Source of the DNA: Sabellastarte sp. h YS-2021
Taxonomy: Eukaryota; Annelida; Polychaeta; Sabellida; Sabellidae
Reading direction: 5' to 3'
NCBI GenBank assembly: GCA_964017235.1
Contig: OZ024929.1
Location: 165,215,609 to 165,279,608 of the forward strand
Length of the DNA: 64,000 nucleotides
The notes beneath the pieces were generated by a model, which saw only the letters and a list, made by a program, of their open reading frames with translations, ran no database searches and was not told where the DNA came from. This document shows, one piece after another, positions 1 through 64,000 of the stretch. Position 1 is the first letter of the stretch, and the number at the start of each line of letters is the position of its first letter. A program made the translations under genes and the position numbers.

Positions 1-147
1 AGAGTGATTTCGTCGAAATTTTCGACCCACAGGGTATCTAAGGAATGTAATATTTGCAATTTTCAAAAAAATTTTCCCCTCCCCAAAAATGGCGGCCATT
101 TTAAATTTTCGAATTTTTGCCAAAAATGGCAAAACACAAATTTGCTT

Positions 148-3100
148 CTATCTCCTTAACCGTGCGAGATAGTGATTTCGTCGAAATTTTCGACCTACAG
201 GGTATCTAAGGAATGCAATCTTTGCAATTTTCCAAAAATTTTCCCCTCCCCAAAAATTGCGGCCATTTTGAATTTTAGAATTTTTGCCAAAAATGGCAAA
301 ACACAAATTTGCTTCTATCTTCTTAACCGTGCGAGATAGAGCGATTTCGTCGAAATTTTCGACCCACAGGGTATCTAAGGAATGTAATATTTGCAATTTT
401 CCAAAAATTTTCCCCTCCCCAAAAATGGCGGCCATTTTGAATTTTCGAATTTTTGCCAAAAATGGCAAAACACAAATTTCCTTCTATCTCCTTAACCGTG
501 TGAGATAGAGCGATTTCGTTGAAATTTTCAACCCACAGGGTATCTAAGGAGTGTACTCTTTGCAATTTTCCAAAAATTTTCCCCTCCCCAAAAATGGCGG
601 CCATTTTGAATTTTAGAATTTTTGCCAAAAATGGCAAAACACAAATTTGCTTCTATCTCCTTAACCGTGCGAGATAGAGCGATTTCGTTGAAATTTTCGA
701 CCCACAGGGTATCTGAGCTTTGTAATCTTGGTAATTTTTTAAAAATTTTCCCCTCCCCAAAAATGGCGGCCATTTTGAATTTTCGAATTTTTGCCCAAAA
801 TGGCAAAACACTAATTTGCTTCTATCTCCTTAACCGTGCGAGATAGAGCGATTTCGTCGAAATTTTCGACCCACAGGGTATCTAAGGAGTCTACTCTGCA
901 ATTTTCAAAAAATTTTCCCCTCCCCAAAAATGGCGGCCATTTTGAATTTTCGAATTTTTGCCTAAAATGGCAAAACACAAATTTGCTTCTATCTCCTTAA
1001 CCGTGCGAGATAGAGCGATTTCGTCGAAATTTTCGCCCCATAGGGTATCTAAGCATTGTACTCTTGGTAATTTTTAAAAAATTTTCCCCTCCCCAAAAAT
1101 GGCGGCCATTTTGAATTTTCGAATTTTTGCCAAAAATGGCAAAACACTAATTTGCTTCTATCAATGGCAAAACACAAATTTCCTTCTATCTCCTTAACCG
1201 TGCGAGATAGAGCGATTTCGTCGAAATTTTCGACCCACAGGGTATCTAAGGAGTGCAATCTTTGCAATTTTCAAAAAATTTTCCCCTCCCCAAAAATGGC
1301 GGCCATTTTGAATTTTCGAATTTTTGCCAAAAATGGCAAAACACAAATTTGCTTCTATCTCCTTAACCGTGCGAGATAGAGCGATTTCGTCGAAATTTTC
1401 GACCCACAGGGTATCTAAGGAATGTAATATTTGCAATTTTCAAAAAATTTTCCCCTCCCCAAAAATGGCGGCCATTTTGAATTTTCGAATTTTTGCCAAA
1501 AATGGCAAAACACAAATTTGCTTCTATCAATGGCAAAACACAAATTTCCTTCTATCTCCTTAACCATGCGAGATAGAGCGATTTCGTGGAAATTTTCGAC
1601 CCACAGGGTATCTAAGGAATGTAATATTTGCAATTTTCAAAAAATTTTCCCCTCCCCAAAAATGGCGGCCATTTTGAATTTTCGAATTTTTGCCAAAAAT
1701 GGCAAAACACAAATTTCCTTCTATCTCCTTAACCGTGTGAGATAGAGTGATTTCGTCGAAATTTTCGACCCACAGGGTATCTAAGGAATGTAATATTTGC
1801 AATTTTCAAAAAAATTTTCCCCTCCCCAAAAATGGCGGCCATTTTAAATTTTCGAATTTTTGCCAAAAATGGCAAAACACAAATTTGCTTCTATCTCCTT
1901 AACCGTGCGAGATAGTGATTTCGTCGAAATTTTCGACCTACAGGGTATCTAAGGAATGCAATCTTTGCAATTTTCCAAAAATTTTCCCCTCCCCAAAAAT
2001 TGCGGCCATTTTGAATTTTAGAATTTTTGCCAAAAATGGCAAAACACAAATTTGCTTCTATCTTCTTAACCGTGCGAGATAGAGCGATTTCGTCGAAATT
2101 TTCGACCCACAGGGTATCTAAGGAATGTAATATTTGCAATTTTCCAAAAATTTTCCCCTCCCCAAAAATGGCGGCCATTTTGAATTTTCGAATTTTTGCC
2201 AAAAATGGCAAAACACAAATTTCCTTCTATCTCCTTAACCGTGTGAGATAGAGCGATTTCGTTGAAATTTTCAACCCACAGGGTATCTAAGGAGTGTACT
2301 CTTTGCAATTTTCCAAAAATTTTCCCCTCCCCAAAAATGGCGGCCATTTTGAATTTTAGAATTTTTGCCAAAAATGGCAAAACACAAATTTGCTTCTATC
2401 TCCTTAACCGTGCGAGATAGAGCGATTTCGTTGAAATTTTCGACCCACAGGGTATCTGAGCTTTGTAATCTTGGTAATTTTTTAAAAATTTTCCCCTCCC
2501 CAAAAATGGCGGCCATTTTGAATTTTCGAATTTTTGCCCAAAATGGCAAAACACTAATTTGCTTCTATCTCCTTAACCGTGCGAGATAGAGCGATTTCGT
2601 CGAAATTTTCGACCCACAGGGTATCTAAGGAGTCTACTCTGCAATTTTCAAAAAATTTTCCCCTCCCCAAAAATGACGGCCATTTTGAATTTTCGAATTT
2701 TTGCCTAAAATGGCAAAACACAAATTTGCTTCTATCTCCTTAACCGTGCGAGATAGAGCGATTTCGTCGAAATTTTCGCCCCATAGGGTATCTAAGCATT
2801 GTACTCTTGGTAATTTTTAAAAAATTTTCCCCTCCCCAAAAATGGCGGCCATTTTGAATTTTAGAATTTTTGCCAAAAATGGCAAAACACTAATTTGCTT
2901 CTATCAATGGCAAAACACAAATTTCCTTCTATCTCCTTAACCGTGCGAGATAGAGCGATTTCGTCGAAATTTTCGACCCACAGGGTATCTAAGGAGTGCA
3001 ATCTTTGCAATTTTCAAAAAATTTTCCCCTCCCCAAAAATGGCGGCCATTTTGAATTTTCGAATTTTTGCCAAAAATGGCAAAACACAAATTTGCTTCTA

Positions 3101-3633
3101 TCTCCTTAACCGTGCGAGATAGAGCGATTTCGTCGAAATTTTCGACCCACAGGGTATCTAAGGAATGTAATATTTGCAATTTTCAAAAAATTTTCCCCTC
3201 CCCAAAAATGGCGGCCATTTTGAATTTTCGAATTTTTGCCAAAAATGGCAAAACACAAATTTGCTTCTATCAATGGCAAAACACAAATTTCCTTCTATCT
3301 CCTTAACCATGCGAGATAGAGCGATTTCGTGGAAATTTTCGACCCACAGGGTATCTAAGGAATGTAATATTTGCAATTTTCAAAAAATTTTCCCCTCCCC
3401 AAAAATGGCGGCCATTTTGAATTTTCGAATTTTTGCCAAAAATGGCAAAACACAAATTTCCTTCTATCTCCTTAACCGTGTGAGATAGAGTGATTTCGTC
3501 GAAATTTTCGACCCACAGGGTATCTAAGGAATGTAATATTTGCAATTTTCAAAAAATTTTCCCCTCCCCAAAAATGGCGGCCATTTTAAATTTTCGAATT
3601 TTTGCCAAAAATGGCAAAACACAAATTTGCTTC
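148..3633. repeat. Higher-order repeat, two tandem 1,743-bp copies
   Basis: The stretch from 148 recurs from 1,891 with a constant offset of 1,743 bp and only scattered differences (for example 'ggcggcc' at 932 against 'gacggcc' at 2,675). About ten diverged monomers move together as one unit, which is the definition of a higher-order repeat. The next copy starts at 3,633 (offset 1,742) but soon switches to another monomer order. Confidence 0.9.
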
Positions 3634-6600
3634 TATCTCCTTAACCGTGCGAGATAGTGATTTCGTCGAAATTTTCGACCTACAGGGTATCTAAGGAATG
3701 CAATCTTTGCAATTTTCCAAAAATTTTCCCCTCCCCAAAAATTGCGGCCATTTTGAATTTTAGAATTTTTGCCAAAAATGGCAAAACACAAATTTGCTTC
3801 TATCTTCTTAACCGTGCGAGATAGAGCGATTTCGTCGAAATTTTCGACCCACAGGGTATCTAAGGAATATAATATTTGCAATTTTCCAAAAATTTTCCCC
3901 TCCCCAAAAATGGCGGCCATTTTGAATTTTCGAATTTTTGCCCAAAATGGCAAAACACTAATTTGCTTCTATCTCCTTAACCGTGCGAGATAGAGCGATT
4001 TCGTCGAAATTTTCGACCCACGGGGTATCTAAGGAGTCTACTCTGCAATTTTCAAAAAATTTTCCCCTCCCCAAAAATGGCGGCCATTTTGAATTTTCGA
4101 ATTTTTGCCTAAAATGGCAAAACACAAATTTGCTTCTATCTCCTTAACCGTGCGAGATAGAGCGATTTCGTCGAAATTTTCGCCCCATAGGGTATCTAAG
4201 CATTGTACTCTTGGTAATTTTTAAAAAATTTTCCCCTCCCCAAAAATGGCGGCCATTTTGAATTTTAGAATTTTTGCCAAAAATGGCAAAACACTAATTT
4301 GCTTCTATCAATGGCAAAACACAAATTTGCTTCTATCTCCTTAACCGTGCGAGATAGAGCGATTTCGTCGAAATTTTCGACCCACAGGGTATCTAAGGAA
4401 TGTAATATTTGCAATTTTCCAAAAATTTTCCCCTCCCCAAAAATGGCGGCCATTTTGAATTTTCGAATTTTTGCCAAAAATGGCAAAACACAAATTTCCT
4501 TCTATCTCCTTAACCGTGTGAGATAGAGCGATTTCGTCGAAATTTTCAACCCACAGGGTATCTAAGGAGTGTACTCTTTGCAATTTTCCAAAAATTTTCC
4601 CCTCCCCAAAAATGGCGGCCATTTTGAATTTTAGAATTTTTGCCAAAAATGGCAAAACACAAATTTCCTTCTATCTCCTTAACCGTGCGAGATAGAGCGA
4701 TTTCGTCGAAATTTTCGACCCACAGGGTATCTAAGGAATGTAATATTTGCAATTTTCAAAAAATTTTCCCCTCCCCAAAAATGGCGGCCATTTTGAATTT
4801 TCGAATTTTTGCCAAAAATGGCAAAACACAAATTTGCTTCCATCTCCTTAACTGTGTGAGATAGAGCGATTTCGTCGAAATTTTCAACCCACAGGGTATC
4901 TAAGGAGTGTACTCTTTGCAATTTTCCAAAAATTTTCCCCTCCCCAAAAATGGCGGCCATTTTGAATTTTCGAATTTTTGCCCAAAATGGCAAAACACTA
5001 ATTTGCTTCTATCTCCTTAACCGTGCGAGATAGAGCGATTTCATCGAAATTTTCGACCCACAGGGTATCTAAGGAGTCTACTCTGCAATTTTCAAAAAAT
5101 TTTCCCCTCCCCAAAAATGGCGGCCATTTTGAATTTTCGAATTTTTGCCTAAAATGGCAAAACACAAATTTGCTTCTATCTCCTTAACCGTGCGAGATAG
5201 AGCGATTTCGTCGAAATTTTCGCCCCATAGGGTATCTAAGCATTGTACTCTTGGTAATTTTTAAAAAATTTTCCCCTCCCCAAAAATGGCGGCCATTTTG
5301 AATTTTAGAATTTTTGCCAAAAATGGCAAAACACTAATTTGCTTCTATCAATGGCAAAACACAAATTTCCTTCTATCTCCTTAACCGTGCGAGATAGAGC
5401 GATTTCGTCGAAATTTTCGACCCACAGGGTATCTAAGGAATGTAATATTTGCAATTTTCCAAAAATTTTCCCCTCCCCAAAAATGGCGGCCATTTTGAAT
5501 TTTCGAATTTTTGCCAAAAATGGCAAAACACAAATTTCCTTCTATCTCCTTAACCGTGTGAGATAGAGCGATTTCGTCGAAATTTTCAACCCACAGGGTA
5601 TCTAAGGAGTGTACTCTTTGCAATTTTCCAAAAATTTTCCCCTCCCCAAAAATGGCGGCCATTTTGAATTTTAGAATTTTTGCCAAAAATGGCAAAACAC
5701 AAATTTCCTTCTATCTCCTTAACCGTGCGAGATAGAGCGATTTCGTCGAAATTTTCGACCCACAGGGTATCTAAGGAATGTAATATTTGCAATTTTCAAA
5801 AAATTTTCCCCTCCCCAAAAATGGCGGCCATTTTGAATTTTCGAATTTTTGCCAAAAATGGCAAAACACAAATTTGCTTCCATCTCCTTAACTGTGTGAG
5901 ATAGAGCGATTTCGTCGAAATTTTCAACCCACAGGGTATCTAAGGAGTGTACTCTTTGCAATTTTCCAAAAATTTTCCCCTCCCCAAAAATGGCGGCCAT
6001 TTTGAATTTTCGAATTTTTGCCAAAAATGGCAAAACACTAATTTGCTTCTATCAATGGCAAAACACAAATTTCCTTCTATCTCCTTAACCGTGCGAGATA
6101 GAGCGATTTCGTCGAAATTTTCGACCCTGTGAATGGCAAAACACAAATTTCCTTCTATCTCCTTAACCGTGCGAGATAGAGCGATTTCGTCGAAATTTTC
6201 GACCCACAGGGTATCTAAGGAGTGCAATCTTTGCAATTTTCAAAAAATTTTCCCCTCCCCAAAAATGGCGGCCATTTTGAATTTTCGAATTTTTGCCAAA
6301 AATGGCAAAACACTAATTTGCTTCTATCAATGGCAAAACACAAATTTGCTTCTATCTCCTTAACCGTGCGAGATAGAGCGATTTCGTCGAAATTTTCGTC
6401 CCATAGGGTATCTTAAGCATTGTACTCTTGGTAATTTTTAAAAAATTTTCCCCCCCCAAAAATGGCGGCCATTTTGAATTTTCGAATTTTTGCCAAAAAT
6501 GGCAAAACACTAATTTGCTTCTATCAATGGCAAAACACAAATTTGCTTCTATCTCCTTAACCGTGCGAGATAGAGCGATTTCGTCGAAATTTTCGCCCCA

Positions 6601-6960
6601 TAGGGTATCTTAAGCATTGTACTCTTGGTAATTTTTAAAAAATTTTCCCCTCCCCAAAAATGGCGGCCATTTTGAATTTTCGAATTTTTGCCAAAAATGG
6701 CAAAACACAAATTTGCTTCTATCTCCTTAACCGTGCGAGATAGAGCGATTTCGTTGAAATTTTCGACCCACAGGGTATCTGAGCTTTGTAATCTTGGTAA
6801 TTTTTTAAAAATTTTCCCCTCCCCAAAAATGGCGGCCATTTTGAATTTTCGAATTTTTGCCCAAAATGGCAAAACACTAATTTGCTTCTATCTCCTTAAC
6901 CGTGCGAGATAGAGCGATTTCGTCGAAATTTTCGACCCACAGGGTATCTAAGGAGTCTAC
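3633..6960. repeat. Higher-order super-block, copy 1 (offset 6,904)
   Basis: The monomer order and variants of this block reappear from 10,537 at a constant offset of 6,904 bp. Inside it, 4,265-4,993 is repeated at 5,305-6,033 (offset 1,040). It also contains a truncated monomer in which 'ttttcgaccctgtg' runs directly into 'aatggcaaaacac' near 6,126, a marker that lets its copies be followed. Confidence 0.85.
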
Positions 6961-7217
6961 TCTGCAATTTTCAAAAAATTTTCCCCTCCCCAAAAATGGC
7001 GGCCATTTTGAATTTTCGAATTTTTGCCTAAAATGGCAAAACACAAATTTGCTTCTATCTCCTTAACCGTGCGAGATAGAGCGATTTCGTCGAAATTTTC
7101 GCCCCATAGGGTATCTAAGCATTGTACTCTTGGTAATTTTTAAAAAATTTTCCCCTCCCCAAAAATGGCGGCCATTTTGAATTTTAGAATTTTTGCCAAA
7201 AATGGCAAAACACTAAT

Positions 7218-9316
7218 TTGCTTCTATCAATGGCAAAACACAAATTTCCTTCTATCTCCTTAACCGTGCGAGATAGAGCGATTTCGTCGAAATTTTCGAC
7301 CCACAGGGTATCTAAGGAGTGCAATCTTTGCAATTTTCAAAAAATTTTCCCCTCCCCAAAAATGGCGGCCATTTTGAATTTTCGAATTTTTGCCAAAAAT
7401 GGCAAAACACAAATTTGCTTCTATCTCCTTAACCGTGCGAGATAGAGCGATTTCGTCGAAATTTTCGACCCACAGGGTATCTAAGGAATGTAATATTTGC
7501 AATTTTCAAAAAATTTTCCCCTCCCCAAAAATGGCGGCCATTTTGAATTTTCGAATTTTTGCCAAAAATGGCAAAACACAAATTTGCTTCTATCAATGGC
7601 AAAACACAAATTTCCTTCTATCTCCTTAACCATGCGAGATAGAGCGATTTCGTGGAAATTTTCGACCCACAGGGTATCTAAGGAATGTAATATTTGCAAT
7701 ATTCAAAAAATTTTCCCCTCCCCAAAAATGGCGGCCATTTTGAATTTTCGAATTTTTGCCAAAAATGGCAAAACACAAATTTCCTTCTATCTCCTTAACC
7801 GTGTGAGATAGAGTGATTTCGTCGAAATTTTCGACCCACAGGGTATCTAAGGAATGTAATATTTGCAATTTTCAAAAAATTTTCCCCTCCCCAAAAATGG
7901 CGGCCATTTTAAATTTTCGAATTTTTGCCAAAAATGGCAAAACACAAATTTGCTTCTATCTCCTTAACCGTGCGAGATAGTGATTTCGTCGAAATTTTCG
8001 ACCTACAGGGTATCTAAGGAATGCAATCTTTGCAATTTTCCAAAAATTTTCCCCTCCCCAAAAATTGCGGCCATTTTGAATTTTAGAATTTTTGCCAAAA
8101 ATGGCAAAACACAAATTTGCTTCTATCTTCTTAACCGTGCGAGATAGAGCGATTTCGTCGAAATTTTCGACCCACAGGGTATCTAAGGAATGTAATATTT
8201 GCAATTTTCCAAAAATTTTCCCCTCCCCAAAAATGGCGGCCATTTTGAATTTTTGAATTTTTGCCCAAAATGGCAAAACACTAATTTGCTTCTATCTCCT
8301 TAACCGTGCGAGATAGAGCGATTTCGTCGAAATTTTCGACCCACAGGGTATCTAAGGAGTCTACTCTGCAATTTTCAAAAAATTTTCCCCTCCCCAAAAA
8401 TGGCGGCCATTTTGAATTTTCGAATTTTTGCCTAAAATGGCAAAACACAAATTTGCTTCTATCTCCTTAACCGTGCGAGATAGAGCGATTTCGTCGAAAT
8501 TTTCGCCCCATAGGGTATCTAAGCATTGTACTCTTGGTAATTTTTAAAAAATTTTCCCCTCCCCAAAAATGGCGGCCATTTTGAATTTTAGAATTTTTGC
8601 CAAAAATGGCAAAACACTAATTTGCTTCTATCAATGGCAAAACACAAATTTCCTTCTATCTCCTTAACCGTGCGAGATAGAGCGATTTCGTCGAAATTTT
8701 CGACCCACAGGGTATCTAAGGAATGTAATATTTGCAATTTTCCAAAAATTTTCCCCTCCCCAAAAATGGCGGCCATTTTGAATTTTCGAATTTTTGCCAA
8801 AAATGGCAAAACACAAATTTCCTTCTATCTCCTTAACCGTGTGAGATAGAGCGATTTCGTCGAAATTTTCAACCCACAGGGTATCTAAGGAGTGTACTCT
8901 TTGCAATTTTCCAAAAATTTTCCCCTCCCCAAAAATGGCGGCCATTTTGAATTTTAGAATTTTTGCCAAAAATGGCAAAACACAAATTTCCTTCTATCTC
9001 CTTAACCGTGCGAGATAGAGCGATTTCGTCGAAATTTTCGACCCACAGGGTATCTAAGGAATGTAATATTTGCAATTTTCAAAAAATTTTCCCCTCCCCA
9101 AAAATGGCGGCCATTTTGAATTTTCGAATTTTTGCCAAAAATGGCAAAACACAAATTTGCTTCCATCTCCTTAACTGTGTGAGATAGAGCGATTTCGTCG
9201 AAATTTTCAACCCACAGGGTATCTAAGGAGTGTACTCTTTGCAATTTTCCAAAAATTTTCCCCTCCCCAAAAATGGCGGCCATTTTGAATTTTCGAATTT
9301 TTGCCAAAAATGGCAA
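7218..9316. repeat. Higher-order block, copy of 2,895-4,993 (offset 4,323)
   Basis: Monomer variants from 2,895 to 4,993 recur here at a constant offset of 4,323 bp, which equals 3,283 + 1,040, two other offsets in the array. The part from 8,588 continues as a copy of 5,305-6,912 at an offset of 3,283, including the truncated-monomer marker near 9,409. Confidence 0.85.
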
Positions 9317-10536
9317 AACACTAATTTGCTTCTATCAATGGCAAAACACAAATTTCCTTCTATCTCCTTAACCGTGCGAGATAGAGCGATTTCGTCGAAA
9401 TTTTCGACCCTGTGAATGGCAAAACACAAATTTCCTTCTATCTCCTTAACCGTGCGAGATAGAGCGATTTCGTCGAAATTTTCGACCCACAGGGTATCTA
9501 AGGAGTGCAATCTTTGCAATTTTCAAAAAATTTTCCCCTCCCCAAAAATGGCGGCCATTTTGAATTTTCGAATTTTTGCCAAAAATGGCAAAACACTAAT
9601 TTGCTTCTATCAATGGCAAAACACAAATTTGCTTCTATCTCCTTAACCGTGCGAGATAGAGCGATTTCGTCGAAATTTTCGTCCCATAGGGTATCTTAAG
9701 CATTGTACTCTTGGTAATTTTTAAAAAATTTTCCCCCCCCAAAAATGGCGGCCATTTTGAATTTTCGAATTTTTGCCAAAAATGGCAAAACACTAATTTG
9801 CTTCTATCAATGGCAAAACACAAATTTGCTTCTATCTCCTTAACCGTGCGAGATAGAGCGATTTCGTCGAAATTTTCGCCCCATAGGGTATCTTAAGCAT
9901 TGTACTCTTGGTAATTTTTAAAAAATTTTCCCCTCCCCAAAAATGGCGGCCATTTTGAATTTTCGAATTTTTGCCAAAAATGGCAAAACACAAATTTGCT
10001 TCTATCTCCTTAACCGTGCGAGATAGAGCGATTTCGTTGAAATTTTCGACCCACAGGGTATCTGAGCTTTGTAATCTTGGTAATTTTTTAAAAATTTTCC
10101 CCTCCCCAAAAATGGCGGCCATTTTGAATTTTCGAATTTTTGCCCAAAATGGCAAAACACTAATTTGCTTCTATCTCCTTAACCGTGCGAGATAGAGCGA
10201 TTTCGTCGAAATTTTCGACCCACAGGGTATCTAAGGAGTGCAATCTTTGCAATTTTCAAAAAATTTTCCCCTCCCCAAAAATTGCGGCCATTTTGAATTT
10301 TCGAATTTTTGCCAAAAATGGCAAAACACAAATTTGCTTCTATCAATGGCAAAACACAAATTTCCTTCTATCTCCTTAACCATGCGAGATAGAGCGATTT
10401 CGTGGAAATTTTCGACCCACAGGGTATCTAAGGAATGTAATATTTGCAATTTTCAAAAAATTTTCCCCTCCCCAAAAATGGCGGCCATTTTGAATTTTCG
10501 AATTTTTGCCAAAAATGGCAAAACACAAATTTCCTT

Positions 10537-13500
10537 CTATCTCCTTAACCGTGCGAGATAGTGATTTCGTCGAAATTTTCGACCTACAGGGTATCTAAGG
10601 AATGCAATCTTTGCAATTTTCCAAAAATTTTCCCCTCCCCAAAAATTGCGGCCATTTTGAATTTTAGAATTTTTGCCAAAAATGGCAAAACACAAATTTG
10701 CTTCTATCTTCTTAACCGTGCGAGATAGAGCGATTTCGTCGAAATTTTCGACCCACAGGGTATCTAAGGAATGTAATATTTGCAATTTTCCAAAAATTTT
10801 CCCCTCCCCAAAAATGGCGGCCATTTTGAATTTTCGAATTTTTGCCCAAAATGGCAAAACACTAATTTGCTTCTATCTCCTTAACCGTGCGAGATAGAGC
10901 GATTTCGTCGAAATTTTCGACCCACAGGGTATCTAAGGAGTCTACTCTGCAATTTTCAAAAAATTTTCCCCTCCCCAAAAATGGCGGCCATTTTGAATTT
11001 TCGAATTTTTGCCTAAAATGGCAAAACACAAATTTGCTTCTATCTCCTTAACCGTGCGAGATAGAGCGATTTCGTCGAAATTTTCGCCCCATAGGGTATC
11101 TAAGCATTGTACTCTTGGTAATTTTTAAAAAATTTTCCCCTCCCCAAAAATGGCGGCCATTTTGAATTTTAGAATTTTTGCCAAAAATGGCAAAACACTA
11201 ATTTGCTTCTATCAATGGCAAAACACAAATTTGCTTCTATCTCCTTAACCGTGCGAGATAGAGCGATTTCGTCGAAATTTTCGACCCACAGGGTATCTAA
11301 GGAATGTAATATTTGCAATTTTCCAAAAATTTTCCCCTCCCCAAAAATGGCGGCCATTTTGAATTTTCGAATTTTTGCCAAAAATGGCAAAACACAAATT
11401 TCCTTCTATCTCCTTAACCGTGTGAGATAGAGCGATTTCGTCGAAATTTTCAACCCACAGGGTATCTAAGGAGTGTACTCTTTGCAATTTTCCAAAAATT
11501 TTCCCCTCCCCAAAAATGGCGGCCATTTTGAATTTTAGAATTTTTGCCAAAAATGGCAAAACACAAATTTCCTTCTATCTCCTTAACCGTGCGAGATAGA
11601 GCGATTTCGTCGAAATTTTCGACCCACAGGGTATCTAAGGAATGTAATATTTGCAATTTTCAAAAAATTTTCCCCTCCCCAAAAATGGCGGCCATTTTGA
11701 ATTTTCGAATTTTTGCCAAAAATGGCAAAACACAAATTTGCTTCCATCTCCTTAACTGTGTGAGATAGAGCGATTTCGTCGAAATTTTCAACCCACAGGG
11801 TATCTAAGGAGTGTACTCTTTGCAATTTTCCAAAAATTTTCCCCTCCCCAAAAATGGCGGCCATTTTGAATTTTCGAATTTTTGCCCAAAATGGCAAAAC
11901 ACTAATTTGCTTCTATCTCCTTAACCGTGCGAGATAGAGCGATTTCGTCGAAATTTTCGACCCACAGGGTATCTAAGGAGTCTACTCTGCAATTTTCAAA
12001 AAATTTTCCCCTCCCCAAAAATGGCGGCCATTTTGAATTTTCGAATTTTTGCCTAAAATGGCAAAACACAAATTTGCTTCTATCTCCTTAACCGTGCGAG
12101 ATAGAGCGATTTCGTCGAAATTTTCGCCCCATAGGGTATCTAAGCATTGTACTCTTGGTAATTTTTAAAAAATTTTCCCCTCCCCAAAAATGGCGGCCAT
12201 TTTGAATTTTAGAATTTTTGCCAAAAATGGCAAAACACTAATTTGCTTCTATCAATGGCAAAACACAAATTTCCTTCTATCTCCTTAACCGTGCGAGATA
12301 GAGCGATTTCGTCGAAATTTTCGACCCACAGGGTATCTAAGGAATGTAATATTTGCAATTTTCCAAAAATTTTCCCCTCCCCAAAAATGGCGGCCATTTT
12401 GAATTTTCGAATTTTTGCCAAAAATGGCAAAACACAAATTTCCTTCTATCTCCTTAACCGTGTGAGATAGAGCGATTTCGTCGAAATTTTCAACCCACAG
12501 GGTATCTAAGGAGTGTACTCTTTGCAATTTTCCAAAAATTTTCCCCTCCCCAAAAATGGCGGCCATTTTGAATTTTAGAATTTTTGCCAAAAATGGCAAA
12601 ACACAAATTTCCTTCTATCTCCTTAACCGTGCGAGATAGAGCGATTTCGTCGAAATTTTCGACCCACAGGGTATCTAAGGAATGTAATATTTGCAATTTT
12701 CAAAAAATTTTCCCCTCCCCAAAAATGGCGGCCATTTTGAATTTTCGAATTTTTGCCAAAAATGGCAAAACACAAATTTGCTTCCATCTCCTTAACTGTG
12801 TGAGATAGAGCGATTTCGTCGAAATTTTCAACCCACAGGGTATCTAAGGAGTGTACTCTTTGCAATTTTCCAAAAATTTTCCCCTCCCCAAAAATGGCGG
12901 CCATTTTGAATTTTCGAATTTTTGCCAAAAATGGCAAAACACTAATTTGCTTCTATCAATGGCAAAACACAAATTTCCTTCTATCTCCTTAACCGTGCGA
13001 GATAGAGCGATTTCGTCGAAATTTTCGACCCTGTGAATGGCAAAACACAAATTTCCTTCTATCTCCTTAACCGTGCGAGATAGAGCGATTTCGTCGAAAT
13101 TTTCGACCCACAGGGTATCTAAGGAGTGCAATCTTTGCAATTTTCAAAAAATTTTCCCCTCCCCAAAAATGGCGGCCATTTTGAATTTTCGAATTTTTGC
13201 CAAAAATGGCAAAACACTAATTTGCTTCTATCAATGGCAAAACACAAATTTGCTTCTATCTCCTTAACCGTGCGAGATAGAGCGATTTCGTCGAAATTTT
13301 CGTCCCATAGGGTATCTTAAGCATTGTACTCTTGGTAATTTTTAAAAAATTTTCCCCCCCCAAAAATGGCGGCCATTTTGAATTTTCGAATTTTTGCCAA
13401 AAATGGCAAAACACTAATTTGCTTCTATCAATGGCAAAACACAAATTTGCTTCTATCTCCTTAACCGTGCGAGATAGAGCGATTTCGTCGAAATTTTCGC

Positions 13501-13864
13501 CCCATAGGGTATCTTAAGCATTGTACTCTTGGTAATTTTTAAAAAATTTTCCCCTCCCCAAAAATGGCGGCCATTTTGAATTTTCGAATTTTTGCCAAAA
13601 ATGGCAAAACACAAATTTGCTTCTATCTCCTTAACCGTGCGAGATAGAGCGATTTCGTTGAAATTTTCGACCCACAGGGTATCTGAGCTTTGTAATCTTG
13701 GTAATTTTTTAAAAATTTTCCCCTCCCCAAAAATGGCGGCCATTTTGAATTTTCGAATTTTTGCCCAAAATGGCAAAACACTAATTTGCTTCTATCTCCT
13801 TAACCGTGCGAGATAGAGCGATTTCGTCGAAATTTTCGACCCACAGGGTATCTAAGGAGTCTAC
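10537..13864. repeat. Higher-order super-block, copy 2
   Basis: This block matches 3,633-6,960 at an offset of 6,904 bp, with the third copy of the truncated-monomer marker near 13,030. Offsets of 3,283 and 3,621 link its second half to the copies at 5,305 and 8,588, so this sub-block is present three times in the array. Confidence 0.85.
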
Positions 13865-16800
13865 TCTGCAATTTTCAAAAAATTTTCCCCTCCCCAAAAA
13901 TGGCGGCCATTTTGAATTTTCGAATTTTTGCCTAAAATGGCAAAACACAAATTTGCTTCTATCTCCTTAACCGTGCGAGATAGAGCGATTTCGTCGAAAT
14001 TTTCGCCCCATAGGGTATCTAAGCATTGTACTCTTGGTAATTTTTAAAAAATTTTCCCCTCCCCAAAAATGGCGGCCATTTTGAATTTTCGAATTTTTGC
14101 CTAAAATGGCAAAACACAAATTTGCTTCTATCTCCTTAACCGTGCGAGATAGAGCGATTTCGTCGAAATTTTCGCCCCATAGGGTATCTAAGCATTGTAC
14201 TCTTGGTAATTTTTAAAAAATTTTCCCCTCCCCAAAAATGGCGGCCATTTTGAATTTTAGAATTTTTGCCAAAAATGGCAAAACACTAATTTGCTTCTAT
14301 CAATGGCAAAACACAAATTTCCTTCTATCTCCTTAACCGTGCGAGATAGAGCGATTTCGTCGAAATTTTCGACCCACAGGGTATCTAAGGAATGTAATAT
14401 TTGCAATTTTCAAAAAATTTTCCCCTCCCCAAAAATGGCGGCCATTTTGAATTTTCGAATTTTTGCCAAAAATGGCAAAACACAAATTTCCTTCTATCTC
14501 CTTAACCGTGCGAGATAGAGTGATTTCGTCGAAATTTTCGACCTACAGGGTATCTAAGGAATGCAATCTTTGCAATTTTCCAAAAATTTTCCCCTCCCCA
14601 AAAATTGCGGCCATTTTGAATTTTAGAATTTTTGCCAAAAATGGCAAAACACAAATTTGCTTCTATCTCCTTAACCGTGCGAGATAGAGTGATTTCGTCG
14701 AAATTTTCGACCTACAGGGTATCTAAGGAATGCAATCTTTGCAATTTTCCAAAAATTTTCCCCTCCCCAAAAATTGCGGCCATTTTGAATTTTAGAATTT
14801 TTGCCAAAAATGGCAAAACACAAATTTGCTTCTATCTCCTTAACCGTGCGAGATAGAGCGATTTCGTCGAAATTTTCGACCCACAGGGTATCTAAGCATT
14901 GTACTCTTGGTAATTTTTAAAAAATTTTCCCCTCCCCAAAAATGGCGGCCATTTTGAATTTTCGAATTTTTGCCCAAAATGGCAAAACACTAATTTGCTT
15001 CTATCAATGGCAAAACACAAATTTCCTTCTATCTCCTTAACCATGCGAGATAGAGCGATTTCGTGGAAATTTTCGACCCACAGGGTATCTAAGGAATGTA
15101 ATATTTGCAATTTTCAAAAAATTTTCCCCTCCCCAAAAATGGCGGCCATTTTGAATTTTCGAATTTTTGCCAAAAATGGCAAAACACAAATTTCCTTCTA
15201 TCTCCTTAACCGTGTGAGATAGAGTGATTTCGTCGAAATTTTCGACCCACAGGGTATCTAAGGAATGTAATATTTGCAATCTTCAAAAAATTTTCCCCTC
15301 CCCAAAAATGGCGGCCATTTTAAATTTTCGAATTTTTGCCAAAAATGGCAAAACACAAATTTGCTTCTATCTCCTTAACCGTGCGAGATAGTGATTTCGT
15401 CGAAATTTTCGACCTACAGGGTATCTAAGGAATGCAATCTTTGCAATTTTCCAAAAATTTTCCCCTCCCCAAAAATTGCGGCCATTTTGAATTTTAGAAT
15501 TTTTGCCAAAAATGGCAAAACACAAATTTGCTTCTATCTTCTTAACCGTGCGAGATAGAGCGATTTCGTCGAAATTTTCGACCCACAGGGTATCTAAGGA
15601 ATGTAATATTTGCAATTTTCCAAAAATTTTCCCCTCCCCAAAAATGGCGGCCATTTTGAATTTTCGAATTTTTGCCAAAAATGGCAAAACACAAATTTCC
15701 TTCTATCTCCTTAACCGTGTGAGATAGAGCGATTTCGTCGAAATTTTCAACCCACAGGGTATCTAAGGAATGTAATATTTGCAATTTTCAAAAAATTTTC
15801 CCCTCCCCAAAAATGGCGGCCATTTTGAATTTTCGAATTTTTGCCAAAAATGGCAAAACACAAATTTCCTTCTATCTCCTTAACCGTGTGAGATAGAGCG
15901 ATTTCGTCGAAATTTTCAACCCACAGGGTATCTAAGGAGTGTACTCTTTGCAATTTTCCAAAAATTTTCCCCTCCCCAAAAATGGCGGCCATTTTGAATT
16001 TTAGAATTTTTGCCAAAAATGGCAAAACACAAATTTCCTTCTATCTCCTTAACCGTGCGAGATAGAGCGATTTCGTCGAAATTTTCGACCCACAGGGTAT
16101 CTAAGGAATGTAATATTTGCAATTTTCAAAAAATTTTCCCCTCCCCAAAAATGGCGGCCATTTTGAATTTTCGAATTTTTGCCAAAAATGGCAAAACACA
16201 AATTTGCTTCCATCTCCTTAACTGTGTGAGATAGAGCGATTTCGTCGAAATTTTCAACCCACAGGGTATCTAAGGAGTGTACTCTTTGCAATTTTCCAAA
16301 AATTTTCCCCTCCCCAAAAATGGCGGCCATTTTGAATTTTAGAATTTTTGCCAAAAATGGCAAAACACAAATTTCCTTCTATCTCCTTAACCGTGCGAGA
16401 TAGAGCGATTTCGTCGAAATTTTCGACCCACAGGGTATCTAAGGAATGTAATATTTGCAATTTTCAAAAAATTTTCCCCTCCCCAAAAATGGCGGCCATT
16501 TTGAATTTTCGAATTTTTGCCAAAAATGGCAAAACACAAATTTCCTTCTATCTCCTTAACCGTGCGAGATAGAGCGATTTCGTCGAAATTTTCGACCCAC
16601 AGGGTATCTAAGGAATGTAATATTTGCAATTTTCAAAAAATTTTCCCCTCCCCAAAAATGGCGGCCATTTTGAATTTTCGAATTTTTGCCAAAAATGGAA
16701 AAACACAAACTCGCCTTAACCGTGCAAAATAGAGTTATTTCGTTGAAATTTTCGACCCATAGGGTATCTAAGAAATGTACTCTTGGCAATTTTCAAAAAA

Positions 16801-16930
16801 ATTTCCTTTTCCCAAAAATGGCGGCCATTTTGAATTTTCAAATTTTTGTCAAAAATAGAAAAACAGGAATTTGCTTCTATCTTCTTAACCGTGCAAGATA
16901 GAGTGATTTCGTCAAAATTTTCAACCCAAC

Positions 16931-17145
16931 CAATGCAAAAAGGCATGAAGCTGAAATAATTTACATCCAAACTAATAAATATTTAAGCATCATTGATATA
17001 TTTTACAAATGAAACAGGGTCTTGTAAGACTACTGTACAATTTGGGCAAGGTTCATGGGGTGGACATTACACATGATAATGTGTGTTCTTCTATGCTATC
17101 CTGTTTCTATTCGCATCTACTATCAACAGGGCGTCCTATTTCTAG
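16931..17145. repeat. Right flank of the satellite, shared with 53,525-53,725
   Basis: After the last, more diverged monomer the sequence passes into 'aacccaaccaatgcaaaaag' and about 200 bp that recur, with the same preceding monomer, at 53,525. The two copies differ by a small insertion containing a hairpin (acacat-gata-atgtgt) near 17,067. The satellite is therefore attached to a dispersed repeat or a segmental duplication rather than ending at random. Confidence 0.85.
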
Positions 17146-17169
17146 TTTACTTATTAAATTTGCAATTTT
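17146..17169 (+). repeat. 24-nt match to DIRS terminal junction
   Basis: The 24 bases here match, without a mismatch, the joined right end plus core of the type-1 DIRS elements (compare 55,610-55,635). No ITR or coding sequence accompanies them. This may be a scar or truncated end of a DIRS element, or a chance match in AT-rich DNA. Confidence 0.5.
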
Positions 17170-17269
17170 CTTGGACGTTGGCCGGATATCTTGCGGCCTC
17201 CTGAGATAGCATTCAGTTCCACATAGTAAGCTTGTTGCTTATAAAAGCTACATTTAAGTAATTAAAATT

Positions 17270-17640
17270 TTCAGTTTCCTCATAGAAATAGGTGAGAAAG
17301 ACATGAGAGTTTAGTTTATTTGATGCATTCACCTAACAGTTACTCATGCAAGAATTAGGGAATTCTCACATGATCTAAGTGCTTTTATGTCAAATTTTTA
17401 ACTCTTCTGCATATAGATTGGCAGGCAAAACTGTCAAAACAACTACTCACCTAAGCAATTTATCCACTTTCGGAAGCGACAACATACATATTTCCTCATA
17501 GAAATAGATGAAAAAGACCCGAAAGTGAATTTATTTTGTTTGATGCATCTAGCCAACAGTAACTCCGTGCTTTTTGTTGAATTTTTGACTCCTGTATATA
17601 GAGGAGTGAGTTTGGCTTGGTATATCCGGTTCGACGAGGA
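17270..17640. repeat. Diverged tandem duplication in the gene's upstream flank or intron
   Basis: The phrase 'tttcctcatagaaatag' occurs near 17,275 and again near 17,490, each followed by similar text (agaaagac..., ...tttgatgca, ...aacagt). This indicates an old duplication with a period of about 214 bp. The rest of 17,170-18,317 shows no recognisable gene. Confidence 0.6.
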
Positions 17641-18317
17641 GAAATCTTGCGCATGCTCATATGGCGTATTCCGAGATGAGAAGTGAAATAGATGGATTAA
17701 AGTAAACAAACGACAATAGGGGGAACACTTATTAATGGGTAATAGTTATAATAAAAATAAATATGGGTGTTCTTTTCTTCATGGTGATATGAAAATGCAT
17801 AAATGTGACTATTTAACCAGATATTTACTGGTGATGGACCTCGCTTTGTTTACACCGCCATCCTGAAATTCAAAATACATCCATCAGTGGTGGACATTAC
17901 ACGGCCTGGATAAATTTTGTGTTCCATGGTAGAATTCCGGATATACATATGTGCATATAGCATATATACGAATCGCTACCACTAATTTGCACCCGCAAAT
18001 TTCAGCCATTTATTTATTTCATCTACACTGACATGGACACAGGTTTTGCATTGGCCCTTTTCATCACCATTTCCCAAATGTCCACTTGGTTTTCTTCCAA
18101 TTATACTGAGGATGGGTGGGGGATCCTACCCACTGAAACTGGCTGTTTTTTTACCTTCACCCACACACAATAATGTAACAAAAAATTATGTTGAAATTTC
18201 AAAATTTTTTTTTTGATTCACAAACTTTGGTTATATTGGTTCTGTTTATTGAAATGTACTTTATTAAATTTGTACATGTCATTACATGACACTGTATGTG
18301 CTGTCTGCATGTTTGAG

Positions 18318-18471
18318 GTGGGTGCCAGCCTTGGAGACGTATACTGTTGTATGGTCCACCTGGAACGGGAAAGTCGCGACTTGCACAAGCTGTGGCATCA
18401 GAAATCCAGTCCACATTTTACTGCGTCTCCAGTGCAGACCTTGTCTCCAGTTGGGTGGGGGAAAGTGAGAA
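18318..18471 (+). CDS. Vps4-like exon with Walker A
   Basis: The exon encodes P-W-R followed by the P-loop GPPGTGKS at 18,353-18,376 and then the segment ending V-G-E-S-E. The reading frame has a stop at 18,314, so the exon must start after it. The acceptor is either the AG at 18,316-18,317 or the one at 18,327-18,328. The donor is aa|gtaatc at 18,472, leaving two bases of a lysine codon completed by the next exon. Confidence 0.8.
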
Positions 18472-19063
18472 GTAATCAACATGCACTATGTTCTTATACT
18501 AGTAAACACTGAAATTTTCTCACAGAGTTGCATTGCAATAGCTTCATTAATGGAATGTTCGGACATTACAACTAAAATAATTTTTAAATTTTTTCGCAAA
18601 ATTCTAGTGTATTTTTACAAAACTAAAAACGCAGCAACAATTTATCACTGAATGTTCAGAAATACTCCAAATACCTTTATAAATAATAATAATATAAACA
18701 TTTATGTGAAGCACAAAACTGATAAAGATCCTCTTGTGCGCCAGGATCCAAAAAGGGACAAACTTAATATTAAATATCCTTGAGTGTTGTGGATTTCAAG
18801 CATTTAAATTTTTTGTTGCACCCAGATGTGGAAATATGTACCCAAATTGGAATTAGTAACTCAATTCAATCTATAATTCCATTTAAAAAGAATTACCGGT
18901 ATGTAGCAATTACTTGTCCAACACATTTTCAAATTTATAAATAACAAAAGCCTATGTTTCTGACAACATATTCTGACAAACCAAATTTTTATTTGAATAT
19001 TGCTGGTTTAAATTATAAAGGAAAAGTAGAAGGAAAACTTTTTGTAATTTTCACCTTTTGTAG

Positions 19064-19112
19064 GCTTATAAAAGAACTATTTCAACATGCCATGACTCAG
19101 GAAGGAAAATCT
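19064..19112 (+). CDS. Vps4-like micro-exon (49 nt)
   Basis: A good acceptor (ccttttgtag) and a consensus donor (gtaagt) bound a 49-nt exon. It completes the split lysine codon and encodes LIKELFQHAMTQEGKS, the helix between Walker A and Walker B of Vps4. Both neighbouring junctions keep phase, which supports the model strongly. Confidence 0.8.
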
Positions 19113-19365
19113 GTAAGTTTATTGTCAAGAATCACAATGTTAACAATAAGTGCATATTCAAAAATAAGATTATCTATATAGCATGGTAACTCCTGTTCTG
19201 ATGGTATATTTTCTGCTTATATCCTCTGTCATTTACTATTTATATCTTGTTACCATGTTAAATTACCTAAGTCACTGCTATAATGTTCAGGCTTTGTAGT
19301 AACACCAGAGTAAGTTTCTGGCTTGAGGTAAAACTAACTTCCCACAGGGTCACATGTTTTTACCC

Positions 19366-19905
19366 CATGTCCGGGCTATATCTCAGAAACCGTAAGGTGT
19401 AGGAAGTTGATACTTGGTGGGGACATTGGATTGGATGTGTAGGTGTGCAACGTCATGGTCTGACCTTGAGTTTGAAAATCTTGTCCGGGCTATATCTCGG
19501 AAACTGTAAGGTGTAGGAAGTTGATACTTGGTAAGGACATTGGTTAGGGGTTGTAGGTGTGCAAAGTCATGGTCTGACCTTGATTTGACCTTGCCGTAGT
19601 GACCTTGACCTATAAAATCTTGTCCGGGCTATATCTTGGAAAACGTAAGGTGTAGTTAGTTGATACTTGGTAGGGACATTGGTTATGGGGTGTAGGTGTG
19701 AAACGTTATGGTCTGACCTTGATTTGACCTTGCCATAGTGACCTTGACCTATAAAATCTTGTCGGGGCTATATCTCGGAAACCATAAGGTGTAGGAAGTT
19801 GATGCTTACTAGGGACATTGGTTAGGGGGTGTAGGTGTGCAACGTCATGGTGTGACCTTGATTTGACCTTGTTGTAGTGACCTTGACCTTTAAAATCTTG
19901 TTGCA
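19366..19905 (+). repeat. Intronic tandem repeat, ~115-140 bp unit
   Basis: Four imperfect units each contain 'gtccgggctatatctc(a/g)g', then 'aaaccgtaaggtgtaggaag', 'ttgatacttgg', 'gtgcaacgtcatggtctgac' and runs of 'tgaccttga'. Unit starts near 19,367, 19,482, 19,621 and 19,759. A diverged copy of the same family lies in reverse orientation at 27,036-27,470. Confidence 0.85.
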
Positions 19906-20327
19906 CCTTTGGGTCTGTATTTTGATGCACATTAAGCACTATTAAAGTCATATTAGAATTCATTAAGAATTTTATTTTTACAATTTCTCATTATAAAAGA
20001 TGGAATTTCATCAAGTGAGCCACAGATTTTGCTCCAATACCACACATAAGCATTCATTGAATGTATTACCACTTCTGTATGCTTGGTAATACTCAAAACA
20101 TCTAAATCATAATTCGGCCATGCCAGATATAGATAAAGAGTACATATTTTTCTTTTAGACATTATTTTCTCTATTTATACATTGTTTTGACCTTTATATA
20201 ACTGACAGTGCTCTGAAAGTATCCTGAACTTTGTACTGATACAGTACTTCTATATCTCATGGTGTTAAAAATATTTCCCTAGTCTGTGGGGTACAGGCAT
20301 CTCTGATGCTATTTTATGATATTTTAG

Positions 20328-20554
20328 GTGATATTTATTGATGAAATAGACAGCATTTGTCGCAAAAGGAGTTCTCGTGAGGAGGAATATACTCGCAGAA
20401 TCAAAACAGAATTATTGAAGCAGATGGAAGGGGCTTACACGGACAAAAATTCTGACAAAATATTCTTACTTTGTGCCACAAACTGTCCTTGGGAACTTGA
20501 CTCTGCCTTTTTACGCAGGTTTCAAAAAAGAATATATATACCACTGCCAAATGT
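20328..20554 (+). CDS. Vps4-like exon with Walker B and arginine fingers
   Basis: The exon begins V-IFIDEID (Walker B) after the acceptor 'gatattttag' and runs through sensor 1 (CATN) and RRFQKR to IPLPN. The donor is atgt|gtgagt at 20,555. The following exon supplies one base to make a valine codon. The RRF pair corresponds to the arginine fingers that act on the neighbouring subunit in the hexamer. Confidence 0.85.
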
Positions 20555-21430
20555 GTGAGTTTTCTATGTTTGTTATATGTATCACTTTAAAGAGTGTTGG
20601 AAAATAATGATGATAAAAGATTTGTTTAGGCAAGTCTGGTCTGGTAAGCATACTTGCTAAGTATTGAGTGATTAAATACAAAGTGTATTAAATTTCCTTC
20701 CAAGTAGTGGCTGAATGTAGCCATAAATGCATAGCAGTGAAATTCATCATACTGGAGCAGTCAACTCTCCATTCAGGTAATCTATTTTCAACACTTTCTG
20801 GTTGCATGTAGCATAACAAGAAACTACTCCTTACCATGAGATAGAAAACCATTAAAGTTTGGTGCATATATGCTTAAAGCTGCATACGCATTTACCGAAA
20901 TTGTCCACGATACTGCTCATTCCACATTATTGCCCACATGTAAAACATATCAATTCTGTGTAACGCCCACACTTTTTAGCAGAATGCCAAGATGATGTAG
21001 GGTCTGTTTAACATAATGTGGTAATTCCCCACACAGAGGTTTCAAGGGTTTCGATTGGCTAAGCATATATGTCACAGGTTTAATGCATTTAATAGGTTGT
21101 CTATATGTGAGATCATGGGATTTTAGACATGGATTGTTGAATTAAATACATTATTTTGTAATTTTGACAGGTATAGTGTTTGTATTTATATTTGTGCTCT
21201 TGTAGCTCAACCCATGACACTGCCCATGCTCACATATCACCCACGCTCACATTATTGCTGATCCCCGACTTTGCCCATCATTCTAATGGAGGTCCCATGG
21301 GCGCTTCCGTGGACAATTTTGGTATATTAATGGCAAACCACCAAAGAGCCAAAGTTCTGTTCCAAAGAGTTGGTAGTTTCATTATAATTTTGTTCTTTTT
21401 AATGGCCCTGTAATTAATCAGAGAAGCCAG

Positions 21431-21612
21431 ATTCTCATTGATGAAGATCCATGCAAAGACTAGCCCCACTCACCTCACTGACTCTGATTGGAGGAAACTG
21501 GCTGACCAGACAGAAGGTTACTCAGGAAGTGACATAGCCACTATGGTGCTGGGAGCTCTGTTTGAACCCATTAGACACATGCAATCCTCAGAATACTGGA
21601 AATGCACTGCAG
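21431..21612 (+). CDS. Vps4-like exon (small AAA lid)
   Basis: After the acceptor 'gagaagccag' the exon encodes MKIHAKT, then the LTDSDW...TEGYSGSDI segment that aligns with the L-T-E-A-D-F and Y-S-G-A-D-I region of Vps4, ending W-K-C-T-A. The donor is cag|gtatag. The leftover g joins the first two bases of the next exon to give aspartate. Confidence 0.85.
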
Positions 21613-21916
21613 GTATAGTTGAAGCACCAGAAACATTCCTGTGATCGTCCATTCAGATGAAAAAACTGTTGTGAAGTCAATTATAGATGGCGGTTAAAGT
21701 ATTTCTGTAACAGAACTTCCACTCCACTTTGATTTATAAAACAAAAATATATACTGGAAATGCCCTGCAGTTACACAAAATTCCAAGCTATGTTCTCCAT
21801 TCAGTGGTCTAAAAGGGTGACAGAAAAGTTATTCCATCCAATCAGTGTCAATGTTTTATTTGACCACACAGAATATTTTCACTTGCTGCTTCAAATCTGA
21901 GGCAAAGATGCGTCAC

Positions 21917-22065
21917 CAGGGTTGCCACTGGTCAGGGAAAAGTCAGGGAAATTCAAGGTCAGGGAAAAGTCAGGGAATTCTGTTCTGGGTCAGGGAATTT
22001 TGGAATTTTGAAAAAAGTCAGGGAAATTTGAAGAAATGCTCAGAAAGTCAGGGAAAATTGACTTT
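21917..22065 (+). repeat. Left TIR and subterminal GTCAGGGA repeats of the hAT element
   Basis: After the TIR, 'gtcaggga' or close variants occur about seven times in 130 bp, often as 'gtcagggaaaagtcaggg'. Such clustered subterminal motifs are usually transposase-binding sites in hAT elements. The right-hand cluster (26,040-26,095) has the motif in the same orientation, not mirrored. Confidence 0.75.
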
Positions 22066-22917
22066 TATGAGTCGCGCGCGTTGGTTTAAGGGAAGCTATG
22101 ATGCCACTCATTGGTAATGTTTGCACAGCATGAATAATTTAAAAATACAATGTTGATATAAACATCTCAAGTAATATAGTCATTGAAGTACATTACCTGG
22201 CATTTTTTTCTTATAAAAATTGGCTATGGCAGTCTTCTGTACAGTAAAAACTATACCTAAATTCATTAATGAAATCACTGTTCTTTTTTGGCAGTTCCGA
22301 ATTTGTACAATGTAGACAGAAGATTGAAAGGATTTTGCGCTCCTTGCCTCCAGAGCTGCCTTTTTTTTCAGCTGCTGTTTTAAAATTTACTTTTGGTACA
22401 GAGAGCTATAATTTAAAATAAGTGTGTCAAAGTGGAGATTAAAGCAGTCTTGTTCATGGCCATTTTGAAACCTGCGTAAGTTTTGAAACAGGTTTCAACA
22501 TGGGCATGACTTTTTTGATATGGCAAAAGGTTTTGAAACTAAAAGTAAAAACTTTTTAACCCTAGTCCCTATGACTGGGTTTATAGTCGTACCCTGCGCC
22601 GTCCAGGCAGCAGCTAGCATAAGTCTGTGAATGTTATTATGTTACACTGGCCAAACCCATTGATTGATTTTCACCAAATTTTCAGGACATTTTTAACACA
22701 AAATGATCGAGAACCTAATAAATGGGAGGTATGATCAGGTATCTACCAATAACTGTTTCTATTTAAGCACTTTTAATGTAGACCTGCATGCTGGGGTTAC
22801 TGGCTAATTATAACATAACATTTTATTTTGCTTTAGGTTGACAGCTATTAGTGAGTGCTGCTGGTGTTGCTTGTAGAACTGTTAGACTTTTAGAGCTTCA
22901 TAAAGTTTTACTAATCA

Positions 22918-25347
22918 TGAGCAAGAAAACAGTCTTCAACAACGAATGGCTCAAAGACCCTCTCTTTCCTTGGGTTAGAAGGCACCCTAGTAGTGTTCAT
23001 AAAGCACAATGTATTATATGCGATGGTCGAACATTCGAACTGGGAAACATGGGTAGACGAGCTTTGACATCTCATGCAAATGGGAAAAAACACATTGGGG
23101 CTCAATCAGCAAAAGACAAATTACAAACTGAGCATGCCAGCTTGACAAGCCACTGGGCCAATTTGCAAACTGTCACCACAAGCTGCTCCACTTCACCTGA
23201 AAATACAGAGCTTCATGGCACATCCACCCCTCAGCCAGTGACCACATCCAGCATTACTCAAAGATCACAGAAAAGTTTTGAGACATTTCTTACAAAAGAT
23301 GCTGCACTAAAAGCAGAAGTATTATGGGCAATAAAGACAGTGATGTCACATTACTCCTGTAACTCTTCGGAAGACAACAGTCATCTATTTTCACGAATGT
23401 TTCCTGATTCACAAATTGCAAAGCAATATTCATGTGGCAAAACCAAGTGTGGTTACTTGATAAAATTTGGACTTGCACCATACTTTCACAGCAAGGTTAC
23501 CTCCATGGTCTCACAAAAAGGATGTCTCTACACAGTCTCAATTTGATGAGTCTTTCAACCAAGCACTCCAGGAGGAACAGATGGACCTAATACTGAGATT
23601 CTGGGACTCCGATAAACAATCTGTGGTCAGTCGCTACTTTGATTCAGCCTTTTTGGGGCATACCCGTGCATCAGACTTGCTGAAAAACTTTCTAAAAGGA
23701 TTAGCTACCCTGAATCAATCCAATATGGTGCAAGTGTCAATGGATGGCCCATCAACTAACTGGAAATTCTTCGAAGACCTAGAGCAGCAAAGAAACTCAG
23801 AAGACATACCCATGTTGCTGAATTTGGGCAGCTGCAGCCTACATGTGATTCATGGTGCTTTCAAAAGAGGCGCACAGATGACAGGTTGGAATATAGATAG
23901 CTTTCTGCGCAGCCTTCACTATCTATTCCATGATGCCCCAGCACGAGCAGAAGACTTTGTCAAAATTACAGGAAGTAACCAGTTGCCCTTGCGCTTCTGT
24001 GCCACTAGGTGTTTTGAAGGCACATCCGTTGCAGAAAGAGCTGTCAATTTGTGGTCACACATAGAGAAATATGTGAAGAAAACCATACAACTACCAAAGA
24101 GTTGCATACCCAAAATCCGGAGCTTCACCACTGTACAGCAATGTATAAGTGATCCACTGTTCCCTGCAAAACTGAAGTTCTTTATCACTCAAGCACGAAC
24201 CGTGAAACCGTATCTTGAGAAGTATGAAACAGAGAAACCAATGGCTGTTTTTATGGCTAAAGATTTGGAAAGCATTCTTGACACACTCATGCGCAAGTTT
24301 GTTAAGAGAGATGTCATGGGTGATGCTAGTGGATCAAAGCTGGCAAGAATAGACCTGGACAAAAAGGAGAATCTGCTAAATGCAAAGAAGACAGATATAG
24401 GATTTGCTTCAAGGGTCATCATTGAAAAGCTGGAGAAGGACAAAAAGGCATCACAGATGCAACTACTTGAATTCTATACTGAATGTCAAACTTTTCTGAA
24501 GGTAATGGTTGAGAAAATGATTGAAAGATGTCCTCTCAAATACAACACTGTTGGATTTCTTAGTTGCCTAGATCCACGAACCATGATACACCATGCTGAA
24601 ACTGCAGGAACAAAGTTTCAAAACCTACTTTCAAAGTTGCTGTCCCTTCGCAGGTTTAGTGCCCAGGAGTGTGACGATGCAAAGCGACAGTTTGAACTGT
24701 TTCTTAGAAAGATAAAGAGGTACAACAAAGATGAGTGTAAGAAGTTTGATCCTGCAAGCCAGAGGTTGGATACATTCTATTTTGAGCTGCTTGGTCACGA
24801 AGATGAATTTGCTGTTCTATGGCAGGTGGTGAAGTTGGTACTCATCCTTTCTCATGGACAAGCTGATGTGGAAAGAGGGTTTTCCATTAACAAAGATGTG
24901 GTTTCCTTCAACATGGACACAGAAACATTATGTGCATACCGTACAGTTTATGATGCTGTAAAGCAGATGGCATGCAAAGTTCATGAAGTGGTGGTTGACA
25001 AAGAGATGTTGCAGTCATGCAAATTTTCCCGTCAGCGGTATTGTGCTCACATGGAAGAACAAAAGGAGAAAAGCAAAGCAGCTGCTGCAGCGTCAAAGAT
25101 AACAGAGGCCAAGCATGAAGTGGATGAATGCAAGAAAAAGGAACGTAGACTAGAGGAAGAAGCAAACAGGCTAATCACTAAAGCTGACAAGTTATGCTAT
25201 GATGCAGAAGCCAAGAATAGCATGGCTTTGGTAACAGAAGCTAATGCTTTGAGAGCAAAGAGCAAGTTGAAGAGAAAGGAGTTGGACAGTGCCAAGAACC
25301 AAACAGAGTTGGCAGAAAAAAAACTGAAGCTTATACAAAAAGAGTAA
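22918..25347 (+). pseudogene. hAT transposase with BED-type zinc finger, one frameshift
   Basis: The protein starts MSKKTVF at 22,918. A BED-like finger follows (C-I-I-C, then H-x5-H in SHANGKKH), then a long central catalytic-type region, and near 24,850 the block LSHGQADVERGFS, equivalent to the carboxy-terminal hAT dimerisation motif. The tail (25,050-25,347) is rich in Lys, Glu and Ala and looks like a coiled coil. The frame is broken once: the text reads 'gtctcaatttgatgag' at 23,535, where removing one a restores agreement with the family (V-S then F-D-E-S). Otherwise about 800 codons are open. An intron cannot be excluded but no splice sites fit. The element therefore looks recently inactivated or sequenced with one error. 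Confidence 0.8.
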
Positions 25348-26034
25348 TTGAGGCAGAGACAAAATTTGTGCAGTAATCACTAATCAGTAATTTTAATTGT
25401 TGGTCGTATACATTGTTTTATCATGTTTATGGTGTTAAATAACATTGAGCCCTACATCATAAAGCCCAGGGTTTCTGTACCACAATTATTCAATTTTATT
25501 TGTGTTTTTATTTGCCTATAATACTTCTGGTAATTATGCCATAAACCGAAATATCACTGTTCAAATTGTAATTTTATTTTCCCCTCAACTTAGTATTGAC
25601 TGAAAAAAAGGGAGGCTTTTGTTCATAGTATTGCTATCATTGATCGATAATGTACAGGTTTTAGTTGAACAAGCAGGACTTAAAGTATTAATAATTTGCA
25701 TTACAGGCAGGGTGTTGTTTTTTTCAACTTAATTTGTGAAAGTAACATATTTATGACCTTTTCTTTCATCAATCTTTGCTTTTCCCCCCAAAAAATATGC
25801 CTTGCTACTTGACAAATTATTTTCTGTGACGATACCTGTAATTTTACTTTGACATTTCTGGTGGGCTTAATTAAAACGGCAAGTAATTATAAATGTATTT
25901 CAAATAAAACTGCATAAAAGAATTCTTGTTCTTTGACATTTACATGATTGCATCATGGATTGATTATTGCTTATTATTGATTAGAAAAGGTTTTAACACC
26001 TTGATCTCTGCTACAGTTTTCATTCTAAATTCAT

Positions 26035-26123
26035 CGCGGTGGTCAGGGAAATTTGGCTTTGAGTCAGGGAAAAGTCAGAGAAAAGTCAGGGAATTTTAAA
26101 AACAATCATGAGTGGCAACCCTG
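26035..26123 (+). repeat. Right subterminal repeats and TIR of the hAT element
   Basis: Four 'gtcag(g/a)ga' motifs are followed by the right TIR agtggcaaccctg at 26,111-26,123, the reverse complement of the left end. Confidence 0.75.
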
Positions 26124-26259
26124 TGCGATATGGGCTCATTTTCCAATTAGAATTTCCTCTTGACACTCCTCCTCTTTGATCTATTTTGAGGTGTTATTCT
26201 GTGTGCTATTGTAATAGATTTAGTTACTTTCTCCTCACATTGTTTTGATTGTATCACAA

Positions 26260-26284
26260 GGGGGGGGGGGGGGGGGGGGGGGGG
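26260..26284 (+). repeat. Poly-G run of 25
   Basis: An uninterrupted run of 25 G in the intron, outside the hAT element. It could form G-quadruplex DNA and its length is probably unstable or uncertain in assembly. Confidence 0.9.
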
Positions 26285-27035
26285 TTAAAGGTGTGGGAAA
26301 GTAGTGCATGTGGAAAAGTATTGTGTACAGTTTTGTCAAGATTCTGCACTTCAGTCACCAGGTGTTGAACATTTTGCCAAACAAGGCCAAGATTTGAAGC
26401 CTGACAGACAGAATTGAAATTATTCACAGCACCTCTGAGCCCACCAGTAACACTATTTTATTGCTATTAAATTACTCTAGACATCTGTTTTATGAGACAG
26501 GAGACCACAAGCCTTAATGACTGACAAAATCACTGATGGGAGTATCAGTTGTGAAAATATTCCCAAATGGATAGGGGCATGTGTGTAACTTTTGCTGTCA
26601 AAGCTGCAGCTGCCAATGGTAATTGGGGAAACCTTTTTCAGTCCTGTATAAAATCAAAAGATCAGTAAAAAGCCATGGGTTGGCAAAGTGAATTGGGTAT
26701 TGTCAGAATGCATATGGAAAAAATAGTATCAGATATGGCCACAATCTACAGCCTGGTGAAGTGCAAAGATAAGGAATCTTTCAGAACAGTGTAATTTTTC
26801 GAAAGATGCAGGAAAAACAATATTATCAAGAAATAGAAAATGTATGTTAAGATAAAGCATCAGAACAAGTAAATTTATTTGCAAGATTATAGCATTAATT
26901 TGTAAACTAACAGTTGCAAAATTTATTAGTTCTATTTATTAATTAAAAATAAAACTAGATAAAGTACATGTAACAATCAGTTGTGACAATCCATATATCT
27001 TTGTGATGGAAAAGGTCTTAAACATGGTAGCAGAA

Positions 27036-27470
27036 ACATTCTGGCAGAGTCAAGGTCGAAGTCCAAAATGACACCAAGGTCACACTATGGCATTGCACAC
27101 CTTCAACGTCCAACCAAAATTCCCTACCCAGTAGCAATTTCATATACTTATGGTTTACAAGATGTAGGCCAGACAAGATTTTAATAGTCAAGATTACCAC
27201 AAGGTAGAAGTTAAATCAAGGCCACACCATGACACTGCAGATCAACACTGCCTTACCCTGCCAAGTATCAACTTCCTGCACCTTGTGGTTTTCAAAATAT
27301 AGCCAAGACAAAATTTTAACTGTTGGGGTCAATATGGCAAAGGAAAATCCAGGTCAAACCATGACATTGCATACCTATCCCCTTCAACCAATGCTCCTAC
27401 CAAGTATTGACTTCCCATGCGTATCAGTTTTTGAGATGCAGTCTGAACAAGATTTTTGCTTGAGGTTGTT
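27036..27470 (-). repeat. Reverse-oriented copies of the 19.4-kb tandem repeat family
   Basis: Read on the - strand, three diverged units show the same order of phrases as 19,366-19,905 (cggacaagattttaa, cttatggtttacaaga, tatcaacttcctgcaccttg, catgacattgcatacct). The unit is about 130-140 bp. Together with the forward copies it brackets the hAT element. Confidence 0.75.
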
Positions 27471-27605
27471 GAGTAGTAATGATGTACACTATTTTGTCAT
27501 GGTAATATATTAGTGGCATTTTGTGTGCCAAATGATATTGGAAATCAATGGGGAGATAATTTTATTGAGTAGCTGAAAACATTCATATTTTTTTACCTGT
27601 TTTAG

Positions 27606-27682
27606 ATGGTCATGTAAAGGGATGTGACAAATCAGATATAGGTGCTTTCAAAGCCTCTTTGATGGATTTTCCTCATGAAAAA
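27606..27682 (+). CDS. Vps4-like exon after the hAT-bearing intron
   Basis: A short exon between 'tgttttag' and a consensus gtaagt donor. It encodes D-G-H-V-K and then a segment ending LMDFPHEK, equivalent to the A-I-E-M-T-W-M-D-V-P-x-D-K part of Vps4. It is separated from the preceding exon by an intron of almost 6 kb holding a hAT transposon. Confidence 0.75.
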
Positions 27683-28061
27683 GTAAGTTATTGGCAGTGT
27701 TCTCTTGTTATCTCTTATGACTTTTATAACCATACTTCAAACTGAAAAAAGTTCCAGACATCAGTATATGATAGTCTCAAGACTTTTCATTAGTTAAATA
27801 TTCAAGTGAATACTACATTATTTGTGAAGTATGTTTTGCTATTTCATAGAAAATTTTCTTGGATTACCAGCTTGTTTTATGCATGGAATGTTTTAATGAA
27901 GTTGTGATCTTCAAAGTGAACATTTAACTGATATATTCTAAAAATAAAATGATCATAGGAAAGAAAAGTAAAGGTACTTATTTTAAATGTACAGGATCAC
28001 TTCAAATGACTGGTGAATATTATGGTTGTCAAGTAGATTCTTTTGAATTTCTTCCATTTAG

Positions 28062-28187
28062 GTTCTTCCAAGAGAGGTGAAGTATGAAGACTTTCTGAAA
28101 TCACTTCAGACAACTGGAAACACTGTTACTGCTGAGGAATTGTCACGATTTGAAAAGTTTACACAAGATTTTGGTATCAATGGATGA
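28062..28187 (+). CDS. Vps4-like terminal exon
   Basis: After the acceptor 'cttccatttag' the exon encodes V-L-P-R-E-V-K-Y-E-D-F, continues with a T-V-T-A-E-E-L segment and closes with FEKFTQDFGINGstop. This matches the helical carboxy terminus of Vps4 (K-K-F-T-E-D-F-G) in position and length. An AATAAA overlaps the bases right after the stop. Confidence 0.85.
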   Translation, partial: VLPREVKYEDFLKSLQTTGNTVTAEELSRFEKFTQDFGING

Positions 28188-28193
28188 AATAAA
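28188..28193 (+). promoter_or_regulatory. Possible polyadenylation signal
   Basis: AATAAA directly follows the stop codon of the Vps4-like gene. It would give an almost absent 3' UTR. Later, weaker AT-rich stretches could serve instead. Confidence 0.35.
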
Positions 28194-28667
28194 TACACAT
28201 TGTAATATCATGTAAAGCAAAGTCTTTTTAGAAAATAGACTGATACGATTTTTGTTGCCATACATTATATTGAGCACTGTTTTAGTTGCAATTTTCTCAT
28301 TTTTTTAAGATTATATACCGCAGTTCTGTGATTTTATTGTGTCACCAGCATCTATGTTGGGTGGCATATAGGGATTGCTTGGTCCTCTCTTCTGTGGCAT
28401 CAGCGTCGTCACACTTTCCTTTCAGGAGAGTATCTCAAGCATGACTTGACCGATTAAATTCAAATTTGGGATGTGGATGTAACTGATCCTCAAGGTGTGC
28501 CCTATTTAAGATGATGGATATTGTATGATGAAAAATCGTAAAATCCGTGCAGATCTGTCTGTTCCCCAGAGCCATTAGAAGCAATCCCCACCCAAAGTGT
28601 GAAAATTTCAACACTTTATCACAATTTTCTCATTGACTATTGAAAGAACTCCTCTTATCATGCATAT
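28194..28667. other. 3' flank of the Vps4-like gene, dispersed-repeat-like
   Basis: No gene is seen. From about 28,337 the text ('gtgtcaccagcatctatgtt', 'gaccgattaaattcaaattt', 'gatcctcaaggtgtgcccta') has the style of a dispersed invertebrate repeat, but I cannot assign a family or ends. Confidence 0.4.
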
Positions 28668-29075
28668 AGATACTAGGCCACAAGCAGATTCCCTTTTGTG
28701 AGTATCTGACCTGGATCTTTCTTAATTATTATGTCCACCCCCCTGGGGGGTGGATATATTATTTTTGCTTTTTCCGCTGTCCGGCGTCACGCATGGTTTC
28801 CGCTCATTTAAAGGAAAAGTATTAGAGCTATTGTCACCAAATTTGGTATGCAGGCTTATTGGGTCAGTAGCTAGTATAGATACTAGGCCACAAGCAGATT
28901 CCCTTTTGTGAGTATCTGACCTGGATCTTTCTTAATTATTATGTCCATTATTTTTGCTTTTTCCGCCGTCCGTTGTCCGGCGTCACGCATGGTTTCCGCT
29001 CATTTAAAGGAAAAGTATTAGAGCTATTGTCACCAAATTTGGTATGCAGGCTTATTGGGTCAGTAGCTTGCTTGG
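28668..29075. repeat. Tandem duplication (~210 bp) of a dispersed repeat
   Basis: 'atactaggccacaagcagat' at 28,668 recurs at 28,878, followed in both copies by 'tttttgctttttccgc', 'gtccggcgtcacgcatggtt' and 'ggtatgcaggcttattgggt'. The first copy has an extra hairpin 'ccacccccctggggggtgg' at 28,736. Near 29,145 a third, strongly diverged module (ggtttctgtgcatttaag...) follows. Confidence 0.85.
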
Positions 29076-29332
29076 GATTGCTTTTGGCTGTTGTACCTCT
29101 TTTGCTTACTGAGTAATACTTAAGTACAGCTATTTTCAGTACCCATTGGTTTCTGTGCATTTAAGCCAAAATAATTAAAGATATTTTACTACAATTTTGA
29201 ATACAAGATTGTTATGTCCATAGCTCGCTTGGTATTGCATTTGGGCCTGATAGCTTTGTCAGTACATGAGTAATAGCCATTTAGGTACTTCATAGTGTAT
29301 TTTCAGTACTACTTTTGAGTAATTTGCTAATA
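29076..29332. repeat. Diverged modules leading into satellite
   Basis: Two loosely similar ~150-180-bp modules, each with 'gcttg(g)(g)attgc', 'gagtaata' and 'tattttcagta', precede 'ctaatatctcagaaaccgta' at 29,325, where the satellite monomer begins. The phrase 'tctcagaaaccgtaag' also occurs in the intronic repeat at 19,380, so the satellite may descend from a modular dispersed repeat. Confidence 0.45.
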
Positions 29333-29827
29333 TCTCAGAAACCGTAAGAGATAGAGCGATTTCGACAGAATTTTTGACCCACAGGGTATCTAAGGAATGC
29401 AATCTATGCAATTTTCCAAAAAATTTTCCCCTCCCCAAAAATGGCGGCCATTTTGAATTTTCGAATTTTTGCCAAAAATGGCAAAACACTAATTTGCTTC
29501 TATCTCCTTAACCGTGTGAGATAGAGCAATTTCGGCAAAATTTTCGACCCGCAGGGTATCTGAGAATTCTACTCTTGCCAATTTTTAAAAAGTTTTCCCC
29601 TCCCCAAAAATGGCGGCCATTTTGAATTTTCGAATTTTTGCCAAAAATGGCATAACACAAATTTACTTCTATCTCCTTAACCGTGCGAGATAGAGCGATT
29701 TCGTCGAAATTTTCAACCCACAGGGTATCTAAGGAGTGTACTCTTTGCAATTTTCCAAAAATTTTCCCCTCCCTAAAAAAGGCGGCAATTTTGAATTTTC
29801 AAATTTTTGCCAAAAATGGCAAAACAC
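29333..29827 (+). repeat. Satellite mini-array, left half
   Basis: Three monomers of the ~169-bp satellite, more diverged than the main array. The third is interrupted after 'aatggcaaaacac' by the left end of DIRS element C. The interrupted monomer resumes at 53,296 with 'aaatttccttctatctcc', so both halves were once continuous. Confidence 0.9.
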
Positions 29828-29849
29828 AATTTTATTGCGTTAATACATG

Positions 29850-30021
29850 CTATCCAATGGACAATTGCTAATCCGGTCGGCGCAGACCGGCCCGCCAAAC
29901 GCCAGAAAAAGACGTCCTGTGTTGCCACCGGCTGGCCGGTCCGTAGTACTGTGCACTCCCCAGATGGCGCCTCGTACTTCCTTCCTGTCTAGACAACCTG
30001 ACGTCATAGCATCTTTTTCGT
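29850..30021 (+). repeat. Left ITR of element C
   Basis: It runs from 'ctatccaatggacaattgct' to 'catctttttcgt'. It contains 'ccgccaaacgccagaaaaag', the palindrome tgacgtca-like 'ctgacgtcat' and at its inner edge TTTGGCGC. The same sequence in inverse orientation forms the right ITR of D and both ITRs of E. Confidence 0.85.
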
Positions 30022-30475
30022 TTGGCGCGTGTACTGTGCAGACGTGTTTTCAACATCTCCAGAAATTTAAAGGAAAAGTGTGCTTTATGACGGATTTTAA
30101 ACCTTATATGTGGAGAGTTTCTTTGTAAAGTGTTACCAGCTGGTCAAGCACGGATATACATTTAGAAATCTGCTGGAAATGCTCCCTAGTTGGCTCAATT
30201 TATTATTGATGATAGGGCAGTAATCGACGAGATATATGAAGGCAGCCATTTTGCTAGTTTCCTCCCATTCAACCTTTGTGTTGTTAGGGGCAGATCAACA
30301 ATATTGAGGAATTATGGATATACTTCTAACAGGTATTTTTATCCGTGTCTTTTGTTTGAATTTTTCATCTATAACCTTCCAGCTACAATCACCATAGAAA
30401 CGTCTCTACACGAGATCTTCAGTCTACGTAGTTTTGAAATCTGTGAATGGAAGGAAATCCCCATCACAGATGCAT

Positions 30476-30660
30476 TCTTCAGAGCGCACTGGTACCGACT
30501 TCTCTGCTGTAAAGCATCAGTCACACCAGCCCAGCTCGAGTATTTGGTGTTTTTTAATCAGAAGCATGAGATGAATTCTTCAGATTTCTTCAGAGCGCAC
30601 TGGTACCGACTTCTCTGCTGTTAAGCATCAGTCACACCAGCCTAGCTCGAATATTTTTTC
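30476..30660 (+). repeat. 110-bp duplication in element C
   Basis: 'cagagcgcactggtaccgac' followed by 'ttctctgctg' occurs at 30,480 and 30,591 with matching text after it ('taagcatcagtcacaccagc'). A related phrase recurs at 30,870 and 31,115, so this 5' region grew by local duplications. Confidence 0.75.
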
Positions 30661-31429
30661 ATCAGAAACAAGAGGTGAATTCTTCAGATTTCTTCAACCG
30701 ACCTCTCAAGTTTTCTACATAGAAGGAACTTTTGTCACTCTCAGTCCCACCCTTATGGACCCGGCACTTGTGTCGGTAGTAAGGGCAGTGGATGGCCAGG
30801 AAACTGGTTTGAGTGTACAGCCGGCTGAGAAGAAGAACCGACTTCAGACCGGCCAGGAATTTCATCTACAGAGTGCACTGGTCCAAGCTTTTCTGCTTTT
30901 AAAGCATCAACCGACCAGCCAGCTAAAAGAACGCGACCTCTGACGTCATACCCAGTCAGCCAATCGCGTGTCTTCACGAAGCTGGTCACGTGTTTTCACC
31001 GACCAGTCACGAAGTTTATCACGTGATTCACCGAACAAGAAGGTCGGAAGTACATTCTTTGCACTCACGTCTACTGTGATTCCAGTTTTTTAGTTCCTGT
31101 AATCCACCTCCAACGTACTGGTACAGACTTCTCTGCTACAGACATCAGTCGACCAGTAAGCTTACGTTTACTGTGATATAAGGAAAGAACACCTCTAGTG
31201 AGGGCGTGTCCCCGAAGTTGGTCACGTGATTTTCCGACCAGTTCACGAAGCTGATCGTCATCTCCAACCAGCCAATCACGTTGTCCCTCCGACCAGCAAG
31301 CTGGTCACGTGACACACCGACCAACATTTGTTTCTAAATATAGCTCACAAGGGCTTCCCCAGCAACTGTCAAAATCTACAAATAAGACGTGCGTTCAAAG
31401 ATAGTTGAAAAATTTTGTTTCAACAACTG

Positions 31430-31860
31430 GTTACAGAGGAATTAATGGAGGAAACTGAATTCAACACAAGATAGTTGTAAACTTCATTCACCAACTGGTT
31501 ACAGGGTGTACCTACTGGCTACACAGCCTTGTACACTTACTTCAACAACTGGTTACAGAGTGTACCGACTGACTACCGGCTAAACAGCCTTGTACAGTTA
31601 CTTCAATGACTGGTTACAGTATGTACCGACCGGCTACCGGCTTCACAGCCTTATACAGTAGCCTCAACTGGTTACAGTGTACCGGCTACACAGCCTTGTA
31701 CACTGGCTTCAACAACTGGTTACAGAGTGTACCGGCTGGTACTGGCTACACAGCCTTGTACACTTCAGCAACTAGCTACAGAGTGTACCAACTGGTACTG
31801 GCTACACAGCCTTGTACACTTGCTTCATTCTATGGGTTACAAGTCTACTAACAGGGTGTT
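31430..31860 (+). repeat. GGTTACAG-based array in element C
   Basis: About seven imperfect units of roughly 60-70 bp combine 'caactggttacagagtgtac', 'cgg(c)tac' and 'acacagccttgtacac'. The array occupies the place where gag stands in A, B and E. I see no gag homology in 30,060-32,330; 31,870-32,330 shows nothing recognisable. Confidence 0.75.
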
Positions 31861-32329
31861 GGCTACATAGTCCTTACTGTAGTGGTTCAGCCAACTGTCG
31901 AAATTCGTTGGTGACTCCAACCTGCCAGTTTTTGCCGGTTACAAGACTTACTGGTTACAGTAAAGTACCGGGTATGGAGTCCGGGTACCGGACAGAGTTG
32001 CCTAAGGTTAATTGGGTTACAGAGAATTCTTAAACTGGTCAGTGATCTTGATGATAGGACAGTTTCCCAAGCTACTGCCAGGCAACCTTCCCTTATCACA
32101 CCTCTCAACAACCTGTTATCGGTGCTGGACTTGACTGCAGAAATAATAATCAATTTTGTCATCAGGTCCGGCCAGGGGTACTGACATCTCACATATTACA
32201 ATTGCTCTGTAAATGCTGCACCTTGCAGGCTGCTGGCCCGGGGCAAAGAGTTTATTAATGTGAAAATAAGACCACAATAAAAACAGAGAGACTGTTAACC
32301 TGGATCATTGTCACCAGACCGGACCAGTG

Positions 32330-33900
32330 TCCGGAGGGACAGGAAATATTGTCAGAATACCAAATGTCCCAAATGTGGCGCACAATCTGCCTATAAGGTC
32401 CAGACTAAGCCCTCTTTTTGGGAACTTAGGAAGCCTTGGGGACTGGACTTTAGGTAGTACAACTGTTGAAGGAGGGATACCTACGTCCATATACCTATAC
32501 AAGAACAATCCAGGAAATGCCTGAGATTTCACATCACGTCGGGCATACCAACTCAAGGCCTGGCCAGTCGGGTTGTCCACAGCACCTTTTGAGTTCACCG
32601 TGATACCAAGCAGGTAAAATTGATGGCCATACACAAGGATTTAAGAGGCCACCAGTACCTAGACGGCTGGTTGGTGAGAGCCAGATCCCACCAGGCTTGT
32701 CTCCAAAATACACAGGAACTAGTAAATAATGTGTCAGCAACTGGGTTGGCGAATGAACTTAGAGAAATCAGAGCTGGAGTCCAATCAAGACTTTGATTTT
32801 GTAGGCTACCTTTTCGACTTCAGGTCTGATCGGTTCCGACCGACCCTGGACTGGGTACAGAACCCTCAAGAGACTGTTAAAACTGCTATCCCTACCGGCT
32901 TGCCCGGTCCGGGAATTCATGTCCTTGATAGGTTACTAACATCTACAGAAAAGCATGTTAATCTAGGCAGACTTCATATGAGACCCATACAGGGCATCTC
33001 AAAAACAACTGGAGGGTACCAGAATCACTGGAAAAGGTGATCCAAGTCCCCAGGTCCCTGCACCCCCATTTACAATGGTGGCTGAAGGAAGACAATGCAC
33101 TTACAGGCCAACCATTACACCCAATAAAACATGCTCTGCAAATATTTACAGACTCATCAATAGAAGAGTGGGGCACTCATTTAGATGAGCACTTGGCAGG
33201 AGCAACTTGGCCCCCTCCGGGAAGCAAGTTGTATATATAAACTATCTAGAACTTTAAGCAGTTTTTCTGACTTTAAAGAGTTCTAAGACCTTTGCTTAAA
33301 CAAGATAGTACTTGTAGCAACTGACAACACCACAGTAGTGTCATACATAAAGGAAGGAGGAATGAGGTCGGGCCCACTTTGTGCCCTACTATGGAGAATC
33401 TTGACCTGGATACCAGAAAACAAGTGACTCTAAGCACGACACATTCCAAGCCGGCCTAATGTGGTAGCAGACAAGCTGTCCAGGCTAGGCCAGACCATCC
33501 AAACAGTGGTTTCTCCTTCCAGAGGTCTTCCACTCTATGCAGTAGGTGGCACCGGCCCAAATAAACTTATTTGCCACGAGGTTCAACAACAAGTCGCCTC
33601 TGTTTTGTGTCACCGGTACCGGATCCCCTGGCCACAGCAGTGGATGTACTCAGTCGGCCATGGTAGGATCTAAAAGCATACACCTCACCATCAGCCATAT
33701 TGGGCAAAGTGGTGAAGTTGCAAGACTCCCCATGTAAGAGAATCATTCTGATTGCTCCGGGGTGGCCCAACATGCCTTGGTTTTGGGATCTAGTGGCCAT
33801 GTCCAGCCACATCCCGCTGAGCCTGCCCAATCTGTCCAGCCTGTTTACAGCCATTCGATCAGATCCCTCACAGAAATCTGACAAATCTTAATCTCCATGC
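32330..33900 (+). pseudogene. RT/RNase H remnant of element C
   Basis: Fragments in shifting frames follow the RT/RNase H of A: a start segment with IPNVPNVA, a deleted RT core, L-S-T-A-P near 32,570, the catalytic block read as Y-L-D-G-W-L at 32,660 (second catalytic Asp lost), an F-V-G-Y block at 32,800, IFTDSS of RNase H at 33,145, the TDNTTVV block at 33,320 and APGWPNMPWFWDL at 33,760. Several frameshifts and stops make it non-functional. Confidence 0.85.
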
Positions 33901-35262
33901 AGGGCTCCTAGAGCCTCAGCAATCGAGGAGCAGGACTTGTCTGAGGCAGTGGCAGCAAGAATTGAGGCTCCTCAAAGGGGGGTCAATCAGATCAGTCTAT
34001 GAGGCAAATGGGTCTTTTTTACCAAGTGATGTATCATTCATCAGGTGGACTTCGGGCACCACCTGTAAAGTCAGTTGTTTACTTCCTTAGGTACCTGTTT
34101 CAGGACAGGAAGTTGCAGCCCAGTACCATTGATGGTTACAGGTCAGCCATTGCTGATGGTCTAGAAATTTGCCCATCAATTTTAGTAAGGATGAAAATCT
34201 CACTCGTCTCCTGGATAGCTTCCACTGAGACAGACCCAAAGGCCGGAGGGTAACCCCTTCCTGGAACCTCTCCCTGGTTTTTGCACCAGCTGACAAGGTT
34301 CATTTTGAACCAATTAAAGGCCTCCTTGAAGCATTTGACCTTCAAGTCAGTTTTCCTCTTGGGCCTGGGTTCGGGCAAGCGTAGAAGTGAGATACATGCT
34401 TGGCAAACAGCCCAACACCATTGATGGTTATAGGTCACTCTTTGTTGATAAACTGGAAATTCACCCTTTAACATCAGTAAGGACGAAAATCTCGCTTGTC
34501 TCCTGGATAGTTTCCTGAGAGACAGACCCAGAGGCAGGAGTGGCATACCCTCCTGGAACTTCTCACTGGCCGTGCACCAGCTGAGACTCCTTTTGATCCA
34601 ATCAAGGAGGCCCCCTTGAAGCATTCGACCTTCAAGACGGTATTCCTCTTGGCCCTTGGGTCGGGCAAGTACAAAGTGAGATTCATGCCTGGCAAAACTG
34701 ATATATTGGACACCAATCCGATTGGTCAAAGGTGTCCCTGTATCCATCACCCAGCTTTCTATCCTAGAATCAGCTGGCCATAGAGTGTCCAGTGTGGCCC
34801 CTGGGGTTATAACAGCCCTGGCCTCGACTCTGGATAGATCCCTCAAGTCTGACAGGTCCCTCTGTCCGGTCAGAGCATTATGCTACTATTTGGACAGGAC
34901 CTCAGACATCGGGCAGAATAAGGAGGTGGTTTTTGTCTCCTTTAAGAAAGGTTTCAACAAAGACATCTCACCTGCCACTATCTCCTCTTGGATCAAGCAG
35001 ACTGTGATCCTATGTTATGAGCTCTCTGACCAGGAGGCCCACATTTAACATCAGGTTAAAGCCCATGATGTCAGGGCCTTTGCTGCTTCTAAGGCCTTCC
35101 AGTCGGGAGTCTCCTTAGAGCCAGTCTTGTCAGCCTGCCACTGAAGTCACAATACCTTCACACAGTTGTATATGAAGGGCGGGGCTTGGGCTGATTCAGA
35201 GCTTTACCAATTGGGCTCGGTAGTGGCTGCTCAGCAGATCCACAAGTGGCCCGTAGATTGAG
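33900..35262 (+). pseudogene. Tyrosine recombinase remnant of element C
   Basis: Similarity to the YR of A runs from A-R-I-E-A-P-Q near 33,960 to the stop at 35,260. The first arginine block reads SGKRRSEIHAW at 34,370. AHDVR (H-x-x-R) is kept near 35,065 and the nucleophile tyrosine near 35,170, but the Trp of the C-H-W motif is a TGA at 35,142. A 291-bp part of the domain is duplicated (34,122-34,412 and 34,413-34,700), and the second copy has lost the arginine pair. Frameshifts are frequent. Confidence 0.85.
34122..34700 (+). repeat. 291-bp tandem duplication inside the YR remnant
   Basis: 'ccattgatggtta(c/t)aggtca' begins at 34,126 and again at 34,417, and both copies run through the same protein segment up to the R-S-E-I-H-A-W or equivalent. 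Divergence between copies shows the duplication is old. Confidence 0.85.
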
Positions 35263-35319
35263 GAGATTTGTATATATGTATAAACAGTTTCTTCATGTAC
35301 ATAAGAATTAAGTGTGGCG

Positions 35320-35459
35320 TGCGACCGGTCCCGCCAAACGCCAGAAAAAGACGCCCTGTATATAATACCAGCAGGACCGGTCAGTAGTGTGCATTCGCTA
35401 GGTGGCGCATCATACTTGCTTCCTGTCTAGACAGAGTGACGTCAGTTCATCTTTTTCGT
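35320..35459 (+). repeat. Partial left ITR of element D
   Basis: Matches the ITR of C from 'gcgaccggtcccgccaaacg' to 'catctttttcgt', including 'gagtgacgtcagttc'. The outer part with 'tatccaatggacaattgc' is absent. Confidence 0.8.
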
Positions 35460-36300
35460 TTGGCGCGTGTAGTGTGCAGACGCGTTTTGAAGTTATCTCC
35501 AAGTTTGAAGAAAACGCGGTTTATTCTACGAATTTAAAGCTTATTTTCATCTGAAAAGATATATATTGTGTTACATACATATCAGGGCCTCTCTAGGACT
35601 TTAACGAGGCATTATCCAGCTTTTTATAGCCAGTTTTGAAGATTTTCTGTGTACTTGTCGTTGAGAGGAAATCGGGTGAGAGGTCGTGTGTTGTCCCTGC
35701 AGCATTCCTTCTTCTGCACAGAAGGTTGTATCTACCCTCCATTTAATTCTTCATAGTCGAGTAACACGGAGTGTATGTCGACGAGAAGTATTTAGAAGGA
35801 AACGAGGAATGCATCGTCTGACGTCATCACTTCCAGCTTATGCTGGTCACGTGACACAGACCTGGTCACGTGATACGCATTCAACTATGGAGGTCACGTG
35901 ATACGCATTTATTAATGGAGGAATCGTATTTTTTCAACAGAAGTTTTCATCAGAAGAAGACGACCATTTATTAATCAACACCCATTTTTAACTGGCAAGA
36001 AGAAATCCAGCATCTCGCCTGTTGGTTTGAAGATATTAGATGACATTTGGTCACTGCAATCTGCGTGTTTTTGAAGTGCCGGTCATGTGACTTCACAGAT
36101 CTCCATACACGACCGGCAAGGCTAGCAGAAGAAATTGTGGCTCCACAGATCCCCAAGTGTGACCGGTTCAGCTAGCAAGAAGATGACCAGGTCTAGACCC
36201 CTTGTGCTGAATTTTACCGGTACCAGTTCTGCTCAGACTACCGGTGGGGTCTCCAGCTAGCCCTCTCCCCCCCTTTGACCCTACCTTGGTACGGGTACTG
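35460..36300 (+). other. 5' untranslated-type region of element D
   Basis: The text after the ITR (tttggcgcgtgtagtgtgca) resembles the same part of C but no gag frame is present. 'ggtcacgtgatacgcattca' type phrases repeat between 35,845 and 35,910; they contain the E-box CACGTG several times. A similar cluster of 'ggtcacgtg' is in C at 30,985-31,310. Confidence 0.5.
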
Positions 36301-36329
36301 GGGCAGGTTGAGAGTAAGAAGATCTACCA

Positions 36330-37560
36330 ACCGGTTACAGAGGATGGGCCCACCGGGAACAGGTTATAAAAGTTGCACCAGCTAGCTGTCCAGGCCACTG
36401 ATTTTATGCTGCCTACAATACCGGTTACAGAGCCTACCCACTGGGTGCTGGCTACACAGCCCTCATTGACCAGTGTGCTTCCCCTTAGCCGATTACAGAG
36501 CCAACCAGACCGGTTTACAGGCAGAAAATACAGGTGAATTAACCAGACTGACCCTGACTGTTTGAATAATCTGGTTACAGAGAGAATTTACCGGTTACAG
36601 ACAGGTCTGCTGTGCCCCCACATCCCAATGCTGACAGCAGGCTCACCGGTTACAGAGTTTACCGGCTACAGAGAGAATTTACCGGTTACAGAGAGATCTG
36701 CTGCTCCCACCATCCCAGTGCTGACAGCAGGCTCACTGGTTACAGAGGTTACCGGTTACAGAGAGAATTTACTGGTTAACAGAGGTTCCTGGTTACAGAG
36801 AGATCTGCTGCTCCCACCATTCCAGTGCCGACAGCAGGCCCACCGGTTACAGAGAAATCAGTTGTTCCCATGGGCAGAAGGCAACTTAAGGGAACAAGTC
36901 CAGTGAGGACAACAGGGTTAGAGATTTGCCGGTGACAGTCAGATAGACAGGAAGTTCTTCAGTAAATTACCTCAACCAACCGGTTACAGAACCTACCGAC
37001 AGGTTCTGGCTTACACAACCTCCAGGGACCAGTAGCTTCATACCAAGCCGGTTACAGAGTCTACTGGTCTGGCTTATAGACAGAAATTCCGGTGAAGAAA
37101 CCTGATTGAAACTGGAACACCAGCTTACCGGATTGCCAGATCCACCAAGTGATCAAATAATGATAGAGCTGTGGCTGTCTGAATGCTTGGTTACAGAGAA
37201 GCACCAGTTTACCGGTTCATTACCAGTTAAATGGCTTGCTGGTTACCGAGAAGTGTTGGTTACAGAGAAAACCTTCTGATTCCAACATTACGGACAGGAA
37301 AAAGGCAGTTCTGTGAGATGAGCCTACCTCTGCTGAGAAGTAGTCGCCCAGTTCTGCCAGCTCAAATGAGTTTTTTCGCAGAATTATGGATCCACCAGGA
37401 ACCAGTTACAGAGCATTGCTTAACCTATAACCGGCTAGGCCCTGGTACTGGGCAGGTCCACAGGACTGGCTAACAGACCAGCAAAGTCTTTTAAGGGTCC
37501 AAATGGCCATCTTAGACCAACCAGTTGCTGTCCGAGGAATCTGGTTACAGAGAAATTCTT
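36330..37560 (+). repeat. CCGGTTACAGAG array in element D
   Basis: More than twenty copies of '(c/t)(c/t)ggttacagag' are spread through 1.2 kb. A better-ordered part (36,600-36,870) has about 90-105-bp units containing 'gctgacagcaggctcaccgg' and 'gagagatctgctgctcccac'. This stands in place of gag. Confidence 0.8.
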
Positions 37561-38329
37561 GGACCAGTCACTCGTCCTGGTGAGATGACTGTCTCAACCT
37601 GCCTGATCAGTCAGCCAGTTACTCTTGCCAGTGAGATGCGGAACTCAACCACATTGGTTAGAATACTGCCAACAAGAAGTCTGCTGTACCAGTTATTCTA
37701 GAGATGCCATTGATCCAGCCTCCGAAACTGGCCAACCCAGCTTGCCTTTTTACCCAGCTCGTGACCAGTGTCAGCTGACACCAGGGGCATGAGTTTGCAG
37801 ACTCAAGCTTTTCCGCAAAAGATTACAACCCTTTTCTGGTTTGTCACAACTGAAGCAATGGGAAATTTATCTGTTAATTGGACCAGGGGTCACAGTGTTC
37901 ATAAATGGCTATTAGTGTTGCCACAGTGGGGTTCTGTGGAAATGACATGTCGCAGATCCCGTTTGGATGGTTTCCTACTGTGTGGATCAGTGAACCTGTC
38001 GCCAGTGTTGACACTGGTATTTTTGCACCAACCTGCCGGTTCAAACTTGGGCCACCCTAGGGGCCAGCCTCAAGTTTATATGAACCTCCCAGGAAGGCTA
38101 CACCCTCCCCTGCCAGAAACGACCAGTTTGACCAGTTCTCCAGGCAGGATTTTGGTTCAGTATCCTAAATGATTCAGCTGGAATTTCAGGAACCACATGA
38201 ACCTCTCTTCTGCCAGAGGAGTGGCTAACCTCAAGGTTGCATACTCCCTCACTCCTTTCAACCAACAAGGAAATGCCAGCTCCCACCAAACCAGTCCCCA
38301 ACGTACACAATCTCTAGTAGCTCTGTGTC
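37561..38329 (+). other. Degenerate interior of element D
   Basis: Weak resemblance to the RT region of the other elements in broken frames (for example 'ggtttggtgggagctggc' region near 38,280 read in other frames). I cannot delimit a domain here. Confidence 0.35.
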
Positions 38330-39420
38330 AGGAGTAAGTTTGAATGGTATCATGAAAAATTAGAACTGGACCTCGAGCAAGTCTTTGACTTGAGAGACTA
38401 CCAGTTCAGCCTGAAAGAGGGCAAGGTGAGACCCACCCTAGAGCATTTGCAGACGTTATCTGCAATCCAGAAACTTCTCTCCGGATCGACATGCCCGATC
38501 CGGCGGCTCATGCCCCTGATAGCATTACTGACAGCCATAGCAAAGCCCGTCAACATAGGTGGCCTTCCTCATCAGGCCGATACAGTGGCACTTGATAAAT
38601 AGCTGGAGAGTACCTGAATCACCAAAAGGTGATCCCAGTTCACTCCACCCTCAGCTAAAATCGTGACTGCAGGAAGACCATGTGCTTCAAGGTCAACCAT
38701 TACACCTACTGTATATGCTCTGCAAATCCTTATAGATGCATTTAGAAGGGTAGGGTGCTCACTTAAGGGAACACACTGCAAGGGGAACCTGGCCCCTTCC
38801 GAAGCAAGTTACACTTTAATATCTGGAAGTTAGGGTGGCCTTTTGGCCCTAAAGAGTTCCAAAACCTCTGCTTGAACAATATTGCTGTTGTAGCTACAGA
38901 CAACCCCATGGTGGTTTTCTGTATAAAGAGGGGATGGAATCAGACCCCCTTTGGGCCCTCTTATGGAGAATTCTGACCTGGTGTACCAGACACAGGTGAC
39001 TCAGAACTCGACACATCCACAGCCGGCCGAATGTGATAGCAGACAAGCTATCCAGGCCAGGACAGACCATTCAACAAAATGGTCCCTCCATCCAGAGGTA
39101 TTCAAGCAATATGCTCCCGGTGGCAGCATCCTCAAGTGGACCTGTTTGCCACCAGTTTCGACAACTACATCTCTGTCTCACCAGTTCCAGATCCTCAAGC
39201 CTTGGCAGTAGATGCCTTCAGTCTGCCTTGGGAGGACCTGGACCCATATGCCTTCCCACCAGCAGCTATCTTGGGCAAAGTGGTGGGAAAGTTGCAGGAC
39301 CACCCATGCAACAACTCATACTGATTGCACCAGGGTGGTCCAACATGCCTTGGTTCTGGGACCTGGTAACCATGTCCAGTCAGATCCCACTGTGTGCACT
39401 TTCTGCCTGACTTTTGACTC
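38330..39420 (+). pseudogene. RT/RNase H remnant of element D
   Basis: Recognisable blocks in several frames: a VFDLRDYQF segment (the F-V-G-Y-Q-F region of E) near 38,380, L-I-A-L-L-T-A at 38,520, a damaged RNase H, VIADKLSRPGQT at 39,035, then L-F-A-T and the APGWSNMPWFWDL block at 39,330. The catalytic RT core is not found. Non-functional. Confidence 0.8.
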
Positions 39421-40515
39421 AGTTACTCAACCAGACCCTTCACAGGAACCTGGTAAATCTGAATCTACATGCCTGGCCCCTAGAGCCCCAGCTACCAAGG
39501 AAGCAGGGCTTCCCTGAGGCAGTGGCAGCTCGAATTGAGGCTCCTCCAGAGGATCAAACAGATCAGTCTATGAGGCAAGTGCACCATATGTTTTACACGT
39601 GGTACCTCAGTAATCAGATGGACTTCTGGGCACCACCTTTAAAAGCTATAGCTGACTTCCCGTTGTACCCTTTCAAGACAGGAAGTTACAGCCGGGCACC
39701 ATTGATGGCTATAGACCAGCCATTGTTAACAATCTGGGAATTTGCCCATTAATGTCAGCAACGATGAAAATCTCACTGATCTCCTGGATAGTTTCCACAG
39801 AGACAGATCCAAGGGAAGAGGGGCATCCCCTCTTGAAACCTTTCCCTGGTTCTACACCAGCTGACAAGGTTCCTTTTTGAACCTCTTAAGGAGGCCTCCC
39901 TGAAGCACTTGACTATCAAGACTGTCTTCCTGTTGGCCTTAGGTTCAGGCAAGCGAAGGGTGAGATCCATGCTTGGCTGCATAACAACCTCAGACACCAG
40001 ATTGGTCCATGGTGTCTTTCTACCCCTCAGCCAGCCTTCCTTCCAAGAATCAGCTAGCCAAAGAGAGTCCAGACAGTGTGGCCCCTGTGGTTAATGCAGC
40101 CCTGGTCCCCACTCTGGATAGGTCACAGGTCCTGGTGTCCAGTCAGAGCCCTGTGTTACCATCTGGGTAGGACCTCAGATCTTAGGCATAACAAGGAGCT
40201 GGTCTTTGTCTCCTTCCAAGAAAGTTTTCGACAAGGACATCTCTCCTGCCACCATCTCCTCATGGATCAAGCTACTGTGATCCTATGCTATGAGCTCTCT
40301 GACCAGTAAGCCCTCGCCTTGCATCAGGTCAAAGCCCATGATGTTAGGGCTTTTGCTGCTTCTAAGGCATTCCAGTCAGGAGTCTCCTTAGAACAGTCCT
40401 CAGCCTTCCACTGTAAGTCATAGATCACCTTCACACAGTTCTGAAGGATGTGGCTGGGGCTGATTTAGAGCTTCTTTACTTGGGCCTAGTAGTGGATGCT
40501 CAGCAGATCCACAAA
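39420..40515 (+). pseudogene. Tyrosine recombinase remnant of element D
   Basis: Follows the YR of E from A-R-I-E-A-P near 39,530, through TVFLLALGSGKRR at 39,925, to A-H-D-V-R near 40,335 and the A-Q-Q-I-H end at 40,515. The tyrosine region is damaged (the CH-W segment reads frameshifted near 40,410). Multiple frameshifts and stops. Confidence 0.8.
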
Positions 40516-40657
40516 TAGCCCTTATATTGAGATTTGTATACATGTACATAGTGTAAATAGCTCATGAATCTAATTGACATGCTTCCTTCGGGAGGTTTAT
40601 TTGCCTTCTGGGACTGAACTCATCCCTCTCTTCCCCTACCTCAGAGCAGGTCTGTAA

Positions 40658-40673
40658 GAAGGGGGGGGGGGGG
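40658..40673 (+). promoter_or_regulatory. 3' purine tract of element D
   Basis: 'gaa' followed by 13 G, about 145 bp after the YR end. The same feature occurs at the equivalent place in A, B and E. It could serve as a polypurine primer site or another cis signal; this is inference. Confidence 0.4.
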
Positions 40674-40835
40674 CAATGCTGGTATAGCCCCGGCAAACGG
40701 GCTCTGGTAACCACCATGGACCTATAGGTCTCCTGACTAAGTCAGCCTAGACCGTAGGGTAAAAATTTTGTTACCATTTATGAGTTCATTCTAAGTCCCT
40801 AGTAACTTACCCGCCGACCAAGCGGTAGTTATTCA

Positions 40836-40931
40836 GCAATTGTCCATTGGATAGGATGTATTAACGCAATAAAATTGCAAATTTAATAAGTAAATTAAAT
40901 TTTTATAAGTTAATACCCTATCCAATGGACA
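40836..40931 (+). repeat. Internal complementary region (ICR) of element D
   Basis: Reads as the reverse complement of the type-1 circle junction: the left-tail complement (atgtattaacgcaataaaat) joined directly to the right-tail complement (tgcaaatttaataagtaaat...), bordered on both sides by the inverted 'tgtccattggatagg'. In DIRS1 elements the ICR guides joining of the ends into a closed circle. Confidence 0.85.
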
Positions 40932-40992
40932 GGCAAGGCCCTCCCAACTGACCCCGCTATCAGCTTACTAGGGGTCTAAATCTGTTTAGACA

Positions 40993-41164
40993 ACGAAAAA
41001 GATGAACTGACGTCACTCTGTCTAGACAGGAAGCAAGTATGATGCGCCACCTAGCGAATGCACACTACTGACCGGTCCTGCTGGTATTATATACAGGACG
41101 TTTTTTTCTGGCGTTTGGCGGGACCGGTCGCGCCGACCGGTAAAGCAATTGTCCATTGGATAGG
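40993..41164 (+). repeat. Right ITR of element D
   Basis: Inverse of the left ITR of C, from 'acgaaaaagatgaactgacg' to 'ccattggatag'. It is followed by the right tail (gtattaacttataaaaattt...) that ends ...aaatttgc at 41,204. Confidence 0.85.
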
Positions 41165-41225
41165 GTATTAACTTATAAAAATTTAATTTACTTATTAAAT
41201 TTGCAATTTCATTGCGTTAATACAT

Positions 41226-41398
41226 CTTACCTACCAGACGATAGCTATAGCCCGGCGCCAGCCGGTCCCGCCAAACGAAAGAAAAAGACGTCCCGGGTTT
41301 CACCCCCGGAAGGACCGGCACACTACAATCCACTCGCCAGGTGGCCTAGTTCCTGCCTCACTCGCCAGAGGGACGTGACGTCATAGCATCTTTTTCGT
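41226..41398 (+). repeat. Left ITR of element B (173 bp)
   Basis: From 'cttacctaccagacgatagc' to 'catctttttcgt', the inverse of 53,082-53,254 and of the same length. It contains TGACGTCA at 41,376-41,383, a match to the CRE consensus, and is followed at once by TTTGGCGC (41,398 onward), a match to E2F sites. It probably includes the promoter. Confidence 0.9.
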
Positions 41399-41475
41399 TT
41401 GGCGCGATTTTTAAAGTTGTGGATTTTTATCTGTGAACTTTTTAGTTTTTTATTTGTGTTATATCAGTTTAATTT

Positions 41476-41940
41476 GTGTCGGAATTGTTGCCATTAGTTG
41501 ACTGTTCTATCATGGCATCTCCAGGACAGAAAAAGGGTGCGTGTGGCCATATTATGGCTTCATTTGACAAACATAGTAGGTGTGCGCGTTGTCGCGAGAA
41601 AGGACAGGGTGATGACCCTTGTGTTCAAAATCTGCAGTGTGACTTTTGCAGTGTCCTTACCCCGGAGCAAGTGCTCAAGTTAAGTACTCCTACCTATAAA
41701 CTCAGAAAGGAAAAGGCTAAAGCAAAGGAAGTGTTAGTCGATCCGTCTTCTGTGGTAGTACTTGATACCCAGCCAGAACAAGAACCTGCTGTTTCTGTTT
41801 CTTCTGCTCCGGATTTGTCCCTTCCTGTGCCTCAGTTTAAGAAAGATCTTCAAGAACTGGACGAAAAGTGGGCCACTCGTATGGCCAGGCTTGAGGCACT
41901 TATCACTTTAGGACATCGCTCCTCACCTTCTGTGCAACAA
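41476..41940 (+). pseudogene. gag of element B, 5' part
   Basis: Encodes the first ~155 residues of the Gag-like protein: a short leader, MASPGQKKG (the likely start, since E begins at the same point), a Cys/His cluster (C-G-H, C-A-R-C, C, C-D-F-C) suggestive of zinc binding, then a Lys-rich and Pro-rich stretch. At S-V-Q the frame is cut by the right end of element A, after which only four foreign codons are read. The remainder of gag is at 47,839-49,362. One extra glutamine codon (gtgcaacaaaat) differs from A at the insertion point. Confidence 0.85.
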
Positions 41941-42132
41941 AATTGCAAATTTTAATTAGTAAATTAAATTTTAATAGTTAATACCTTACCTACCAGACGA
42001 TAGCTAGAATAACTACCCAGTGGAAGGAGGGCAGCCTTCTGAGGATTGGGGAAACTCTTATATTATACCTAGGTGTGAGGTTCTAGTCCTTTAAGGAGAC
42101 ATGTTAGTCTCAAGGGTAACTAGACCCACCTG

Positions 42133-42148
42133 CCCCCCCCCCCTTTTT
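42133..42148 (-). promoter_or_regulatory. 3' purine tract of element A
   Basis: On the - strand, five A followed by 11 G, at the same place as in B, D and E. Confidence 0.4.
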
Positions 42149-42354
42149 GACTGCTCTGAGGGGAGGAAGAGAGTAAGAGTTCAAGTCAATGATTCCCACG
42201 GTTAACCTGGAAGAGTAGGGAAAGTCCTATACCCAGAGGATTACTCTGAAGTAAAAGACTTTGAGAAGCCAAGGCCTAGGCTAAAAGTGAGCCTACACCT
42301 AAAACTAACTAGTATGTACACTATATATAATTATATACAAAGAAGCTTAGGGGA

Positions 42355-45300
42355 CTAGTGGTGGATTTGTTGGGCAGCCACCACAGGACCCAAGTGAAAA
42401 AGCTCCTTATCTGCCCAGGCAACATCCTTAAGGTAAAACTGTGTAAAGGTGTTGTGGGACTTCCAGTGGCATGCTGCTAGGATCTGGTCCAGAGATATGC
42501 CACCTTGAAAGGCTTTGGAGGCCGCAAAGGCCCTAACATCATGGGCCTTAACCTGATGTAAGGTCAAGGAATCTTGGTCAGAGAGATCATAACACAACAC
42601 TACTGTTTGTTTGATCCAGGACGAGATAGTGGCAGGAGAGATGTCCTTGTTAAAACCCTGTTTGAATGAAACAAAAACTAACTCCTTTCCCGTTCTTAGG
42701 TCCTGCGTTTTGTCCAGGTAGTAGCGAAGAGCCCGAACGGGGCAAAGGGATCTGTCTTCCTTTAAAGACTTATCCAGAGTGGGGGCTAAGGCTGGAATGA
42801 CCACAGGGGCCACGCACTCTGGTCCCTCTTTTGCCAAGTGATTTTTCGCCAAGAAGCTTGGTGAAGGGTAGAGGGAAATTTTGGACCAGTCAGCTTGGTG
42901 TCTGATATTTTTGTTTAACCAAGCGTGAATCTCACTCCTGCGTTTTCCTGAAGCCAGGGCTAGGAGAAAAACAGTTTTGAAAGTAAGGTGCTTCAGAGAA
43001 GCCTTTCTGAGTGGTTCAAAAGGCGCTTTTGTAAGCTGGTGTAAAACCAGGGAGAGGTTCCAAGCAGGAACCCCCCGGCGCCCTTTGGGTCTATCTCTGT
43101 GAAAACTGTCTAACAGTCTAGTCAAATTTTCATCCTTGCCGACATTAACCGAGGTATTTCCCAGTTTGTCTGCAATGGCTGACCTGTAACCATCAATAGT
43201 GCTGGGCTGGAGATTCTTCTCCTGGAAAAGGTGCAGGAGGAAATCTGCTATTTGTTTTATAGATGGGTTCCTGAAGTCCACCTGACTTGTTTCACACCAT
43301 CTGACAAAAACGGCCCACTTCGCTTCGTAGACTGTTCTGGTTGAACGTCTTTGAGGCGCCTCAATTCTTGACGCCACTGGGCTAGAGAACCCCTGCTCCT
43401 TGATTGTCTGGGCTCTAGGAGCCAGGCATGGAGATTTAGGTTTCTCAGATCCCTGTGACGTGCCTTGTTGAAAGGTTGGGTCACTAGATCTGGGTGGTGT
43501 GGAAGACAAAGAGGAACCCTCGCAGATAGTTCCACTAGGTCCCAAAACCAAGGCATGTTGGGCCATCCCGGGGCAATCAGGATTGCTCTGCGATACCAGT
43601 GATCTGACAGCTTGCTGACCACCTTCCCCATCAGAGACACTGGGGGGAAGAGGTACATGTCCAGGTCCTCCCAGGACAATGTCAGAGCATCCACTGACCA
43701 GGCCTTTGGGTCTGGAATTGGGGACACAAATTGAACTAGCTTGCAGTTGTACCTTGTTGCAAACATGTCCACTCGGGGATAATGCCAGGTTTGACAAAGG
43801 AGGTCGAAGGTCTCTTGATGGAGGGACCACTCCGTCTGAATGACCTGCCTTTGGCGAGACAATTTGTCTGCAATTACATTCAGACGGCCTGGAATGTGTC
43901 TGGCCTTCAGTACTATTTGATTGAGGCTGCACCAACATAGGAGCCGCCAAAGAAGGGCACAGAGTGAGCCTGACCTCATACCTCCTTCCTTGTTGATGTA
44001 TGCCACAACCGTGGTGTTGTCTGTGGCAATCAGGACGACCTTTCCTTGCACTAAATGTTGGAATCTTTTTAGTGCTAACAACACGGCTTTTAGTTCTAAG
44101 AAGTTTATGTGCAACTTGCTTTCGGGCACTGACCAAGTACCGCTTGCTGTGAAGTCGCCTAAGTGAGCACCCCAGCCTTCCTTTGAGGCGTCTGTAAAGA
44201 TTTGAACTGCGTGTCGCAGGGGGTGTAAGGGCTGACCCTTTAGGACATTTTCCTCTTGGGTCCACCACTGCAGGTACTGATGGAGAGACCTCGGAATTGG
44301 GATCTCCTTTTCCAGAGATTCTGGGACTCTCCAGTGTTTCTTGAGGTGCCACTGAATAGGTCTCATGTGCAGTCTGCCTAGGGTCACCTGTTTTTCTGTC
44401 GCAGTGAGAAGACCTATAAGAGACATGAAAGTTCTCACTCGGCAAGATCTGTTCTGTAAAAGCACTGTTATTTTCTGTTGAAGGGTTTCCCAACGATTTT
44501 GAGTAGGCCTGACTACTCCGTTGAGTAGGTCGTACTGGTAGCCTACGAAGTCGAAGACTTGTTGGGGTTCCAGTTCTGATTTTTGCATGTTTACCATCCA
44601 GCCCAACTCCTGGCAGAGGGCTAGGAGGGACTGGGTTCCCTGGTGGCAAGATTCTTTGGTAGGGGCTCGAATCAACCAGTCGTCTAGGTACTGGTGGATT
44701 CTTATACCCTGTGACTGAGCCATTAACTTGACCTCTTTGACCACACCAGTGAACTCCATGGGAGCTGTTGACAGGCCAAAGGGAAGTGCCCGAAACTGGT
44801 ACGACTGGTTCTGAAAGTGGAACCTGAGGAATTTTCGGGATGTGTAGTGAATTGGGATGTGGAAGTAGGCGTCGCTGAAGTCTAGCGATGTCACCCACTC
44901 CTCTTGTTGTAGAGAGGTCCGGATTGTCTCTGGAGTCTCCATTTTGAATGTTTTTACGCATAAAAACTGATTTAGAGTACTGAGATCCAAGATTGGCCGC
45001 CACTTGTGGTTCGGCTTTGGGACAATGAACAGTCTGTTGAAAAAGGCTAGTGAGGTTTGAACCCTGACCCTCTCTACTGCCTTTTTCTCGATCAGAGCTT
45101 GTACAGCTGCTTGCAAGTGGGAGTCTCTGATGGGGTTTGCATAGCCACTTACTATCAGGGGATCCCTTACTAAGGGAGGTCTTACTTTGAAGGGAAGAAC
45201 ATAACCCTCCTTTAATATGGACACTACTTTTGGGTTTGCACCCTTGTGAGCCCATATTTCCCAAAAACTCTGAAGACGTCCCCCCACTGGTTGGACACTT

Positions 45301-45453
45301 GCAACATTGGGGACATTTGGAACATTTGGAGCAGAAACAAAGTGACCGACAAAAGAAGCACTTTTCACACACTTTATTTGACTTTTGATCTTTAATTTTG
45401 GTCTTACGTCTTTCTTTTGCGACTGCCACCTTGTTACAGTAGGTACACGACAT
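42355..45453 (-). CDS. Tyrosine recombinase frame of element A
   Basis: A frame of 1,032 codons from the first Met, and 38 more open codons upstream to the gag TGA with which it is in phase. Residues 1-75 are extremely Cys-rich (pairs such as CTYC, CEKC, CSKC, CPQC, C-C-K-C), suggesting zinc binding. About residues 75-660 overlap RT/RNase H in another frame and may have no separate fold. The recombinase domain occupies about residues 670-1032: SGKRRSE with Arg838, H971-x-x-R974, Trp997 in C-H-W and the nucleophile Tyr1007, a complete tetrad. It would integrate the circular DNA by strand exchange at a short core. Expression could be by read-through of the gag stop, by an internal start or from a spliced RNA. 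Confidence 0.88.
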   Translation of the reverse strand: MSCTYCNKVAVAKERRKTKIKDQKSNKVCEKCFFCRSLCFCSKCSKCPQCCKCPTSGGTSSEFLGNMGSQGCKPKSSVHIKGGLCSSLQSKTSLSKGSPDSKWLCKPHQRLPLASSCTSSDREKGSREGQGSNLTSLFQQTVHCPKAEPQVAANLGSQYSKSVFMRKNIQNGDSRDNPDLSTTRGVGDIARLQRRLLPHPNSLHIPKIPQVPLSEPVVPVSGTSLWPVNSSHGVHWCGQRGQVNGSVTGYKNPPVPRRLVDSSPYQRILPPGNPVPPSPLPGVGLDGKHAKIRTGTPTSLRLRRLPVRPTQRSSQAYSKSLGNPSTENNSAFTEQILPSENFHVSYRSSHCDRKTGDPRQTAHETYSVAPQETLESPRISGKGDPNSEVSPSVPAVVDPRGKCPKGSALTPPATRSSNLYRRLKGRLGCSLRRLHSKRYLVSARKQVAHKLLRTKSRVVSTKKIPTFSARKGRPDCHRQHHGCGIHQQGRRYEVRLTLCPSLAAPMLVQPQSNSTEGQTHSRPSECNCRQIVSPKAGHSDGVVPPSRDLRPPLSNLALSPSGHVCNKVQLQASSICVPNSRPKGLVSGCSDIVLGGPGHVPLPPSVSDGEGGQQAVRSLVSQSNPDCPGMAQHALVLGPSGTICEGSSLSSTPPRSSDPTFQQGTSQGSEKPKSPCLAPRAQTIKEQGFSSPVASRIEAPQRRSTRTVYEAKWAVFVRWCETSQVDFRNPSIKQIADFLLHLFQEKNLQPSTIDGYRSAIADKLGNTSVNVGKDENLTRLLDSFHRDRPKGRRGVPAWNLSLVLHQLTKAPFEPLRKASLKHLTFKTVFLLALASGKRRSEIHAWLNKNIRHQADWSKISLYPSPSFLAKNHLAKEGPECVAPVVIPALAPTLDKSLKEDRSLCPVRALRYYLDKTQDLRTGKELVFVSFKQGFNKDISPATISSWIKQTVVLCYDLSDQDSLTLHQVKAHDVRAFAASKAFQGGISLDQILAACHWKSHNTFTQFYLKDVAWADKELFHLGPVVAAQQIHH

Positions 45454-45659
45454 ACAACATGATAAGAAACATTTGTTGGAACAGATACAAAAGAGTTTCT
45501 TGTTATGACACTTTGTACAGAACTGACTGGCCGGGCCACCGGCACCGGACTTGACTTGCAGTAATTGTCATTTATACTGTGTCTTCTCATGAGCCATCTT
45601 GGTACCACGTCCGGGTTGACCACCCCGGCCTCTGCCCCGGCCTCTATTGCGGGAACCAA
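43257..45659 (-). CDS. Reverse transcriptase/RNase H of element A
   Basis: An 800-codon frame overlapping the end of gag by 92 nt in the +1 phase. RT spans about residues 200-430: PKPNHKWRPILDLS, LDFSDAYF (catalytic Asp260), ALPFGLSTAPMEF and YLDDWL (324-329). RNase H spans about 485-600: FTDAS (D490), LELKAV (E522), TDNTT (D547) and ADKLS (D598), all four acidic residues present. A further conserved block around 630-705 (DMFATR, then ILIAPGWPNMPWFWDL) stands where some DIRS1 elements carry a methyltransferase-like domain; I cannot confirm that activity. The enzyme would copy the element RNA into DNA without an integrase or protease. The first Met lies inside gag, so expression by frameshifting or by internal initiation is possible. 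Confidence 0.92.
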   Translation of the reverse strand: MVPAIEAGAEAGVVNPDVVPRWLMRRHSINDNYCKSSPVPVARPVSSVQSVITRNSFVSVPTNVSYHVVCRVPTVTRWQSQKKDVRPKLKIKSQIKCVKSASFVGHFVSAPNVPNVPNVASVQPVGGRLQSFWEIWAHKGANPKVVSILKEGYVLPFKVRPPLVRDPLIVSGYANPIRDSHLQAAVQALIEKKAVERVRVQTSLAFFNRLFIVPKPNHKWRPILDLSTLNQFLCVKTFKMETPETIRTSLQQEEWVTSLDFSDAYFHIPIHYTSRKFLRFHFQNQSYQFRALPFGLSTAPMEFTGVVKEVKLMAQSQGIRIHQYLDDWLIRAPTKESCHQGTQSLLALCQELGWMVNMQKSELEPQQVFDFVGYQYDLLNGVVRPTQNRWETLQQKITVLLQNRSCRVRTFMSLIGLLTATEKQVTLGRLHMRPIQWHLKKHWRVPESLEKEIPIPRSLHQYLQWWTQEENVLKGQPLHPLRHAVQIFTDASKEGWGAHLGDFTASGTWSVPESKLHINFLELKAVLLALKRFQHLVQGKVVLIATDNTTVVAYINKEGGMRSGSLCALLWRLLCWCSLNQIVLKARHIPGRLNVIADKLSRQRQVIQTEWSLHQETFDLLCQTWHYPRVDMFATRYNCKLVQFVSPIPDPKAWSVDALTLSWEDLDMYLFPPVSLMGKVVSKLSDHWYRRAILIAPGWPNMPWFWDLVELSARVPLCLPHHPDLVTQPFNKARHRDLRNLNLHAWLLEPRQSRSRGSLAQWRQELRRLKDVQPEQSTKRSGPFLSDGVKQVRWTSGTHL
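45562..45570 (-). promoter_or_regulatory. Leaky-stop context TGA-CAA-TTA at the end of gag (A)
   Basis: The gag stop TGA is followed by CAA-TTA, which fits the STOP-CAR-YYA read-through context known from tobamoviruses. The frame beyond stays open for 1,070 codons into the YR protein. The same context occurs in B, E and G. Confidence 0.6.
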
Positions 45660-47568
45660 ACGCTTTCCAAGCTGGTAGTTCCTTTCCGGCTTGAGAAGTT
45701 GTTTTAGCAGTGTCTTGAGGTTTCCAACCAGTACTGTAGGGTTGGTATCTCTGTTTTCTGCCTCTACCGGCGAACCCCCCGCGGCCCGGGCCGGGCTGGG
45801 AAGTACGTCGGGAAGCTTCTAATTGGTTTATTTCATCCTCAGCTTTTCTAATAGCAGCATCTGGAAATAGCCCATATCCATTCAGGGGGCAATTTCTCAA
45901 GGAATTGAAAGTATCTGGTTTAATCCCCGGTTTCACAGCTTCCAAGTATGAATCCCTACGGAGTAGGGTCAAATTTGCCATCTGCACAAATGTAAAGTCT
46001 GCCAAATGTTGTAGAGATTTACCCATGGCGAAACTGACATTCTGGTTAAATGAGGATAAATATAAAAGTTCATCCAATGCACCTTGAGCTTTGACAGAGG
46101 ACTTGCCTTTCTTAAGTTCACTTTGTAAAATATGCAATTGTTCTTGGAAGGCATCCTGTATTTTGGTAATACAGCGATTAAACCCCGCTGACTGGTTGCA
46201 AATATATGAAGACTCTTTTGCTGCTTTCTCCCACTTACGCATAGTGTCTTGTGATAGTGGGCGGGATGGAGGCTGAGGAGATGCAGAAGATATGGTTGAA
46301 ATCCTGGGGAATGAACTATTTATCTTCGCCGCATCATTTGGCCAAGAATTCACTGATTTACCCGGCCTAGTTGGATCTGTAGGCTCCGCCGGGTGTATCC
46401 CATACCATCTGCTCTGGGATTTGGGGGGTCTGAGGAATTGGTCCACATGCAGGCCACCTGGATCACTAGATTTTGAAGGATAACCTTCTATCAGTACAAG
46501 GTTTAGAGTCTCTAGTTTTCGGCACAACCAATCTTCCGGAGGAAGATCCACAGAAATCTTGCCCACAGGTTGAGAACGGTGACCTGCCCAAGGATTATCA
46601 GTGCGGGATTGAGGAGAAAACTCCAGGTCAGGAATGTGTGTCCATCCCATGAACGCGCGGACGCCTCTCACAGTCTCGCGGTAATTTTGATCTTCACTGA
46701 GGACCCGGTCCGGGTCTGAGGTTTCTAAGTCTGGGGATTCCTCTGCGTCAGATAACTCACCCTCTTCAAATGTTTCCTGAGGATTGACATCGCGGAAGGT
46801 GACCGGCCCGGAGCCGGAAGAAGGTTGTTGAAATGCAGCTTGAGAGGAAGCAGACATAGCAGCTGACGACACAGTAGCCACCGGAGCAGGGTGTTTAAAC
46901 ATAGGTTCTGCTTCCGGGTAGAGGTTTTGAAATGGAGATTGTCTGTCAGCAATTGAAAAATCCTGATCTCTAGGCTCATCCGGGCCAACAGCCGGACCGG
47001 CTGGGCCGGAAGAAGCCGAAGTAGAGACAAAAAAGGGTGTCTGGGAAAGAGCACCTGCTGGAGCAGCATGAGAGACCGGTACTTTGACCGGAGAAAATGT
47101 TGGATTTTGTACAGAAGGTGAGGAGCGATGTCCTAAAGTGATAAGCGCCTCAAGCCTGGCCATACGAGTGGCCCACTTTTCGTCCAGTTCCTGAAGATCT
47201 TTCTTAAACTGAGGCACAGGAAGGGACAAATCCGGAGCAGAAGAAACAGATACAGCAGGTTCTTGTTCTGGCTGGGCATCAAGTACTACCACAGAAGACG
47301 GATCGACTAACACTTCCTTTGCTTTAGCCTTTTCCTTTCTGAGTTTATAGGTAGGAGTACTTAACTTGAGCACTTGCTCCGGGGTAAGGACACTGCAAAA
47401 GTCACACTGCAGATTTTGAACACAAGGGTCATCACCCTGTCCTTTCTCGCGACAACGCGCACACCTACTATGTTTGTCAAATGAAGCCATAATATGGCCA
47501 CACGCACCCTTTTTCTGTCCTGGAGATGCCATGATAGAACAGTTAACTAATGGCAACACTTCCGACAC
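45568..47568 (-). CDS. Gag-like protein of element A
   Basis: A 666-codon frame; the likely start is the internal Met13 (MASPGQKKG), because the diverged element E begins there. The Cys/His cluster at about residues 23-58 (C-G-H, CARC, C, CDFC) may bind zinc. The middle is acidic and Pro/Ser-rich; a conserved central block includes D-N-P-W-A-G-H-R-S-Q-P, DWLCRKL, SRWYGIHP and KWEKAAKESS. The carboxy end is Gly/Arg-rich (GRGRGRGG), typical of nucleic-acid binding. It presumably packages the RNA. It ends in a TGA that separates it from the in-phase YR frame. It is four residues longer than the copy in B in the RG repeat. Confidence 0.85.
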   Translation of the reverse strand: MSEVLPLVNCSIMASPGQKKGACGHIMASFDKHSRCARCREKGQGDDPCVQNLQCDFCSVLTPEQVLKLSTPTYKLRKEKAKAKEVLVDPSSVVVLDAQPEQEPAVSVSSAPDLSLPVPQFKKDLQELDEKWATRMARLEALITLGHRSSPSVQNPTFSPVKVPVSHAAPAGALSQTPFFVSTSASSGPAGPAVGPDEPRDQDFSIADRQSPFQNLYPEAEPMFKHPAPVATVSSAAMSASSQAAFQQPSSGSGPVTFRDVNPQETFEEGELSDAEESPDLETSDPDRVLSEDQNYRETVRGVRAFMGWTHIPDLEFSPQSRTDNPWAGHRSQPVGKISVDLPPEDWLCRKLETLNLVLIEGYPSKSSDPGGLHVDQFLRPPKSQSRWYGIHPAEPTDPTRPGKSVNSWPNDAAKINSSFPRISTISSASPQPPSRPLSQDTMRKWEKAAKESSYICNQSAGFNRCITKIQDAFQEQLHILQSELKKGKSSVKAQGALDELLYLSSFNQNVSFAMGKSLQHLADFTFVQMANLTLLRRDSYLEAVKPGIKPDTFNSLRNCPLNGYGLFPDAAIRKAEDEINQLEASRRTSQPGPGRGGFAGRGRKQRYQPYSTGWKPQDTAKTTSQAGKELPAWKAFGSRNRGRGRGRGGQPGRGTKMAHEKTQYK

Positions 47569-47645
47569 AAATTAAACAGATATAACACAATATAAAAACT
47601 AAAGAGTTCACAGATAAAAATCCACAACTTTAAATATCGCGCCAA

Positions 47646-47818
47646 ACGAAAAAGATGCTATGACGTCACGTCCCTCTGGCGAGTGAGGCAGGAACTAGGC
47701 CACCTGGCGAGTGGATTGTAGTGTGCCGGTCCTGCCGGGGGTGAAACCCGGGACGTCTTTTTCTTTCGTTTGGCGGGACCGGCTGGCGCCGGGCTATAGC
47801 TATCGTCTGGTAGGTAAG
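47646..47818 (-). repeat. Left ITR of element A (173 bp)
   Basis: Same sequence and length as the ITRs of B, with TGACGTCA and, just inside, TTTGGCGC (read on the - strand). The outer left tail (aatgaaat...) ends at 47,838 against the gag of B. Confidence 0.9.
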
Positions 47819-47838
47819 ATGTATTAACGCAATGAAAT

Positions 47839-49362
47839 CCAACATTTTCTCCGGTCAAAGTACCGGTCTCTCATGCTGCTCCAGCAGGTGCTCTTTCCCA
47901 GACACCCTTTTTTGTCTCTACTTCGGCTTCTTCCGGCCCAGCCGGCCCGGCTGTTGGCCCGGATGAGCCTAGAGATCAGGATGTTTCCTTTGCTGACAGA
48001 CAATCTCCACTTCAAAACCTCTACCCGGAAGCAGAACCTATGTTTAAACACCCTGCTCCGGTGGCTACTGTGTCGTCAGCTGCTATGTCTGCTTCCTCTC
48101 AATCTGCATTTCAACAACCTTCTTCCGGCTCCGGGCCGGTCACCTTCCGCGATGTCAATCCTCAGGAAACATTTGAAGAGGGTGAGTTATCTGACGCAGA
48201 GGAATCCCCAGACTTGGAAACCTCAGACCCGGACCGGGTCCTCAGTGAAGATCAAAATTACCGCGAGACTGTGAGAGGCGTCCGCGCGTTCATGGGATGG
48301 ACACACATTCCTGACCTGGAGTTTTCTCCGCAATCCCGCACTGATAATCCTTGGGCAGGTCACCGTTCTCAGCCTGTGGGCAAGATTTCTGTGGATCTTC
48401 CACCGGAAGATTGGTTGTGCCGAAAACTAGAAACTCTAAACCTTGTACTGATAGAAGGATATCCTTCAAAATCTAGTGATCCAGGTGGCCTGCATGTGGA
48501 CCAATTCCTCAGACCCCCCAAATCCCAGAGCAGATGGTATGGGATACACCCGGCGGAGCCTACAGATCCAACTAGGCCAGGTAAATCGGTGAATTCTTGG
48601 CCAAATGATGCGGCGAAGATCAATAGTTCATTCCCCAGGATTTCAACCATATCTTCTGCATCTCCTCAGCCTCCATCCCGCCCACTATCACAAGACACTA
48701 TGTGTAAGTGGGAGAAAGCAGCAAAAGAGTCTTCATATATTTGCAACCAGTCAGCGGGGTTTAATCGCTGTATTACCAAAATACAGGATGCCTTCCAAGA
48801 ACAATTGCATATTTTACAAAGTGAACTTAAGAAAGGCAAGTCCTCTGTCAAAGCTCAAGGTGCATTGGATGAACTTTTATATTTATCCTCATTTAACCAG
48901 AATGTCAGTTTCGCCATGGGTAAATCTCTACAACATTTGGCAGACTTTACATTTGTGCAGATGGCAAATTTGACCCTACTCCGTAGGGATTCATACTTGG
49001 AAGCTGTGAAACCGGGGATTAAACCAGATACTTTCAATTCCTTGAGAAATTGCCCCCTGAATGGATATGGGTTATTTCCAGATGCTGCTATTAGAAAAGC
49101 TGAGGATGAAATAAACCAATTAGAAGCTTCCCGACGTACTTCCCAGCCCGGCCCGGGCCGCGGGGGGTTCGCCGGTAGAGGCAGAAAACAGAGATACCAA
49201 CCCTACAGTACTGGTTGGAAACCTCAAGACACTGCTAAAACAACTTCTCAAGCCGGAAAGGAACTACCAGCTTGGAAAGCGTTTGGTTCCCGCAATAGAG
49301 GCCGGGGTGGTCAACCCGGACGTGGTACCAAGATGGCTCATGAGAAGACACAGTATAAATGA
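47839..49362 (+). pseudogene. gag of element B, 3' part
   Basis: Continues gag of B in phase from P-T-F-S-P to the stop TGA at 49,360-49,362 (508 codons including the stop). The sequence closely follows A, including DNPWAGHRSQPVGK, DWLCRKL, SRWYGIHP and the Gly/Arg-rich end. It is cut from its first ~155 codons by element A, so no complete Gag can be made from this copy. Confidence 0.88.
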
Positions 49363-51673
49363 CAATTACTGCAAGTCAAGTCCGGTGCCGGTGGCCCGGC
49401 CAGTCAGTTCTGTGAAAAGTGTCGTAACAAGAAACTCTTTTGTATCTGTTCCAACAAATGTTTCTTATCATGTTGTATGTCGTGTACCTACTGTAACAAG
49501 GTGGCAGTCACAAAAGAAAGACGTAAGGCCAAAATCAAAGATCAAAAGTCAAATAAAGTGTGTGAAAAGTGCTTCTTTTGTCGGTCACTTTGTTTCTGCT
49601 CCAAATGTTCCAAATGTCCCCAATGTTGCAAGTGTCCAACCAGTGGGGGGACGTCTTCAGAGTTTTTGGGAAATATGGGCTCACAAGGGTGCAAACCCAA
49701 AAGTAGTGTCCATATTAAAGGAGGGTTATGTTCTTCCCTTCAAAGTAAGACCTCCCTTAGTAAGGGATCCCCTGATAGTAAGTGGCTATGCAAACCCCAT
49801 CAGAGACTCCCACTTGCAAGCAGCTGTACAAGCTCTGATCGAGAAAAAGGCAGTACAGAGGGTCAGGGTTCAAACCTCACTAGCCTTTTTCAACAGACTG
49901 TTCATTGTCCCAAAGCCGAACCACAAGTGGCGGCCAATCTTGGATCTCAGTACTCTAAATCAGTTTTTATGCGTAAAAACATTCAAAATGGAGACTCCAG
50001 AGACAATCCGGACCTCTCTACAACAAGAGGAGTAGGTGACATCGCTAGACTTCAGCGACGCCTACTTCCACATCCCAATTCACTACACATCCCGAAAATT
50101 CCTCAGGTTCCACTTTCAGAACCAGTCGTACCAGTTTCGGGCACTTCCCTTTGGCCTGTCAACAGCTCCCATGGAGTTCACTGGTGTGGTCAAAGAGGTC
50201 AAGTTAATGGCTCAGTCACAGGGTATAAGAATCCACCAGTACCTAGACGACTGGTTGATTCGAGCCCCTACCAAAGAATCTTGCCACCAGGGAACCCAGT
50301 CCCTCCTAGCCCTTTGCCAGGAGTTGGGCTGGATGGTAAACATGCAAAAATCAGAACTGGAACCCCAACAAGTCTTCGACTTCGTAGGCTACCAGTACGA
50401 CCTACTCAACGGAGTAGTCAGGCCTACTCAAAACCGTTGGGAAGCCCTTCAACAAAAAATAACAGTGCTTTTACAGAACAGATCTTGCCGAGTGAGAACT
50501 TTCATGTCTCTTATAGGTCTTCTCACTGCGACAGAAAAACAGGTGACCCTAGGCAGACTGCACATGAGACCTATTCAGTGGCACCTCAAGAAACACTGGA
50601 GAGTCCCAGAATCTCTGGAAAAGGAGATCCCAATTCCGAGGTCTCTCCATCAGTACCTGCAGTGGTGGACCCAAGAGGAAAATGTCCTAAAGGGTCAGCC
50701 CTTACACCCCCTGCGACACGCAGTTCAAATCTTTACAGACGCCTCAAAAGAAGGCTGGGGTGCTCACTTAGGCGACTTCACAGCAAGCGGTACTTGGTCA
50801 GTGCCCGAAAGCAAGTTGCACATAAACTTCTTAGAACTAAAAGCCGTGTTGTTAGCACTAAAAAGATTCCAACATTTAGTGCAAGGAAAGGTCGTCCTGA
50901 TTGCCACAGACAACACTACGGTTGTAGCATACATCAACAAGGAAGGAGGTATGAGGTCAGGCTCACTCTGTGCCCTTCTTTGGCAGCTCCTATGTTGGTG
51001 CAGCCTCAATCAAATAGTACTGAAGGCCAGACACATTCCAGGCCGTCTGAATGTAATTGCAGACAAATTGTCTCGCCAAAGGCAGGTCATTCAGACGGAG
51101 TGGTCCCTCCATCAAGAGACCTTCGACCTCCTTTGTCAAACCTGGCATTATCCCCGAGTGGACATGTTTGCAACAAGGTACAACTGCAAGCTAGTTCAAT
51201 TTGTGTCCCCAATTCCAGACCCAAAGGCCTGGTCAGTGGATGCTCTGACATTGTCCTGGGAGGACCTGGACATGTACCTCTTCCCCCCAGTGTCTCTGAT
51301 GGGGAAGGTGGTCAGCAAGCCGTCAGATCACTGGTATCGCAGAGCAATCCTGATTGCCCCGGGATGGCCCAACATGCCTTGGTTTTGGGACCTAGTGGAG
51401 CTATCTGCGAGGGTTCCTCTTTGTCTTCCACACCACCCAGATCTAGTGACCCAACCTTTCAACAAGGCACGTCACAGGGATCTGACAAACCTAAATCTCC
51501 ATGCCTGGCTCCTAGAGCCCAGACAATCAAGGAGCAGGGGTTCTCTAGCCCAGTGGCGTCAAGAATTGAGGCGCCTCAAAGACGTTCAACCAGAACAGTC
51601 TACGAAGCGAAGTGGGCCGTTTTTGTCAGATGGTGCGAAACAAGTCAGGTGGACTTCAGGAACCCATCTATAA
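49283..51673 (+). pseudogene. RT/RNase H of element B, one nonsense codon
   Basis: Almost identical to the enzyme of A, but the tryptophan just before the first catalytic aspartate block (Q-Q-E-E-W-V-T-S in A) is TAG at 50,033-50,035. The frame before it encodes 250 residues and the remainder 545. YLDDWL and all RNase H acidic residues are kept. The same base change is silent in the overlapping YR frame (valine in both). The lesion alone should abolish RT unless it is suppressed. Confidence 0.9.
49360..49368 (+). promoter_or_regulatory. Leaky-stop context TGA-CAA-TTA at the end of gag (B)
   Basis: Same arrangement as in A: TGA, CAA, TTA, then an open in-phase frame (38 codons to the first Met at 49,477) into the Cys-rich segment and YR. 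Confidence 0.6.
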
Positions 51674-52575
51674 AACAAATAGCAGATTTCCTCCTGCACC
51701 TTTTCCAGGAGAAAAATCTCCAGCCCAGCACTATTGAAGGTTACAGGTCAGCCATTGCAGACAAACTGGGAAATACCTCGATTAATGTCAGCAAGGATGA
51801 CAATTTGACTAGACTGTTAGACAGTTTTCACAGGGATAGACCCAAAGGACGCAGGGGGGTTCCTGCTTGGAACCTCTCCCTAGTTTTACACCAGCTTACA
51901 AAAGCACCTTTTGAACCCCTCAGAAAGGCTTCTCTGAAACACCTTACTTTCAAAACTGTTTTTCTCCTAGCCCTGGCTTCAGGAAAACGCAGAAGTGAGA
52001 TACACGCTTGGTTAAACAAAAATATCAGACACCAAGCTGATTGGTCCAAAGTTTCCCTCTACCCATCACCAAGTTTCTTGGCGAAAAATCACTTGGCAAA
52101 AGAGGGACCAGAGTGCGTGGCTCCTGTGGTCATCCCGGCCTTAGCCCCCACTCTGGATAAGTCTTTAAAGGAAGACAGATCCCTTTGCCCCGTTCGGGCT
52201 CTTCGATACTACCTGGACAAAACGCAGGATCTAAGAACGGGAAAGGAGTTAGTTTTCGTTTCATTCAAACGAGGGTTTGACAGGGACATTTCTCCTGCCA
52301 CTATCTCGTCCTGGATCAAACAAACAGTAGTGTTGTGTTATGATCTCTCTGACCAGGAGTCCTTGACCTTACATCAGGTCAAGGCCCATGACGTTAGGGC
52401 CTTTGCGGCCTCCAAAGCTTTTCAAGGTGGCATATCTCTGGACCAGATTCTAGCAGCATGCCACTGGAAGTCCCACAACACCTTTACACAGTTTTACCTT
52501 AAGGATGTTGCCTGGGCAGATAAGGAGCTTTTTCACTTGGGTCCTGTGGTGGCGGCCCAGCAGATCCACCACTAG
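49477..52575 (+). CDS. Tyrosine recombinase frame of element B
   Basis: 1,032 codons, the same length as in A, with the same Cys-rich start and complete tetrad: SGKRRSE, A-H-D-V-R, C-H-W and the tyrosine of FTQFYLKD. The differences from A are scattered substitutions (for example KRGFDRD for KQGFNKD). The frame stays open through the whole RT overlap. It is in phase with the gag TGA at 49,360. This copy could still supply recombinase. Confidence 0.88.
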   Translation: MSCTYCNKVAVTKERRKAKIKDQKSNKVCEKCFFCRSLCFCSKCSKCPQCCKCPTSGGTSSEFLGNMGSQGCKPKSSVHIKGGLCSSLQSKTSLSKGSPDSKWLCKPHQRLPLASSCTSSDREKGSTEGQGSNLTSLFQQTVHCPKAEPQVAANLGSQYSKSVFMRKNIQNGDSRDNPDLSTTRGVGDIARLQRRLLPHPNSLHIPKIPQVPLSEPVVPVSGTSLWPVNSSHGVHWCGQRGQVNGSVTGYKNPPVPRRLVDSSPYQRILPPGNPVPPSPLPGVGLDGKHAKIRTGTPTSLRLRRLPVRPTQRSSQAYSKPLGSPSTKNNSAFTEQILPSENFHVSYRSSHCDRKTGDPRQTAHETYSVAPQETLESPRISGKGDPNSEVSPSVPAVVDPRGKCPKGSALTPPATRSSNLYRRLKRRLGCSLRRLHSKRYLVSARKQVAHKLLRTKSRVVSTKKIPTFSARKGRPDCHRQHYGCSIHQQGRRYEVRLTLCPSLAAPMLVQPQSNSTEGQTHSRPSECNCRQIVSPKAGHSDGVVPPSRDLRPPLSNLALSPSGHVCNKVQLQASSICVPNSRPKGLVSGCSDIVLGGPGHVPLPPSVSDGEGGQQAVRSLVSQSNPDCPGMAQHALVLGPSGAICEGSSLSSTPPRSSDPTFQQGTSQGSDKPKSPCLAPRAQTIKEQGFSSPVASRIEAPQRRSTRTVYEAKWAVFVRWCETSQVDFRNPSIKQIADFLLHLFQEKNLQPSTIEGYRSAIADKLGNTSINVSKDDNLTRLLDSFHRDRPKGRRGVPAWNLSLVLHQLTKAPFEPLRKASLKHLTFKTVFLLALASGKRRSEIHAWLNKNIRHQADWSKVSLYPSPSFLAKNHLAKEGPECVAPVVIPALAPTLDKSLKEDRSLCPVRALRYYLDKTQDLRTGKELVFVSFKRGFDRDISPATISSWIKQTVVLCYDLSDQESLTLHQVKAHDVRAFAASKAFQGGISLDQILAACHWKSHNTFTQFYLKDVAWADKELFHLGPVVAAQQIHH

Positions 52576-52781
52576 TCCCCTAAGCTTCTTTGTATATAAT
52601 TATATATAGTGTACATTCTAGTTAGTTTTAGGTGCAGGCTCACTTTTGGCCTATGCCTTGGCTTCTCAAAGTTTTTTACTTCAGAATAATTCTCTGGGTA
52701 TAGGACTTTCCCTACTCTTCCAGGTTAACCATGGGAATCATGGACTTGAACTCTTGCTCTCTTCCTCCCCTCAGAGCAGTC

Positions 52782-52802
52782 AAAAAAAGGGGGGGGGGGG
52801 GG
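52782..52802 (+). promoter_or_regulatory. 3' purine tract of element B
   Basis: Seven A followed by 14 G between the YR stop and the ICR, equivalent to the tracts of A, D and E. Confidence 0.4.
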
Positions 52803-52929
52803 TGCAGGTAGGTCTAGATATCCTTGAGACTAACATGTCTCCTCAAAGGACTAGAACCTCACACCTAAGTATAATAAGAGTTCTTTCCAATCCTCAAAAG
52901 GCTGCCCTCCTTCCACTGGGTAGTTATTC

Positions 52930-53028
52930 TAGCTATCGTCTGGTAGGTAAGATGTATTAACGCAATGAAATTGCAAATTTTAATTAGTAAATTAAATTTT
53001 TATTAGTTAATACCTTACCTACCAGACG
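52930..53028 (+). repeat. Internal complementary region (ICR) of element B
   Basis: Contains the complement of the left tail (atgtattaacgcaatgaaat) fused to the complement of the right tail (gcaaattttaattagtaaat...gttaatac), between the inverted arms 'cgtctggtaggtaag' and 'cttacctaccagacg'. It is therefore the complement of the joined ends of a circular copy, diagnostic of DIRS1-like elements. Confidence 0.9.
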
Positions 53029-53081
53029 GGAAATTCCCACCCGGCCTTCCCCGCTTCCAGCCTCATCATTCAATCTTAGGG

Positions 53082-53254
53082 ACGAAAAAGATGCTATGAC
53101 GTCACGTCCCTCTGGCGAGTGAGGCAGGAACTAGGCCACCTGGCGAGTGGATTGTAGTGTGCCGGTCCTGCCGGGGGTGAAACCCGGGACGTCTTTTTCT
53201 TTCGTTTGGCGGGACCGGCTGGCGCCGGGCTATAGCTATCGTCTGGTAGGTAAG
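53082..53254 (+). repeat. Right ITR of element B (173 bp)
   Basis: The inverse of 41,226-41,398. The right tail (gtattaactaataaaaattt...) follows and ends aaatttgc at 53,295, after which the satellite resumes. Confidence 0.9.
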
Positions 53255-53295
53255 GTATTAACTAATAAAAATTTAATTTACTAATTAAAATTTGC

Positions 53296-53524
53296 AAATT
53301 TCCTTCTATCTCCTTAACTGTGTGAGATAGAGCGATTTCGTCGAAATTTTCAACCCACAGGGTATCTAAGGAGTGTACTCTTTGCAATTTTCAAAAAATT
53401 TTCCCCTCCCCAAAAATGGCGGCCATTTTGAATTTTCAAATTTTTGCCAAAAATAGAAAAACAGGAATTTGCTTCTATCTTCTTAACCATGCGAGATCGA
53501 GTGATTTCGTCAAAATTTTCAACC
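53296..53524 (+). repeat. Satellite mini-array, right half
   Basis: Starts 'aaatttccttctatctcc', exactly the part missing from the monomer broken at 29,827, and continues through one full monomer and part of the terminal diverged monomer, as at the end of the main array. Confidence 0.9.
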
Positions 53525-53725
53525 CAACCAATGCAAAAAGGCATGAAGCTGAAATCATTTACATCTACACTAATAAATATTTAAGCATCATTGATCTATT
53601 TTACAAATGAAACAGGGTCTTGTAAGACTACTGTACAATTTGGGCAAGGTTCATTGGGTGGACATTATACTGCTATCCTGTTTCTATTCGCATCTACTAT
53701 CAACAGGGCGTCCTATTTTTAGTTT
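53525..53725. repeat. Satellite right flank, second copy
   Basis: Matches 16,931-17,145, from 'aacccaaccaatgcaaaaag' to 'gggcgtcctattt'. Confidence 0.85.
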
Positions 53726-54019
53726 TTTATGAATTTTTAAAATAATTTTTGATGCATTAAAATTCACAATTTTATGCAACAAATCACTTGTTACTTGATA
53801 AGTATTCCATTTATAGCATTTTGTTAAAATATGTTGCTACTTTTTCCATTGCTACAATATGGTAACTTGGGAGTCTATCCCAATATCTAAGTAATACCTC
53901 CTTTCTGACTTTTAAGTAATCTCCATGAGTAAAGTTGCTTGTAACTTGATAACAATTGCAAAAAGAATATTTTGTTGAAATATGTTGTTCACCTACTTTT
54001 GGGTCAGCTATAATTTAGT
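53726..54019. other. AT-rich spacer with a diverged duplication
   Basis: No gene seen. 'ttgttacttgataag...' near 53,788 and 'cttgtaacttgataac...' near 53,939, each followed by 'attttgtt(a/g)aaatatgttg', show a ~150-bp diverged duplication. Confidence 0.5.
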
Positions 54020-55300
54020 AAAATTGCAGACCTGTAACTCGTTCCATAGCTGAGCAATAGCCACTTCGAGGTTATCACTGTTGGACCGCCTGTAGTGGAG
54101 GTTTGACTCTGAAAGTTGTAACTGTTTTTCAGAATGGACACTACTCTGGGACTTGCACCCTTGGAGGCCCATATTTGCCAGAAAGCTTTAATACGTCCCC
54201 TCACAAGTAGATTTTTGACAACATTGAGGACACTTTCTACAGGAGGAGCAGAACACTAGTTATTTACAAAAGAAGCCTGCTTTACAGGCTTTATTCTAGT
54301 CTTGTTCAATGTATGGTGTCTTTTGCAGTGCCCTCAATAAATCACAGTAAGTACATGAATTACAACATACATGTACATGCAATTTACAATGTTTGATATG
54401 TTCCACCAAATCATGAGTCTTAACACTTTCAGAACACTGATCAACAACACTTGTATTCAAAAAGTCAGTACACTCTGCAGTCTTAGTTGGAAATTGAACT
54501 GAGACTGTAATTGTCATTTATTTTGTTTGCCTCTACCTCTGAGGGAGCCACCACCACCACACTTTGGAGTACCAGATCTCCTGCCCTGGTGTAGTTGGTT
54601 CTGTTGCTGAAACTGTGCCATGTAGCCATGTCCTGGTTTTGGTCCTGAGCCTGTGTTGACTTATGTTTGCCATCCTTGTGTCTGGACAAGTTGGTCTTAT
54701 GTGTACGCACCTGTCAGAACCCAAACTGGGTAGGGGAGATGGGGATTGGCTTCAGATTTTGTAATATCCTCCTAAGCCTTGGCTATAATCGCATTAAGGA
54801 AGACGGCTATTCCTGAGTGAACTCAAAGTATCTGGCTTGACACTGGGCTTAGGTATTAGGAGCCCCGATGCAGGAGGGTCATGTTGACTTTCCAAACAAT
54901 AAATTTACATTCTGCTGGAAAGAGGTCAAGTCTTTCAGTTCATTGAGAGCTTTTTCAGCCTTGTGTGAGGACTTTCCTTTGCCCAACTCTCCAAATATGA
55001 CTCTCGTCTTGGACTTTATCCTGGAGTTTATTAACACATGTTAAAAGTTGCAGCCTGATTGCACACCACTGTTGACTCCTTGAGAAATTTCTCTCACTTT
55101 TGCATAATCTCTTGTGAGATAGGTCTACAAATAGAGGAGATAACAGCTAATGGCTTGGAGATCCTCGTGAAAGCACTATTTAGCTGGGAGGCATCACTGG
55201 ACCATTTCTTGACAGACTTTCCTGGTGAAGTCACTTATGGGTCAGGGCCAGGGTACATTGCATACCATCTTGCTTGAAATTTAGGAGGTTTCACAAACTT
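54020..55300 (-). pseudogene. DIRS element G: gag 3' part and RT start (remnant)
   Basis: Read on the - strand, the gag segment KFVKPPKF...RWYAMYP follows the F-L-R-P-P-K-S...R-W-Y-G-I-H-P block of A, then W-E-K and C-N-Q-A-A. Gag closes in AAA-TGA-CAA-TTA at 54,508-54,516. After it come CTYC-type residues of the Cys-rich segment (near 54,350) and the first part of RT (FWQIWASKGASPRVVSIL, near 54,160). Similarity ends near 54,020. Stops and frameshifts are present. The other half of G lies at 62,828-64,000; element E interrupts it. Confidence 0.8.
54508..54516 (-). promoter_or_regulatory. TGA-CAA-TTA context at the end of gag (G)
   Basis: Although G is old and degenerate, the gag stop and its six following bases are the same as in A and B. 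Confidence 0.5.
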
Positions 55301-55340
55301 GCAAATTTAATAAGTAAATTAAATTTTTATAAGTTAATAC

Positions 55341-55513
55341 CCTATCCAATGGACAATTGCTTTACCGGTCGGCACGACCGGTCCTGCCAAGCGCCAGAAA
55401 AAGACGTCCTGTATAGAATACCGGCAGGACCGGTCAGGAGAGTGCATTCGCCAGGTGGCGCATCGTACTTCCTCTTCCTGTCTAGACATCGTGACGTCAT
55501 AGCATCTTTTTTG
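55341..55513 (-). repeat. Right ITR of element E
   Basis: From 'cctatccaatggacaattgc' to 'gcatcttttttgt', inverse to 62,639-62,806. Contains 'cgtgacgtcatagc'. The right tail lies outside it at 55,301-55,340. Confidence 0.88.
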
Positions 55514-55574
55514 TGTCTAGTCCTAGTAAGACCCCTAGTAAGCTGATAGCGGGGCCGGTTGGGTGGGCCTTGCC

Positions 55575-55670
55575 TGTCCATTGGATAGGGTATTAACTTA
55601 TAAAAATTTAATTTACTTATTAAATTTGCAATTTTATTGCGTTAATACATCCTATCCAATGGACAATTGC
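55575..55670 (-). repeat. Internal complementary region (ICR) of element E
   Basis: 'tgtccattggatagggtatt...aaatttgcaattttattgcg...cctatccaatggaca': right tail joined to left tail, between inverted arms. In the - orientation of E it is complementary to the joined ends. Confidence 0.88.
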
Positions 55671-55798
55671 TGAATAACTACCGCTTGGTAGGCGGGTAAG
55701 CAGCTAGGGACTTCTGTGAACTCATAACAAAACAAAAAAGTACAGGCCCATTTGACCTAGGGTCAGAGAACCCTGACAGGTCAAGGTCGGCCACCAAC

Positions 55799-57079
55799 TC
55801 ACCGGTTAACCTGGGAGTCTACCGACGTTGCCCCCCCCCCCCCTTTTCTTTCCTTCCAGAGTTGGATTGAGAAGGGAAAGATAGAGAGAGAGGGGCTGAG
55901 TTCAGTCCCAGAAGAATAAACTTCCCAAGGGAAGCAAGTCACAGTTTTTTTTTGTTTTTTTTTATATATAATATGTACATTCAACATATTTACATTATTT
56001 ACATCACCCTTGAGTGACCTATCCAGAGATGGTGCCAGGGCTGGAATGACCACTGGAGCCACACTATCCAGACCTTCCTTGGCCAGCTGGTTCTTGGATA
56101 GGAAGCTGGGTGAAGGGTACAAAGACACCTTAGACCAGTCTGACTGGTGTCTGATGTTCTTATGTAACCAAGCATGGATCTCACTCCTGCGTTTACCTGA
56201 GCCTAAGGCCAGCAAGAAAACAGTCTTGAAAGTTATATGTTTCAAGGAGGCCTCTTTTAGGGGTTCAAAGGGAGCCTTTGTGAGCTGGTGTAGAACCAGG
56301 GAAAGATTCCAGGAGGGGATGTCCCTCCTGCCCCTAGGCCTGTCTCTATGGAAACTATCCAGGAGACGAGTGAGATTCTCATCTTTGCTGACATTAATGG
56401 TGGAATTGCCCAGTTTGTCAGCAATGGCTGATCTGTAGCCATCAATAGTGCCTGGTTGTAACTTCTTGTCCTGAAACAAGTGCAGGAGGAAGTCAGCAAT
56501 GGCTTTCAGAGGTGGTGCCCTGAAGTCCACCTGATTACTGAGGCACCACTTTGTAAAGATGGACCACTTTGCCTCATAGACAGATCTGGTTGATCCTCTT
56601 TGAGGAGCCTCAATTCGTGCTGCCACTGCCTCAGAGAAGCCTTGCTCCTGGATTGCTGAGGCTCTAGGAGCCAGGCATGTAGGTTCAGATTCGCCAGGTT
56701 CCTGTGAAGGACCTGGTTGAATGGCTGAGACACTAGATTGGGTATGCTGGGCAGGCACAGTGGGATCTGGCTTGACATTGCTACCAGGTCCCAAAACCAG
56801 GGCATGTTGGGCCACCCTGGAGCAATCAGAATTATTCTGTTGCAGGGGTAGTCCTGGAGCTTCTCCACCACTTTGCCCAAGATGGCTGCCGGTGGGAAGG
56901 CGTATGGGTCCAGGTCCTCCCAGGAGAGGCTTAGTGCATCCACTGCCCAAGCCTGGGGTTCTGGAACCGGTGACACAAACTGTGGCAGTTTGTTGTTGAA
57001 CCTGGTGGCAAACAGGTCCACCTGTGGCTGGTGCCACCTTGAGCATACAGCTTGGAACACTGCTGTATGAAGTGACCAC
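55799..57079 (-). pseudogene. Tyrosine recombinase of element E, carboxy end deleted
   Basis: The frame (426 codons) follows the YR of A from the region around the APRAS/EAP block, with K-W-S-I-F-T-K-W and TVFLLALGSGKRRSEIHAW (first catalytic Arg kept), down to A-P-S-L-D-R-S-L-K-G. There, about 56,012, it jumps into 3' UTR sequence, so roughly 115 codons with H-x-x-R, the Trp and the nucleophile Tyr are missing. The last ~60 residues of the frame are UTR read-through. This copy cannot make an active recombinase. Confidence 0.85.
55831..55846 (-). promoter_or_regulatory. 3' purine tract of element E
   Basis: On the - strand, four A then 13 G, preceded by further purines (ggaaggaaag). Confidence 0.4.
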
Positions 57080-58332
57080 TCTGTTTGAATGGTCTGGCCA
57101 AGTCTGGATAGCTTGTCTGCTATCACGTTCAGCCGGCCGGGATGTGACGTGCCCTGAGGGTTACCTGCTGCCTGGTGCACCAGGACAGGATTCTCCACAG
57201 TAGGGCACACAGTGACCCTGACTTCATCCCCCCCTCTTTGTTGATATAGGCAACCACTGTTGTGTTGTCTGTAGCTATCAGCACTGTCTTGTTGGGGACC
57301 AGGGTTCGAAACTCCTTTAGCTAGAAATACAGCTTTCAGCTCTAAGTGGTTTATGTGCAACTTGCTCTCTGGTAGGGACCAAGTTCCCCTTGCAGTGTGT
57401 TCGTCTAAGTGAGCGCCCCACCCTTCTTTTGATGCATCTGTAAATATTTGCAGAGCATGTTTTAGAGAGTGTAATAGTTGACCTCTTAGCACATTGCTTT
57501 CCTCCAGCCACCACCTTAGATGGGGGTGGAGGGACTTGGGGACCGGAATCACCTTTTCCAGTGATTCTGGGACCCTCCAGTTGTTTTTCAAGTGCCACTG
57601 TATGGGTCTCATGTGTAGTCGCCCTAAGTGGACTTGCTTTTCTGTTGCTGTGAGTAGACCTATGAGGGACATGAATTGTCGGACCGGGCAAACCGGATCC
57701 GACAGTATGGATCTGATCTTGTCTGTCAAGGTCTGCCAACGTTCTCCTGTCGGTCTGACCTTGCCCTCTTTCAGGTCGAACTGGTAACCTACGAAGTTGA
57801 AGACCTGTTTGGGGACCAGTTCTGACTTTTCCCTGTTCACCAGCCACCCTAGTTCCTGACAAAGTGTGACCAGGATTTGGGTCTGTTGGAGACAAGTGTC
57901 GTGGGTAGAGGCTCTCACCAGCCAGTCGTCTAGGTACTGGTGGGTCCTTATACCCTTCTGAAGTGCCATGAGTTTGACCTCTTTGGCCACCACTGTGAAC
58001 TCCATGGGGGCTGTGGAAAGACCAAAGGGTAGGGCTTTGAACTGGTAAGACCGACCCTGGAGATGAAAACGCATGTACTTCCTGGACTGACAGTGAATTG
58101 GTATGTGGAAGTATGCGTCTTTGAAATCTATGGATGTGACCCACTCCCCTGCCTGTAGGGAGGTTCTTATTGTCTCTGCGGTCTCCATCTTGAACGACTC
58201 TGTGTTCAAAAAGGTGTTCAAGATGCTCAGGTCCAGGATGGGTCTCCACCGGTTGTTGGGTTTGGGTACCAAAAATAGCCGGTTGTAAAACCCCAGTGAA
58301 TTTTGGTTTTCCACCGGTTCGACTGCATTTTT
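56506..58332 (-). pseudogene. RT/RNase H of element E, main part
   Basis: From N-A-V-E-P-V-E through the RT core (PKPNNRWRPILDLS, IDFKDAYFHIP, LPFGLSTAPMEF, YLDDWL) to RNase H. IFTDAS and LELKAV are in frame, then a stretch of about 65 residues is read in a shifted frame (the T-D-N block is lost) before the original frame returns at R-L-N-V-I-A-D-K-L-S-R and continues to A-P-G-W-P-N-M-P-W-F-W-D-L. The 5' part is cut off by the insertion at 58,333 and continues at 60,092. The apparent frame running on to 59,148 is only the open frame of the 168-bp tandem repeats. Confidence 0.85.
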
Positions 58333-58379
58333 AGGCGGGTTGCGTGTAACCAACCCGCCTATTAGATTGATGTGTCCGT

Positions 58380-59560
58380 CTGTCTGTCTGTCCGTCCACA
58401 TTTTTCGTTTCCGGACTCTAACTTTAAAACGGTTTGACCAATCAAATTCAAACTTCACAGGGAGATAGATCACCATCATAGCTAGGTTCCTTTCGAAATT
58501 GGTGAAATTCTGTGTGTTCGTTTGTCCGTTTTTCGTCTGTTTGTCTGTCCATCCATCTGTTTGTCCACATTTTCGTTTCCGGACTCTAACCTTAAAACGG
58601 TTTGACCAATCAAATTCAAACTTCACAGGGAGATAGATCACCATCATAGCTAGGTTCCTTTCGAAATTGGTGAAATTCCGTGTGTTCGTTTGTCCGTTTT
58701 TCGTCTGTTTGTCTGTCCATCCATCTGTTTGTCCACATTTTCGTTTACGGACTCTAACTTTAAAACGGTTTGACCAATCAAATTCAAACTTCACAGGGAG
58801 ATAGATCACCATCATAGCTAGGTTCCTTTCGAAATTGGTGAAATTCCGTCTGTTTGTCCGTTTTTCCGTCCGTTTCTTCGTTTTTGTCCGTTTTTCTGTC
58901 CATCCATCTGTCCGTCCACATTTTTGTTTCCGGACTCTAACTCGAAAACGGTTACTCCAATCTAATTCAAACTTCACAGGGACATACATCACCATCATAG
59001 CTAGGTTCCTTTCGAAATTGGTGTAAATCCGTCCGTTCATTTGTCTTGTTTTTCTGTCCATTTGTTCGTTTTTAGGCGGGTTGCATGTAACCAACCCGCC
59101 TATTAGATTGATGTGTCCGACGTCCGTCTGTCCGTCCACATTTTCCATTTCCGGACTCTAACTTGAAAACGGTTTGACCAATCAAATTCAAACTTGACAG
59201 GGACATAGATCAACATGATAGCTAGGTTCCTTTCGATATTGGTGAAATTCTGTCTGTTCGTTTGTCCGTTTTTCGTCCGTATGTCTGTCCATCCGTCTGT
59301 TTGTCCACATTTTCGTTTCCGGACTCTAACATGAAAACGGTTTGACCAATCGAATTCAAACTTGATAGGGAGATAGATCTCCATCATAGGTAGGTTCCTT
59401 TCGATATTGGTGAAATTCCATTCGTTCATTTGTCTGTTTTTCGTCCGTTTGTCCATCCATCTGTTTGCTAGGTTCCTTTCGAAATTGGTGAAATTGCGTC
59501 TGTTCGTTTGTCTGTTTTTCGTCCATTTGTCTGTCCATCTGTCTGTCCGTCCACATTTAT
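58380..59560. repeat. Tandem repeats, 168-bp unit
   Basis: 'ccggactctaac' (or a variant) recurs at 58,411, 58,579, 58,747, 58,930, 59,151 and 59,319, so spacing is 168, 168, 183, 221 and 168 bp. Each unit has 'aaaacggtttgaccaatcaa', 'tagctaggttcctttcgaaa' and 'gtccgtttttcgtc'. Because 168 is a multiple of three, frames stay open, creating a false protein. Confidence 0.92.
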
Positions 59561-59619
59561 CCTGTACATATGGTAAATAATACTATGACTTACATTTATT
59601 TTAATAAATTATCTTTTGT

Positions 59620-59812
59620 GATTAGGTGCCATGCAATATTATGGTACATTTTGTAAGTATATGCTATAGCCAAATTTCCCAAGTTCTCACTAAAATAATT
59701 TCACCAAATTTTTTGTTATTACCATTTCATAGTTTTTACTCTTTACTTTATTATTTTATAGCATATACTTACATTGGCAGACCCTTATAAAGATAAGAAA
59801 AGGCACCTAATC
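59620..59812. repeat. Foldback sequence (~193 bp)
   Basis: 'gattaggtgcc' at 59,620 is mirrored by 'ggcacctaatc' at 59,802, and 'taagtatatgctata' near 59,656 by 'tatagcatatactta' near 59,757. This looks like a small MITE nested in the TIR element, or its structured tail. Confidence 0.7.
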
Positions 59813-60091
59813 ATATACACTTTTAGCCAAATGAGTTTATTAGTAAATAATTATAGTTACTAACCAACTAGTATTGAATTCCAAATAATATACCATTTCG
59901 GTAACACTTTTTGAGGTTCTGCAATGCATGTCAGCAGTATAGATACAATAATGTAACTTAGATTAGAAGTATTACATTTCTTAGCACGTCGAACACATTT
60001 ACCTTAAGTGGGTAACCTAACATTTCTTTCCTTGTTCCTAAATTTAATGAGAGCAGTTGCTAACCTTGTTTCCTGCGTGCGCAACCCGCCT

Positions 60092-60399
60092 TTTGGGGCA
60101 CCTCTGACCCTCTTGTTGTTTATCAGCTGATGCAGTGCCTCCACAAGGAAGGACTGTTTGCTTGGATTGTGGTAGCTGCTTATTACAGTAGGTGACCTTG
60201 TCAAGTTGGGTCTGAACCGGAAGGGGAGGGTGTAGCCCTCCCTCAGTGTGGTGACTACTTTTGGACTCGAACCCAGAGCTTCCCATTTCTCCCAAAACTG
60301 GTGTAACCTTGCCCCTACAGGGGGATCTATAACAGCATGTGGGGCATTGGTGACAAGATTTACAGAACTCAAGTGACCTACACTAGAAACATTTTTCAC
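60092..60399 (-). pseudogene. RT start of element E
   Basis: Encodes NVSSVGHLSS, P-P-V-G-A-R-L-H-Q-F-W-E-K-W and V-V-T-T-L-R-E-G-Y, equal to the P-V-G-G-R-L-Q-S-F-W-E-I-W...I-L-K-E-G-Y block of A, up to A-L-H-Q-L-I-N-N-K. After G-A-P-K the foreign element begins. Upstream the matching frame (60,595-60,383, ending C-E-K-C-F) is offset, so one frameshift lies near 60,390. Confidence 0.8.
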
Positions 60400-60608
60400 A
60401 TTTTATTTCTGTGTACATTTGACAAAAGGTGGGATTTACGCCTTTCCTTTGTGGCAACCCGGTGACAATATGAGCATTTGCAACATGTGAGTCTACATTG
60501 AAATTTAAAGTCACTTTGTTGTTCTTGGACACCACTGGTGCTGGGTTCAAGTCTCCCTGACCGGTGACATGTACAGAGTTCTTCTGACCGGTCACAGAAT
60601 TTACACAG
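60400..60608 (-). other. Cys-rich segment after gag in element E
   Basis: In phase with the gag TGA this reads C-K-F-C, L-C-T-C, then C-R-L-T-C-C-K-C-S-Y-C followed by VATKERRK. The Cys pattern and V-A-x-K-E-R-R-K agree with A (C-C-M-S-C-T-Y-C then V-A-V-A-K-E-R-R-K), although the intervening sequence differs. A stop and frameshift come after about 65 codons. Confidence 0.7.
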
Positions 60609-60617
60609 TGATTGTCA
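60609..60617 (-). promoter_or_regulatory. Leaky-stop context TGA-CAA-TCA at the end of gag (E)
   Basis: TGA followed by CAA-TCA, again fitting CAR-YYA. The third codon differs from A and B by a pyrimidine change that keeps the consensus. Confidence 0.55.
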
Positions 60618-62525
60618 TTTATGAGACTGGAACCCCTTGGCAGGCTTCTGGGAGAACGTTAAGGCCTTGCCACGACCTTTCCCGGCTTGTTGCTCGTCTT
60701 TAATCTGCTTCCAAGCCGGAAGGGTAGGTTTCCTGTCGTGGTGAGTCATAGATCTATCACTTGCAGGATAAGGCCGGAAGCGATTTTGCTGTCGGTGTGA
60801 TGTACCTGACGAACGCCTCTCTTCATTCCTACTGATTTCCTCTTCAGCCTTGGTGATCAGCTGATCCGGAAACAGTGCGTTTAGATGTACTGGAGACGTT
60901 CTTAAGGCGTGCACAGTATCTTGTTTCACTCCCGCGTGTAGATAGTCCAGGTAACTATCCCTGCGAGCTAAGGTGAAGTTGGCCATATTGCTAAAAATAC
61001 CCTCGGATAGATCTTGCATGGTTCTGGCCATGGCCTGTGAGATTGACCGGTTAAACGTGGTCAGATACTCCAGTTCACTGACAGCTTGCTTCATCTTCTC
61101 TGATGACTTGCCCTTACTGTCGAGATGTAGAGTTTTGAGTTGAGTGGCCATAGAGTCTTGAACTCTAGTCAAACACCTTGACACACCAGCAGCCTGGTTA
61201 CACATAATTGTCTGTTCTCTTGCTGCTTTCTCCCACCTCCTGAGTAACTCTTGACTGAAGGCTCGGGAGGGTGGGGCAGTAGGTAAGTTTCTTCTAGCCA
61301 CCCTGCTGAATGAATGGTTGAGCTTGGCAGGATCCGGTAACCAGGTGCGTATGGTTGTGCTTTCAGAGTCCTTCTCAGCATGCATCCCGTACCACCTTGA
61401 AGATCTGGGAGTTTTGATGAACTGATCTCTGAGGAGACCAGAATTGTCCGTATTTCTAGTGGGGTAGCCCTCTGTGAGTGTGAGGTTAAGACTGGACATC
61501 TTACGACACAACCAGTCGTCCACCGGAAGCTTCACCGACACTTTACCGGTTGGTCTAACACATGCACCGGCAAAGGGGTTGTCATCAGCAGTGGAGGACA
61601 CAGTTTCGAAATCAGGAACCTTGTGCCAGTTCATGAAACTTCTCACACCCCTCATGGTCTCCCTGTAGTTTGCCTCCTCAGTAGGTTCACTTTCAGGATC
61701 ATCTCTGGAGACATCCCTGTCTGCTGACCGGTCCCGGTGGATCTCATCATCCAGGGAACCAGTATCACTGAGCTGGTCAGCTTCACTATCAGAAGCTGCA
61801 CTCACATCTCCCTCACCGGTTGGCTGAACTTCAGGGAACGAACCGGGGGCCTGAACAGGCTGGGTTGCTATCCCTGCACCGGGAGCCCCAAGGGGCTGGG
61901 TGGCAGTCTCCATCTCCTCAACAGCCTCACCGGTGACCTGATCAAGGCCGGGACCGGATTTCTCTGCAGCCAGCTTGCTGGTGGTGGCACCAGGATCAAA
62001 AAATGGCTTCTGGCTGGGAGTCACATCTGAAGTTGGTTTCACAACCGGTTCAACCGGTACTGTGAAAGTCTTGGCCAATAACATTGCCTCAAGACGGGAG
62101 AATCGTTCTGCCCACTACTCATCCAGTTGTTTCAAATCTTCAGCTGATGGTTTACTGCTGGAAGATTTCTTCTTATTGGAAGAAGGCTTGGGAGATTCAC
62201 TACACTTCGTCTTCTTGGTGGTAGAGGTAGAATTAACAGCCTTGACCTTCTCCACTTTACCCAGCACACTAACGTGTGCAGGGTCCACGAGAGTGGAAGT
62301 GGTGGAGGACGCAGTCACTTTCTTGTCTTTCCTGTCTTTATAAGTAGGGGTAGACAATTGCTGGATCTGTTCAGGGTTAAACCCTCTACAGATAACACAT
62401 TCCTTCTCCTGGACGCAGGGGTCGTCGCCTAGCCCTTTGTCCCTACAACGTGCACACTTGGAGTGGGTATCGAACCCAGCCATAGCGTGTCCGCAGGAAC
62501 CTCGTCTTTGTCCTGGAGATGACAT
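60615..62525 (-). pseudogene. gag of element E, one nonsense codon
   Basis: Starts MSSPGQRRG with the Cys/His cluster (C-G-H, CARC, C, CVIC) as in A. After L-D-E the lysine of A (D-E-K-W-A) is TAG at 62,112-62,114. The remaining 489 codons are open, with D-N-P-F-A-G, DDWLCRKM, SRWYGMH, RWEKAARE and a basic end, finishing in TGA at 60,615. Overall it is clearly homologous to but diverged from A, so E belongs to another subfamily. One point mutation separates it from an open gag. Confidence 0.88.
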
Positions 62526-62638
62526 AGTTGTAGATAATACTTCTAAATAACTTTAAAAGTAAAATAAAATGGTAGCGTTCGGTGTAGAACAAAAAATTTG
62601 CTTGTCGAGAAAACATGTCTTCACTCTCCACGCGCCAA

Positions 62639-62806
62639 ACGAAAAAGATGCTATGACGTCACGATGTCTAGACAGGAAGAGGAAGTACGATGCGCCACCT
62701 GGCGAATGCACTCTCCTGGCTGGTCCTGCCGGTATTCTATACGTCTTTTTCTGGCGTTTGGCGGGATCGGTCGCGCCGACCGGTAAAGCAATTGTCCATT
62801 GGATAG
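62639..62806 (-). repeat. Left ITR of element E
   Basis: Inverse of 55,341-55,513, a few bases shorter. Contains 'ctatgacgtcacgatg' and borders GCGCCAAA on its inner side (TTTGGCGC on the - strand). The left tail (ggataggatgtattaacgca) ends at 62,827. Confidence 0.88.
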
Positions 62807-62827
62807 GATGTATTAACGCAATAAAAT

Positions 62828-64000
62828 GGACTGTTTAGGCCAGTTCCGGTCCCCAGCTCTAGAAACATGATTCATCTGTTCAAACTTTGAGCAGAACCAG
62901 TTATTAACCGGCATCGTGAGAGAGACTTTCCCAGTGGGCTGAGACCTGCTGCCTGCCCATGGGTTATTTTGGCACGAGGGGCAAACGTATTCATGATCCG
63001 GGATAAGAAGACCATTTCATGCATGATTTGATCGCACGTACTGTTTTTCTGTGAAGCGACTTAAGTCGGCTGGGTCAGCTTATGAACCGGAACACCCCTC
63101 TGGAGATTCTCATGATGAGACCGGTGCCTGGTCAGAGGGAGTGTCATACAAAGCCTGCAGGTCCCAGTCCCAGTCTGGGTACAGATCAGTCAGAAGTGAA
63201 GAGTATCCTTGATCACCTGTGGCCTGAGGAGCGGTATCCCAGCTGCTGGCTGTCAAAAGAGGTTGTACTGGGGAAGGGCTGGTGCAGAAGGCCTAAGAAG
63301 GTTACTAGTTCTGGGTAGAAGACGCGGCAGAACTGGCAACCTGAGGCAGAGAAAAGACCAGGCCGGGCACAAAAATTTGTTGAGGGGGCTGCTGGTAGCT
63401 AACTGGACAAGTAGCACTATCCACTGGGCTTTGGTTGAGAAGGGGGAAAGAGCACCCACGGAGGCTAAGACAGATTCTAGCCTGGTGAAGAAAGGAGAGA
63501 CCTGGTCTTTGAATTTTATGAAATCACTGCTAGAACAACAAGAAGCAGGATTTGAAGCCTTGGGAGATTGTATACATACTTTCATTAGCACTGGTGCTGG
63601 GCCAAATGACTGTAACTGAGGATGTCAACCAGCTTGTCCCCTTTCTCTTGTTTTTCAGATGTATCCTTCTTGTCTGCGATTTTTATACACTGCAACTGAA
63701 GCTGTTCAATCTAGTCAGGACTGAGTAAAGAACAGGCTGGACAGTCTTCTTCTCTTAGCATGCAGGGGTCAGACCCCATACCTTTTTCCTTGACAATGTG
63801 CACATTTTTTTATGCATGTCAAATACAGCCAAAATGTGGTTGCATAACTTTTTTTTCTGTCCTGTTCTGTCCATTTTGTTTAATAACACAAAAGAACTAA
63901 GTTGTCTCACAATAACACTTGAACTGACAAGAATATCCAAGTCTTGAGAGGCCAAATTTATAAGCGTCTTATTGAAATGCGCCAAAAGAAAAAGTGATGT
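62828..64000 (-). pseudogene. DIRS element G: 5' region and gag 5' part (remnant)
   Basis: On the - strand, the DNPWAG-like segment (N-N-P-W-A-G-S-R-S-Q-P) at about 62,950 and N-W-F-C-S-K-F near 62,890 follow the gag of A. The gag start (MDRTGQKKK, with C-N-H and later residues out of frame) lies near 63,870. The last bases of the window (gcgccaaaagaaaaagtgat) match the inner edge of a left ITR. The coding sequence between is broken by many frameshifts. Confidence 0.75.

What the first reader, a model, noticed from the sequence alone, without database searches (positions are those of the whole stretch)
45562..45570. Conserved TGA-CAA-TYA after gag couples Gag in phase to a Cys-rich/recombinase frame
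In A and B the YR frame is in exact phase with gag; only TGA separates them, and 38 open codons lead to the first Met. The stop is followed by CAA-TTA in A (45,562-45,570), B (49,360-49,368) and G (54,508-54,516), and by CAA-TCA in E (60,609-60,617). All fit STOP-CAR-YYA, a read-through context known from tobamoviruses. RT/RNase H lies in the +1 frame overlapping the last 92 nt of gag. One gag could thus give two extended products: Gag-YR by read-through and Gag-RT by frameshifting. I know of no description of this for DIRS elements.
Basis: partly seen in the sequence, partly recalled or inferred. Interest (0 to 1): 0.8.

Follow-up and report, generated by a model that had tools for sequence, protein, structure and literature searches.

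The report
Leaky stop joins Gag to recombinase
In this family of DIRS jumping genes the Gag gene ends in a stop signal that is kept in a known leaky form, which most likely lets some ribosomes carry on and make Gag fused to a cysteine-rich piece and the recombinase enzyme.

Summary
All four matches to TGACAATYA in the window are the four gag ends. In A and B the frame after the TGA is open for 1,070 codons, in phase with gag; its first Met is codon 39. A and B are near-identical copies, so the window gives three lineages, not four.

I tested the interpretation beyond the window. Of 304 proteins collected, 135 cross the site in the +1 (RT) frame and read ND[NS][YHQ] there, which is AA-TGA-CAR-YYA, in 27 clusters. 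Variation falls where CAR-YYA allows it (N/S = CAA/CAG; Y/H/Q = YYA); neighbours vary freely. Two single copies deviate. Counted by reach alone, 35 of 37 long +1 ORFs have it. Frame 0 has 0 stops across 676 RT codons, against a mean of 25 in synonymous shuffles. A conserved Cys-rich domain follows the stop in frame 0; in A it starts before the first Met.

Best reading: UGA-CAR-YYA read-through making Gag-Cys-YR (0.85). How RT is expressed stays open. Read-through was not measured, and other families' DNA was not seen.

The parts
45562..45570 (-). Element A: gag stop TGA plus CAA-TTA (UGA-CAR-YYA)
49360..49368 (+). Element B: gag stop TGA plus CAA-TTA
54508..54516 (-). Element G (degraded): gag stop TGA plus CAA-TTA
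60609..60617 (-). Element E: gag stop TGA plus CAA-TCA
45568..47571 (-). A: gag frame, stop to stop, 667 aa; first ATG at codon 14 (MASPGQKK)
42355..45567 (-). A: frame 0 after the gag stop, 1,070 codons: Cys-rich domain, RT-overlap stretch, tyrosine recombinase
45301..45519 (-). A: Cys-rich domain in frame 0 (about residues 17-89); C41, C44, C67, C70, C73, C79, C82, C89 invariant in 22 aligned sequences (A and 21 relatives), C37 and C38 nearly so
   Evidence: coordinates computed from residue numbers
42427..43344 (-). A: recombinase region (Phage_int_SAM_4 and Phage_integrase profiles, residues 742-1047 of frame 0)
   Evidence: below Pfam gathering scores
43257..45818 (-). A: RT/RNase H frame (+1 relative to gag), 853 aa stop to stop
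47836..49362 (+). B: gag, 3' part (from about residue 156); the 5' part lies at 41,473-41,940
49363..52575 (+). B: frame 0 after the gag stop, 1,070 codons
60615..62540 (-). E: gag (one internal stop: two open stretches, 62,552-62,115 and 62,114-60,615)
41206..41406 (+). B: left inverted terminal repeat, right limit approximate
52937..53028 (+). B: internal complementary region: reverse complement of B's first 35 bases (52,937-52,971) running into the complement of its right end
53082..53297 (+). B: right inverted terminal repeat, left limit approximate

Best explanation
The gag stop of these DIRS1-like elements is a programmed leaky stop of the tobamovirus type (UGA-CAR-YYA). Most ribosomes end there and make Gag. 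A minority decode UGA as an amino acid and continue in the same frame through a Cys-rich, probably metal-binding, domain, then through a long stretch that overlaps RT and is kept open but is little conserved as protein, and end with the tyrosine recombinase. The product is Gag-Cys-YR (about 1,738 residues in A counted from the gag frame's start), which would bring the recombinase into Gag particles at low dose. Shown: the motif and its conservation (DNA in three lineages, inferred from protein in the rest), the phase, the open frame, the conserved Cys domain. Inferred: that ribosomes read through, at what rate, that the Cys domain binds metal, and packaging.
For: (1) All 4 window TGACAATYA sites are gag ends, in 3 lineages whose flanks match at 16-35%. 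(2) In the +1 frame the site reads ND[NS][YHQ]: 135 of the 304 proteins collected (NDNY 99, NDNH 16, NDNQ 11, NDSY 9), 27 clusters at 60% identity, with 2 single-copy deviants found by a 3-of-4 search. (3) With a pattern-independent denominator, +1 ORFs reaching >=160 residues upstream of the RT anchor: 35 of 37; >=115: 67 of 71; >=100: 125 of 139; the pattern occurs 0 times in 148,751 residues downstream. (4) Per column in 27 representatives (chosen by the pattern, so read with point 3): N 27/27, D 27/27, N or S 27/27, Y/H/Q 27/27; next best are I at -1 (20/27) and C at +4 (17/27), the rest 3 to 14 of 22-27. N/S = AAY/AGY (CAA/CAG) and Y/H/Q = YAN (YYA) is what CAR-YYA allows. (5) Phase with the Cys frame in other families: a +1 shadow of CxxCxxC in 128 of 132 site-bearing proteins, control windows 7 of 3,644. 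(6) Frame 0 over A's 676 RT codons: 0 stops; 5,000 synonymous shuffles mean 25.1, minimum 12; the third frame has 56 (mean 41.6); B (0 against 25.5) and degraded F (5 against 22.4) agree. (7) The first frame-0 Met is not fixed: of 93 proteins whose match to A begins in their first 40 residues, 14 start inside the Cys domain, 11 just after it and 19 further on; C37 and C38, nearly invariant, precede A's first Met. (8) CARYYA after UGA gave about 15% read-through in an OPRL1 context in mammalian cells, all six bases mattering (PMC4132726, passages read).
Against: No read-through was measured and no RNA or peptide was seen. DNA was seen for 3 lineages only; for the others the TGA and the C of CAR are inferred from N and D codons, whose third base the protein does not show. 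The collected proteins share contig lengths across families (e.g. 4,744,045), so they may come from one or a few genomes. Frame 0 is broken in E and G. P0248 has NDYY (CTA or TTA instead of CAA). A context with two or more changed residues would have been missed by the 3-of-4 search and shows only in the reach-based count. 49 of the 93 frame-0 starts map to A's codon 40 or earlier, so an ATG start keeping most of the Cys domain is possible in many copies. Tca2, with a UGA between gag and pol, failed such a test in yeast (PMC2194720, abstract read).
Confidence: 0.85

Rival explanations
1. The conserved site is a +1 frameshift site: the ribosome pauses at UGA-C and the tRNA on the last gag codon (AAA in the three lineages with DNA) slips one base into RT, making Gag-RT. 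The Cys/YR frame would then be expressed otherwise.
For: RT is exactly +1 of gag. UGA followed by C is the stop context of RF2 (CUU_UGA_C) and S. cerevisiae antizyme (GCG_UGA_C) +1 frameshifting (PMC5009743, passages read). In E no +1 ATG lies in the 14 open codons upstream of the stop, which speaks against a simple ATG start for RT there.
Against: It does not explain why AR-YYA after the C is kept, nor the frame-0 Cys domain. +1 openness over the Cys region is not more than chance in A (34% of shuffles). I recall no case with AAA as slippery P-site codon before UGA; I did not search for one beyond a term search in PMC5009743 (no match for AAA-UGA).
Confidence: 0.08
2. YR is made by initiation at a frame-0 ATG downstream of the stop (reinitiation, leaky scanning or a separate mRNA); the TGA context is incidental.
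For: A frame-0 ATG exists in A and B at codon 39, and 49 of the 93 proteins counted as frame-0 starts map at or before A's codon 40.
Against: Start positions move through and beyond the Cys domain between families, e.g. P0054 against P0076. Nearly invariant C37 and C38 lie upstream of A's first Met; in E all the open Cys stretch precedes its first frame-0 Met at codon 72. It gives no reason for the kept CAR-YYA.
Confidence: 0.05
3. The four residues ND[NS][YHQ] are conserved as a peptide of the RT frame, and the leaky-stop motif is a by-product.
For: They are read in the RT ORF in all 135 proteins.
Against: Nothing next to them is conserved at that level. Y, H and Q are chemically unlike but share YAN codons; N and S share ARY. 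The site sits exactly on the gag stop in the 3 lineages with DNA.
Confidence: 0.02

Closest known systems
Type I (tobamovirus-type) STOP-CAR-YYA read-through
   Same: Stop followed by CAR-YYA; UGA and UAG work about equally with this motif (PMC4132726, passages). No 3' RNA structure beyond shuffles here: z -0.31 (A), 0.33 (B), -0.82 (E), 0.45 (G); that this type needs none is recalled.
   Different: Known mainly from plant RNA viruses and some cellular genes; here in a DIRS retrotransposon, joining Gag to a recombinase rather than a replicase.
Gammaretroviral gag-pol read-through (recalled)
   Same: Leaky gag stop in phase with the downstream enzyme frame.
   Different: There UAG plus a 3' pseudoknot joins Gag to protease-RT-integrase. 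Here UGA plus CAR-YYA joins Gag to a Cys domain and YR, while RT lies in another frame.
Tca2 of Candida albicans (Ty1/copia type, recalled)
   Same: UGA between gag and pol in one RNA (PMC2194720, abstract).
   Different: Junction sequence did not direct read-through in S. cerevisiae; the abstract names a potential 3' pseudoknot, not CAR-YYA.
DIRS1-like elements with long ORF overlap
   Same: gag, YR and RT/RH ORFs, long YR/RT overlap, ITRs and ICR (PMC3266345, passages).
   Different: The passages I read say nothing about how the second and third ORFs are translated, nor about a conserved gag stop context.

Membership tests
DIRS1-like retrotransposons | Reverse transcriptase and RNase H | tested here: met
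   RVT_1 E 4e-22 (79.4 bits, cut-off 29.6) and RT_RNaseH 31.2 bits (cut-off 24.8)
DIRS1-like retrotransposons | Tyrosine recombinase ORF | tested here: met
   Phage_integrase 19 bits, E 0.0013, below the cut-off of 27.1 (likewise below cut-off in 5 relatives); GKRRSE, HDVR and FYLKD invariant or nearly so in the alignment; reading them as the catalytic set is recalled
[quoted passage not shown]
   Seen in B; A lacks the ICR and most of the right repeat
DIRS1-like retrotransposons | Methyltransferase domain after RNase H | tested here: inconclusive
   Only a weak PCIF1_WW hit, E 0.015, below cut-off
DIRS1-like retrotransposons | No target-site duplication | tested here: inconclusive
   A-in-B junction looked at by eye; boundary ambiguous by a few bases
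Type I STOP-CAR-YYA read-through | Stop immediately followed by CAR-YYA | tested here: met
   DNA in 3 lineages; inferred from the +1 frame in 27 clusters
Type I STOP-CAR-YYA read-through | In-phase downstream coding extension under constraint | tested here: met
   Conserved Cys domain and 0 stops over 676 RT codons
Type I STOP-CAR-YYA read-through | Measured read-through above control | not testable with these tools
   needs a reporter assay
Gammaretroviral-type read-through | Stable 3' RNA structure after the stop | tested here: not met
   150-nt folds around the stop no better than shuffles in A, B, E, G; the fold tool is not expected to model pseudoknots, so one is not excluded
Selenocysteine UGA | SECIS element | tested here: not met
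   No SECIS family among the 6 Rfam matches with E<=1 in 41,000-64,000; rest of the window not searched
+1 frameshift gag-RT | Conserved shift site and +1 frame open beyond chance | tested here: inconclusive
   +1 open over the Cys region in A, but so are 34% of shuffles; no site identified

The most novel reading that the evidence does not exclude
One leaky codon works as a three-way switch: at the conserved AAA-UGA-C most ribosomes stop (Gag), some read UGA through in frame 0 (Gag-Cys-YR), and some slip +1 into RT (Gag-RT), so that Gag, recombinase and polymerase doses are all set at a single stop codon, with some 600 to 700 codons coded twice downstream.
Probability: 0.2. Interest if true: 0.88.

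Novelty: new variant of a known kind. Interest (0 to 1): 0.74.

Why it matters
How DIRS elements express their second and third ORFs is not explained in the passages read here. A conserved UGA-CAR-YYA would answer it for the recombinase, show that a plant-virus-type recoding signal is used throughout a group of retrotransposons, and explain why the YR frame stays open through the whole RT gene. It predicts a testable ratio of Gag to Gag-YR, and points to a Cys-rich domain, without a Pfam match in the six YR-frame proteins scanned, part of which in A lies before any frame-0 Met and so would be reached only by reading through.

Tried and rejected
Relatives in viral contigs (two scans: 7 and 25 pattern matches) and genome contigs (55 pattern matches): no relative was confirmed, so no outside DNA. 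Structure: AlphaFold2 gave mean pLDDT 44.5 for the Cys domain and 33.2 for the whole of frame 0; both useless, no fold search made. PDB by sequence: no match for the 125-residue Cys stretch at E<=1. Rfam: 6 matches with E<=1, all below their gathering scores. 3' stimulator: folds no better than shuffles.

Considered and rejected: termination-reinitiation at the ATG inside AATGAC; that third frame is open for only 21, 17, 72 and 4 codons in A, B, G and E. Chance: the count in the window alone is weak (10 of 100 shuffles reach 4), so the case rests on position and on the wider family. My first test of the Cys shadow used a wrongly spaced pattern and gave 0 of 132; the corrected pattern gave 128 of 132. 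The 14 misses of the >=100 denominator: P0232 and P0248 are the deviants; P0141 is a gag-deletion chimera without the site; P0181 and P0224 begin like frame-0 proteins; P0186, P0219, P0196, P0216, P0221, P0235, P0250, P0251 and P0263 appear, by comparison with relatives (by eye), to start just downstream of the site, P0251 least surely. Of the 120 proteins, 7 did not map on A and 20 had a match beginning beyond residue 40; these were left out of the first-Met count of 93, which still holds one protein, P0100, that by eye begins in the RT frame.

Full report
What is there. The window holds several DIRS1-like elements. A (minus strand) has a 667-codon gag frame (45,568-47,571) ending in TGA. Directly after it, in the same phase, is a 1,070-codon frame (42,355-45,567) with a Cys-rich start and a tyrosine recombinase at its end; RT/RNase H is in the +1 frame (43,257-45,818). 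B (plus strand) is 97.7% identical to A. G and E are degraded copies of other lineages. The four gag ends carry the only exact TGACAATYA sites in the window. A, B, G and E read ATAAA-TGA-CAA-TTA, or TCA in E, with flanks matching at 16-35%. The first Met in frame 0 of A and B is codon 39. [quoted passage not shown]

Independence. A and B count once. The three lineages with DNA are A/B, G and E.

Beyond the window. No DNA of relatives could be reached (genome search did not complete). Three protein searches gave 304 proteins in all: the best 120 of 284, of 988 and of 1,732, with overlaps. The +1 frame crosses the gag stop, so its residues report the bases there: AA|TGA|CAR|YYA reads as N-D-[N/S]-[Y/H/Q]. 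135 proteins show this (99 NDNY, 16 NDNH, 11 NDNQ, 9 NDSY), in 27 clusters at 60% identity over the next 80 residues. Two single copies deviate: P0232 with IDNY (still compatible with TGA-CAA-TTA) and P0248 with NDYY. Because those were found by the pattern, I also counted by reach alone. Of +1 ORFs that extend at least 160 residues upstream of the RT start, 35 of 37 have it, the others being P0232 and a gag-deletion chimera; at least 115, 67 of 71; at least 100, 125 of 139 (the misses are accounted for under Tried and rejected). The same pattern does not occur in 148,751 residues downstream. Column by column in 27 representatives, chosen by the pattern, only these four positions are fixed; the one before is I in 20, the one after C in 17, the rest 3 to 14 of 22-27. 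Apart from the two deviants, the residues seen are those that CAR and YYA permit. That points to a nucleotide constraint rather than a peptide one.

Frame 0. The Cys-rich domain that follows the stop is conserved in 22 aligned sequences, A and 21 relatives (C41, C44, C67, C70, C73, C79, C82 and C89 invariant in A's numbering), and nearly invariant C37 and C38 lie upstream of A's first Met. In E the first frame-0 Met is codon 72, after the whole open Cys stretch. Of the 120 listed proteins, 113 map on A; in 20 the match begins beyond residue 40. In the other 93 the first Met maps to codon 40 or earlier in 49 (by extrapolation of the local alignment, so values before codon 1 count here), inside the Cys domain in 14, just after it in 11, and further on in 19. 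Between the Cys domain and YR, frame 0 overlaps RT and is little conserved, yet it holds no stop in A: 0 against a mean of 25.1 and a minimum of 12 in 5,000 shuffles that keep the RT protein. B gives 0 against 25.5, and the degraded copy F gives 5 against 22.4. The simplest reason is that ribosomes must pass it on the way to YR. In other families the site is in phase with the Cys frame: the +1 shadow of CxxCxxC is found in 128 of 132 site-bearing proteins, against 7 of 3,644 control windows.

Mechanism. UGA-CAR-YYA is the tobamovirus-type read-through context. PMC4132726 (passages) reports that CARYYA with UGA gives about 15% in an OPRL1 context in mammalian cells, that all six bases appear to matter, and that UGA and UAG are alike. 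No 3' structure beyond shuffles is seen. I conclude that Gag-Cys-YR is made by read-through. Shown: motif, conservation, phase, open frame. Inferred: the event itself, its rate, metal binding, and packaging of YR with Gag.

What is not settled. RT is +1 of gag. In E no +1 ATG lies in the 14 open codons upstream of the stop, so RT may come from a +1 shift at or near the UGA, or from a shift after read-through near the end of the Cys domain; A's +1 openness over the Cys region does not decide, since 34% of shuffles are open too. UGA-C is also the context of two known +1 shifts (PMC5009743, passages). All proteins come from unnamed 'ena' contigs, and contig lengths recur across families (for instance 4,744,045 for P0022, P0092 and P0217), so they may come from few genomes. 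The host was not identified.

Literature. Seven searches listed no paper that I could see to be about read-through in DIRS elements; I judged by titles, counts and abstract starts. I read passages of PMC3266345, PMC9210276, PMC5633606, PMC5941688, PMC2685390, PMC6681497, PMC4132726 and PMC5009743, and the abstract of PMC2194720. Long YR/RT overlap is known (half of 28 elements, PMC3266345). Reviews on YR elements that are not in this library were not seen, so an earlier description there is not excluded.

Verdict. It is a new variant of a known kind: known read-through signal, known element class, a combination I did not find described.

Noticed in passing
41206-53297: Element A sits inverted inside B's gag: B's 5' part is 41,206-41,937 and the rest starts near 47,836; the joined flanks match A's uninterrupted gag (by eye).
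   Followed up: partly
53500-63053: E and F look like two halves of one element (RT residues 148-248 at 60,423-60,106, then 245-853 at 58,332-56,509), split by about 1.8 kb with a 168-bp tandem repeat. This element in turn appears inserted in G's gag, whose residues 297-359 lie at 63,053-62,864 and 376 onward at 55,306. If so, two DIRS-into-DIRS-gag insertions in one window.
   Followed up: partly
41938-42030: A's 3' end lacks the internal complementary region and most of the right terminal repeat, as if lost between two copies of CGTCTGGTAGGTAAG.
   Followed up: no
50033-50035: B's RT frame has a TAG that A lacks (RT open for 224 codons past the gag stop in B, 770 in A).
   Followed up: no
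45571-45575: Conservation reaches upstream of the stop: ATAAA before TGA in the 3 DNA lineages, and I before NDN in 20 of 27 clusters. Not part of CAR-YYA; unexplained.
   Followed up: partly
P0248: The one deviant that loses CAA could read UGA-CUA, close to another known read-through context (UGA-CUAG, PMC4132726, passages).
   Followed up: no
1-16928: A satellite array of about 169-bp units fills the first 16.9 kb; three more units lie at 29,320-29,832, and a similar stretch at 53,295-53,526 borders element B.
   Followed up: no
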